Below, piece by piece: positions 1 through 64,000 of a stretch of 64,000 nucleotides of DNA. The notes under the pieces are model-generated. The model had not been told where the DNA came from, did not search any database, and saw nothing but the letters and a program-made list of their open reading frames with translations. The stretch spans positions 68,789,058 to 68,853,057 of the forward strand of contig NC_088295.1 of the NCBI RefSeq assembly GCF_032854445.1. The letters are read 5' to 3'. A program made the position numbers and the translations under genes. Every line of letters starts with the position of its first letter. Within the stretch, counting starts at the first letter, position 1. The DNA is from Liolophura sinensis (Eukaryota > Mollusca > Polyplacophora > Chitonida > Chitonidae).

Positions 1-1834
1 CACTGCCCTGCCATCCTTATGCATACGATAAAGTCATAGTTGTGACAGTATAATAGTTTTGGCCATTCTTCTTGATTTAGTGGGAAGATCTTAGCACAAT
101 TTAATAAGAGAATAATATCTGTCTATGACAGTGTCAATCATTCACCTTTATTTTTGTTTAAAAGTTAATATATTAACGTGAACATTATGTAGTTTCACGA
201 ACTGCTCAATCAGGCGAGCTACAGGTATTTTCTGAATACCTTGTTTGCTTTGTTTTAATCCACGATGCTTGCATTGTTTTGATCAACGTTTTACACGATG
301 TTTTGTCTAACCGTGCATAAGATAGACCTTTTAATTTTCACAACGTGACCGTACTGATCTGTGCGGCATATAAACTCAGATCCGATAGATAAAATATAAA
401 TGCGTTAGTTCAAATGTACGGAAATCTAAAATGAAAATCTGTGATGAAGATTAATGAGACAAGGTAGAAAGGGATGGAACAAAAACTTTGGGACAAATGT
501 GCACACACCATAACCACGCGTGTTTGATGCACCAGCTATTGAAACAGATGATGTTCGTAGATATTAAAATACTGAGGCAAAAATATGTCAGAAAACATTA
601 CATCTTCAGTATAAATTGTTGGCTTTCTTTCACTCGTAGCGATGAGCGCGTGCAATGGTCTGAAGTACAAATTATATAATAATTACAGCCTGTGGAGTAA
701 ATCCTGCATCGAATGGGTCACAGAAAAGGCAAGAAGTTCCGCCCTGAGGCTAACACTTCCATAGGAATCTATAACCAGGAATGGTGTGTATGTGGACCGT
801 ACTTGATGTTTTTTGTTGGTGATAACAAAGAGGAATTAAACACTATAACTTAATATTCCAGTTATATTGACCGCTTTGTTGTATTCAAAACTTTATATTA
901 TAGCGTAAAAAAATACGGCAATATGCATTCAATCCAACATTAAACTCCAGAATCTTTTATATTTACTTATAAATTTATGTTTGACGCTGTGTTGAAGAAT
1001 GTTTTACATATATGACGGCTGTCCTCAAAGAAGCCATTGGCTGGAAAACCTTGTGGGAGTCCATCGAAGTCTGTATAAGCAGCAAAGCTGTCACATTATC
1101 AGTGTTAGGTAAAATATGCGGCATATTCGCTGTACAAGAGGAAATTGTCCTGATGTGTCTGGTATAGCGTTTCAGCGTTTATTACCATGCTTGTTTCACT
1201 GTGTGTGTGTTTGATAACTATGTCGCCATGTGAGGATTCCACCTGTGTATTATGAGGCCTTGTTCTTCTCCGCGTCCCTGTCCAAGGAGACTCCAGTGAA
1301 ACACAGCACAACGGTTTCCAGTTCCTTTGACTAATGCATGATTTTAGTCTATACCTTGGCTTTTGGAAACTTAAATTTACTGTAATGTACAGATTCCAAA
1401 TTGCACAGTTCTGCCCTGAAAAGTAGGTAAACAAGGTAGATATATCCATTTAAATGAACCAATTTGAAATGGTTTTAATGCTTAGAGAAGGCTTTACATT
1501 TTTCTGGTTAACAGTCGTCACAGATACATGTATCTAAATATGTCAAAAGATATTTCTGCCTTGTATATTTGGTCTTTGGTCATATATGGTTTTGGATGGA
1601 AATAAATACATACGAATATTATAAGGGGCTATCTTCGTTATGCAATGTAAGTCTGCGGTAGTCTATGACTTTGTGGAATGAAACGGCTTGAAATAAATGA
1701 TTTTGGCTTTACGAAGGCATTTTACAGTCATATCCTGACGAAATGTGGCGTTGGCTTTGTAAAATAAAGTGGGTTTATGTTTGCTATCAACTGAGTGTTA
1801 TCTGCCTGGTTTTGTTTCAGACCGACTTACCCAC
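1..1834. other. Left-edge sequence downstream of gene A exon 5; no exon recognised
   Basis: Gene A should continue leftward here with its EGF exon and three discoidin exons. I looked on the minus strand for the six-cysteine EGF pattern and for the discoidin ending (RFVRF, then RVEVYGC) and found neither. In B and C the intron at this point is only about 0.6-0.7 kb, so A either has a longer intron and continues outside the window, or has lost its 3' half. The sequence is AT-rich with no clear repeat family. Confidence 0.4.
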
Positions 1835-3948
1835 CTCTAACGTCTATTGTGAACACGGAATCCGCATATTTCCCATGGTTATCCGTGGCTCTGATCCCAA
1901 ACTTGTACAAGGCGTCATAGTCTGGAGGTTTGCCGTGGATTCGCCCAGTGTTACTATCAATGACCACATTAGCGGGCAAAGCTCCCGATATCCTTTCGTA
2001 CTTGACTGGCCCCCTCTCAGGATCCTGTAACCATGACGACCGTTATGCATCGCACAATAATACAGAATGTGTTGAGTAACGGTATCGGTAAATATTTGAG
2101 AATTAGCGTCTTATCCGTCAAAGTATGCCGTAGACCGTAGCTGAAATAAGGAAGCCGCTTGAGGACCTTTTGCTATGTCGCAAATGTATATTAAAGGAGA
2201 TCAGCTAGGCAGGTGAGAAAGTTTCTCTATCGGCGGCTATATTTTTTTTTTTGGAAAAAATGTGTCAAAATCAACGATTTCCACATGGATGGATATTTCC
2301 ATCATGATGAAGTTAACTTTTAGGTTTGGTCGTGAAAAGAAAATGTTCTGAAGATACTTAGGTATTTAATGACATAAACTTTGTGCTGGCAAAATTCTGA
2401 GAAACTATCGTCAAGTTAATACAATGTTCAGTAAACGTCCCAGGACATTTTTACCTCTGCCAGGACTCTCACAGATATAGGTTGGCCTGACGAAAATGTG
2501 CCCAGTCTTCCATCGCCGAGACTTTGGGACCAAATAGGTGGTAAGCTCAAGATTATCTGAAGATCAACAATGAAACGACATTTTTTCATTTGAGACCAGT
2601 TGAATTTATAGTCAAAAAATCTATGAGGATAGGGAGGGGTAGTTTTGAAATGACTGTTATTGAGTTTGTAGAATTAATTCAGATTTTCTTGGTATTGAAG
2701 TGCTTATGTCGAGGTAGTTATATCAAATCGCAAAACTTCGCAAAAGCGTCCCTATATGGGCATTTGTCAGATGGCAAAATGGATTCCCCTTAAATGTAGA
2801 CAGTAAGCACAATCTGGGATAGATTAAAACTTCTGTTCCAAAAAATTGACGAGTGTAGTTTTGCTGTACTTCTTTACTGAATTTTAACTAGTTGTTAGTT
2901 GTCAAGTTAGAGATTATTGTTGTCTACTGAGCTTCTTGCCCAGCCTCACATAGTGGTTGTCTCCCCTGTGTTCAAAACATACCGTTGCAAGTTCAGAGAA
3001 CACTGTATCTCCAATGTACACTTTCCCTCCAGCCCCGGGTGTGATAAGTATATTGCCTGATTCTCCGGCCTGAAATGGAAGATCGCAAATTCTTTTGTAC
3101 AGCAAACATTTGTTTTAAGTCACTAGAGCTCCTTAGCTAATATATACCGTACAAGTTTTGACATGAAAGATTGTAGTATTGTATTCAGAGCCGTATGTTT
3201 ATGCCGAATCAGACTTTTTGAGAGGGTTTGCACTGAATTTCCTGAGCTCAGTAGATCAATATATCGGCCCAAATATGCCTTCTATAAGAAGAAGATGTTA
3301 TACATTTATGGTGCCTCTCTGGAAACATACTAGATCTACACAGTATTCACAGTTATCGCATACTAAAGGAACAATTCCATGTGTTCAGATCTCAAAATGA
3401 ACTTTATGAGGAAAGATTTCATATAACCACAAGCGTTAAGGGTTGATTAGCACCATTACCTGCACGGTTACATTTCCATTCTCCTCTGAGAATACGTCAA
3501 CGTTGGGGTACTGCACCTCGAAGAAACTGACAATGACAATATTACTGAAAGATGGTGGAATAAATAGTAGATATGTCCACAAAATTATATACACATAACT
3601 AAAGGTTTATGTTCTTTTAATTTTTTAAAGGCACAAGACTCTCGTCCTATGTGAATAAAAAGTGAAGAAAAACCAACCATGAAGTACATGTTATTTTAAC
3701 CCCAAAACACGTTACATCAAATATTTTCGAAATCGTTTCAAAAGCATTTAGCATGGGACATATGCAGGTGGTTTTCACCTTGAGGAGAGGCGAAGGTGTA
3801 AATGTAGGTATGTTGATAAATTATGGCGTACACAATGAAAATTGAAGACACAAGTTAGGGTTATATAGTCAGACGTATTTACAGGACGCTACCTGGCTTC
3901 GACCGTTGCTGACGATGTCAGGATCACCAGGCCTAAAACCCTCCACAT
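1835..3948 (-). CDS. Gene A: secreted cadherin-like (He_PIG) domain protein, paralogue of B and C, 5' part only
   Basis: Five minus-strand exons are recognised: 3893-3948, 3460-3526, 2983-3069, 2455-2556 and 1835-2024. Their lengths and phases match the first five exons of B. Exon 1 encodes MWRVLGLVILTSSATVEA, a signal peptide. Exon 2 (FFEVQYPNV, then GNVTV) carries an N-glycosylation sequon shared with B and C. Exon 3 is Gly-rich (GNILITPG). Exons 4 and 5 form one dystroglycan-type cadherin-like/He_PIG domain: SLPPIW, LGTF, DPERG, TGRIHG, FGIRATDNHGKYAD. The usual LPPG turn is LPANV here. Exon 5 can end at either of two donors 4 bp apart; only the inner one (GTGGGT) keeps the family's phase. 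The EGF and discoidin exons are not in the window. It is probably a real gene, but silencing or truncation cannot be excluded. The function is unknown; a secreted binding protein is inferred. Confidence 0.75.
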
Positions 3949-5573
3949 TATGTGCCAAGGAAACGGTATACCGGGATTACTTTTCAACACTGAGATTTCT
4001 GGTAATTTTCTAAACCCCAAAACCAGAGCGCCCAAAGTTACGTTATGGAAGCCTCTTCACGTGACCGGGCAAACCTCACCAAGACCTCGGCGGACTCCAG
4101 ATTCCTGAAGTGTTCAAGTACATGTTTATTCAGACCCAGGAATTCAGAGGAAACTCGGTACTGAAGGTATGTCCTCGGGTACACACCTATTTATCAACAC
4201 TGTTAGATACATATATATCTGGTCAGTTGGAGTATCTGAATAAAGTTGTCGTGATTAATGTCTGTCTAGTATACAGAAACACCCTTACCAAAGTAACAAC
4301 GCAGTTATCATGACCGGGTTTCTAATAGGTGTATACCAACTATAAAAGGTATAAAGCCATATAACATGTTTCATTTATTAGAATGGAAGGACATCAGCCC
4401 ACCAGAGCGCCCAAATATCAATGCTAATTGTTTTAATTAATAAATTTCACTTATACGACGTCGGCCAGCATTATGGTGGGAGGAAACCGGGCAGAACCCG
4501 GGGGAAACCAATGACCATACGCAGGTTGCTGCAGACCTTCCCACGTACGACCGAAAAAGGAAGCCAAGATGAGCTGCCTTCAGCTAAAGTCTGATCATGT
4601 CTGTTTATGCTTTAAGTGAAGAGAAATGGTCAAATTTCATTTACACAAAACCCTTCCATGTTCCTCAGGGTCTACTGTTTTAAACATTGTAAACCGTAGT
4701 TGACTTGCACTCGCGGCCATGTTAGATCTCTATCAAATTAATTCCTTGGTCTTTCATATAAAAAGGCGCATTTTGATGTGTACACTGGTCCATGGAATTA
4801 CTTTGTCAGAGATTGGTCGCAAGATCAAGTCATCTATGGCCAGGCCCAGGGCCAACTTGCACGACGCCCTTTTAACGTTAAGAGCATGTAACTAACATGA
4901 CCTAAAGGTCAGAACTATAGGCATTACGTCGCCATAGTAGTTACGTGTGTTAACGTTAAGAGAGCTCCGTGTCTTGATACTTAGATAAAAAGTTTCTAAA
5001 GATGTATGTATAAAGCCAGGCCCAAAATTTCGAGGGCTCAGTCAATAGAGAGTACATTTTCTCTGTGGTTTGTGAATCTAGAATCTAGTACTTGTTTATC
5101 AGTTACTGCTCTGCATACGACTGCGATCCCGGCTCCTGCTGCTTGTTGTATCATAGTTGTATCTAATTCCGCTTAACCCGGGGCTAGAAGGTCTATAAAC
5201 ATTCACGTTTGTTTATTGTCTTCGAGTGGTACACGAAGGCCGGATTTGATGCTTAGATGTGGGTTAAGATTTAAATAAATCCTCCTACAATACGAAAACA
5301 AAGGACCACTTTTCAATGCGTAAAATGATCCTAAAGATAGCGAGAACTTCAATGGAATAAATAAACAAGAATTCATAAAATTAGTATAGAACGGAAATTA
5401 TTTGTGTGCTAAATAATACTGATTATTTACTGATTTCTTCAATGACAACGCCTTGGATGGGTCCTGTCCCAGTTCACGAAAATGAACCAGCCAGCAAACG
5501 TGTATAGGAGTAAGGACCTTAGCACAGCCAAAGAATAATACTAAGTTTGACACCAGTTGTCAGGCATTGATAA
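3949..5573. other. Spacer between gene A and the 3' end of gene B
   Basis: This spacer holds the promoter side of gene A and the downstream side of gene B, both on the minus strand. No TATA box was seen close upstream of the gene A start. A minus-oriented SINE lies inside (listed separately). The rest is AT-rich sequence in which I see no exon or RNA gene. Confidence 0.4.
4433..4572 (-). repeat. SINE fragment (common tRNA-derived family), minus orientation
   Basis: It contains the family core read backwards on the plus strand: the tail side (TTTCACTTATACGACG), then GGCCAGCATTATGGTGGGAGG, the CCGGGCAG...CCCGGGGGAAACC segment, CGCAGGTTGCTG and ACCTTCCCACGTACG. The tRNA-like head is missing. 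It lies between genes A and B. Confidence 0.8.
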
Positions 5574-5579
5574 TTTATT
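5574..5579 (-). terminator. Candidate polyadenylation signal of gene B
   Basis: On the minus strand this reads AATAAA, about 185 bases past the gene B stop codon. It is the first canonical hexamer I found downstream, but such hexamers are common in AT-rich DNA. Confidence 0.35.
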
Positions 5580-5761
5580 CTCGATCAAATTTGACAAAAC
5601 CAAAAACAACGATTGTTGTACGCAAAGTCTAAAATATGTTGACTGTTGAGCGGTGTTCATTATTGTTTTGTTTAAATGTTAGGTTACACGTTGAATATTG
5701 TTAGTAAGAATATGAGAACAGAAGATGTGGCTGGGGCTCATCGTCAGGACGTCTGTGCCAT

Positions 5762-8700
5762 TCACACCTTGCAACCATAGACTTCCACTCGCATTCCTGG
5801 ATTGCTCTTCCATGTTAGAGGTAGAAATCTCACAAAGCGTGCCACAACAGGGAAATCCAGCCGATGCTTTATGATGGAATCGTAGTGCTGACTTCCGCCA
5901 AAAACCTACAACACATGACTAAATGTTTAACATTTAATGTCAACAAACCGAATAACAAATGAAATGTACAGTACAAATTACGATAAATCCCTGATTGCCA
6001 CGTTTCAGTTGTCACATGCATTTTGCACACTCACCTTTTTGTAACCGGACGTCTCGGTGATATAGCTGAAGATGTTACCGTCCTCACTTGTCTGAAGCTC
6101 GTATGAGGCGATGTAGTAGGATTGTGACTGGTAACCTTGCGCAGCAACAGCGTACACTTCTGTTCGTTCTCCAAGATCAACCTATACAGGCACATTAAGG
6201 AGAGGTACCAATCAGTACTACAATGGCGACTGAGATCACCCTTATGAATAAGATTAAAGCAAAAGAAGATTTTATACAAACTACACCTTAACTGAAAGAG
6301 CTATACAAACTATACCGGTATAGAATTCTATTTTTTTTTAAGTTTTCGTAAAAAAGAAAAACGGTTTTAAGCATCATGATTTTCGAGGAACATTGAAAGT
6401 CAAGCCATGTTTTAGGCTTGTCCAAAGAAAGCCTCCTTTCCTGTTTTAAATATTAGTTGTGACGTCACTGTGCTTAAAGTTTTACTCCTACCATGTGATT
6501 ACGTGTATTTCCAGTCTCAATTAAGTATATTGTGATAATCGTACATTTTAAGGTCTGTGAAAGCCAATCCAAAAAAAGGAAGAGTTTGGGTTGTACGGGA
6601 GGAGCGGTCAAGTCTACATGCTTGGCTGTATGCCACAGTGTGGCTGGAATGCCATTTTTTTTTACCTAATTTTGCCATGGTGCGGGGTTTGTGTAAATTG
6701 GTTCTACTTATGCTTTTACATGAACAGTTAGAGTAAAACGCTGAATGAGGTAAATTGATAACAGGCCGTATTTCACTGGTTACCTGTCACCATTTGCCAG
6801 CTATCACACTGTCGTCGTTTCTCTGGTTTCACTCTCTATGCTGTACGTTTTTTTAATTATACTGGCTAGCTACCGGATAAAGCTAAACACGATGACGTAT
6901 GTAATCTGTTAAAGAAGACTTAGATGTTTAACTATTAAAAACGCAAATAAAAAGTACTACTGACAGCAAATCGGAATATTTTATTTAGCCTTACACATAG
7001 CCCTTTGACCTATACATATGCAAGCATGAACGATTCTCACCATACAAGTATAAATGGCCGAAATCAACCTAGGGAGACAGGGAGAGGGGGTGTTGATTTG
7101 TAAAGGCGTTTTCCACCCCAACGGGGCGATGCCTCGAGATCAGCTGAGGTAAGGACACAAGCATTAATTGCCGAGATCAACCTAGGTAAAGATATAAGCA
7201 TTAATGACCGAGACCAACCTAGGTAAGGATATAAGCATTAATGGCCGAGATCAATCTAGGTAAGGATACAAGCATTGATGACCGAATCTACTTCGATAAG
7301 GATACAAACATTAATGATCATGATCGATCTCACAAAAATGCAAGAATTAATGGTCGAGACCTGCCTAGGTAAGGATACATGCATTAGAAGTCGAGATGAT
7401 ACAACCATAAATGGACAATAACAATCTGGCTAAGGATACAAGCATTGATGACTCAGATTAATCTGCTGATACAATCATGATTGGTCAAGATCATCCTGGC
7501 GACGAACACAAGCATAAACGGCCGAGATCATATAGGTGAGTATAAAGGCATTCTCTGACCCCGATCAAACTGCGAATACAGATTTTTTTTTTTTTTTTTT
7601 GGATTGGTGTTTTACGCCGTACTCAAGAATATTTCACTTATACGACGGCGGCCAGCATTATGGTGGGTGGAAACTGGGCACAGCCCAGGGGAAACCCACG
7701 ACCATCCGCAGGTTGCTGGTAGACCTTCCCACTTGCGAATACAGACATTAATAGCCGGGATCAACCAAGCTAAATATAAAAGCAATAATGATCGCGATCA
7801 ACCTACAACCAATCTTGGTAGAGATCAATCCAGCTATAAGGATACAAGCATTTAAGACAGAAATCAACCCAGCTGTGGATACAACCATTAATAACCGAGA
7901 TCATCATAATTAAGTGTACAGACATTAATCGCAAATACCGTCCTACAAATCCAGACGTAAAATTTGTTCATGTAAGCCACATGCTAGGAATAACTTTTAA
8001 AGACAAAATCTGAAAAGAACATCTGACAGTATAACACAGATGCACTTTTATATGTTCCATACAAGGATTCTGTGTAGAGCAAACCAGTTTTGATCTTAAA
8101 GTGAGCATAAAGTCAGCCACTGAAACTGAATTAATTAATAAAGTAGTATTTCAGAAATGTTCTTAAAATATTTTTAAAAATTCCACACCGCTTATCAACA
8201 AAATAAATAGCAAACAATCGTCAGTACCAAGCCACTCATTTGATGACACCACTTTGCCATATCATAGCTATCTAGAGTGACGTCACAAAACCTAGGAGCT
8301 TTCCCGTACCATCAGTATTAACAATGTAACAATGAGAAAATACAAAGAAAAACGTCCGGTAACCAACCAAAGGGTACCAACTCTATTCCGTGTTCAAAGG
8401 GCCGATGTTTCTTTTGGTTTGGCACTCGGTCAGGGCGATGTTCGTGGACACAAGCGTCATGTTTTAGCGATCCTGCTCGTGTAAGCACTAGGTCTAGCCG
8501 GCTGTGCCGACATCAAGGAATTTACCGAATATAGCAGGACCTTCTGATTTATAACAGACTCTTTCATTTGGATTTTGGGAAGATATTTTCGAAATAAATC
8601 TGACTTTGCGAAGGAAAAATAATGCAAAGTCACAATATTTTTCTTCAAGCAATGACTCTGCCGGGGCGGTTTTCTTGTTAGCTCTTACTGACAAATTACT

Positions 8701-11700
8701 GTAGTCTCCTGCCCAACAAGTACGCATTCTGACACGGGTAAGCGTTCTCAATTTCCTGCTCATAAATGTGTCGTCCAAAATGCATCAGTTTAACACTTAA
8801 ATTAACAGTAAAATGAAATTGATTTCATCGATATTTGTCCACCCACTAAAAGAAACCACACTGATAATGGAGAGCTAGTAGGTTTTTTGACGTGACTCTT
8901 TCAGAACACGTGATTGACCAAGCTCATAAAGGCTTCTCCAACAGGGTCATCCCCATTACTGAATTTCATCTTCTCGGCTTTCAAAACTTTATAGAATTTC
9001 ATACATAGTTTTCTGTGACAACTCTGTCTTATATCTCTTTTCCTATGTATATATAGTAGCAGACTTCATGTTCACTTTAAAGCTTCCTTGGCACTGACCT
9101 GTAGCCAGGACCCCTTCCCGGTGCCGACCCAGCCCCCTGAGGCGTTAAGACGGCCGTTCGACGCGGCGTAGGTACCTTCGGACAGGTAAGCAGACATCTG
9201 AGCGTCGGGTATAAGCTTGTCTTTTGCATTCACACCAAGAGGATGGTTAACACAATCTAGAGAATGATAACATGTGGAAAATATTAATTTTGATATTGTT
9301 GATCATAAAACTCCCTTAAACAGATGTATACGTGAACTGTTTCGTAACGCTAGGGGATCTCTATCTAGATGTTTCACCCACAGTGATCTATAAAAAACCT
9401 CATATATTTCACTAATTTGTACGCCATATATTCAAGAATATTTTTACAGCTACAACTGTTGTCATGGAGGTTTACAAGGGTTAAAACTGGGAATACCTCA
9501 GTGAAAAACGAATTTAAATGCCACATGTAAGAAATTTATGGTTATTTTAATCAGTCTTAAATAAACGGAGTCTACAAGAGTTAAAACTGGAAATATCTCA
9601 GGGGAATATAAATGTAAGAAACGGAACTGAAGATATTTACCCACAGTAACTATTGAGAAGTTTACAAGCTCGCAATAATTGCAAAAGGAAAAAAAGTTGT
9701 ATACATAATGGTATACTGACCAACCATTCGGGATTATAGGTTAATCCATTTGCACTGTTCTGGCAAAGCTGCAGTAAGTTATAAACGAAAATTTAGTTCA
9801 TAAACCAACATGTACAAACTTGATTTTGCAATATTTGATTTAGGTTAACCTCTCCACAATGGAATTCTCATGTTCTCAAAGACTGATGGAAATTTGTCGG
9901 CTTTGATCGTACTCCACTGAACATGCTGAAGAAATGTCCTCACCAACTGTAACTTACCGAATTCACAACGTTCTCCTCCATAGCCATCTATACAGCTACA
10001 GGCGTAACCATTAGACAGGTCGGTACAACTTCCGCCATGCTGGCAGGGTTTTTTGTTGCACTGATTGTATTCTGGAAAGAGCGAATAGTACTCAGATTTT
10101 ACAGATTTTAATTTATGGTATTGTTTTTTTTACTTTATTGAACAATTACAATCTGCTAAGCAATAAGAACAATAAAAGTAGTAATATTAGTTCCTTCGTT
10201 ACCAATTATCAAGAAAGTACAGGCCTATTTCTCTATTAGATATAGCTGGATGGGCATTCCGCATACATGGTGTCCTCAGTAATCCTTAATCATTATACAT
10301 TGATATAATAGGGCTTTATCTGTTGGTTCAGGGTTGGTTCACGCATGTCTGTTTCTGTACGGCTAGATTTAAACATAACTTAGATCTGGTACAGTGATAA
10401 ATAATTGAGCTGGTTTACATTTACTTTTGCAACTGAATTTGTACAAGAATATATTTAGAAGTCTTTTTTGTTTGGTGGTAGTGAATTGGGAAACATAACC
10501 CGTCTAAAATAAGTTAATCCAATTAAGGGATGTGCTCTTTTACTGTGTCTGTATAGTTATGGCCACATAGCAAACAGGTAGTTCAAACAGCAAACAGGTA
10601 GTTCAAATGCACTGTAGTACAACAATGGTGAATTTTTTATAAAGCATGGAATCGACTTAGGCAAGTAAACATGGGAACGAATTCGGAATACTTACCCCGG
10701 ACTTCGAGTCTGAATATGCCATCAGCAAATTTGCCATGATGGTCGGTGGCTCGGATACCAAATATATAGGTGGCGTCTTCATCTGGAGCTGTCCCATAAA
10801 TATGGCCGGTTTTTGGGTCGAGCAAGATGCCAGGCGGGAGATCCCCGGACACTACCGAGTAGATGAGATCGCCACCCTCAGGGTCCTGGTTACGAAAAAT
10901 TGAACAGATTAAACAAACATCTCGTCAACAGTTAACATAAAGAACACAGAAAATCTACGTGATTAAGTCAAAGCAGTATAATACTGCGGTAGGGTAAGCA
11001 AATAAGTTTCCATCGGTTTTAGAGGTGATGTCATTTCTGGCCATAAAATCCATATATACAATAGGTTTTAATGAATGATATTAAGTCCTGGACCTTTTCG
11101 GAAAGGTTGAAATGACATGAATACAATGGTTACAGAACAGTTATACTTCACAGAAAAGAGCATTAATAAATAACTGATTAACACAAACCAGACAAGCTCC
11201 TGTGCACGTTTAGTACAGTGTAAAACATCAAATAAATAAATAAATAAGCTTTTGAACTAAACATGTGCCCCTCAAAACCGGCGTATCCTGTCTTAGGCAA
11301 GTACTGACCTCGGCATGCACGTAGACTGAGATGAGCAATCCGGCCAGAAAGGTACCAAGTAGATCGTGTTCTTCTTTAGTGATCCACACAGGAGGTAGAC
11401 TTTTTACTCGCTGGGTTATAAAAAGTTCTAATTAATTCTTGACATTGATAAGCTTACTGTGGAGATATATCCGGTTCTCCTATATTTTTAGGGAATCTAT
11501 AGCAGCCTAAAGCACCAAATACAACACAGTACTGCATATCTTCTTTGTCTTATATTCTACAATCAACTATATACGACTACTAATTATTCAATATACATAA
11601 ATTAATAGTAAAATAAAATTTAAAAAAAAAACAATTGATTAATCAAACAAGTCATCTCGTGAAAGAACTGGGTAATTTAGCAATCGTCATCGAGGAGAGA

Positions 11701-13421
11701 TACTTAAGGGAGATTTAAGATTCTTACTCAATTTTCAAAAATTTAATTACACCAAAAATAGACCACTGAACAAAGTAATCATTTCTAGTCAGTCCTTCGT
11801 TATCCAAAATCTGGTTTTAAGATGGTGGCTTACGTCAACCAGCTCCCGGAGATCCATATTCTGTATAAATACGGTGCCACTGTTGTTGTTTCCCGGAAGA
11901 AGAACTACGTTTCCGCCAACCCCAGCCTATGGAGAATAACGCGTGGTTATATAACTGTCGTAATAAAACCGTCAATGGAAAGCCATTAGACAGGAAGCAC
12001 TGGATTTGTGCGTTGATGGAATTTTGTTTTCAGAAGACGAAAACTGCCAAGAGAATATGTGTCAAAATTGCTCTATATGTTATGTTAATTTACACACAGC
12101 CATTTATGAGAATACTATTATGCTGAATGACAACGGTCACAATAGGTATTTATACACAAAAAACACGTGTGTGTATGAACATAAACTTGTGCTCTCTCTA
12201 ACAAAAGTCTTGATTCGTATTTGAATATATCTTGTGTTGAAATAACACAAGGTCTTGTTTGAGGATTTAATACAAACATGTGTTCTTCACAGTTATTTAA
12301 CCCATGTTTGTGTTGTTGTAATACATTTCTGTGTTGAATGAAACAACACAAGTGTTTGTGTGAATATACCAAAATATAGTCGGGGCCTCCGTGGCCGTCA
12401 TCGTATAAGTGTACTATTCCTCAGTACGGCGTTAAACACCAAACAAATAAATAAACAAAAATACAGAATGAAAGTCTATTATATACGAATGTTAATGCTA
12501 CTTGTGAGTTCAGCTCCGGGACCGGGTGACATGTAATTCTGTTTAATCTTACCTCAAGGGTAAGGTTCCCTTTGGGCTCCGCTTGGATGAATACATTCGG
12601 GAATTCCACATCAAAGAAGCTGAGAGGAGATGATGAAAAACATTATATAGAATCAAAAATCTACCTAAGTCCATACAAGGGTGTAATGAGTGATTAACAC
12701 TATTCTTGGTGTTCTTGGTGATTTTATCGTAATACTTGTGTATTTCATCTGTGTAATTTCGAAACAAAAATATATTCAAACCGAAACGTTCTCAACGAAC
12801 TGTAAAATTTGAACTTCTGCGATATTGCAAACTGTAGAAAACAATACCATGTTGCAGGATTGTAGGCCTGTATTAAAAACTTTTAAGATGATATATAGGC
12901 CTATAGACTGACCATATTTAATTTGCTCAGTGCCCATTGTACATTTAAAACATTCATAAGGGTAGACATTACATTTTAAGCTTTAAATGCACTTTAGTCG
13001 GTACGTTTGAGACTATCTGGGCGACAAAATAGTGCTGCACATTAAAAATTGTCAAAACACTGCATGCGTGCAGATTGTTTACGCCACACTACCGAGTGTT
13101 TATCTGAGGTTTAACGCACTGGTGTCTGTACACTGTACATATTTAACTTTCAAGACACTGGTGAATTTAAGTTAAGTTCGAAACACTGTATAGACTGTAT
13201 TAATTTTCGAGATGCTGTATATAGACTGAACAAAGTAACTTTCGATACTGTGCAGAGACAATGCATATAGACCGTATATATTAATTTTTCGAGACCTTAT
13301 ACACTGAACGTTTGTAACAAAGACATTGCAGACTGTTGAACGTCACTGACCTTCCTTGTATCACCTGAACCACCACCATCCCCAGGGTCAACCCCAGGGC
13401 TAGTTTGCCAGCTACAGCCAT
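5762..13421 (-). CDS. Gene B: secreted protein with He_PIG/cadherin-like, EGF and F5/8-type C (discoidin) domains
   Basis: Nine minus-strand exons, each with GT-AG junctions: 13351-13421, 12553-12619, 11834-11926, 11309-11410, 10696-10885, 9958-10071, 9099-9256, 6035-6181 and 5762-5905. They total 1086 bases (361 aa) with all phases agreeing. Exon 1 encodes MAVAGKLALGLTLGMVVVQV, a signal peptide. Exon 2 has the sequon GNLT. Exons 4-5 form one cadherin-like/He_PIG domain (SLPPVW, DPEGG, LPPG, TGHIYG, RATDHHGKFAD). Exon 6 is a six-cysteine EGF module (C-N-K-K-P-C-Q-H-G-G-S-C). Exons 7-9 make a full F5/8 C domain opened by DCVN and closed by RFVRF and RVEVYGC. There is no transmembrane segment or GPI signal, so secretion is expected. 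Discoidin domains often bind glycans or lipids; the ligand here is unknown. The discoidin intron lies 10 bases away from its place in gene C. Confidence 0.9.
7040..7960. repeat. 37-bp minisatellite in gene B intron 7, interrupted by a SINE
   Basis: Diverged units of the type GCATTAATGGCCGAGATCAA + CCTAGGTAAGGATACAA repeat with a spacing of 37 bp, clearest at 7150-7260. The array continues past the SINE at 7579-7740 as more degenerate copies, so the SINE inserted into an existing array. Confidence 0.75.
7579..7740 (-). repeat. SINE (common family), core and tail, minus orientation
   Basis: A poly-T run is followed by GATTGGTGTTTTACGCCGTA, the ACTTATACGACGGCGGCCAG core, a GGGGAAACCCACGACCATCC segment and GCAGGTTGCTGG. 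It ends near CTTCCCAC without the tRNA-like head. It sits inside the 37-bp minisatellite of gene B intron 7. Confidence 0.85.
9440..9660. repeat. Degenerate two-copy repeat in gene B intron 6
   Basis: Two related stretches share GGAGGTTTACAAGGGTTAAA / GGAGTCTACAAGAGTTAAA, then AACTGGGAATACCTCAG / AACTGGAAATATCTCAG, about 110 bp apart. A third weak match follows. Confidence 0.45.
10558..10610. repeat. Short direct duplication in gene B intron 5
   Basis: The phrase AGCAAACAGGTAGTTCAAA occurs twice back to back. It is a small tandem duplication lying about 90 bp downstream, in gene direction, of the exon 5 donor. Confidence 0.6.
12145..12371. mobile_element. Candidate MITE with about 27-bp inverted ends, gene B intron 2
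   Basis: The left end GGTATTTATACACAAAAAAC and the right end, ACACAAGTGTTTGTGTG followed by AATATACC, are imperfect inverted copies. The interior is rich in short CACAA/TTGTG inverted pairs. The size (about 227 bp), the ends and the lack of coding capacity fit a miniature inverted-repeat element. No clear target-site duplication could be fixed. Confidence 0.45.
12382..12459 (+). repeat. Internally deleted SINE (head joined to tail)
   Basis: The first bases of the family head (GGGGCCTCCGTGGC) are joined directly to the tail (CGTCATCGTATAAGTG, then CAGTACGGCGTTAAACACC and an A/T-rich end). The B-box half and the whole core are absent. The junction falls at a short GGCCGTC-like sequence that could have mediated the deletion. 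Confidence 0.7.
13020..13320. repeat. Degenerate minisatellite in gene B intron 1
   Basis: Loosely repeated units of about 50 bp alternate 'ACTGTATAGACTGTAT' and 'TTAATTTTCGAGA' phrases. The copies are too diverged for a firm unit length. The array ends about 30 bp from the exon 1 donor. Confidence 0.5.
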
Positions 13422-13919
13422 GATTCTGATTACTATATCCTTGTGTGGCAGCGTTCAGCTCAGGACATTGCCAGAAACAACGGCCAGTAGCTCCACATTC
13501 CGCAGGATAGCTTATAACATACATTGTTGTGTTACCCAGGTCGGTGTTGACTTTACTTTGTACAGAATGCTACAAGTGCTTCATCCAGTCTAACGACTTT
13601 TAACAGTATTCCGGTCACGATGTTCTTCCCATGATATTTCTAAACTCAAAACTTTATTACAAATGCAATTTTTTAGTAAGCTCATGCCAGCCAGCTGTTA
13701 CTGATGTTATGCTAAACACAAAAATATTCTCTTATATGTTAGTTGTAAATACATGATACTATCTCCTATAACGTGTAATGTATACAAAGTCTGAAATGTG
13801 GTAACAGAAGAATCCGTCACTTCGAGATCCATACACGTATTCTGCTACCTAGGTTCATGAGCCATTAGGGCACACACCTAATACATGCTGACTTCTGGTG
13901 CTGAGCTGACAGAGTTATC
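13422..13919. promoter_or_regulatory. Shared intergenic promoter region of divergent genes B and C
   Basis: Only 498 bp separate the start codons of B (minus) and C (plus). A TATAAG motif on the minus strand at 13511-13516 lies 90 bp from the B start, a good distance for a TATA box with a short leader. On the plus side the best candidate is CCTATAACG near 13763, about 150 bp before the C start. The head-to-head layout of paralogues suggests an inverted duplication that kept common control DNA; co-expression is inferred. Confidence 0.55.
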
Positions 13920-16900
13920 ATGGGATTTCTGGTAGTTTTACTAACCATTTTACCAACTATAGTCATCTGCCAGCATGAAGGGTAAGATTCCACCAGACGA
14001 ACAGGCTCTCTTCGTTTAATTTTATATTACGTATTATTTAGTGCTAAATGCAATGGGGAAGAAGAAAATTTCACTATAACGGAAGGGTATTTCTATCAAT
14101 TTCTCCTTTTGCCGGGCGTATCCGAAGGACCAAGTGAATTCGAAAAAGTGCGTATTGCGCAAGCAAATTAGATAATATGGGCGTTACAAATGGGTACTGG
14201 TACGTAGGAAGGCCTGTCAGCAACCTGCAATTTCCTCCTGGCTCTACGTGGTTTCCTCCCATCACAACGTCATATAAGTCAAATATTCTTGAATAAGCTC
14301 TGTTAAGCCCAGCGATATTCCCAGACCATATTTATAGGTACTCAAAAGGATACATGTATCTTCACTTATCTGTAATGAAAAATCCAGTAATTAACACACA
14401 CTGGTTGATAATTTTGTTTCAGGGTACTGGACATCCAGTTTCCCAGCATACGGGTCAGAGCCCAGCCTCATGGAAATATCTCTTTACAGGTCAGTACTTA
14501 CTGTAATGTAGATTTTCGGTGTGATGACATTTTTTCTCGAAAAGTTCGCCTACTGAATCTATGTCAGTAGTCTCTTTATATAACCCTTATTATTTTCTGC
14601 ATGCGACCTTAGTCAGGTACAGGAGGTAACGTGCGTCTCACTCCAGGCAAGAATGGGAGCGTTTTCTTTGAAGATGTAGACTTGCTGGAGATCATTGAAG
14701 TAAGTAAATATTAAAATTGATGATTTGTTACTGATCATTCGGGAAAGTACTGTTAGAATAAAGATTGCTTTCATTTGTATGGCGTTTAGTGGGTTAAACA
14801 TTAAATTACCCTCATCATTAGCCGTAGTTGTTGTAGTTACCCTTAGCTTTGACATTTGGGTATTTTACAAGAAATAAAATTTCATTTGCCACTGTCGGTG
14901 GATAAATTTTAAATTCTCTTGTAATTCGGAATGTGTTTTCAGTATATCAGAGATAATGTACCATTAAAGCCAAAGATCTCGCCTATTCAAACTAAGTGAA
15001 CATTCGGAAAATATGAGCATCTGAAGATTTAAATGGAACAGACAATAATATATAAAGTGTAATTTTATGGCAAATATTATGGATCTTTATACCCGATCCT
15101 CTACTGTATCTACTGTATTTAATTTTGTGTTTACAAGAAGAAAGATTAACCTTTAACTAGCAATTGTCAGGAGATAGACACAGTGCGGGTCGCTGAAACA
15201 TAGATTGCCTTTTGACCCTAACCTGGTTTCGTAAACATACGTTTGTGTAAACACAGTGTTACTTTTTAATAGTTATAGAGTTTACAAAGTTTTGCCTAAC
15301 CGTGTAACTCGTGATACTTTTCTGTTGGATGTTACATGGAAATATCTATAATACCGAAAGCGTTGATGATTTCAGATTGTAAAGAGCTTGCCTCCAATGT
15401 GGCCGGAGCACGATTCGTCTGATAACTTGGGCGTCTTTAGAAGTGGAACGAATTTTAAGTATCAGATGATGGCACAGGTAAAAGCAGGTGGAATGGGGTG
15501 AGGTGGGGGATTATGATATAGCTATTAGAATGACATGTTTTTCTAGTAAAAGAAGGTAAACTTGTGTCTGTATTTATGTTTTCTGGAGGCTTGTAAGTGA
15601 TGTGACTGTTTAGGAACTATACATATTGTATACATGGATCGGGATTTACAGTGGTGGCAGTTGTCTGAACCATGCTTGTATTGGAACTTACAGTGGTCGC
15701 TGTTGTCTGAACCATGTATGTATTGAAATTTACAATAACTGTGGTTTTCTGAGCAATGTATGTATTGGAATTTTAAATGCAGGTGATTATCTGAACCACG
15801 TGCATGTATTGGAATTTACAATGATGGTGGTTATTTGAACCATGCATGAATTGAAAATTAGTGGTGGTGGTTTTCTGAACCACGTACGTGTTGTAATTTA
15901 CAATAGTAGCGGTTTTCTCAACCATGTATGTACTGGAATTAAAATGCAGGTGATTGTTTGAACCATGCATGTACTGGAATTTACAGTGGTGGCGGTTTTC
16001 TGAACCATGTAGGTATTGTGATTTAAAATTAAGGCGGTTTTTCTGAACTATACATGTACTGGAATTTACAATGATGACGGTTGTCTGAACCATTCATGTA
16101 TTGGAATTTACAATGATGACGGTTGTCTGAACCATTCATGTATTGGAATTTACAATGATGACGGTTGTCTGAACCATTCATGTATTGGAATTTACAATGA
16201 TGGTGACTGTCTGAATCTTGCATGTATTTGGATTTACAATGATGGCGGTTTTCTAAACCATGTATGTATTGAAATTTACAGTGGTGGTGGTTGTTTAAAC
16301 AATGTATGTAATGGTATTTACAGTGGTACCTGTTGTTTAAACCATGCGTGTATTAGAATTTACAATGATGACGGTTGTCTGAACCATACATGTATTGGAA
16401 TTTACAGTAGTGGTGGTAGCACACAACAAAATGGGCGCCTTCGACGGCTTGTTGACTTGAAGGCTTTACAAACAATGAGCTGTGGAATGTGTAAATGTCC
16501 TGCCCATGGCCAGGACTAAACATTCACCTCGCTTCTTAGCCATTGAGAAAAACACTTTCAAGCTAGAATGATACGAGTTTCTTCTTGTGCATTGCAATAC
16601 GTTCGTGTCTCACAAACGGAAGGATTACTTGAAATTTAAACTGCACGGGTTTACATGCGGGAAACATTTCCCATTGAAAGTGTCTTTGCCTTGACGCATA
16701 TTGTATTCTCTGTGGCCACTATCCATATCGTTCACAGGAGGCATTCGTGTTCTGACGAATTAATACAGCTCTTCCTGAGCGCAGAAGGTGGGTGTCGCGT
16801 CCAGGCAGAAGATTAGGGAGATCATTCATGCGATCATTATGTTTGCATGCAGAAGTGATGGTAGTACATTGTCTAATAGAGTAATACTTCTTGTGCCTGA

Positions 16901-19900
16901 TCGATAACTTTTGCCTGAGGGATAGTTATTGTTCAGCATGCAATAACAGTACAAGTTGTCCACTTATCTGCAATTGAATTGTCAACATTCAAGGTTGTGG
17001 GATAATGAGGAGTAAAATAGCCGTCGCTATTTGCGTAAGTGGATCAGTGGGTACAGTGCAATGTACTCTTTGTGTAGCTGGAATTTATGACGGAGCAATG
17101 GAGAGAGAAAGCGCTGTTTTCGTAGTTTCCACACAGCTACCCAATCCTCACGGGATAGAGTAGCAATCTACCACAGGCACTTTGGACTAAAACGACAGCA
17201 GTTTTTACTTTACATTCGAGACCATAAGTAGTGCCTCTAGTTCCTGGATGTTGTAGGACACGCTCTATCAACTGCGAACATATTGCTCTTTGAATTACGC
17301 TCAGGATATATGTTGTTTGGGCACAAACATAGGTCATTTTCAAGTGTATATACGCTGGACTTGACAATTAAAGTGGCATTGGAAGTAAACCATTAATGAC
17401 TTAGAAGATAATCCATATATGGAATTATCTTTAACTCATACTCATGTACTTAATTACACAACGATATGCACCAACTCTAACATGCATTGTTAAATAATTA
17501 TTCTCCAAATGGTCATTTGTAACTGGCGATGAGTTAAGTGTGCCACAATAAGTACTTTGATAGGCGACTAAGGAAAGTTGTGGTTTAAGAAATAGTTTGA
17601 GTTAAGGACTATTTCCCCAGCCGCAAGGATAGTCAGGGCCCCAATCAGCTCGTGATAGTATTGCAGCTCAGACTATAGAGATATTCTGCAGGGTCACTCT
17701 TTTGACAGGTGTCCTGTTTGTCTGTTTATAGTGGTAGCTATGGCAACAAGATTTTTATGTAGCAAAAATTGCAAAATGTGAACATTTTTGCTTCAAAATT
17801 ATTATGAAATAACATCATACATCACTTGCTGGCTCCGGTAAAGGTTTGTCTTACCATACGCTATGTAAACACAGTCTTCTGCTACCCGCACAGGATCCGG
17901 AGGGTGGTAACATCACGTACCAGCTAGTGGCAGGTAGCCTACCCCCGGGAGTCCAGTTACACCCAGCAGGGGAGGTAAGCGGTGTTCTACCCGAGGCGGA
18001 CTCTGTGTACCGGTTCACCGTCAGGGCTATTGATGTCCACGGGAAGTTCTCAGACTTGACCTTCAGGCTTGAGATTGAAGGTATACAGCCGTACATGATA
18101 CATCCTCAGAAACAGAGCAATTGAGCTGAATAAATCACGACTTGCCTGCCTGTAGGCACCACTGATACTCACTCACCAACACAGTAACTGACCTGAATAA
18201 ATCAAGACTTGCTTAACCACTGATACTCACTCTGAAACACAGTCATTGACCTGAATAAATCACGACAGGCCTACCTGTAGGCACCACCGATACACACTCT
18301 GAAACACAGTCATTGACATGAATAAATCACGACTGGCCTGCCTGTAGGCACCACTGATACTCACTCCGAAACACAGTCATTGACATGAATAAATCACGAC
18401 TGGCCTGCCTGTAGGCACCACTGATACTCACTCCGAAACACAGTCATTGTCCTAAATAAATCACGACTGGCCTGCCTGAAGGTGCCTTATCTACATCTAT
18501 TTTCTTCAAATCCAAAAAAATTGGGTCCACAAGGGACTGACAAGCAGGTACCCATATTATATCGCACATAATGGGCCTTCATACTAAATAACAGATACAA
18601 CATTCTTGATTCTAAACTATATAGGTTCAGAGCCCTTGAAAATCAAACGTTTGGACCTCATGGTTGTGTATGCTGGTATTCATGTTTTTGTAAAATTGAA
18701 GGAAAAACATAAAAGATATTCTCGTTCCGAACTGAGCCGGCTCCTGCCTATATCTGTTCTATGTTTTAAACTCGGTTGTCTTTTTTTCCCCAGCTAATAC
18801 CCCCTGTGCTCCTGCCCCGTGCAAAAATGATGGTACATGTGTCCCCAAGACGGACGGAGATCATGACTGCCATTGTATTCTACCTTTTGGCGGAAAGAAC
18901 TGCGAGCTAGGTAAGTAGATAGTACTAATATACAGATAACTGTGAATGCATTTTATTTATTCCATGTATGATAAGAACTTTATGAAGATGCAGATGTTCA
19001 GTCAGTGCGGTTGTTAATGAAACAATGATTTGTGTTTTCGTATAGAATCGATATGTTGACGAAAGCCCAGCGAGATCTAAAACTGCTGGTGTAGAATCGT
19101 TTTCTCTGGGCTGTTTTCATGTTTAAATAGTAGCCAATTTTCGTTTTGTGTGATGATTTCATTAACTAAAATACATATATGCAAACGTAAATACGTAAAT
19201 GTCAGGCAAACCATAAGATGGCAGCATATTTTTAAATGAATACTTGAGATTTAACGTCGTACTTAACAATTTTTCCGTCATATGACAACGAGGAGTCATT
19301 AGATGTGTGTATATAGACTGTGTGGTCTTGTGGCAAGGCGAGTCCATGCCACCAAAGTGATGCCGCCACTGAAGTATCATGCTGAAGACATTAGACATGA
19401 AACCCCATCCAGTCCCATTATACTGACACCGGGCCAACCAGTCATTTTTCCTTGTTCTAACCCCTCAGTGCTAAGTACCAAGCGAGGCTTAGTACAACAA
19501 GTACCATTTTTAAAGTTTTTAGTATGACCCAACCCGGGTTTGATCCCTGGTCTCCCGGCTTTGAAGCGGACGGTCTAACCATTAAGCCAGCCGAAGAGGT
19601 CTGCATATTTTTGACGACTGTAAGTGAAAAAAATTTCTTTCTCTCACACTACAGATTGTGGGAAGACGGCATTTGGGGTAGCCGCTAACGTCCGGAAGAT
19701 TCCTGATGCCTTCATGTCCGCTCATAACACGCATGGGACCTATTTGGCAAGTCAAGGCCGTCTGCTGGATGCCTCGGGCTGGATTGGAGCAGATAACAGC
19801 TCCTGGCTTCAGATAGACCTGGGTAAGTGCTGTGCTCAAGGGAATTCTGGAATTCGGTTTGTTCAGTTACGTCATACTTCGCCTCTTGTATGACGTCACG

Positions 19901-22415
19901 AAAGGACAGCCCGAAAACGTCAGCTGTTAGACTAAAAATAAAAAGGTACACATACCAAAATTGGGCATCAAAGTACTGCAATGTGTACACATACAATTAA
20001 TGACATCTTTCTTTCAATCACGTGAACACATAAACAAAACCTAAACCTATTTCTCTAACAGAGAATGGGCCGTGTTCTAGTGGCTAGAGGCGCTTTCCTT
20101 TTGGTGGTTAAGGTGGGTTCGAACCCGGCCTTGGACAGGGAATTTGTAGATTTCCCAACTCTCTGGTTGTAGGGCCCTGGTGACAATAAACGTTTAACGG
20201 CGCTGGTGTGTGGCCGGTTGGACACCCGTGTGCACTGAAGATTATTTGTCCTACACCAAATGTTAAATATGTGCTATATTTTTGGCACAGCGTAACAACA
20301 AAAAAACTGCATATTCAAAACAATATCACGATATATAGATCGGTATATAAAAAATTGGCAGAAATGTTATTTACTGATCTATATATATTGGTGTAGTTTT
20401 TTGTTGTTGGCAGTAGCATTTATAAAACGTTCGTATCGGAATTTCTATACTCACAGGTAAACCGTCGTCAATCCACGCCGTGGCTCAGCAGAGCAAAAGT
20501 GCCAGCGCTTACACATCGGTGTTCAATATGGAGTACAGCACGGACGGCAACACCTTCCAGGCCTACACTAACGCTGTGGGACAACCATATGTAAGTCACA
20601 ATATACACCCGGATAGCAACAAACAAGAATCCACTTATCTTAGTAAAACACTGTCAGTTTTTCACTTGAATTTAACAGAATTTAACAGCACGTAATGGTT
20701 TGCAAAGATTTTGTCCTTTGGAACTCCGGACCACTTTGTCCACAGAGATCCCACAATCAAGCTGAACAGTTAACGAAGTTCTCAAATTTTGATTACAGTC
20801 TAAATATTAAGATAAATTTGAGTAGTTTTCAGAGGACAGACAAAGTCTGGTATCGTTTTTTTTTCAGGTATTTTCCCCAATATGCTTCCATAAAATCTAA
20901 CCTTAATTTTAGACCACTGACGACCAATAAATTGTTCCGGCCCCGATGGCTCGGTAAATTTTCCTCTTCGGAGGCGGGAGATCCAGGGTCAATCCTGGGT
21001 CGGGTCACACCTAAGGGTTTTAAAAAGAGGAAGTTGTAGCTTCCTCGCTTGGCCTTCAGCATTAAGGGGAAGTGCAACAACTGGTTGACCCGTATCAGTA
21101 TAATGGATCGGATGGGGCCGCGCTCTTGCCTTCTGTAACTCGTTTCAGCCAGGCATCACTAGATAAAAGAGCGGTGGAAATCCGAATTGCAACAAGGGGG
21201 CAAATAACATGCACTCCTTGGTCGTCATCTGACTGAGAGATTGTTATGTACGACGTTAAATCCCAAAAACTCAGTCTAATGAATTGCGAACTAAACAATA
21301 AAACCCTACCTGAGATAAATGGACAAGACGTCGCATTGAACGTGAGACCAGTTTGCAATCAAACTGTCGTTGCTGCTCTCTTAGTGTAGTTATTTTTTAA
21401 ATATTATATGTGTTGAAGGGATCTGACAGTTATGATTCAAACATGACTTATCTGGAGTTTTCGCCGAGAAATGAAGTTATGTCAGTTTGGTGGGGGTTAA
21501 GGCTGGATCACAAAAGCGAATAGGGATTTATTGTACACTAATGTTTCCATATTGATTAACAGACAAGAAGAATCGATTTTCTGTAGTTAAATCAAGAGAT
21601 TCGTAAAAGATATTGTTGTAATGGTACACTGAGATTATTTTAGTATTCTTAAAATATTTCCTTTGAATCATTGTACTATAAAACAGATGTCATTGTCATT
21701 ACGCCTACGGCTTGTATTCTCTATTCCTTTATTAAATTTTTTATCTATATTCCTGCCAATACAGAAATAAATGGGAGTAATTTATGCCACTTATTTTGAT
21801 TTCCGGAAAACACGAACATTCCTTGATGTGGTTTCATCGTTTGTTATCGTTAAATGACTAGAAGCAGTAGCACATTTTATCAGTATTATTGCTTTTTTTT
21901 GTCGACTGCGTTTGTTCAAGGTTCATACAAAGCCTAATATTGTCCAGTCACTGCTTCTAAATATAAACGAGAGCATTGATTCCATGCAGGTATATGATAT
22001 TAATACGCAAATACCACTTATGAGGTGGCGAATTGCTCTTACTGTTCTCTAAGCCATTGTTTTCATTGTTATAATCAAACAATTTCAGACAGAAAACGGA
22101 GTGCAGATATTGAAACAAATACTTTTTGTTTTATAAATGGTTAATGAAACGATTGCTCCAGGGACAATTGACAATTTCTTACTGCTTCGTTGCATGCAGT
22201 TTCATTGGCTATCTGTAAAGCATAATTCACAGGTCGTTACAGGTTTGTTATGTTTCCATTTTCTACAGCCTTTGGCGGGAACAGCTACTGCGGCCGTTCA
22301 GACCACTGCTCTTCCTCAGCCCGTTACAGCCCGTTTTGTACGCTTCCGCCCTGTCACATTCACAGGATATCCGTACATGAGAGTAGAAGTCTACGGGTGC
22401 CGGATATTCGCCTAA
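13920..22415 (+). CDS. Gene C: secreted protein with He_PIG/cadherin-like, EGF and F5/8-type C (discoidin) domains
   Basis: Nine plus-strand exons: 13920-13981, 14423-14489, 14613-14699, 15376-15477, 17894-18080, 18794-18910, 19655-19822, 20457-20590 and 22269-22415. They total 1071 bases (356 aa), with GT-AG junctions and consistent phases. Exon 1 encodes MGFLVVLLTILPTIVICQ, a signal peptide. Exon 2 has the sequon GNIS. Exon 3 is GTGGNVRLTPG. Exons 4-5 form one cadherin-like/He_PIG domain (SLPPMW, DPEGG, LPPG, RAIDVHGKFSD). Exon 6 is an EGF module with six cysteines (C-A-P-A-P-C-K-N-D-G-T-C). Exons 7-9 form a full F5/8 C domain, from DCGK through SSWLQIDLG and EYSTDG to RFVRF and RVEVYGC. 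It has no membrane anchor. Introns carry two minisatellites and three SINEs. The plus-strand divergent partner is gene B, its clear paralogue. Confidence 0.9.
14186..14298 (+). repeat. Diverged SINE fragment in gene C intron 1
   Basis: It shows GTACGTAGGAAGGCCTGTCA, GCAACCTGC, TTTCCTCC twice and CGTCATATAAGTCAAATATT + CTTGAATA, in the order of the common family's core and tail. It is considerably mutated. Confidence 0.6.
15600..16420. repeat. 42-bp minisatellite in gene C intron 4
   Basis: About 19 units of the type TGGAATTTACAATGATGACG + GTTGTCTGAACCATTCATGTAT. Four central units around 16060-16200 are almost identical, while outer units diverge, as expected for recent central expansion. 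Open frames across it on both strands are by-products of the repeat (42 is divisible by 3). Confidence 0.9.
16430..17893. other. Rest of gene C intron 4; nothing recognised
   Basis: AT-rich intron sequence between the 42-bp minisatellite and exon 5. Short open frames on both strands show neither splice logic nor a recognisable domain. Confidence 0.4.
18120..18480. repeat. 67-bp minisatellite just after gene C exon 5
   Basis: About five units run GAATAAATCACGACTGGCCT, GCCTGTAGGCACCACTGATA, CTCACTC(C/T)GAAACACAGTCA. Two identical unit starts at 18316 and 18383 give the 67-bp period. The array begins about 40 bp inside intron 5. Confidence 0.85.
19241..19602 (-). repeat. tRNA-derived SINE, second family, minus orientation, next to gene C exon 7
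   Basis: Read on the minus strand, it starts GACCTCTTCGGCTGGCTTAA. TGGCTTAATGG fits a pol III A box and GGATCAAACCC fits a B box, in tRNA-like spacing. It ends with a tail resembling TAAGTACGACGTTAAATCTC. The head lies only about 50 bp before the exon 7 acceptor, so the acceptor's pyrimidine tract sits in the small gap left. Confidence 0.75.
20067..20235 (+). repeat. tRNA-derived SINE, third family, gene C intron 7
   Basis: GGGCCGTGTTCTAGTGGCTA + GAGGCGC gives an A-box-like start, and GGGTTCGAACCCGG is an excellent B box about 40 bp later. Downstream are GGACAGGGAATTTG and a segment ending near GGACACCCGTGTGC. It looks like a short pol III SINE or tRNA pseudogene-derived repeat. Confidence 0.6.
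20939..21280 (+). repeat. tRNA-derived SINE, fourth family, gene C intron 8
   Basis: It begins GGCCCCGATGGCTCGG, then GGCGGGAGATCCAGGGTCAA, GGGTCGGGTCACACCTAAGG, CTGGTTGACCCGTATCAGTA and GATAAAAGAGCGGTGGAAAT, ending in TACGACGTTAAATCCCAAAA. The copy at 35371-35697 has the same order in the opposite direction, which fixes the family's extent at about 330 bp. Confidence 0.8.
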
Positions 22416-22634
22416 TCTTGGGGCAACATGAGCACTTTTGTGAAAAACTCGTAAAAATTGATTTTCTAAAAGATTGGTTTGTTAAGTGTTTTTCCCTTAC
22501 AGCAGGACTTTAGTTACCCTAATTTTACATTTGAAATTTGGCTCACATATTGAGATATTTTGCAAAAAATTAAACATCGCGGAATTTATTTTTGTGGTTG
22601 TAATGGCCGAGAATTATAATTCTGAAAATTGCTA

Positions 22635-22651
22635 AATAAATATCCAATAAA
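22635..22651 (+). terminator. Candidate polyadenylation signals of gene C
   Basis: Two AATAAA hexamers (22635 and 22646) occur 220-235 bases after the stop codon, followed by a TG-rich stretch (GTGTGTTTCCAGGTGTGTTT) of the kind seen downstream of cleavage sites. Confidence 0.6.
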
Positions 22652-23221
22652 TCTATTTCCAAGTGTGTTTCCAGGTGTGTTTTATTTTCTTGTGTGTAGG
22701 ACAATATCTATGCTTCACGGAAGAGCTGGTTCCCATGAATGACCATCTTTGCATAAAGCAAATCTTGTCTTGATTTGACTGTCAGCGAATAAAAATTCAG
22801 GAAGTGGAACACAGCTGATTATTTCTTAAAAGGTTCTTTTAACTGATGACATGAAATATAATAGTACTAAAGATTGCCGCAGAGTTGACGTTGAGAGTCA
22901 AACCTGCAATGGCACCATCCATCGTCAGAAACACAACAAAATGGCGACATTACCTCCTGAAGATGGCAGACATAGATAAAGCATACTCTAACTGAACTGT
23001 CGACATTAACATGTCGCTTTGTACGGCACAAGACGTCCCAGAACTTTCACACTTTTCAAAGCAAATTATGGATACTTGCATTCGTTTATGGTCTGCTGCC
23101 TGAAGAAGTAATTGCATGCAGGCTCACTTTTGGACTATTCACCGTGAATTTCATGGTGAAAGAAGAAACCTGCACTATTCTGTATTTGCTTTTTGGCTCT
23201 TGGGGCTCCAGCAAATTTTGT

Positions 23222-23395
23222 TGTAGGCGGCCAGAAATTATGCTGGGAGAAAAGCGGGTAGAGCCCGGGGAAACCCACGACCATCTGCAAGTTGCTGCAA
23301 GACTTTCCCAAGTATGAGCGGAGAGGAAGCCATCAGGAGACGGACATGAGTGCTAGCACACTAATTACTCTGCCGTGCAGGCCCGCGGACACACC
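23222..23395 (-). repeat. SINE fragment (common family), minus orientation
   Basis: GGCGGCCAGAAATTATGCTG, a GAGCCCGGGGAAACCCACGA stretch, CCATCTGCAAGTTGCTGCAA and a diverged head side (GAGAGGAAGCCATCAGGAG). The tail is missing. Confidence 0.75.
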
Positions 23396-23661
23396 TGAAT
23401 GATGTCTATAAAATTACCGTCTATAGTTAGTCGACAACTGACAACGTCATGACTGTGAATAAGGAAACTTGAGATAAGTGAACAGACAGAGGTGAATTAA
23501 CAATTCATAATTACTTCCAAATGCAAAGAATAGCTTATTGTCAAATTGATGAAATATGATATACAGCTTAGAGAAATAGTTTATGTTGTTCTTCGGATAG
23601 AGTCGAATAGTTCAGAGGACGGCTGTTCACTGATAGGTACACCATTATTGCACTGATGGGA

Positions 23662-23900
23662 ATTAGATTGGCGATCGGTTTACAGCCAAGTGGTTAAAGC
23701 GCTTGACTTATGAGGTCGCACCAGATGTAGGGCAGAAAATTCCCAACATTCTTCCGTTGTTCTTGTGGCCCAGCTGGCAGTAAGTGAATGACAGTACTTT
23801 GTCCTGCACCCAGACATGGATTCGTTGATGGCCACTTTTATTCCACCAATATGACATATGCTATTCACGAAATAATTCGCCAATATAACCTTCAAAGGTC
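23662..23900 (+). repeat. Possible tRNA-like SINE
   Basis: GTTTACAGCCAAGTGGTTAA + AGCGCTTGAC resembles a tRNA 5' half with an A box (AGCCAAGTGG). A B box is not convincing. Only this similarity supports the call. Confidence 0.3.
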
Positions 23901-24083
23901 GGAGGTTTACTCAGTTTATGCACATGCGCAATAGTTCCGACTTTCCACGTATTGGATTTTATGTCGTCTTAAGTGCAGATTTCAGTTCCTTGGTTATATG
24001 AATGACAAAGTTAAAGATGAGAAACCGAGGTTAATTTTGACAGGATGTCGATCTGCTTAGTCGCAGCGAACAATTTAATAAAA

Positions 24084-24185
24084 TGGAATTTATTTATTTA
24101 TTTATTTGATTGGTGGTTTACGCCGTCCTCAAGAATCTCACTTATACGACGGTGGCCACATTATGGTGGGAGGAAACTGGGTAGT
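24084..24185 (-). repeat. SINE 3' fragment (common family), minus orientation
   Basis: A (TTTA)n tract, then GATTGGTGGTTTACGCCGTC, CTCACTTATACGACGGTGGC and TTATGGTGGGAGGAAACTGG. The copy is cut off in mid-core. Confidence 0.8.
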
Positions 24186-24989
24186 TTAGTCTAGCAGTCA
24201 GAGTGATTGAATAGATAGTATAAACTCGTCATCGTTTATTTAAAAAAAAATGGTATGATGAACGAACAAGGCAGGATTTCCCCTATTTTTAAATGATTTT
24301 ATGGCATTTGGATAAGAGGAAAAGATGGTTTTTGTAGACATTTATATAAAGCTAAAAGTTTTCTGCAAATGTGTAATTTTACTTATAATAATAGCAATGT
24401 GGATTAATTCTCGACATATTTACGAAGTCTGGTCGATGGCAATTAAGCGGGGGAGTAAGTTCGCTACAAGGTACAACCAGAACAATCAGAAACACAGATC
24501 TTGCTTTTACATCTCCTATACGGTGATATGTTGAGCAATCTAAAATTGTAACAGTGTATGTATCATGCTTTTCCTGTCTGCCTGTTACGGTGTTTCATGT
24601 GACATCCTGTAAGATCTACTATTGGTTAGCTTTAATGGCTTAACACACAAATCGTTTAAGGTTATTGATGCTAAATGTAGGGTAATTGTGATTGAATGAC
24701 TTTTAACCAGCGTGTGTGAATACCTTATCAGTATATCACTTACCTTCGGTTCCAATAGGGCTGTATCCATGTTGATCTTCTGTAAGGAGATACACACTTC
24801 AAAGGACACAAATCGATTTTACCAGCTGCGACATTTAACCAATAGTTGTTTGTCTATTGTCACTACATGATCTGGACCACCTGATGGTCAGTGTCCAGCT
24901 AAACAATTATTGTCTGACCTTGTATCTTATTTTATACTGACTTTGAACTTTAAATTGTGGTGACTCGTCCGCCAAGTTCGGTATTTTGT

Positions 24990-25525
24990 CAACCCCAAGA
25001 ATCCTGGTCAGCGTTTATCCGGTCACGTGTCAGAGGGTGATCATACTAACCATCCTGCTGTATCTGTTCACGTGTCAAAGGGAGACCACACTGGCCATCC
25101 AACTGTATCTAGTCAAGTGTCAAAGTAGGATCACACATGATCGGCATTTATCTGGTTACGGGATAATTGGTGAACCCACATGGGCAGCATTTATCTGGTC
25201 ACGTGTCAAAGGATGTTCATAATTTATCTGGTCACGTGACAATTGGTAATCCCACATGGCCAGCCATTTATCTGGTCACGTGTCAAAGGGTGGTCACACA
25301 TGACCAGCATTTATCTGGCCACATGACAACTGGTGACCACATGGCCAGCATTTGTCTAGTCACGTGACAGTTGGTGACCACGCATGGTCAGCATTTATCT
25401 GGTCAGGTGTCAAAGGGTGATCAATCTGACCATTGGCTATATACGTGTCAAAGAGTGATCCCACATGACATGGTTAGCATATAGCATTTGGTCACGTCAG
25501 CAAGTTTGATTGCACATGGCCAAGG
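24990..25525. repeat. Minisatellite carrying repeated CACGTG E-boxes
   Basis: Units of roughly 36-45 bp of the type CATTTATCTGGTCACGTGTC + AAAGGGTGATCACAC(A)TGACCAG. Most retain GGTCACGTG(T/A), so the array presents many palindromic CACGTG sites. Confidence 0.8.
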
Positions 25526-25529
25526 GTGG

Positions 25530-25960
25530 TCCTACATGACCAACATTTATCTGTCAGACATGTACTATCGAGTGTTCCCGCATGACCGACATTTATCTGT
25601 CAAATCTGTAACATAAGGTGTTCCAACATGACCGACATTTATCTGTCAAACATGTAACCTAAGGTGTTCCCACATAACCGACATTTATTTGTCAACCTGT
25701 AACATAGGGTTTTCCCGCATCACCGACATTATTTTGTCAGACATGTAACATCGGGTGTTCCCACATGACCGACATTTTATCTGTCAGACATGTAACATCG
25801 GACGTTCCCACATGACCGACATTTATCTGTCAAAAGTGTAACATAGGGTGTTCCCGCATGACCGACATTAATCTGTCAAACATGTAACATAGGATATTCC
25901 CGCATGACCGACATTTTTCTGTCAAACATGTAACATACGGTGTTCCCGCATGCATGGCCA
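25530..25960. repeat. 46-bp minisatellite adjoining the E-box array
   Basis: About nine units of GTAACATAGGGTGTTCCCGC + ATGACCGACATTTATCTGTCAAACAT. The shared phrase TGACC(A/G)(A/G)CATTTATCTG shows that it arose from the same ancestor as the array on its left. Confidence 0.85.
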
Positions 25961-25979
25961 ACAGTTAATTATTTGTTCA

Positions 25980-28900
25980 TGTTTCAAATCGTTCATACTT
26001 TCTGGTCAGTTCTTTTGGTCCTTGTCATGCTTGTATAATCAAAAGCAAAAACAAAACAAAAAACACATGTTATGTTCATATTATGATCCAAAATTTATGT
26101 CATGTGAGGGCTATTTATAATGGGCATCTACTTTTCCTGTATTCCACTCAGCTGTTACCTTTTTTGTTCAATGTACAACCTGATGGCGTGAGCGGTGTAA
26201 GGCCGTGTATAGAGAACATCTCATACACTTCATCGTAAATACAACATTATTGCTTATAATTTGCAATGAAAAGTTGAACATGCTTCTCCATGTTGTTTGT
26301 TAGGTTAGGTCGATGCTAATTTTATTCATCAAACTGGAATTTTGAAATTTAACTGTAGATAGTGTTTACCGGGTTGAATTGTGATTTGAAGATTTCGTTT
26401 AATAACCAGTGACGGCAACATATTTGCAATAATTCAGAGGTTTCTACATTTGAAATTTTTTTCAACTCGTGCTTAGAGCTCCCACCTGTACTATGTAGTC
26501 TATATTTGGTTTGGAGCACACTGAAAACTTCAAAATGCAATCGGTCTTAAAAGTACAGAGACTCTTGCAATATAGATGACTGAGCCAGCCTGGGGCTTTT
26601 TGACTAAAATTCTTGCTACGATTAAATATGAATTCCTCAAGGGCCGGAGTTCTTACAACCTTGTTTAAGGGCCCAAACGTCTGTTCCTGGCGACTTCAGA
26701 CTCCAGTTTAGATTACAGGGCTGATGTATTGGCAAACTAGTGCAGCAATATTGCGGTGTGAGTGCCCCGCCATCTGGAACCGTCGTCTGTGAGAACCGCC
26801 CACGCGTACTACGTAGCTGTCCGTATAGGACATAATAACATGACTAAACCCAAAGTCTGGCTACAAGGAAAAATGATTAATGGTTTACATAGTCATTTTG
26901 TTCCCTGGCAGAAGAGAAGGACGGAGAAAATATACATTTAATAAGTTTTTCAGAAAAAAGAAGCGTTGGCTACCAAGCTTGATACGTTTTCGTCTTGATA
27001 ACATTTTCCTGAGGGATAGTTGGCTGGGAAGTAAGTTATCTTTATTGACACAAGAGTACAAAGTGCACGGGAGACAGAAAAAATCATAGTTCAAGAAAAT
27101 CAAATTGTCGTATAAATGACATTCGAATGTTATGACAATGCAAAAGTACTACTGATAATGCTATCTAAAACAGGCCTGTATGACTGCCATTTTCAAAGTC
27201 AGTTTGTAATCAGCTCTTTTTGCTTTTGAAAGCCCCAAGCATTAAACTGTCAACTGTCTTTTGATATTTCCGTAAAAATACACGGCAGATGTGTTGGTGT
27301 TTGACATTCGACGATATAAAACAGATCGCACTTATGAATTCGTAAAATCTGCAATGTGCAAAGTATCAAGCGATCCCCGGGGATTTCTTATGACTTATTG
27401 TATGATTAACAAGGCTAAATATAACTGCTGAATGTGACAAGTTAAGTCATTGTTACACCCTTCTCGATTGATCGGGTCACTTACACGAGGTTATCTCGAT
27501 CGGTCTCAAGCAGAACGGGTATCCAACAACAGCTCGATTCTGGGTACACATAAAGAGGGGGAAATCAATTCCGCGAGGAAACCGACGGTAAAAATAACCA
27601 AGTGTCGACACAAATAACGGCACAAAAGCGCGTTCTGGTCAGTTCGGATTTCACCCACAATTGGAAACACTTCTCTTATGATCGCGATTAAACCACTCTC
27701 TTTCATCTTCCCCATCTAAGCAGTTATTTTATCATCAGTTGTAAAATAAATCCTGATAGGTAATTATCAACAGTATACCTACCAACGCGTAAAATAAAAT
27801 GTACATGTTAGTAAACGTGTAGCGAACTCTCCAAATATTAGTCTTAATTTATTAGTAATTAATATAGCAGTGACCCTACCTGACTCTTCGTTACTAAGAC
27901 ACAGTCTAAAAGGTATCTCCGTATATGTTATGCTAGTGAGGGGCGGGTAATGTTAGTGGTATCTCAATAATACTCCAACATTCGCAAGCTCTGGGGAAAA
28001 AATGCATTAGAACATGTTACAGTGAAGTAAAAAAAAAAAACAAACAAAAAAACAAAAAGAAATGACAAAAAAATCAGAGGAAAGACCACTGAACAAAATA
28101 TCTAAACAATCTAAACAAGTTTTACTTGTTTTATTTTTGTTTATTTTTAGTTAAATGCTATGGCGAACTTTACGAACCACACTGGTAATGGTGGCCATCA
28201 TTGAAACACATTTGAAATCTAGTCTACGTCTAAATTCTGGTGAAGTGCACAAGTGTACGAGCTATTCCAGTAATAAATACAGTGTTTGGGATGAAGAAAG
28301 TTGTGTGTCTTTTTAATCTGGCCTGAGGATAGCCAAGTATTTTGTTTGCCATGGCCAACAAAGCATGCCCAAAACGGCAAAATTAAAATTGTTATCTCAG
28401 TAGCATAAAACGAACACTTGATTTGCAACATATCATACTAAAGCTATAACTCGCGTCTTGGATCAGTGTGGCAGATATCAACTGGTGAAGGTGAGTGGTT
28501 TACTCCGAGCAGTCAGATTTCCTCTGCCAATAAACCCGACCGTCGTCATATTAGTATAAAATTATAAAAGTAAATAAATAAAATAAGGGGAAAAAACGCA
28601 CTTGACTTACAGATGCATTTGTATGTTTCAACAACAGCAATAATTTCACAAATACCCTTTGTGAATCGAGGTGAATATCTGTATAATCCATATTCTAGGG
28701 TATAAGCAACCCCGCAAGTTGCAGGTGACACACAAGAAACTCGAAAGTAAGAAACTTAAACGTTGATCTGAGTACGGGGTAAAACACCAGTCAAATAAAT
28801 ATAAAAAAAACCCAACATGATTTGTAACTACAATGCCATGCATGCACCAAGCTGTGTTATGCATCTGTTTAAAACTCAGACATATTATGAACCATGTATC

Positions 28901-31090
28901 GTGTAAAACCATGAACCAAATGTCATCTCTTTGACAAGTATGGTCAACAATCTGTCAACATTTCGCCATGTACCAAGTTTCTGGTCTTCTTGACACATGC
29001 TTAAGAAACTTGGACATGGTCTAAAACTCATCCTGCAAAAACCAAAAGTTTCATTACATTGTGGCAATTTGGTATGAACTCTTGTTTACAGCATCGTGTA
29101 AATATTGCGTCCAGCTATTTGTGAGAAAAGACATGTGTATTTTTAATTCAACATGACAAAGTGTTGAGAAAAAAAATCAAAACTTGTTGTGTGAGCTTGA
29201 TTAAAACGGTGCGACCGACTGACAACCCAACAGACGTCCAAACCTTGCAGGTGATTAAATAGCGCCCGGGAATTCTTCTCTGTTAATGGCTTTATCCGAA
29301 ATGAAGGATCATATTTTAACTTTGGGCTTCATGTCGTCCTACTAATATCAATAAGTCATATTGTGTACCAGACAGCCTGTCGCCCATTCATAAAACGAAA
29401 GTCTAACTTATTCATAAAATGACAGCCTGGTCCATTCATAAAAAGATTAGCAAAAAACAAAGTGTTAAATGTGTGTATTCCACTGTTGGTGATTATACCT
29501 TAATTTGAAACGGTACCCGAGAGATAAATTAACATCAGAGAACACAGAAAACGACCCGGCGCGGAATTTAGGGGAAAAGCGGAAAGTGTTGGATCATATA
29601 GGAAACAAAAACTATCATTATTTCACGGTCCAGTGCATTGTGTATGAACGCTCCTATTTCTGATTTCTGATTGCCTTTCCGTGGAGAGTCAGGTTTGTCA
29701 CAATCCTAGTAGCCGGCCAGTTGCCAAGGAGAGTGTAATGATAGGAAGCAACATCAATCACTGGGTATGAACTAGCATTGACTGAAGTGTGTTACAAGGA
29801 GTGGAACGCAAATACAACAGACGGCAGGCGATAAGAGGCCAACAAAATTAAATAAATCTTTACACTATTTTGGGAAATCCAGCGCTTATTTATAGTCCAG
29901 ACAAAAATTCAGACGTTTTGAATACTATCACTTGGAAGGAAATATCAATATAAAGTCTAGGGGCCACACTGGTTTCTCCACAAGTTTTCTGTATTATGGA
30001 GTGGTGGCGAAGGGGAACACTGGATGAACTCTGTATTAACATCAGGACTTTTAGTGTACCAGATCGTAACGAGATTGGAAATAAAACGGAAAAGTAAGAG
30101 TATATTTTGATTGTCATTCAGAGGCATCAATAGAATTGAATTTGTCCACGATATCAGCAGTCTGTTTGGAGAGGAACAGCTGAGTACCACAAATACTCTC
30201 TTTTCCTTACATTTTCTACATATGGTAACTTTCTCCCATAAGATAATATGTAAAGGAGTCAGAAACAGAATAGAAACCTTTCATGAAAATTTCCCTCCAT
30301 ATATATCAATGACACCTCTGACTGGTTTAATGCCATGGCCTATCCCACTATCTGCTTGTCCAATACTGATAACACTAATTTATCTTGACGCAGACATACT
30401 TTTCCTTTGGCTCACATAGTTATAACTGGCTGCCAAACCATCCTTCTGATCACGAGAAATAACACATGTCTTAGAAAGTGGATAGTCCCTGAAGATCGAA
30501 CACGTGCCAATTATAAGCGGATTTAGTACGGAAATAGCGCGCAGGGATAACATAACAAGATGGCAGACTAACTGACAGGCTGGAAGGCGGCATGTCCTAT
30601 CTTGTTCACAACGCTCTATCACAACAGTCCCCTCTTAACTTGGGTAGATGTTACACGATGGTTATTGCAGTTTGCCATTTTTACCTGCAGGACTTAACAG
30701 GCATCCAGTAATTGGAGGATAATTGCCAGGGCCATTATTATCTTGGCCGCAGCCCGGTGGATATGCCGCCATGACAAACTTGACCGCTGAACTCCCGCCA
30801 ACACCGACGCGTGTGGAAAACAATTGACACTTACCTGAGACGTTTTTTTTCCCTCTTGCAGTCAATATCCCGGACGACAGCCGATGCAATTACACGCCCA
30901 TCGCTTCAATGATCCGCCAATAAACAGAAAATTAATTTCCTCGCAACTTTTGCCGCTGCGTTCCGTCGTCGACTAAGCGGACACGAAATTTTGGTTAAGG
31001 TCAGTTCACACGCAAGCTGTTCGTTAGTTGACAGGAATGACTACCGCCCCCACCCACACTTGACTGGGGTCGATGGAAGGGGGCGACGGA
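25980..31090. other. Gene-poor AT-rich spacer
   Basis: I see no supported gene here. Open frames are short and lack splice or domain support. A SINE tail fragment lies at 28767-28806 and an A-rich run near 28030. The last 450 bp before 31.1 kb is less AT-rich and may hold control sites for the gene that follows. Confidence 0.4.
28767..28806 (+). repeat. SINE tail fragment (common family)
   Basis: CTGAGTACGGGGTAAAACAC + CAGTCAAATAAATATAAAA matches only the last 40 bp of the family. Confidence 0.6.
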
Positions 31091-31101
31091 TGAGGCAGTG
31101 C

Positions 31102-31107
31102 TATAAG
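31102..31107 (+). promoter_or_regulatory. TATA box before the secreted-protein gene
   Basis: CTATAAGG lies 56 bases before the ATG at 31158, and 77 before the one at 31179. A start site about 25-30 bases on would fall close to the first ATG (31131), which favours one of the two later ATGs as the true start. Confidence 0.5.
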
Positions 31108-31130
31108 GTACAGTATGGTCAGAGTACAGA

Positions 31131-31805
31131 GTGATCGGGCGCTTCCCAACAACAGTCATGTGTCCCCAGGTGAACCAAATGTTGATCTTACTGCTGGTTC
31201 TCATCTCTGGGACTCTGTCAGCGACTTTGCTCTCACCTGGCCTCTTCCTGAGAAACAAACCGTACCTGACGGAGGGGATAACTCAACAGGAGAGACAAAT
31301 CTTGCAAGAAACTTCTCCTCTGTGGTTAAATTGTGTGCTGAAAGGAAACTGTAAACTTCCAGAAACTCAAAAGGATATATTTAAAAATAAAAATCCTCTG
31401 AAACGAAGAAATGTTATGCTGGTGGGCACGAGACTGTACAACTTAAGGAATATTCTCCGTCGGATGTTCAGCTTAGTGATGGTCTTAAGACACCGCGCGG
31501 ACTCTCCACAGGCCGAGCAATCTCTGAGAAGATTCCTGGACACATGGCAACCTGAAGGTAGACGGCAAAAGAGCTTCATCAAGAGACTACATACCTGTCC
31601 CTTTCTCAATAGGGTTGGTTTCTCACCCAGTATCTGCACATTACCCCGTGCCCAGAAACTGCGCCGGCAAAGACAAACGGTAACGAATGCTATCTCGTCG
31701 CCACCGGTACGGCGCTATCCTACAGGCCTCACCCATAGCCTGCACGATTCCTGGCCAGTTCTTCACCTTTTAGGAGGAGCTTTAGGCAAACGGACAATAA
31801 CGTGA
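31131..31805 (+). CDS. Single-exon secreted basic protein, possible peptide-hormone precursor, 224 aa or shorter
   Basis: This is the longest open frame in the window. Met-17 begins a classical signal peptide (MLILLLVLISGTLSA) with cleavage expected after Ala-31, so Met-10 or Met-17 is the likelier start. The mature part is rich in Arg/Lys with many dibasic sites (around residues 91-93, 110-111, 133-134, 144-145, 151-152, 178-179, 194-195) and ends with LGKR at 218-221, a typical amidation and cleavage signal that would release a peptide of about residues 196-218. Cysteines at 68, 74, 156 and 169 could form two small loops (C-5-C and C-12-C). A TATA box precedes it and an AATAAA follows at 32320. 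I do not recognise the family. The alternative is a chance open frame; the signal peptide, TATA box and length argue against that. Confidence 0.55.
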   Translation: MIGRFPTTVMCPQVNQMLILLLVLISGTLSATLLSPGLFLRNKPYLTEGITQQERQILQETSPLWLNCVLKGNCKLPETQKDIFKNKNPLKRRNVMLVGTRLYNLRNILRRMFSLVMVLRHRADSPQAEQSLRRFLDTWQPEGRRQKSFIKRLHTCPFLNRVGFSPSICTLPRAQKLRRQRQTVTNAISSPPVRRYPTGLTHSLHDSWPVLHLLGGALGKRTIT

Positions 31806-33860
31806 TGGACACAGAAGGACCGCAGGACAACGGACTTTTTAAAGATATAAGTGCATGGACAGGCAAGCGACAAGAGGAACTTCAACATGTTTTCTCACGT
31901 CTTTTTACCAGAGAAACTCTATTGTGCGGAAACGAGTCAGCTTCCTTTTTAATGCGTTGATCTTACCTGCTGAGGTATGACATTGACTTCGTAAATATAT
32001 CGTAGCTGTTGTATGTCTATCTATCTATGGCCACGGACAATATTTATATAGAAATTGAAGTTACTGGCGTAATTTGATATCCTTAAGAACTGAGTTAAAC
32101 ATATGTGCTTGCCTTGTATATTTTATGATGCTAACGCGTATGAAAATGAATGCAACAATGTGCTATTAGAAATGATATTTATTATTCAAATTCAAATGTG
32201 TACCGTTCTCTCCCTGAATATATAAATATACAGTAATATTGCATGTGACGGTTTCTTCTAATCCTTACTTACTTGAAGGTAATATATACGAAAAATTATG
32301 AAAAAAGAGAAAGTACAAGAATAAATTGTTTCAACGTGTGCAAGCGATAAACAATCATTAATAACCCTGAACCTTGTCAGGCTGTCTAATGACAGTGGTT
32401 TCTTCTTGACGATGGGGTTTTATTTTCTTCCCTTTTTTCATTACAAATATATGTACTTGTTAATTTTAAAGCAGACTAAGAGGATTCTTCATAAATATTC
32501 ATTATGCTCACTAGAAGCAGTAAACTCTTTATTGATACTGACAAGGTTTAGCTACGGAATAAAGATGTCCTCCCTAATTAGTGTCAGTTTTCAAAGTGTG
32601 ACCTTTAAATAGCATTGACAGACTTGTTAAAGGCCAGGAGCCGTCTTTTAACTGGTCATCTTAATGTGGCTGGCTCAAGTATCTTTGACACTAAATAAAT
32701 GCATGTAATTTATCAAGAACTTCGTTTCCTTCATGGAGAATTCTGTGTTTTGTGTTAAATGTAAGCGCAAACACGGCCAGGCTATTATATTAGCCGCCCC
32801 CGCCAATCTATTGACGATCGAATATGCCGCAGCCGTATATCGCTCGAGTCCAGCATATAAACTCTTCAGAGGCATTGGCTCTTCCTAATCACTGGCTTAC
32901 TCTATTATTTTCACTTTCATATTCTTCACAATATTTCCGGCAGACTGCTAATATGCCGGGTGATGACCTCAAGACTAAGATGTGAGTGACAGCAATGCTG
33001 TCACGTAGAAGGGTACAAAATTACTGTCACACGCCTCCATTCTCCCAGCTGGCCAATACAACCTCTTCCGTCATAATCTGGAGAGATAGAATATCAATCC
33101 ACTGGGGTCAGGGTAAGAAGGTAACACCTAACACATGTAATTACTGCCCAAGGGGCACGCTGATATCAAGAAAGACGATAGCTATAACTGCATAGCCATG
33201 TTTCTAGTCAAGTTGCTCGTGTGACTTGGGCCAAAGTGACCTTCCATTGCTTCGATGGTGACCATCTCTTTTTCGGGGTGATATTGAGGAAAGCAAGATT
33301 TGTTCATAGTCAGTTATGCAAACGGCTGCATACATGTGCCATATATAGATGTGCGACATATAGATGTGCATGCCAGACCTGCATCACTGCGACAAAACGA
33401 CGGCGACAGGTTATGAAGCTAGCACTAAAGACAATAAAACTATGCTGTTCGTAAAACTATGTTTTATCCTGTCACACATTTTATCAATCATATAATCCAT
33501 GGAATTTAATTTGTGAAAAGTTTGGACAAATGACTGAATCTGACAACAGTGTAAATGACCGTATATTTATTTCTGATGATTCAGTTGTTTTGAAAACATC
33601 TTGGCAATCCGATCCGTTAATGTCAAGTGAGGTGTAAAATACCATTCAAATTCATATTACGTGCACTGAGTTGAGGATGGCTTCATGGCTTCCCCAGGTG
33701 ATGCGCTGCTCCTTAAAGGTTCATATCGCATGCTGTCAATAGGGAAGTTTCGAGTCGGAACTTTTTTTTCGTCAAAAGGTAAAAACAGTCTTACCGTATC
33801 ATGTGAATGGTGAAAAGTGTTGGGCGACTTTGTTGAAATCGATTTAGGGTTAGCGAAGAG
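31806..33860. other. 3' flank of the 31-kb gene and AT-rich spacer
   Basis: A candidate polyadenylation hexamer AATAAA is at 32320-32325. A less AT-rich patch (about 32760-32880) has no coding logic. A perfect 9-bp-arm palindrome, GTGACAGCA-A-TGCTGTCAC, occurs at 32986-33004. No further gene is supported. Confidence 0.4.
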
Positions 33861-34120
33861 CCCTGGGCATCGCTGGCTTAGTTATAACTCTGACATGTTG
33901 CTGCAACAACCAGTTTTTCGACCAATGAGTTTGTGTGTTGTAATCCATCCCTGTCGGCTTCGGGTGCGACATCGAGTCAGGAGGTTTAGCAGGTACCCCG
34001 CGACGGTCGGTGGTGTTGGCCCCTACTTAAGGCATACCGGTTCCATCTACCCGCAAACCTGACCAACGTCATTTAAATGAAAAATTCTTGAACTCCAATG
34101 ATATAAATAAATATAATTAA
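33850..34120 (+). repeat. Possible SINE of another family sharing the common tail
   Basis: GCGACATCGAGTCAGGAGGT, ACCCCGCGACGGTCGGTGGT and GCAAACCTGACCAACGTCAT lead into AAATGAAAAATTCTTGAACTC. That ending is a diverged version of the tail used by the common family (ATAAGTGAAATATTCTTGAG). Confidence 0.4.
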
Positions 34121-34248
34121 ATTACCGTAAAAGATGAACTTAATATGTCAAATTTCCGGTTGAATGATTTAAAAGAGGCTCAGGGCTCTGTATTATGTAT
34201 ACCTCAAAATCAGAACTCATTAAACACAAAAACAGAATATGTCACTTC

Positions 34249-34251
<3 letters not shown>

Positions 34252-34306
<55 letters not shown>

Positions 34307-34475
34307 TTAATTTATTTATTTATTTATTTGATTGGTGTTTTACGCAAGAATATTTCACTTATACGACGGTGGTCAGCATTATGGTGTGAGGAAACCGAGC
34401 AGAGCCTGTGGAAAACCATGACTATCCTCAGGCTGCTGGTAGACCTTTCCACGTGGGATCAGAGAGGAAGCTAGC
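34252..34475 (-). repeat. SINE (common family) with a long (TTTA)n tract, minus orientation
   Basis: About 80 bp of pure (TTTA)n is followed by GATTGGTGTTTTACGCAAGA, TTTCACTTATACGACGGTGG, GGAAACCGAGCAGAGCC and GGCTGCTGGTAGACC, ending in GATCAGAGAGGAAGC. The tract is the element's own A-rich tail, expanded by slippage. Its reading frames (runs of Leu-Phe-Ile-Tyr) are not genes. Confidence 0.85.
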
Positions 34476-34489
34476 AACTTTAATTTGTT

Positions 34490-35330
34490 GGAGGCAACTG
34501 TATGGTTACAACATGTGTGGTACAAGAAGTCAGAAAGGTAATGGTACAAATATGCTAATGTCGCCTGGTGAAGTAAATGCTTACACCACATGGGTTACAA
34601 AAAGCCAGAATGGTAATGGTTCTGATATTGTTCTTATTGTTATTACGTGCGGGGTACAAGTAGCCAGAACGTTATTGATGCTGATGTTACCAACAGGTAT
34701 ACTCGAACAAATTGTTACAATACGTGGGGTACAAAAACCAGACCGACATATTGATTCTGATATGACGATTCTGATATATATATATACACAAGCCAGACTG
34801 GTATAATGTGTCTGATAAAACGTCTACTCCAACAAGTAGTTACAACATGTGGGATTAAAGAAGCCAGAGCGGTAATGATGCTGATATGGCCGAGTCGAAC
34901 AAATGGTTACTGCACGAGGGTTACCAAAAGCCAGACTGGTATAATGGTTCTGATATAACGTCTACTCGAAAAAGTAGTTACAGCATGTGGGATACAAAAA
35001 GTCATTACGTCCATGATACTGATATCGCCGAGCCAAACAAATAGTTACAGCAGGAGGGGTACAAAAACCCAGACTGATATAATGTGTCTGATAACGTATA
35101 CTCGAACAAGTAGTTACAACATGTGGGATTAAAGAAGCCAGAGCGGTAATGATGCTGATATCGCCGAGTCGAACAAATGGTTGCAGCACGGGGGTTACCA
35201 AAAGCCAGACTGGTATAATGGTTCTGATATAACGTCTACTCGAAAAAGTAGTTACAACATGTGGGATACAAGAAGTCATAATGATAATGACGCTGATATC
35301 GACGAGTCAAACAAATGGTTACAAAATGAA
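34490..35330. repeat. Higher-order minisatellite, about 67-bp monomers in a 272-bp block
   Basis: Monomers of the type GTAGTTACAACATGTGGGAT + TAAAGAAGCCAGAGCGGTAATGATGCTGATATCG and GAACAAATGGTTAC recur. A four-monomer block starting near 34873 is repeated with few changes from 35146, giving a larger period of about 272 bp. Confidence 0.8.
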
Positions 35331-35370
35331 GGGTTAGTCAAAGAAACGAGTGAGTGAGGGAGTGAGTGAT

Positions 35371-35697
35371 TGGGGCTTAACAATTTAGCAGTCATATGAT
35401 GACGAAGGAGTCCCTAGAGTGTATGCAATGTGCCTCCTTGTGGCAGGACGGATTTCCACCGCTCTTTTATCCAGTGCTGCTTCAATGAGACGCCTTACCG
35501 AAGGCAAGTAAGCAGCCCCGCCCGAACCATTATACCGATACGGGTCAACCAGTCGTTGCACTATCCCTTTCATGCTGAACGCCAACGAGGTAGTTACAAA
35601 TTCCACTTTTAAGGTCTTAGGTGTGACTCGACCCAGGGTTGACCCTGAATCTATCGCTCCCGAAGCAGACGCTCTACCAACTGTGCTATCGGGGCCG
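35371..35697 (-). repeat. tRNA-derived SINE, fourth family, near full length, minus orientation
   Basis: On the minus strand it begins GGCCCCGATAGCACAGTTGG, an A-box match (TAGCACAGTTGG), continues TAGAGCGTCTGCTTCGGGAG, then the CAGGGTCAACCCTGGGTCGA B-box region, CTGGTTGACCCGTATCGGTA and GATAAAAGAGCGGTGGAAAT, and ends ATCATATGACTGC. Confidence 0.85.
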
Positions 35698-35944
35698 GTC
35701 AAAGAAACGAAAAATAGGACAAAAAATTTTTGGCCAGAAAATGACATGAGAATATGGTCTGCTTAGTCGAAAGCTACTTTAATCTAGATGGTCTGAACAA
35801 TCGGTTCTTACTATACACCCAGTGTCTTTGTCAGACGAACTGATTTCCCATTGTACAAAATATCTGATCTTTAGTCCTTGTGCGTGGGTGTTGATCATCG
35901 ATCGCTAGGTGATTGGGGGTGCATAATCAAGTGTGCTCGATCTG

Positions 35945-36600
35945 TGCAGTACCTTTATGTAGAAAAGTGTGTCACGTGTGCGTACAATACCTCCATGTAG
36001 AAAAGTGTGTCACGTGTCTGTCTCCATGTAGAAAAGTGTGTCACGCGTCTATGCAGTACCTCCATGCAGAAAAGTGTGTCACGCGTCTATGCAGTACCTC
36101 CATGTAGAAACGTGTCTGTAAGTACCTCCATGTAGAAAAGGGTGTCACGTGTCCGTACAGTACCTCCATGTAGAAAAGTGTGTCACGAGTCTGTGCAGTA
36201 CCTCCATGTAGAAAAAGTGCCATGCGTTTGTGCAGTACCTCCATGTAGAGAAGTGTCTCGTGTTTATGCAGTACCTCCATGTACAAAAGTGTGTCACGTG
36301 TCTGTACAGTAGCTCCATGTATAAAAGTGTGTGGCGCATCTGTGCAGTGCCTCCATGTAGAAAAGTGTCACGCGTCTGTGCAGCACCTTCATGTAGAAAG
36401 GTGTGTCACGCGTCTGTGCAGTACCCTATGTGGAAAAGTGTGTCACGCGTCCATGCAGTACGTGCATATAGAAAAGTGTGCCACGCGCCTGTGCAGTACC
36501 GCCATTGAGAAAAGTGTGTCACGTCTCTGTGCAGTATCTCCAGGTAGAAAAGTGTATCACGTGTCTGTGCAGTAGCTCCAGGTAGAAAAATGTGTCATGC
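35945..36600. repeat. 38-bp minisatellite
   Basis: About 17 units of GTACCTCCATGTAGAAAAGT + GTGTCACG(C/T)GTCTGTGCA. Unit lengths vary slightly through small deletions, and the open frames through it on both strands are repeat by-products. Confidence 0.9.
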
Positions 36601-38164
36601 GGATATACAGAATCTCAGCATTGACTTGCACAAGTGACATGAGTTATGCTAATAGAAGAATAAAGAACGGACGGCTGAAGAGACCTTCTTCTTACTAACC
36701 AGCCCTCGTATTTATCAAATGTCTTAGGTCAAAAATTCAAACGCGGCTGCAAATAAAATGCTTTGCTCTGGAAAGATTAAAATGTGAAAACTGATTCCTT
36801 ACTCCAGCACAATGTACTAACCACAATTCGAGTTGGGCTCCTCCTGGGTTTGGCCTTTTAAGGACTTGGAATTTATGACTTAAGTCTTAAGTTGCTTGAT
36901 AATTACAGGCCCTGAGCCTCAGTGGCCCATGGTAAAGGCATTGAACATACTTGGACTGACATCAGTTAAGTCGTTGTCTATTTACATTTATACAAACCTT
37001 ACAGTATACAGTACAGCGAGGCCTTATTTCATTAGGCCTACCTTCTAGGAGGCCTGATCTGATCGAGTTGTATACAGACCTGAATTTGTTTCAGCTATAT
37101 GTTTCATGTACCAACAACCACCTGCATTCATTGATCATCTTATTAAAAGAGCCTGAAATTTGTACTTGCACTACATTCTTTCAAGTTTGGTCCATACATC
37201 CGAATAAAAAAAAGACCTGAGCTTGGTCCTACTTGATCTGGATAAGTTCACATGACATCATAATTATCATACGTTACGTTCACCTATATATGGATATAAG
37301 TACAAAAGTGGACGCCGAATCCGTTCTCACACCGCCTTTTATGGATTTGTATTTTCCAAATATTATGGAATAACAGCGAAGAAATATTATTTTATTGAGA
37401 TAATCTGATAATAGTTTACGCCAAATATATTGTCAGCAGACATAAAATACAAACTATACCAACAAAATTAACCAAATGGGAAATTAATAAGGGTAGAAGA
37501 TAAATGTTCCCGCAGAGCATGACCATTAATTCATCATTCGTATATAGCCAGGAATATATCATATATTCACGGACTTGATCCCGATTTCCATCACCCAGAA
37601 CCAAGATGTATAGGAACAGTAGGCCATCTAGGTAAAATTTGTCGAATAAATTATCTAGATCAAGAAGTAAATGCTTTCAGTGATAAAAAAAATTAATATC
37701 ATGGTGTAGCTGATTTAAATTATGAGGCCTACTTCAAATGACTTGACCATCACTGAATACACGTTACACGGCTTGGGTGGGATTTAACTGAAGTTAGGTA
37801 CGTAAGATCGTCAGACACCATATGATTTGTGTAAGTTGGCCATATTCCGTTAAAATAACGTTTATTAAATTTACTTCTGATATATAAGGGTGACTTCCTG
37901 CATTTAAAGCTAACTTACGTAAAAACATATGTGCTTTCACCGCAAAGACATTTTTTAAAAAAATCTTGCACACGAATACTTATATTTTTCATTTTTTTAT
38001 TTTTTCATTAATATGAAGGCTGTCATTATGATAGGTAGGAGAAACCAGAGTGCGCCAGGTAAGCCGATGATCATTGGCAACTTACCGAAGAGCTTTTCCA
38101 TTTGTGTCATGTACACCATATCCGTGAAAGATCGTCGACTGTTTATTGTCACCAACGACCCACA

Positions 38165-38250
38165 AGCAGTGAGGACAGGCGAAGCTACAAATTCTCTGCT
38201 TAAGGCCGGTTTTGAACTTGCAACTCCTATTACCTAGCGATTAAGACATT
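38165..38250 (-). repeat. Possible tRNA-like SINE head, minus orientation
   Basis: The minus strand reads CTTAATCGCTAGGTAATAGG, then GCAAGTTCAAAACCGGCC, a B-box-like phrase about the right distance after an A-box-like one. Nothing recognisable of a body follows. Confidence 0.3.
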
Positions 38251-38638
38251 GTAATTTCAGATGTAAGGTGATTCCGACCGCCGTTTTATTCAGAATTTGG
38301 ATTAAACACGGATCACGTCAACAACACAAATGGTTGTCTGGCTTAAATGAGAGCTGATGACTTTAAGCCGGAAACTCGGGTTCATACGATTATGTCCTAT
38401 ATGGCAAGCGGAAATTGTGCCGCCTTATTGTACTGCGCATCACCGGTGATGACGGCGTAATAGACATGCAATGGGTCACGTGACCAACACTAATCCTACC
38501 TGTGATTTATAATGCGATGATTTCAGGCCACTTATGAAATCGTTGTTTCACATAGTAATGAGTCAAAGTTATTCCATTAAATGACACTGAATTTAACATT
38601 TTGGCTTTTTTTGAAATGCCTGTATTTCAATTCCATTG

Positions 38639-38801
38639 GCCGCCCGTACGTGTGAAGGTCTACCAGCAACCTGCGGATGATCGTGGGTTTCCACCGGGCT
38701 CTGCCATCATAATGCTGGCCGCCGTCGTATAAGTGAAATATTCTTGAGTAGGGCGTAAAACACTAATCAAGTAAATAAATAAATAAATAAATTCAATTCG
38801 A
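38639..38801 (+). repeat. SINE (common family), core and tail
   Basis: GTACGTGTGAAGGTCTACCA, GCAACCTGCGGATGATCGTG, CTCTGCCATCATAATGCTGG, CCGCCGTCGTATAAGTGAAA and AGTAGGGCGTAAAACACTAA, ending in (AAAT)n. The head is missing. Confidence 0.85.
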
Positions 38802-40892
38802 TTGATCCTTTCGTTTTATCCGGTGCTAGGAATTGTGCATGTATCACTCCGTCATTTAATCATTTAAATAAAGTGAAAAAGAGTCGCTGCACTGAGTAAC
38901 CAGACCGGTCATACGTTCAATTTAGAAAGACCTGTACATCAACGACTACTTCGTCTTCCTTAAACACAAACTAAGGTGCAAATGAGGGCATATATATAGA
39001 GAGAGAGTTGCTTTGTGTATCTGAAGCCGTTTAAGGTAGATACTTTGCAGTTTTCTTTTCACACACTAATTAAGTAACACCCAAACACTGTTACAGCACG
39101 GAAAAATCTGATTTTGCCCAAGATTAATATATCGAGTATCCACGATACGTGATCCTACGTCAGCAGATCTTGATAAACGAGTGGTGTAATTTTTGCCCGA
39201 AGATATTCCTAACCATGGTCGATTATCGAATCGTCAGCTCTAACTAAATGTCAACGTTAATATCACATTCGAGGCCCATGTGAAACAAACCTAGAGTGTC
39301 AACATCAAATGTTAGAAAGATAAACATTACCTATACAGTGAAACATGCAGGCTACACTTTCCTTTTGATGTTTTCTGAACGCCATGCTCCTTTTTTATGA
39401 CTTGGCAAAACCGCTTGGTGTCCGGTTTGATGGCTTGACTAGCTGTCCAAGGATGCATTTTGATTGCTGCATCCGTTTAAGGCTAAGATGACCAAAAGTA
39501 TTTAACTTATATACACTAAATTACATATCGATCGTTTACCTGTTTACAAAATTCGCAGCACTCGTCTCAGTCTGGTTTCGCCAATATGGTGTAGTAGGAA
39601 TGTGAGTTTTTGACAAAATCATTAAACAATTGAACAACAACCACCATCGGTGAAAAAGGACTTGGAACCATAACTTACACTCTGAAAAATAAGCTCTTCA
39701 AACGACAGAAGAGTACCGGTAAGTTTTTAGTGATGATAAACGGCTTTACGTTATTGCTACAAACTATGATGGGATGTGGGACAGAATACTTTTGTTGGTG
39801 TAATCGGACATTGTGTTGTCCATAACACAATATTAGAAACATAATCTGCACATTACAGCATCGATCACAAAGCCTTCTAATATTACAAGATGTGGTTTCC
39901 AGAGTGTACCATTCTTCCTACAAACAGTATTTAGTCTATTTACAGTTGTAATAAAACGTGGAAGAGTAATGGAACCATGGAACATATGAAAAGAGAGATA
40001 ACTCGTTATCTCTGGTCTAAAGCCACTGGAATTCTTTCCATTTCATTCAAAAGAAAGAGTGCTCAAACACCCTAAAAAGACGACCAGAAAAAAAACGGAC
40101 AAACCAACATAATGATACACTCAAAACGGTGATCAGGAGAACAGAGTAATTAAGTTTCAAATCAAATTTGGCTATTATTAAGCACAGCAGGTTCTGGAGA
40201 TACATCGCACGGATCATGCTAATACCACATGCTACGATGCCAAAATACAGACGACAGACTACCAAGCGGGCCGCTAAACGTATTTTTAGAAGCTGATCAA
40301 CTTCACTGAGCACCAAGTGGGTTTTATTTTAGAGCGTTACCTAATACATATCCAAACTCACAGAAACATTCTTACAATGTTATAATAAACAATCATATAA
40401 TATAAAGTCCCTGACACAGAATATATAATGGGATCTACCTTATAATGTCCTCGTCGATTTTACAAAAGCCCAACGGAGGTAAAATGTCAACCGGCAGAGG
40501 TTCACCGAGAAGTAGTGACCAGGTACCCTGTACGTATCCGACTGACATCTCAGCTTGGGTTCATCGGCGTTTGTTGCCGACGATAACATAATATATACCA
40601 TAACATTGTATGGGGTCACAAGATCTGGATTTCGCTATTCGACCTTATCAAAATTAGCTTTATCTTTCAGAAACACACAATTGGGAGTAAGTCTAGACTG
40701 ATGTATAACAGGTCTTCTCAGGAGGTCTTCATGGTGATCAGAATGGTAGGCACCAGATTTCCTTATATTCAGCCAGTGGTGTCATTCATTTCAAAGGCAT
40801 GGCGATGAGGGGGTTTTAAAGTACACTGTGATGATACAGACGCTACGTGGGATAAAAAGGAGAAACTATATAGTCCATACACCTCATTTTGT

Positions 40893-41112
40893 CGGGGGCC
40901 TCCTGGCCTGGTCGTTCGCCTGCTGGCATATCAGACCTAGATACCTTTTACCCATGCGACCGCTATTCAAGTCCAGTTCATGCTGGCTTCCTCTCCGGTC
41001 GTATGTGGGAAGGTCTGCCAGCAACCTGCGGATGGTCGAGGGTTTCCTCCCATCATAATGTTTCCCTCATCGTATTAGTGAAATAATCCTGAGCTGGGTG
41101 TAAAACACAAAC
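40893..41112 (+). repeat. SINE (common family), nearly full length but diverged
   Basis: The head GGGGGCCTCCTGGCCTGGTC is followed by an altered anticodon-like region, a weak B box (TTCAAGTCCAG), CATGCTGGCTTCCTCTCCGG, GTCGTATGTGGGAAGGTCTG, GCAACCTGCGGATGGTCGAG and a mutated tail. Confidence 0.75.
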
Positions 41113-41301
41113 CAAAAACAACTAAATCATTATGATGTTATTTTCAGGAAACTGATCTTCATACAAAAAGAGAAATTCTTTAAAAAAAAAAAAAGGGAAA
41201 ATCTAATACCTGGGTGTACACAAGAAATTAAAATTTTCTTAATCTCAGGTCCAAAGAGACTATCCATAATCGGTGCATATACTGAAGCTGGGCATTAAAA
41301 A

Positions 41302-41416
41302 ACTTTCTGTAATTTCCAGGTGGTCATGGGTTTCATCGGACGGTGCAAGGTTTCCTCCAACTCTATAAGAGAAATATGCTTGAATACGTAGTAAACACCA
41401 ATCAAATAAAATAAAA
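41302..41416 (+). repeat. Old SINE fragment (common family)
   Basis: GGTGGTCATGGGTTTCATCG, GCAAGGTTTCCTCCAACTCT, ATAAGAGAAATATGCTTGAA and AAACACCAATCAAATAAAAT preserve the family order with deletions. Confidence 0.65.
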
Positions 41417-42529
41417 TACCATAAATGATAAATTTCCGATTGCCATAGACAGAACACATTCTCACACTGATATGTCATCAATTAAGGAGCGTTAAGGTGC
41501 ACACTATGAATTACTTTTTAGTCACTTCAGGATGACTAAAAGGCCCCAAAACAGAAGGAAGAATAGCGTAATCACATTGTGATTACAACACTGGAAACGT
41601 TGATGTCGTCTTGCATTGTCGAGATCGTTACGGTAAGTGAATGGCCCATGTTAAAAGATAGGTAGATAAAATTTGAACCGCTGACTGACAGATCAACCAA
41701 CCGACCGATAACCCACCAACCGGCAAGCCAAATGACGACTGCTCCCCGTTGTAACTAAAGATCTGATTTAAAGCCAGATCTGATTTTAAAATTTACAGCA
41801 TCAGTGTTAGCAAGTGCGAACGGGGTACTATTCCATCCTTCATAATGCATCCCACAACGACTGTAATTAACAGAGGGAAGAACGAATTTTAAAAATGAAC
41901 AAATCATTGCCAATAAAAAAAACGTTCAAAAGCATTCATAGAACTTATTTCTCATTTTTATTTCAAAAATAAGGAAAAGCTCAGATAACAGTTGTTATCC
42001 TTATACAAACGTATGTTAGATTTCATCATTATTTTTATTTACACTTGAGATCATGTTTTCTAACATATTGCAAATTTCGACGGACACATCCAGTTGCTAT
42101 CTAAAATATTCCACAGCAGGTGTGTCAAAAGTAAAACTTTATATATGAAATATCACAGACATATATGAAAACATGAATGTATCATAACATAGTCAACATT
42201 ACCTCAAAAACAAAAACATAAAGACGCCAATAACATATCACAGAATTGCAAACAAGTGCTTAACAGAATTAGATTCGTAACATGAATGTAGGGATTGGTG
42301 ACATGAACGCAGGGATTATAACAAGCAAAATCCACTAAAACAGTAAGTCAATAAATGCATAAAAATACTTATATTATTTCTGATGAATAAGAACAAAATT
42401 AATTTTACAAGAATATGCCCTTCGGGACACAAATCTTAGAAGAATGTTGGTGACAATTATCACATGTGACACAAACATTAGTGCTAAGAATCCTCTTTTT
42501 GATAGAAATGATAGCGCTAAGTATTCCTT

Positions 42530-43066
42530 TAACATATATGTAGACATATACTTCCTAACCCAAGTCTCTGAAATAGGTCTACATACATACATGTAGACAT
42601 ATACTTCCTAACCCAAGTCTCTGAAATAGGTCTACATACATACATGTAGACATATACTTCCTAACCCAAGTCTCTGAAATAGGTCTACATACATACATGT
42701 AGACATATACTTCCTAGCCCAAGTCTCTGAAACAGGTCTACATACATACATACATGTAGACATATACTTCCTAACCCAAGTCTCTGAAATAGGTCTACAT
42801 ACATACATGTAGACATATACTTCCTGGCCCAAGTCTCTGAAATAGGTCTACAAACATACATGTAGACATATACTTCCTAACCCAAGTCTCTGAAACAGGT
42901 CTACATACATACATGTACATGTAGACATATACTTCCTACCCCAAGTCTCTGAAATAGATCTACATACATACATGTAGACATATACTTCCTGGCCCAAGTC
43001 TCTGAAATAGGCCTACATACATACATGTAGACATATACTTCCTAACCCAAGTCTCTGAAATAGGTT
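42530..43066. repeat. 53-bp minisatellite, about ten copies
   Basis: Units run ACATGTAGACATATACTTCC + TAACCCAAGTCTCTGAAATAGGTCTACATACAT. They are almost identical, with a few 4-bp (ACAT) expansions and occasional C/G for A changes, which indicates young or homogenised copies. Confidence 0.95.
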
Positions 43067-43767
43067 AAAAGGGTCTCACTTTATATTGTCTCAATATAAA
43101 GTAAGGAGGGAAGCACTGGGGGAATTTGGTGCTCATCAGTGGTTTCAAGATAAGACTAGAGTAAAATTAATAATGTAAAGAAACGAATGAATACAGGCTT
43201 TCTGGGCATTCATCAAGTTGTCATCTTTGTTACACCTGCTAAATAGCCTATATAAAACAATGTGTTTAATCCGTTAGCATAATTCATACCTGGATAAATC
43301 AAAATGCAGTCACAGATCAAAGCATTTTAATCACTTTCTTAAACTATCTGAACACCTTGTTTTAATATGCCACCTTAAGATTTAGCCCAGACTGGAACTT
43401 GTAACTGCTTATGACAAGAATCAATTGTTGTTGTTTTTTTTTTTAAATTTTTAAAAATTCTTGTTTAATGCCATATTGGCAATGTCACAAGAAGACTCAG
43501 TAAATGCAGCTTTTTGATATTTGTCATTCTTAATTAACTGATTACTGATTAACATTTTCCAGTTATACTATGGCATCTGGTTGCCTCTCGGGGTAAAGCA
43601 CTAACCTTCGGCAAATCACTGACAAACTTGCATGCCTTATAGGTGGTCTTCAATGAAAGTTTGATGGCACAAATGACCCTATGAACCTCACTGACAGCTT
43701 ATTGTGACCAACACCCTTGCTACCAGTGCAGAGATCTGAGGAACTGTTGAGCCAAGCCTCCAATCCA

Positions 43768-46700
43768 TCACCACACCATGGCTAAGGCTATTTTCTCTGC
43801 CATGGTCCTAGTATGATGGCACCCCTTCTCTGCCTTATGCCGTGCATGGTTCATCCTGGCTCTGTTCCTCTCCACCCTCCACTGGCCATCAGTTAGGTCC
43901 TCCAGGGCACTGATCACCTCGCTCTGCTCACACACCCCTGTCAGCTGCTCCTCCTGGTTCTGCAGAGAAGCTACCAGGTCTGGGAATTCCCTCAAGATGG
44001 CTCTACTGGAAGCAGCAAGCTGAACAAAACAAGCTATACACTGATTTGTTTATTTCTTTAATTGATTGTCGTTTAAAGCCATAAGACTTTTTAAAGTGGT
44101 GACCAGTCTTGTGGGTGAAGGAAACCAAAACACCCAGAATAAACCACCGACCTTTAGGGAGTCACTGGCAAACTCTCCCACATGAGGCATATTTCAAATT
44201 GGAACTTGCAAAACCACAAAAGACAGCCCTGCAGGACATGGATTTCCACCATGGCCCCATGAACAACATAAAAAAATTCATGGACCAAAAACCAAATTGT
44301 ACTAGCACATATTTTTTATACCTTAAGAATGCAGGGCTGGGATAATTTGGATTTGATCTCTGTATCTGTATGACCTTTCTCTGTCACAGAGAAACTCCTG
44401 CATAACATTTTTTTAGTATCAACTTGTTTAGTTTATTAACAAAAACCAAACATGAGGGTATTATAATTCAACAAGAAAACGCACATTTCAACATAAAAAT
44501 TCAGCATGTACCATTTGATGTTAATGTTCCCTTTATGATGTATATTGAGGCTATCATTTCAAAAGATATTTGATGAATAGGTATATTAGCCTGTAAATAA
44601 CTAAAATATGTTCAAATGACTACATGCTTAAGTACTCTTTCATTTTCAATTAAAGAAATGTAAGTGTTTTGAGTTACAATTGTATGACCAGTGTTTCCCA
44701 TTCTTCTTGTCAGAGTGTGTGTAAATTAATTAAACATGGCCAACAATCAATGTTAGGTGTAAAATTTGTTTGGTTACAAATATCATACCTCAAACCTCAT
44801 ACATCAAGCAACCATTAGGTCCAATAAATATGAATGTTTCAGTTCCCTAAACTGTATTTACACAGATGATTGCCAGTTGACTCCACGTCTGGCTATGTAA
44901 ACATTGCTGTAGAATATGCAGCATCTCTAATTTGTACCATACTGAAAACAAAACAGGTTTAAAACAAAAGTGCTTCTAGTTCAGCTAACTATAGGTCCCA
45001 ACCCCAAAATCCAGAACATAAGGGAGGTAACTGAAGACAACCTACCTCCATGTTGAACACATCAAACACCAGCTTAACATCTTTTCGCAGATTTAGCTCC
45101 CTTGTTGTCTGCACTTCAAGGTGATAAAACCCATCTTTTTCTACAATCTGTCAATACAAAAAATTGATACCTGTGCAGGACTTTTGGTGGTGGCAAAATG
45201 TACGTGTAACATTATTAGTTTAATGCACTGTGTTTACGTCAACAATCAGAAATTTGATGAGAGTAAAAAATATTACAAAATGAAGGACTAATTTCATGGG
45301 GGGTTTATCGTCATTTTTCAAACAAAGATACAAGACCTCAAATCTTGCAAAAAATGTGCATTTTTTGAGGCAAATAACTGTGACAGAATCTTAATCTTTA
45401 GGCTGAATGTTTTGCTTAGGATATCATCCAACCTTGCAAACAAAGCTCAAAACACCTTCAGTTGAAGGCTTCAATAGAACTGTCAGAACGGCGGGAAAAG
45501 GAACATCATGGACCAAATTTTAAGTCAATTAAAGATATCCTACTACAGCATGACGCTTACGAATTTCAAATACATCCCACTGTCTCATTCAAGCATCCCA
45601 GCACACTGTCCCAACCAAGACATGATGAGAGCACTTAGTTGTGACATAGATACTCTATAAATGTTAATTTTTATAAAATCGTTCAATAATTTGGACAAGC
45701 CTAAATTTATATCTTTGCTATAAGCAGTTGTTTAAGCAAGGCACACACCTGTAACGGGTTTTCATCTGGGAAGGCCTCTTTCAAACATTCCACACAAGTC
45801 TCCAGGTTACACTTAATGGACTCCAGCACCCCCAGAAGGAAGCAGGCCTCTCTAAACCTCCTAAAGGCCAGGGACTGATGAGAACACAGATCATCCACAC
45901 GCTTCACAATACGGTCACACCGTTGGAAAATTTCATCAAACTGGAGGAAAAGGGAGAATTAATCATTCACATGATATACTCACTAGTATTTTGTTACCCT
46001 GTAATATTAGCAGACCAGGAGCACACATTGGGCACATAAACGTATTCCTTGTAAAACTGATTCATGTTTATGTATACAAATTATGCTACTGTACCTAAAT
46101 AATAATGCAAATACCTTTCAACATTCAAGCATTTACCCTAGTTCTTCAATCTTTTCAACCCCCTATGCTACGAATATATTGAAACATTCTGAGAGAACTG
46201 TGCAGTGTAGAGAAATAATTTGCATAGTTTTATGAAGCCTGCATCTTTAATGAAACAAACAAATCCTTTTACTGTTATTTTCATAATAATTGTATGCATA
46301 AATTCCTCTGAAAAATGTACATTAGTTGTTGAAAACGTCGAAGGTTTACAGTAAGAAAAATCCCAATGTATGGAATGACTGAATACTACAAACCGCATGA
46401 CATATAAACACAACTAGTCTAGATACTGGGCATGTGCTGTGCATGGTATAACCTGATTAATGCCAAGAAGTTCCATGTCAGTAGGGATTGTCTCCCCTTG
46501 TCTGGAGTGCACTGCTGGGCTGGTCACTGGTCTCCATTTCTCCACAGTGTGTGGGTACTTCTTCACGACCAGGTAACGGACCAGACTCTGTATGGCTCCC
46601 TCCACTGACCCATCATTAGCGCTAGATGATACCATCACACTGTGAACAGACCATGAAGTGTAGACAGAGAAATTAAAGACGAAATTTATGACTGGGAAAG

Positions 46701-49700
46701 GCGAAGGAAAAAAATTTGTCTGCTGAAACTTAGCACAGTATATTTACCATGTTCTTTCATATTACAGACAGAGCAAGACATCACTGAACTTTTAAACCTC
46801 TTGACATTACTTATTCAACAAAAAAAAATAAAACAACAACACAGAATATGATGAAAGAAATCCGAACTGGATATTTATTTTCAAGCTGGGATTAAGATAG
46901 GCATCTGTCGCAATCCCAGACGTCTATCTTAAACCCGGATTCACGTTCAGTTGTAATCAGTTGATTATAATAGTACACTTGTATAGTCAGCTTTTCTCAA
47001 TTCCAATGGTCCACAATCATGATTCAGTCAGTTATCCCAATTTTCACCAGGCCAAAAGTCATATTAACCAACCTCGCCAAATTGAATGAAAATACTCCCC
47101 TGACAGACATGAGGTGTGCACATTAGTGTGAGGTGTAGATGAGGTGTACACCCCATCTGTATTATCTGGGGTGTACTGTACCTCAAGTCCACCCCTGTCA
47201 TATGCCTGTACTTCAGATGTACCTCAGGAAAAAAATCAACATTGAGAGGATGTGCCTCAGGTACATCTTAGAAACTTTGGATGTTAAAAAAATGAATGAT
47301 GTACCTCAGGCACACCTTAGAAGCTTTGAGAGTGAGAAAAAGTAAATGATGGACCTCAGGTACACCTTAGAAACTTTGAGAGTTTTTGATTTTGATTTAG
47401 TGGTCATGTACCTCAGCCACTTCTTTGAAAATTTTAAAACAAGAGATCAGATTTATATTTTACTTTGGACAAAATGGTGAGTATAAAATTACAAAATTTT
47501 TGTGCAAAAGGAAAATGTTTACTAAATAAATAAATCTCACCCTATAATAACTTGCCATTCAGTCTTTAAATATTGACCAATCACAGAGCACGGATGTATT
47601 TGTCTCTGATTATTCCAAGATGGCTGCCCTGAACAAGGTGCATATATATTCAAGGCTGTGGGAAAACAACCCAATCCTGCACTGATTAATGCTTTCTGGG
47701 ACAGAATTTATAACATGTTTGGGCAAATGCACAGTTCTAACAGGCATAGAAAAGGAGTACCACTAAATTATGATCAAGCAGCTAGAAAGCCTCATGTGAA
47801 TGTATATTACTGTTGTTGTTGTAAGTCAGCTGAGATTTACAGATACTGTAAACAAAGAACCGCGTGCACTTACAAACTTACTGAAATTTATCTATAATTT
47901 TTACAGCCAATATTAAAGTATTTTCAGCTTGTTTTCCATCAAAATAAAAGTGAAAACAATTTACACCCACCATGCCTATAAGCATGAACCTCAGCTATAC
48001 CTCAGTTGTACCTCAGATACACCTCAGGCATCATTTTTTTTTACCTAATATTTATAGGGTACACTTTCACTGAGGTGTACTTGAGGTACTAATATGCATA
48101 ATTGGCAGTACCTCAGATACACACCTCAGATACACCTCAAGGATAATGTGGACACACCTCAGTTCAGATATGCTACTCCCCAATGGTACACCTCAGATGT
48201 ACCTTATGTATACCTCTAGTACACCTTATAAGGGTAAGGGTTCAATTCACTGAGTGTTCCTACAACAACTGTTTCTCACTTTAATATGGGCCATATAAGT
48301 CATATCAAGTAGTCATTCCCTACTGCTGATGAGTGTGAAGTCATGTTAGAGTCAGATTTCTCAATTTCTCACCTGGCCATGAATCACATTTTGGTAGTTA
48401 AATTTTTCCAATACTGACAGCAATTTCTATTGGATCATCAAGTGATATTACAGTCAGCTTTCCCCACTTATCACCTCGCCAGAAAGTCATGCTATGGTCA
48501 CCTTCCCCAACTTCTCAACTGGTCAGGTAATCATGTTACAGTCACCTTTCCCAACTTCTCACCTGGCCAGAAAGTCATGTTCCTCACAGATTCTCTCCAG
48601 CAATCTCACACATGCTGGTTTCTTCTCTCCAGGTTCAGGACCTCGCTGAGGCGGAAAGGACGGATTATAGCTCCATGGGTCATCTGGACAACAACAAATT
48701 AGGCTAAAACACAACTCCATAGCAAAAGCAGTTGTTCTCTCATTATATACCTGTCTGTGTACATATAGGGGTTGCAAATTGAGAATGACCAATAACAGAA
48801 CTTTGCTATAAAGGGATGAAGGCTTATGGAGTGGAGAAACAATTTACAATCTCACATCTTTGGAGGGGCCTCCGTGGCTCAGTTGGTTAGTGCGCTAGCG
48901 CAACGTAATGACCCAGGAGCCTCTCACTGATGCGATTGCTGTGAGTTCAAATTCAGCTCATGCTGACTTCCTCTCCAGCCGTACATGTGAAGGTCCTCCA
49001 GCAACCTGCGGATGGTCATGGGTTTCCCCCGGCTTCCTCCCACAATAATGCTGGCCTCCGTAGTATAAGTGAAATATTCTTGAGAACAGCGTAAACACCA
49101 ATCAAATAAATAAATAAAATAAATCACATATTTTGTCAATATGATAAGCAATGTGTTAGACTTAGTATCTGAGACTTGGCAACAAGAAGAATACGAGCAT
49201 GGGTAAATTTTAGCAATATCCAAACTTGCTATGATCCACTGTATAACACAAACTGATATTACCTTTAGTTTCTTGGGCGTTCTCATCTTCACCAGTACTA
49301 CCTCTGTCATCATTCATTTGATCAACACAGACATCCTGTACTTCTCTCTCAGCATTCTCTTTGTCTTCTCTAACTTGCTTGTCAATCTACGTACAGAAAA
49401 CCCACTACTGTATATTTTACAATTATGTGAGGTCTACTGTCCTTAGACAGATGTTTTGAGATTTGTTTGGAAGGTTTGGTGATATCTTGACACCTAACAC
49501 ACACAGAACTTGAGATATAAACTGACTTGGGCAGGCATAAAGAGAAACTACATGTAACAGCACCCACTCACCACCATATTCCTTCACACAGATGTACATG
49601 TTTACTGAACAAAAATATAAAGGCGACATTTTTGGTTTTGCAATATTTCAAAAGATAATGCTGTGATTTTTGTCAACATAGTACTACACCCTACAAAACC

Positions 49701-52700
49701 CTACACCAGTGTACATCCCAGTCTCAAAAACCAAAGTGTTGTCGATTTCAAGCCTATTCACCATTTTGACCCATCAGACAGGTGACCCTATTTCTTGTTT
49801 TTAGTGGTCTGTATGGTCTTTCCTGGTCTTCCCTGGCACTCCTTACACTCAGGTGTACAAAAGGACACCCATACAGTACAAGTTATGTCAAATGGCATGA
49901 TGCCACAGATGACACAAAACCAACGCTGGCATGACCCCTAACCTTAATGTGTCAACGATTAGTCGTCTCAGAAGACATCATGAGAGCGTGTAACTGCCCC
50001 AGACCAAGACTGCCATATTCATCTCTTCCACCTCTGTGACTATTTCAGGCCAGCCACTGCCACAACTAATGAAACAGTTGAGTTCCATAATAATCAGATT
50101 TTCACCTGAACGGTTTGGAATCACCTCAGAGAAACAAATTTGCAAGCCCATAAGACCACTCCAGGGTATAGACCTTACCCGTGTGCGACGCCAGAGTCTG
50201 CATGACTAGGTTAACATTCATGTTCGTTGGCCTTTGGGACGATGGTGACGTGTTATGTTTTCAGACGAATCTCATTTTCAGCTACACAGATGGGAGGCAG
50301 TGGGTTTGGGGGTAGGTAAGCACTATGCCACTGTGCGTAGGGTGCAAAACAGTGGTGGTGGGGTACTTGTGAGGGCGGGGATATGTCATGGCCATCACAC
50401 TCAACTTCATTTCATCAACGTTAAGTTGAATGCATTAAGATACCTTGATGAAATCCTGCACCCAATTGTCTGGCCCCATGGGGTAACATTTCAGCTTGAC
50501 AATGCCCGTTCCCATGTTGCTGTTGTATGCAGAGCATTTCTACAGGCCCAAAATGTTGAAGTGCTTGACAGGCCAGTGTATTCACCTGATCTGTTCCCAA
50601 CTAAACACCTGTGGGATGTCCTCGACTGGCGTGTTCATTGGTAACTACCAGTTCTGGGTGACATTGCAGAGTTGCGTTTGGCCCTCACACAGGACTGGGA
50701 AAACATTCTGCAAGTCACAACTGATCATCTCATCTGGTCTAAGCGTCAACAATGTGTAGCAGGCAAAATGGCGGACACATTCAGTTTTAAAGTGTGGAAT
50801 TTCCCAAATTGATCTCACCATTGATTCCTAACCTACCTTAGTGTTATCAGTGGTGGTCCATTTCCATCAGTTCTAGAAATGTACATTATGTATAAGAGTC
50901 TATTTTATGTCCCCCTGGAAAAAGGTATTGAATGGAATTTGATAACGCAGTTACTTTTATCAAGATATTGCGTGTTGCGATTATTTTTTGTTCAGTTTAG
51001 ATCCAATATAAAGATAAACATCAAGGTAATGTATACTTCTGCAACACTGACAACTCACGACATCATACTTGTTGCCCAACAGCAGTACAGGGATGTCACC
51101 AGCAGGCACTGGGTTCTCGTCTCTGCTCTCTACCAGACCAGAGCTGTTGGTGGTTACCTCCCTTGGCTGTGTTACCGTTGCCTGATTGAGGACTTCCCTC
51201 CTCCACACGCCTGCCATTTCTATGCTCGTGTCATCACTCATGTCCACCACCACTGAAAACAAAACAGAGATAGAGGCTATAGTTACAAAAACATGTGTAT
51301 CTAAAACATGCTAGTGAAAGGAAGTGAAAAGGCTCCACCGTTGTATAATTGAAATATTCTTGTGTATAAAACACTAATCAAATAAATAAATAAACATTCT
51401 CCCTCAATGAGGAGGAGGACTGCATGTTAAGAATAATAATTTGCCTAAATATTGTTTAGCCCAAAAGTGATTATGTCATCAAAGCCATAAAGGGAGTTTG
51501 ACCTTGGCTCTAGTACCCTATAAAAATGTGCTACCTGTAACTGAGTATTTCTATTTACCTATGGCAGCATCCACATCCCTGAAGTAGGTTCTTCTGAGGT
51601 CCACGTCCTCTCTGCCTGGCAGATCCCACAATGTGACAGACACAATAGCATGGCCAGGGATATTCAGCTTTCTCACTGAATTCTCTGAACAATACAAAAT
51701 AAATATTGAGTGTTACACAGAAATCCATAATATTTCCCTTATACACAGGTGGTCTGGTTTATGGGAGGAGGAGACATTGGCAAAATTCTAAAGGGAACCA
51801 CTGCAACACACTAGATGGTCAGCCAACCAGAGCTGAGACAAGAGGAGCTGGATTTGAACAGTTGACCTCATCGGTAAAAGAGGTTAGAAAATAAATCACA
51901 ACAAAACATTTATACCTGTCAACATTTTTATAAAATACACATACTTCAAAGAAGACTAGTAGTTGGTCAGAAATATGCCAGCTCAAGAAACCAACACAGA
52001 AATTATCAATGCATCTAAAAGTTATCTTTAATATACATACACAATATCTGACTGTGTAGAGTTACAGGAGTATGCCAATTTTAAATAATAAATTTTCAAT
52101 GAATGTTTCAGATTGGTGTTTTAATATAATAATGCCATACTCAAAAATGTTTTCTCTTACATATAGGCGATTATGGGTGGAGGAAATAGGAGATGAATGT
52201 TTCTGCACTAGTTGTATCTTCATTCACCTTTATGCTAATTCTATTGCTCAACACAATACGACTAGAGAATCACTCCACATGAATTTTTTAACCTTAAAGA
52301 TTTATATGCTTATCTGACTGTTATTAAATGCCATACTAGCCCCAGGCAATACTCAGTAGTTTTCCACTTTACATTATTTGATGGCAGTCAGTTTTATGGA
52401 CAGAGGAACTGCACAATACAAAGTGTCAGAAAGACTTACCAATGACAGGCTTCCTTGATGAGGTATAGTAAGGCACATGCTGGTTTTTTATGTATCTTAA
52501 GAAAACGCTTGATTTACCAGACTTAGGAGCACCTGAAATAGTGAAACTACATATGTAGTAAACTGACAACACATGGATAATAAGAGCCATAAGTACTGAA
52601 AAACCAAATCTACCATGATGCAAAAAAAAAAAAAAACACATTGGTACAGAACAACTGTTGTTACATAAAGGTTTTCTTTCTTAATAAGAACACATGCAAG

Positions 52701-53267
52701 AGATTACTGTTTTTTAAATAAGCAAAAAGTTACTTCAAGACTTACCAACAAGTACAATTTTGAATGCTGGAACATCATTTTCTGAAATTTAACAACAAAA
52801 CATTTAGTAACTCGTGTTAAGTTTGTTTTCCTCTAATTTATCTAGCACACAGAACACAAACAGAAAGAATGAAAGTACAAATGTTTTGCAACAAAACTTT
52901 TTACCTTTTTTTTCATTCATAAACACTTTCTGCTTAAGTAAATATTTATTCTTCTTTACATGTATCAGTCATATTCATGCCTCCACAAGTTCACACATCT
53001 AATTACTGGAAGTTAAAAATTGCCCATAACTCTGGAGACAGGGAGCTGAGAGATTGAGGTTTCCTCAACCTCTGTCACACCTTCTGCAAAGATGCCATGG
53101 TTTTTAGATTTTTTTGAGTGGAAAAAGTCATAGAGAGAGCTGGGTGAGAGTCGGGTATAGGCCAGTGTAAAGGTAACCGCTGCAGAGTTATGGGCCATCA
53201 GTTGTACCTCACCATGTCGTTGCAGTGCAAATGTTGCAGCAAGGAAGTTTACATTAGGCCAGATCAT
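43768..53267 (-). CDS. Divergent Rab/Ras-like small GTPase with acidic insertion and helical C-terminal extension (about 537 aa)
   Basis: Eleven minus-strand exons with agreeing phases: 53081-53267, 52746-52781, 52440-52532, 51559-51684, 51059-51252, 49263-49386, 48563-48683, 46453-46639, 45749-45940, 45046-45147 and 43768-44019. They total 1614 bases. GTPase motifs: FKIVLVG then the P-loop GAPKSGKSS (residues 75-83), VTLWDLPGRE at the switch II site (about 122-131), YFRDVDAAI with VVVDMSDD, GNKYD (207-211) and SSSAND (298-303). An acidic stretch of about 60 residues separates GNKYD from the G5 motif. After residue 330 come helical, charged segments (FQRCDRIVKRVDDLCS; RVERNRARMNHARHKAEK), ending AMVW with no prenylation cysteine. 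Family residues normally needed for hydrolysis look changed (Pro, Val and Arg for Ras Gly-12, Thr-35 and Gln-61). The first exon is the least certain: its donor is weak (GTGTGA) and further 5' exons may exist. I cannot assign a subfamily. Confidence 0.8.
44045..44210 (-). repeat. Possible old SINE-like repeat in the last intron
   Basis: TTGTTTATTTCTTTAATTGA + TTGTCGTTTAAAGCC followed by GTGGTGACCAGTCTTGTGGG and GGAAACC resembles a reversed element with an A/T-rich tail, in the layout of the SINEs here but with a different core. Another family or chance is possible. Confidence 0.25.
46980..48590. repeat. Two interspersed minisatellites in the GTPase intron, one including splice-donor sequence
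   Basis: One repeat is built on ACCTCAG(G/A)TACACCTTAG-like phrases (47100-47400 and 47990-48240). The other is a roughly 52-bp unit, ATGTTACAGTCACCTTTCCC + AACTTCTCACCTGGCCAGAAAGTC, clearest at 48440-48590, with older copies near 47027 and 48355. Its last copy overlaps the 3' end of the exon at 48563-48683 and that exon's donor. Confidence 0.75.
48865..49123 (+). repeat. Full-length tRNA-derived SINE (common family), reference copy
   Basis: The head GGGGCCTCCGTGGCTCAGTT contains an A box (TGGCTCAGTTGG), and GTGAGTTCAAATTCAGC is the B box. Then come CATGCTGACTTCCTCTCC, GCAACCTGCGGATGGTCATG, TTTCCCCCGGCTTCCTCCCA, ATAATGCTGGCCTCCGTAGT, ATAAGTGAAATATTCTTGAG and (AAAT)n. About 260 bp. The conserved core suggests one of the SINE superfamilies with a shared central domain known in molluscs. 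It lies antisense in a GTPase intron. Confidence 0.9.
49605..50995 (+). mobile_element. Tc1/mariner-type transposon, inactive, antisense in a GTPase intron
   Basis: The left end reads CTGAACAAAAATATAAAGGC + GACATTTTTGGTTTTGC, and the right end TTGCGATTATTTTTTGTTCAG is its imperfect inverse. TTTA flanks both ends, including the TA expected as target duplication. The interior holds a broken transposase in plus orientation. The total length of about 1.39 kb is normal for this group. Confidence 0.85.
50255..50644 (+). pseudogene. Tc1-like transposase remnant (catalytic C-terminal part)
   Basis: The frame starts MFSDESHFQLHRWE and carries the first two catalytic aspartates (FSDES and FQLDNARSH). 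It reaches YSPDLFPTKHLWDVLDWRV, where family members normally have PIEHLWD; the third catalytic acidic residue is Lys here. A TGA lies a few codons before the Met where coding sequence should continue, and upstream remnants (RPLQGIDLTRVRRQSL) are out of a continuous frame. It therefore cannot encode an active enzyme. Confidence 0.9.
51331..51395 (+). repeat. SINE tail fragment (common family)
   Basis: CTCCACCGTTGTATAATTGA + AATATTCTTGTGTATAAAACACTAATC and (AAAT)n match only the 3' end of the family. It lies in the intron between GTPase exons 4 and 5. Confidence 0.65.
52108..52195 (-). repeat. Old SINE fragment (common family), minus orientation
   Basis: CAGATTGGTGTTTTAATATA, CATACTCAAAAATGTTTTCT, ACATATAGGCGATTATGGGT and GGAGGAAAT keep the family order with many changes. 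Confidence 0.5.
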
Positions 53268-54670
53268 GCTATACTACAATTTTAAAGGTTCCATTACCTT
53301 TCCCCTGATTCAATTTCACTCGAGTACTCATGGGGTGAAATGTTTTGTTGTTAGCTTTTTGAAAAACCTGATTTCTGTGTCATATCCCTATAGATTGGGT
53401 CCACTTTCACAAAACTTCGAAATTCATATTTCTCGTCACTTTTTTCCATAAAAGAGACTGTCTAGATTATAGTGCCTTAGGGTTGATGTCATTTATGAGC
53501 AAAGTTAGGAAAATTGATTTACGAAGGTTTGTGAAAGTGTCCAGATCCTTTCAGAAAGATCCTGGAGCTTTGTCTTTAAATGTCTGCTCTCTCTGCCTTT
53601 TGTACACAATGTTATGGAGAAAGGCATTGAAACTGACGCCCAGCCCGTTTTTTGAAGGGTCCCTTTTAATTTCTGGCTTGGGGTGTGTTAATATATTAGC
53701 GTGCTTTTTTCTACCTGTCACACTGTAAATTTATGTTCTTATTCCAAGTAGATATTCTTATTTTCTATCTTGTCCATGTTCACCTTCCGGGCCAGATCTC
53801 ATTCTGGAATTCGGACAAGTTCTAATGGGGTGTCTATGGATATCTAGAACGTTCGTTATGCTTGACCACTGGTATGTCTTTCATGTCTGCTACACAGCTA
53901 GAATTGTATCTCCCAAGTACAACAACAACAATTTCTACTCAAACACATCTCTACAAAAAAATCCAAATCAAGCTATTCAGACATAAATTACAGTACAAGT
54001 ACCTTTTTCATGTGAGCTATTGGCTGTACCCATTTTCAAGTATTTAAATTTCCTCAGGTTAGTTTGATATCAAGAACTTATTTGCAGAACTCGAGATTTG
54101 TTGATATGTCGCCATAGCTAACCCTATCATCAAATGTGTTGCGCAAAATTTGTGACGTCACTGCAAACCGGGCACCTGTTCGCCAAGGCTATCGCCAAAG
54201 GTTCACCTTTTCTTGTTTCAAGACAAGCAATCTAAAACCGACTGATTGTGGAAATTACTAAAAAGAATTAAAACTGAATAAACCCATCAAACGTGTGGCA
54301 ATGTTAAATGTAACGATACCTCATGGCGTTTCATAGTTTTGTCCTACCATGATAGAGCTACATGCTGGCCTACATTGAACATGTATCCATGTATTCAATG
54401 AAGCCCCATGGGCCTATATACAGGCCGAGATACATTACTGTGTCAAAAAAAAAGGAGTTGTTCCGACAACTTCGTTATACCTGTGACTAAATGAACAAAT
54501 TAATAAACTAATTAAATGATGAATTTTCTGATTTCCGTCTAGTCATTTGACCCCAAAAGCTGATACGTCGTATAGCCCTAACAGCTAAAAGCCAAAAATG
54601 AAGTCAAGGTCATAAAGTGGCATTTAGCAGTTGGCAAGAGTAACACCACAGGGTTAGGATATGGATGTCA
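53268..54670. promoter_or_regulatory. Upstream region of the GTPase gene, with a CRE-type palindrome
   Basis: The GTPase promoter or a 5' non-coding exon should lie here. TGACGTCA, the full cAMP-response-element palindrome, occurs near 54151. No TATA box or first exon could be fixed, so only the location is suggested. Confidence 0.3.
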
Positions 54671-54673
54671 TAA

Positions 54674-54713
<40 letters not shown>
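54674..54713. repeat. (AAT)n microsatellite
   Basis: About 13 uninterrupted AAT triplets. Confidence 0.95.
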
Positions 54714-54714
<1 letters not shown>

Positions 54715-54820
54715 ATTTTTAATATGTGCCGTAATCATATCATTAAAATTTAGGGATTTGTGTATGTATATGTAAGTATATATGTATGCTTGAGGTTTAA
54801 CGTCGTACTTGTCATTTGTG

Positions 54821-54984
54821 TTTATTCATTTATTTATTTGATTGGTGTTTTACGCCGTACTCAAGAATATTTCACTTATACGACGGCGGCCAGCATTATG
54901 GTGGGTGGAAACCGAGCAGGACCCGGGGGAAACCCATGACCATCCGCAGGTTGCTGAAGGACCTTCCCACGTACGGCCTGAGAG
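54821..54984 (-). repeat. SINE (common family), core and tail, minus orientation, little diverged
   Basis: (TTTA)n, GATTGGTGTTTTACGCCGTA, CTCAAGAATATTTCACTTAT, ACGACGGCGGCCAGCATTAT, GGACCCGGGGGAAACCC, CCATCCGCAGGTTGCTG and CCTTCCCACGTACGGCC. It ends before the head. About 15 bp upstream is a short piece of another SINE's tail (CTTGAGGTTTAACGTCGTAC). Confidence 0.9.
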
Positions 54985-55049
54985 GGCATTTGTGTACCTA
55001 AACCCTAAACATGTTACAACGAGATAAAGGCCTACATACATGGACATCC

Positions 55050-57795
55050 GTCGTAATTCGTTGGTTGCGCTTAAGTTAAGATGTTCAAGGCTTAGGTCCT
55101 GTACAGGTATGCTACCGGTACTTAATTATAGTCTTATTGTAGACTGGATTGATTGTTGTGAAAACTGTAGCCAACCTAATTCCTTATTTTCTACATGCTC
55201 CTTAAAGCTCTCGTAGACAAAAAAAAAAACAAAACAAAAAAACAAATGGAAGACAATGAAAAGACATAGGCTTATGGATATGTCTGATCAAAAAGTATGT
55301 TTAACAGAATACACGGCCACATAGGCCTGTACCGGTAACTAAAATCAACATTCCAATTATATGTATGTCTACATATATACACGCATTAAGGAAGCGAAGA
55401 ATGCTTCTAACGTTTCTAACTTGAACAGATGAATCGTAACACATATAAATGTATTTAAACGTAGTCAACAACCGTGTTACATGCCAGCAGGCTTATATAT
55501 AGGTATAATTGCGCCAATAAATATTTTTATGTAATTTAACGTCCCCTTCTTAATCTGTATTCTAATCCCCCCCCCCCCCCCCAATAAATACACACATGGG
55601 ATACACATACCAAACAACATGTGAGTAAAAATTGTAATGCTGCTGCTTTAGCTGTCATGTGCAGCATTGTTAAATGCTATTATACGAGTATGATATAATG
55701 ATGGAGTAGCCTAACGACCTCCAATGAACTGTACAGTGCTCTGTTTTCATCCACACTGTATAAATGTTTATATTTAATTTTATTTTATTAGAAACCCTTC
55801 AGTTTAGGTGATCTCCGTGCACGTGCTTTAGGATGGCGTCAGTTTGTGTGTTACATCACAGAGGGTTTATGGTAGGCAGGCCTACTCCTTGGAATTCATG
55901 TGGGCCATAAGACAACTTGCAGTCAATAACAATGAATTGATGGTTGATGCTGAAACAAACATGGCTATCATGGTTATATTTAGTACAGGCACTGTTACTA
56001 GTGCTGTGGTCATTTTAGGCCTACAGATCTACATGAAGGCGTAAGGTATATATTAAGATTTAGGCCTCTGTATTTAGTAAGAATTGTACAGCTGTACAAT
56101 TCAGATGTTTTGGACAATTTGCCCTCACACTGTAGCTTCACATGTACAATGCATGTGACAGGTCTCTGAGTTTATTTAAATTTATAAGGAATGGCGACAA
56201 ACAATTGGCTACTCTTTTAGGCTTTCTTCTTCGCTAGCAAGATAGGGGGAATAACTCTTCAGGATAAAAGTTCATGTTTCTGTGTGGTACCTGCTCTGCA
56301 GATTCAGATTTAATGTCTGCGTTTCGTATTAAGATGGTAGTGGGGAAAATGGCCGTCGGAAATGTGGAGGACGAAACACAAAAGGGTTTTCTAAATAAAA
56401 TAAGTGTTTCTGACAAACATTGTCCTAAGAAAAATAGACAGAATGACTGCACAGACCTGTTTAAACAACGAAATAATACGTTGCATGTGGGTTTCAGCTC
56501 TTTCGTATGAGAAATTTCACAGATTAATAAGTAAACATAAAACCAAACATAAAACATTTGGGGATTAAGTCCCCCAAATTAGGTATATAATTTCATAATA
56601 TTCATCATTAAATAATGGTTATGTGACCAGCTCGACCATTATTTTATCCGATATACATTTGGAGCCTAGGCCCCAATATATATGTTCGAAATTATCCATG
56701 AATATCGTCCACCGGTCGTGCGAAAACACCAGAAGCTCCTCTCTTCTTTAGCAGTTCGTTCCTTCTTATACAACAAACGGGAATGTACCAAACCGAGAGA
56801 TGCATTTGTGAAAGAAGTCCCAACTTCATGTACATAATTGTCACAAAGTTTACGTTTTCTTTAAATAAATTTGTTGAACAGAACTACAGAATTTATTCTA
56901 GATGCTTTCCTTTTTCCTAGAACACAAAGAGCGTAACATTGTTAGTCATATTGTTCTATAACAGGAGAGTGAGAATTTTGGTGCAGGGCTTGTATATTGG
57001 CCAAAAGATGCTGTTTTGTGATATATGTATGGGATATGTTCCACATCCATAAGCCTTGGCGCAAGGGTGTACAGATGGTCTGAGGCCTGTGATTGGAAAT
57101 TGATATGTCCATGGCAGTGCTATGCGCTGGCCTACAAAGCACAAACAACTGACCGCTATACTGAGCAAACTGGCCGGAGCCGGTCAGTGAATACAGCTTT
57201 TCTGGTTGTCCCCTGGGCATGCCCACGGGTAGTGGTCGTGGTGGAAACTCACTTCAAGCCAGGCTACGCTTAATCTTTCTTTTCCGAAATGTATGCGATA
57301 CCATTGTAAATCCTCATGTTCACTGCAAAAATAAAATTTAAAAACCCTTTATCGCACTTAAGATTATTTGATTGTTGAAACCCCTAACCGAGTATAGTGT
57401 AAAATTCCATTTAAAACAGGAATGGGTTAGATAAATCGAAGGAGACATGGGCGAACAGATTGATGTAAGCCCGCTGCGATTTTCACAGCCCAGAATCGGC
57501 GCCATCTTGTTTGACCACCGCAAAGTAATTTCTCTCTGGAAAGAGTCTTTGCGTGGACTTGCTGCGAAACATATTTAAAGAAGCTGAAATAAAACAAATA
57601 GATAAGACAAAAGCTGTAGACTCGGCAAAAAATAACAAAAACTATTTCTGCGTCACTAAATTATAGGAAGACTGTATCGAAAATTGAAGATTATTCACAT
57701 GCACATCTTATACGCTCCCGATTAATTCGTGCTCCATTCCATGTAAATAGATGAATATATTTACCCTATGACTGAATAAATAGTGAACATGTATA
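55050..57795. other. AT-rich spacer with no supported gene
   Basis: It holds a run of 16 C (55567-55582) and unsupported short frames. Near 57500, AAGATGGCGCCG on the minus strand resembles a YY1-type start-site motif with an ATG. A frame of 61 codons follows, but without splice evidence I do not call a gene. Confidence 0.35.

Positions 57796-57797
<2 letters not shown>

Positions 57798-57877
<80 letters not shown>
57798..57877. repeat. (AT)n microsatellite, about 80 bp
   Basis: An uninterrupted alternating AT run, self-complementary and able to form a cruciform. Confidence 0.95.
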
Positions 57878-57879
<2 letters not shown>

Positions 57880-57899
57880 AACCTATATATTTACCTATG

Positions 57900-60800
57900 T
57901 ATGTATAGACTGTATATGTAACGGTCGATTTCTATCTTTGTTTACATTACCCTAGACAGTAAAAGCCACAGTCAAGTATATAGTAAAATGTATCGTGATG
58001 TAATTTGTGAAAATGCATGAAAAAAGCAAATTATAAGTCAGACAATGCATGACAATGATGTTGAAATATACAGGTCGTTTTATAAGGGATGGAGTGATGG
58101 GTGCATGGTTGAACTGAAATTATGCCATGTTTTCTTTCAATTTCCACTTTTTGTTCTTCAAGGCGGGATAAAAATTATTTTCTCTGGTCCTGGTGGTAGA
58201 ATGGGGATGGTATGATGAAGAATATGGAGAATGGTGGCTAACTTATGAGGAATGGTAGGGCAGATTCTACCGACAAGCCTTGGCCAGAAGCCAGCAGAGC
58301 ACGTCCATATGTGACCAACCAATAGAGAGAGCGTGAGAGCTGAGAGAAGCGGTCGGTATGGCCAGGGGTCAAGCTCTGGACAGGAAATAGCTACGGCCTT
58401 CCCGGCTATCTTTATCACACACTTTGGCGCGCAAAGGTCAGGCGGGTAAGAAAGAGGGATCGAATGAAGTCGACCAGATATCCTGGACGAAGCCAAGCTC
58501 ATATCACATGCTGGGGGTAACTTGAACAGGATTGGACTATAATTGATAGGTATACTTGACTTACCTACTCCGAATGGAGAAATTAATAACATGTTAGAAA
58601 AACAAACATGGAACACGCAAAACAATTATCCTGAAAAAAAAACAAAAAAAAAACAAACAAAACAAAACAACAAAAACAAAGGTAACTGTTCAAAAAGTGG
58701 ATTTGATTTACATAGAAGGCCATGAAGCGTTCGAGGTATGACCGACCCAGATTTGACAGAGGAAATTTGCTTGCACCCACTGCCCTCTGTGCATTCCGCG
58801 CACTGACCGCATTACTGGCCACTCAATGAAGCGTTCACCCGTCAAGGTGTGAAAACTGGCCGTATCACGTCAAGCACGACGGATCAGCCACATACGAGTT
58901 ATAGGCTAAACCAGTTTTGTTCTATTTATACTGCGTTTTTCTCCTTGCATTGGCAGGTATATAGAATGGCATTGCACAATGGCCAGCGACAATTGCTTTT
59001 AAACATATGAACTTTGAATCTACGCGTCTTCTTAGAATAATTTTACAAACATAAAATTGTTAGAAATTAAAAAGGAGTTATTGCAAACAAAATCTTTGCC
59101 CTGAACACACATCGAGAAATTAATTTTTACGGACCTAAGTTTCTCGAAACTTATTGAAGGTGATTCTTCATATTGACAGTTAGCTATTTTTGTAGTGAAT
59201 AGACATTAATTGTATGTATCACTGAAATTCTGTAACATGAATCAAGCATAAGAAGATTAAATACAAATTATGTTGACAGCCAGTTATTTATCACATTTTT
59301 ATAATAGGGCATATACATCAAAGGAAATGTAATCTTGTTTTAATAATATATTTACATGAAGAACCACGGGAATCAGATTAATAAGGTGGATTTATTTATT
59401 TAAAAATGTGCGCGAAATAATTTGCATTTATACTCTACAGCAAAAGTAAACATGTCTACACACGGATTAATATCACTGATGACCGTTGTCTTTGTTAAAA
59501 TGCTAGGAAGTAAAAATATGTTATTTTTATATTAATGAAAATATATTGTGTACATTGATAGTTTTATCATAGCACGGAAATATCATAATTATAAGTGTTC
59601 AAGTATTGGAGAATTTTTTGGTAATGAAATCAGCTATTTAAGCTGGAATCGTTGCAGATTTGTAACGTTTTTGTTGTTAGTTTTTTTCGCACAAATAATA
59701 CCGTCCAAATGGAATTCAATAATATTGCTGTAGCTGAAAAGTTCCATTAGTCCATTTTTACAATCAAAAAAAAATTATCTCTTACATGAACTGATTACTA
59801 AATACATAAAATATTACATTATAAAGAAATTTCAGTGCCGTGTTGTACATGTACGTGTTAGGTATTGTCAGATTTTACCGAGAGAATTTTATCTTATCGG
59901 GGAAGACCAAAGCTTTGTTAAAGGACATTAAAGGATTTAGGAAGCGGGGGTATATGGGTTGTATGGCTGGGCTATAGTGCTTGTGACTGGACTGACCATC
60001 GGCTACGCTAGGAACATATAGAGGAATAATGGTCAGCCGAACCAAAAGGAAAAAGCAGACATCTTGGTCAATATAGAACATCAGCTGTAGCTGTGCACAT
60101 GCACGGTTAGATTATTTTTTCAAATAATTAAGAAAATATGGTGAATAATAAAGGTGAGAAAATGTGAATTATTTGAGAAGAGTTATCCAAAAGAAGGTAG
60201 AGCTTTATACGTAAGCTACCATGCAAGACGGCCATATCGGTCATTTCTGTACAGGCGATATTCAGTCGTGCACGATCATTTATTTGAAGTAGTACACTGC
60301 TAAACAAACTGTTTGTAGCCATTAAATTTGTTTGGCACCAATTATCATACAGAGCACATGGGGCGTATATGGACGGAGATATCTGGGCGAATTAAGTGTG
60401 CTAACAGAAACCAGTGAAGATACGGAAGTGGACATTGGAAGCTGTATAGTCTCAGAAAGACGAGCGCCACCTCATCCAGTACATGGTTATTATTTGCGCC
60501 ATATGTCCAGCTCAAATTAAGAAGTCGTATCATTTTCTTGGGCATATTTTAATTAGAAGCCTTTGCAGAATGTAAGATTCCTTGAGGATAAATTTATACA
60601 ACAATCCTCGCACTCAACGCTAGATATTTTGCCATGCAGGCACCCTTGAAATTAATAATATAATTACACTTGTAATATTTCATACGTTTCATACAGCCAA
60701 TTTTTAATCTTATAATTACGAAACAAATACTAATGTTCAATATACAGTAGCAGACAAAACTATTTGAAATGTTCGTTATGTATTTGCTGCAATGTGGAAA

Positions 60801-62230
60801 CATTTGTTAGTCAACTGTTACATGTGTGAATGTGTTGGGATGCATTCGTGAAGATGCCTTCAGCTTGAAACTAATTTATCTTACTTTCCGGTTTGTGTCA
60901 AAAATAAACCTTTAATGAAACTTGATTATTTATACCATAGAAAAATATATATAATCTTTCGAACCCTAAATATGTTAACATTATTATGAACGCTGATGGA
61001 TTATTTGGGTCTGACCGATGGTTACTGACCATACATTTTTTGTTCGAAAGCGTGCGGTATAAATACCACTCCAATGGTTATATAGGAATGGACAGGGACC
61101 ATTGAAATAATGTTATCTGTGCAATGTTGTACACATTACGTTATAAATTTTATACTGATATATAAATATATCTACACGTATATTGCATAATTATTTTTAA
61201 AATTAGCACGGCATGAAAATTTATACCATTGCATTATTTGACATGTAGTGTAAAACAAGGAATGATAGAACTGAAACGTCTAGCACAGGAAATTGGAAAA
61301 ACTTCCGCTGAACACAACCGACAATTATTTAGCGCCTTCGGCAGTATTTTTTGAAAGTGAAATATGTATATACCTTCAGTTGATATTTCATAATTTTATT
61401 ATTGTACCTTATTCCAGTTCAAACCTTTCCGTTAATTTACAGCATATTCGTTAACATTTCAATTATCTCAGTCCCGTTACTGTTTACGGTAAACTCTCAT
61501 TCTTTTTGTTTGTTTGTTTTTCGTACATTTTATCTAGGATTATATATCCGCATTCATATATGCAATTTCAGTGTAAATTTTCATGTTAACACGTTTCCTT
61601 ATGTAAGATTTTCTATTTCAGAGGTTTGAAACAAATTGTATTTGCTTATCTATTGTAATTATAAATGTTAACTTTATGAAGATCATTATTCACACCGAAA
61701 AATTAATGCGCATTTTACATACAATAATTTTATTGAAAAAGATAAGATTTTTGTACGTGATATTCACTGTGTACGGCATCTGTTTCATCAGTAAAATGGT
61801 GTATAAACAGAATTCGTGGTCGCGCATTAACGAAGGCGGCGGACACCATAGGGAATATCTTGAAGATTCTTGGCAGACAAACAGCTGCCGCATCTCTCCG
61901 CGAATTCACCTTCCTCATCAGCAGCCTTGTTGGCGGACAAAATGGGCGGAGTTACGGATGTGAACATGCGCACTGGAAGATGGTCAGCGGTCGATCATGG
62001 TTTGGTACTCCCGATACTTTATCATGAAGGTTTGCAGAGCCGGGAAGCCAGATGAGCGGCGAGGTAAACACACCAAGTCAAATGCAACCGTCTAATGGAG
62101 ATTCGGAACGTCTATCAGTTCACCTGGCTCACTGAGTCTGTGTATATCTTACCAACTTACCGACAAATCAATACTCCACCTTACATAATTTGAAACATTT
62201 TTGATTGATAATATTCACAGTTCCAGAGTG
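57900..62230. other. AT-rich region, no gene assigned
   Basis: A 155-codon minus-strand frame at 58158-58625 is the second longest in the window but has no recognisable domain, splice logic or start context, so I leave it unassigned. At 61757-62023 a plus-strand frame without ATG contains helix-like residues KAADTIGNILKILGRQTAAA in a locally GC-rich patch; it could be an exon or an old element. Nothing else is clear. Confidence 0.35.
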
Positions 62231-62237
62231 GAATAGG

Positions 62238-62926
62238 TTCTTTTATCTAATACATTACTATTGGTTAAGTGACTGATTGAATGATTTTTCAATCCACATA
62301 CCACGTGTATATACCATCTCCGAGGCCAGGAGGATTCAGGTTTCTTGACAACGAGGTCGAGACATAAATCTAGGTGTATGTTGAGCACGTTTTGGAAGGA
62401 CACATGCAGATCTATGCTGTTTGGCTTATAAGCAAAACACGGGTATTTTAGACTGATTGTATAGGTCTGCTATTTGAAATCCTGCATAATTTCTGCTAGG
62501 ATAAGTGGAGTGCACATCTCGAGAACGTCTGCCGTTCAATTATCTTGGAGGTATCTTGGAATGTGGATTGTTGCTGTTTGTAAAGTTGTGTTGAATTCTC
62601 GAAAAATGTAGCATGTCTTGACCGGCGATGTTTCTAAGCAGTTTTGCTTTGTTCAGAAAATGTATTTTATAGCAATCTTATGTTGATGTATTCTAATCAC
62701 ATAACGCATTCAAACTACAACTATATTTATAAAGAGGAAGAATTAAATCATGCAAACCAATGCGTTATCTTTTTATCTAAGTATTTATATCATTCTCGTT
62801 GTCAAATCTGAAGAAATCTGAAGCCTCCTGGTCTCGGAGATGGTATATGCACGTGGTAGTTTCCTATGTGTATTGAAAAATCATTCAACCAGTCACTCAA
62901 CCAAAAGCAATGTATTAGATAAAAGA
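62238..62926. mobile_element. Foldback element with about 115-130-bp inverted arms
   Basis: The left arm (62238-62352) runs GTTCTTTTATCTAATACATT, AATGATTTTTCAATCCACAT, ACCACGTGTATATACCATCT, CCGAGGCCAGGAGGATTCAG and CTTGACAACGAG. The right arm (62798-62926) carries the reverse complement: CTCGTTGTCAAAT, GAAGCCTCCTGGTCTCGGAG, ATGGTATATGCACGTGGTAG, TTGAAAAATCATTCAA and ATTAGATAAAAGAAC. The interior of about 445 bp has no open frame, so it is a non-autonomous inverted-repeat element or an inverted duplication. Confidence 0.7.
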
Positions 62927-63068
62927 ACCAATTTCTTCCTGTTTTTATAAACCCTCTTTTAAAAACCCTAATCAGTGTAAACGTCAAATGAAGACGTCAT
63001 ATCCAATGGACATATGCCAACATCTGAACGTTGTATCCAATACATTATAATTACGCTTCATTTTAGGC

Positions 63069-63225
63069 CGAACAAACAAAGCAGTATGGGCAACTTGGCT
63101 CCGGCCTCGTACAACAAGAGTCAAGGCACCTGCTTTTCTACACCCAAGGCCGGCCAGTGGTGTGCTGCTAGAGAAATGCCTCGGACTATGACAGGTGTTA
63201 CAGTTCATTCAATAGCAGGAAGGTA
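63069..63225 (+). other. Candidate exon of an unassigned plus-strand gene
   Basis: An acceptor-like CTTCATTTTAG precedes, and a donor-like AAG/GTAGCT follows, an open frame reading SSMGNLAPASYNKSQGTCF, then STPKAGQWCAAREMPRTM. It is richer in G+C than its surroundings. No domain is recognised and no partner exon could be joined with confidence. Confidence 0.2.
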
Positions 63226-63752
63226 GCTCACTCACACCTCTTCAGGGCCAATCTTATTGTACTGCCAGGCTTTCCGGACACAAGGTCCTACACACAATGA
63301 GACCCCTTGTTCAACCTGCAGGAACATTTCACATGTTGACCAAGATCAAGCGTGAATTAAATTGAAACACTTTAAAATTAACATAGAAATGGGTTGAACA
63401 GGGGTGGGGGAAAATGGACAATGTGTCTTGCCGGCAACTAGACTTTTATATGCCCAAAACACAAACAGGAAAATGTTGGCATTACACACACAACCTCAAT
63501 AATCAAGAATACAAATACTTATGAAGAGGTAAACGAACAAAGGTTAATTAAAGATCCAAAATTACCAAAATTGTAACGAGTCTGTAGAGCACGTAAAAGT
63601 GACACTTAAGTATACCTTAGTGTGAGAAAGCGATCCTTTCTCCAGCTAGCGATACGAAATGGAAATGTCTGACCTACCTACCAAATAAGTTCACGTTTAC
63701 CTTACACTGCAGTACTAAGCCAATACCTCATGCAAAACACCACTCTGTCACA

Positions 63753-64000
63753 GGCATCCAAAGCCAGCAGTTAGTTAACATGGTTGATCGTATAACACTA
63801 GATGCTGGTATGTTGGCCTTTTGGCACCATTTGAGTTGTGGAAGGAAGGGGGGCCATTTTCCACGTCTCTGTAATGTCTGTGGCCAGCGACAGAGGAGCT
63901 GTTTACCAGCCGTCACAGGGGAATCATCCATCACCGTATGGCGAGCTAGTCTCTTTTGCCTCATAATGGTAGGTAAAAATGAAAAATCTCCGCTCGAGTC
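63753..64000 (+). other. Open frame running off the right edge, cysteine-containing
   Basis: After an acceptor-like CTCTGTCACAG, one plus-strand frame stays open to the window end. It reads QQLVNMVDRITLDAGMLAFW, then SCGRKGGHFPRLCNVCGQRQ, with a C-x2-C pair. The opposite strand also has an open frame here (63728-63964), so the coding strand is uncertain. It could be the start of a gene outside the window. Confidence 0.25.

Follow-up and report, generated by a model that had tools for sequence, protein, structure and literature searches.

The window, by which we mean the whole 64,000-nucleotide stretch analysed here (contig C1:68789058-68853057), contains three neighbouring, intron-containing paralogues, called A, B and C below. 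They share one plan of 353–361 amino acids: a signal peptide, a sequon-bearing segment of ~50 amino acids, a He_PIG domain, an EGF domain and an F5/8C (discoidin) domain. Gene C lies on the + strand (13920 to 22415; nine exons, 356 amino acids) and gene B on the - strand (13421 to 5762; nine exons, 361 amino acids), the two standing head-to-head with their start codons 498 bases apart. Gene A follows B in tandem, 1813 bases separating the B stop from the A start, and runs on the - strand from 3948 past the window start, with a full protein of 353 amino acids. Exon models, built from homology among the three genes together with splice signals, locate 23 exons within the window (nine for C, nine for B and five for A), and every frame is open:

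1835..2024, - strand: A exon 5, He_PIG core; ends in phase 1 at a GTGGGT donor (Pfam He_PIG E 1.6e-8, full A protein)
2455..2556, - strand: A exon 4, linker and first part of He_PIG (SLPPIW..LGTF)
2983..3069, - strand: A exon 3, N-terminal segment, second half
3460..3526, - strand: A exon 2, N-terminal segment, first half, sequon NVT
3893..3948, - strand: A exon 1, signal peptide
5762..5905, - strand: B exon 9, F5/8C third part and stop codon (Pfam E 4e-19, whole domain)
6035..6181, - strand: B exon 8, F5/8C second part
9099..9256, - strand: B exon 7, F5/8C first part
9958..10071, - strand: B exon 6, EGF (Pfam EGF E 4.9e-6)
10696..10885, - strand: B exon 5, He_PIG core (Pfam E 4.4e-10; predicted fold, mean pLDDT 89.1)
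11309..11410, - strand: B exon 4, linker and first part of He_PIG
11834..11926, - strand: B exon 3, N-terminal segment, second half
12553..12619, - strand: B exon 2, N-terminal segment, first half, sequon NLT
13351..13421, - strand: B exon 1, signal peptide
13422..13919, no strand: B/C intergenic region, shared 5' region (GC 0.40, CpG observed/expected 0.57)
13920..13981, + strand: C exon 1, signal peptide
14423..14489, + strand: C exon 2, N-terminal segment, first half, sequon NIS
14613..14699, + strand: C exon 3, N-terminal segment, second half
15376..15477, + strand: C exon 4, linker and first part of He_PIG
17894..18080, + strand: C exon 5, He_PIG core (Pfam E 7.5e-10, domain alone)
18794..18910, + strand: C exon 6, EGF, six cysteines (Pfam 18.6 bits, cut-off 21.5)
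19655..19822, + strand: C exon 7, F5/8C first part; ends in phase 1 (A and B: phase 0)
20457..20590, + strand: C exon 8, F5/8C second part
22269..22415, + strand: C exon 9, F5/8C third part and stop codon (Pfam E 2.2e-16, whole domain)

GT-AG borders all 20 complete introns within the window; because this rule was used in choosing the boundaries, the splice sites serve as a consistency check and carry no weight as independent proof. Three 10-kb stretches before the window were also examined, and the remaining exons of A were found at ~1.0–3.0 kb past the window start (C1 68786020-68788035):

C1:68787922-68788035, same strand as A exons 1-5: A exon 6, EGF
C1 68787241-68787398, 68786423-68786563 and 68786020-68786166, same strand as A exons 1-5: A exons 7, 8 and 9, F5/8C, in that order

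All three domains of the full A protein score over the Pfam cut-offs (F5/8C 7.8e-15, He_PIG 1.6e-8, EGF 1.1e-5). Since exon 5 is not the last exon of A, the gene does not have to be a shorter variant, and a truncated gene is ruled out by the EGF and F5/8C exons past the window start. The exon 5 donor is the weak GTGGGT, and a perfect GTAAGT stands four bases on; the EGF exon stays in frame only if the weak donor is used. If exon 5 is left unspliced (window 2024-1827, - strand), its frame stops after two glycines to give 169 amino acids, and a 169-residue A isoform composed of signal peptide, N-terminal segment and He_PIG is therefore possible on the reading frame. Neither the rest of the window nor the 30 kb before it held a further gene copy that we recognised.

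Over their full length the proteins are 39–47% identical (A-B 167/352, B-C 151/353, A-C 138/352), with A and B the closest pair and 104 of 364 alignment columns invariant. The eight junction phases agree throughout between A and B (2,0,0,0,1,1,0,0), and C (2,0,0,0,1,1,1,0) agrees with them at seven of eight. The seventh junction, inside F5/8C, falls in phase 0 after WLQ in A and B and in phase 1 after WLQIDLG in C, a displacement of ~10 nt further on; exon 7 measures 158, 158 and 168 bases and exon 8 measures 141, 147 and 134 in A, B and C. A preliminary description had proposed a cluster of three paralogues, two of them head-to-head, and the exon models bear this out. Its further claim of matching exon order, lengths and phases holds for order and for all but one of the C phases, while the lengths are similar, not equal. 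It had placed EGF and F5/8C in B and C only; both domains are there, and A carries them too, outside the window.

The 498-base region between B and C contains TATA[AT]A on neither strand. It is a possible two-way promoter, and B and C may share it as a promoter region.

The gene bodies show no DNA similarity to one another besides dispersed and tandem repeats in a self-comparison of the window, where the matches listed extend to query position 35929, beyond the last of the three genes. One dispersed SINE-like repeat of ~100–150 bp occurs in both orientations, ~78–97% identical between matched pieces, with copies inside B introns 2 and 7; the copies among those listed are

4444-4549, 7582-7732, 12392-12475, 24088-24181, 34310-34454, 38640-38788, 48957-49125 and 54807-54975: dispersed SINE-like repeat

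Two minisatellites lie in C introns, one of 42 bp in 18.4 copies (15633-16406, intron 4) and one of 67 bp in 5.9 copies (18096-18482, intron 5), and an inverted pair of ~250-bp repeats, 81% identical, joins 20966-21216 (C intron 8) with 35417-35665. Further along the window are a DDE_3 transposase fragment (50249-50641, +; Pfam E 3.3e-11), a perfect (TA)40 dinucleotide run (57798-57877), an exon-like frame (43771-44049, -) with a sub-threshold PSMD12/CSN4 N-terminal match at E 0.02, and two open frames (50984-51310 and 52429-52680, both -) whose LLLGNKYDV and GAPKSGKSS are reminiscent of small GTPases, with no Pfam match at E<=0.1. Searching the literature for one repeat string of letters taken from the window gave no match.

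The similarity among the paralogues goes beyond chance. The best cross-paralogue tblastn matches reached E 3.7e-20 for the He_PIG exon (A against B) and 4.9e-12 for the discoidin exon (C against B), as compared to 100 first-order Markov windows searched with the same three queries (that of A being its first 167 residues), which gave 37 matches at E<=1, two at E<=0.02 and none at E<=1e-3. Taken singly, certain short exons (2, 3 and 4) gave cross-paralogue E values of 0.001–0.6 that overlap the random range, and we accepted exons 2–4 because order, strand and phase agree. Across all six frames of the window, two places fit the six-cysteine EGF pattern, namely the B and C exons, as compared to 0.02 per random window (50 windows). 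Differing codons at positions 1, 2 and 3 numbered 162, 107 and 239 of 336 for B and C; counted over at most the first 175 residues and excluding the first 20, they numbered 60, 45 and 109 of 152 for A and B, and 80, 54 and 100 of 148 for A and C. The third position is the most changed in all three pairs. NG86 returned a finite dS for none of the three, so we read the synonymous sites as saturated. On these sequence comparisons, A, B and C look like old, long-diverged protein-coding genes under selection.

Pfam matches support the domain plan, apart from a weak EGF in C. F5/8C (PF00754, cut-off 28.2 bits) scored 69.4 in B, 60.6 in C and 55.6 in A, and in each protein a terminal cysteine pair of this domain (C207/C350 in A, C214/C359 in B, C209/C352 in C) probably forms a disulphide. 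The six EGF cysteines are present in all three, with scores against PF00008 (cut-off 21.5 bits) of 26.0 in A, 27.2 in B and 18.6 in C; each EGF domain also carries C-x4-[ST]-C, which we take to be the Notch-type O-fucose pattern. He_PIG (PF05345, cut-off 24 bits) scored 40.3 in B and 35.3 in A as full proteins and 39.6 in C as an isolated domain, the full-length scan of C having missed a domain that was detected once excised. The domain starts in exon 4, at PPxW..LGTF, and runs on into exon 5. Each protein has a hydrophobic N-terminus and ends 2–4 residues past the last discoidin cysteine, and the three full proteins contain no second membrane-like stretch (the maximum 19-residue Kyte-Doolittle value after residue 30 is 1.305, in B). 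With signal peptides read from hydropathy and by eye, all three proteins look secreted. Pfam, the exon models and hydropathy support three points of the preliminary description: its assignment of domains, its view of the proteins as secreted and the common ancestry of the genes. The HMM search it had suggested for B and C recovers He_PIG and F5/8C in both (He_PIG of C only when excised) and EGF in B, the C EGF falling below the cut-off.

A structure model of B exon 5, with A and C as alignment, has five strands at a mean pLDDT of 89.1 and a pTM of 0.69; it omits the part of He_PIG encoded by exon 4, so that its structural matches are partial. Foldseek against the PDB gave 1093 matches at E<=10, none of which reached E<=0.001. 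The top matches were chains of staphylococcal SraP (E 3.7e-3, query-normalised TM 0.76), and cadherins, Rib and dystroglycan were among the best 50 of the 1093. The predicted cadherin-like fold is the likeness of A, B and C to dystroglycan and cadherins, from which they differ in having a single such domain and no membrane anchor; the dystroglycan matches stood at E 0.044 and 0.055, as compared to 3.7e-3 for the best overall.

In front of He_PIG, exons 2 and 3 encode 51–53 amino acids and exon 4 opens with a linker. This segment appears beta-rich by eye, and one aligned position holds a sequon in all three proteins (NVT in A, NLT in B, NIS in C). Pfam gave no match to the stretch encoded by exons 2–4 at E<=10 in any of the three, and NCBIfam none to the three proteins (A in part). 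We searched the genome itself (609,464,459 bases in 632 contigs) with one query, the N-terminal segment plus He_PIG of B, exon by exon with seven candidates scored, and obtained six matches, each to an exon of A, B or C. A single query of this kind may overlook distant copies, and exons 2–4 of A and C were indeed not among the six. We considered and rejected an origin of the segment from a phage tail fibre: the B segment had no phage tblastn match at E<=10, the Pfam and NCBIfam scans were empty as described, and the one PHROG match, given below, falls in He_PIG.

He_PIG, a widespread domain, does have phage and bacterial counterparts. Eight phage records matched the first half of B by tblastn, the best being Pelagibacter phage HTVC022P (E 7e-6, query residues 61-151), whose match begins at the second proline of PPVW, that is, with the first He_PIG residues; in two Agrobacterium phage records the match starts nine residues earlier, in the linker. 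The pattern PPxW..LGTF..DPEGG..SGxLPPG recurs in a protein of a large viral contig and partly in the Pelagibacter phage protein. Comparing the three A, B and C domains with four phage or viral domains, which were picked because they matched, hhalign gave a probability of 99.1 and E 4e-19. A plasmid search with the B domain found six records (best E 2e-5); the matched stretch is annotated as Ig-like or putative Ig in three, as DUF4214 in one and carries no feature in two. PHROG gave one weak match, to C (E 0.0024, residues 112-144, inside He_PIG). Searched with the He_PIG exon alone, viral contigs yielded one relative among 11 pattern matches, on a 517-kb contig. The 517-kb contig protein (L003 2920-5142) carries tandem He_PIG-like domains of the PPxW..LGTF..DPEG type, as picked by eye. 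The sequence pattern and the predicted fold are what A, B and C have in common with bacterial and phage He_PIG proteins such as SraP; each of the three has a single He_PIG in an intron-containing gene, whereas the L003 protein has several in tandem.

These alignments show that the animal and phage or viral domains belong to one domain family, and no transfer is implied. The tblastn match, the common pattern and the hhalign score would fit a rival reading in which He_PIG reached animals from a bacterial or phage source and was then fused to an animal EGF-discoidin protein. Such a history is very improbable: the domain is widespread, the four phage domains were chosen for matching, an intron splits He_PIG in all three genes, the N-terminal segment has no phage match, and wider-alignment scans of the viral and prokaryote contig collections confirmed no relative (two scans of each collection, which used the same two peptide patterns and therefore count as one).

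At the other end of the protein stands the discoidin domain, a type of domain that attaches to surface lipids, glycans or proteins. The nearest PDB structures to the B F5/8C domain are those of neuropilins and of factors V and VIII, with lactadherin lower down. The best match is a two-domain neuropilin-2 chain (E 2.1e-28; first domain 4.7e-15), and the likeness is to neuropilin b1. Neuropilin is a CUB-CUB-F5/8C-F5/8C-MAM protein with a membrane helix, whereas A, B and C have no CUB or MAM match, one F5/8C and no membrane-like stretch. In the alignment with neuropilin-2, B lacks four residues of the loop that precedes YY, which presumably removes part of the ligand pocket.

MFG-E8/lactadherin and EDIL3/Del-1 resemble A, B and C in plan, being secreted proteins with EGF followed by F5/8C, and a lactadherin discoidin chain matches B at E 1.7e-17. 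A, B and C might be opsonin-like adaptors of the same kind, in which exposed phosphatidylserine is the ligand of the discoidin domain and a phagocyte receptor that of the rest. RGD in the EGF region and paired tryptophans matter for function of the MFG-E8/Del-1 type, however, and A, B and C have neither; they also have one discoidin domain, not two, with He_PIG and the unnamed N-terminal segment in front. We consider this role quite unlikely.

A structural protein of shell, egg coat or mucus, with three copies expressed in one secretory epithelium and built into a matrix, would suit a secreted, small, sequon-bearing and clustered family, and passages of PMC4890752 name both EGF and F5/8C domains for proteins of the coral skeletal matrix. 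Many shell matrix proteins have a low-complexity or acidic repeat region, and none was seen by eye in A, B or C. We consider this reading unlikely.

The role that we judge most likely, with a little less than even confidence, is that of secreted bridging or matrix proteins whose discoidin end binds a surface. The ligand there could be the head group of a lipid, a glycan or a matrix component, He_PIG and EGF would act as a spacer, and the N-terminal segment, for which no homologue came up, may bind a second partner or form oligomers. The protein would then bridge cell or matrix and surface, as a humoral recognition protein or an extracellular matrix component. The earlier wording, 'recognition or matrix protein', is a reasonable reading of the domains, nothing more.

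The domain mix is unusual, yet built from known parts. We know of no named protein with this exact architecture. Literature searches found neither the combination of He_PIG, discoidin and EGF nor a putative Ig domain together with mollusc, and in a search for dystroglycan-type cadherin-like, EGF and discoidin domains the cadherin-like term was in none of the matches listed. The matched passages of PMC8878817, PMC2827412, PMC4890752 and PMC7430831 do not describe this architecture. All parts except the N-terminal segment are common, and the genes could be orthologues of a widespread animal protein annotated under another name, for example lactadherin-like; given that the three domains were not found together in the literature searched and that the architecture is not one we can name, we regard this as somewhat unlikely. 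A bolder proposal is a clade-restricted secreted family in which an unnamed, possibly oligomerising N-terminal module and a prokaryote-type He_PIG were joined to an animal EGF-discoidin unit; duplication then gave an inverted pair and one tandem copy, which were retained as a small repertoire for recognition. This we think decidedly unlikely.

If orthologues are widespread, A, B and C would be an ordinary gene family that simply lacks annotation. Should the proteins prove real, they would form a compact group of secreted discoidin proteins, open to experimental testing, with a constant plan and an N-terminal segment outside all Pfam models, and they could show how animals assemble new surface-binding proteins out of old domains.
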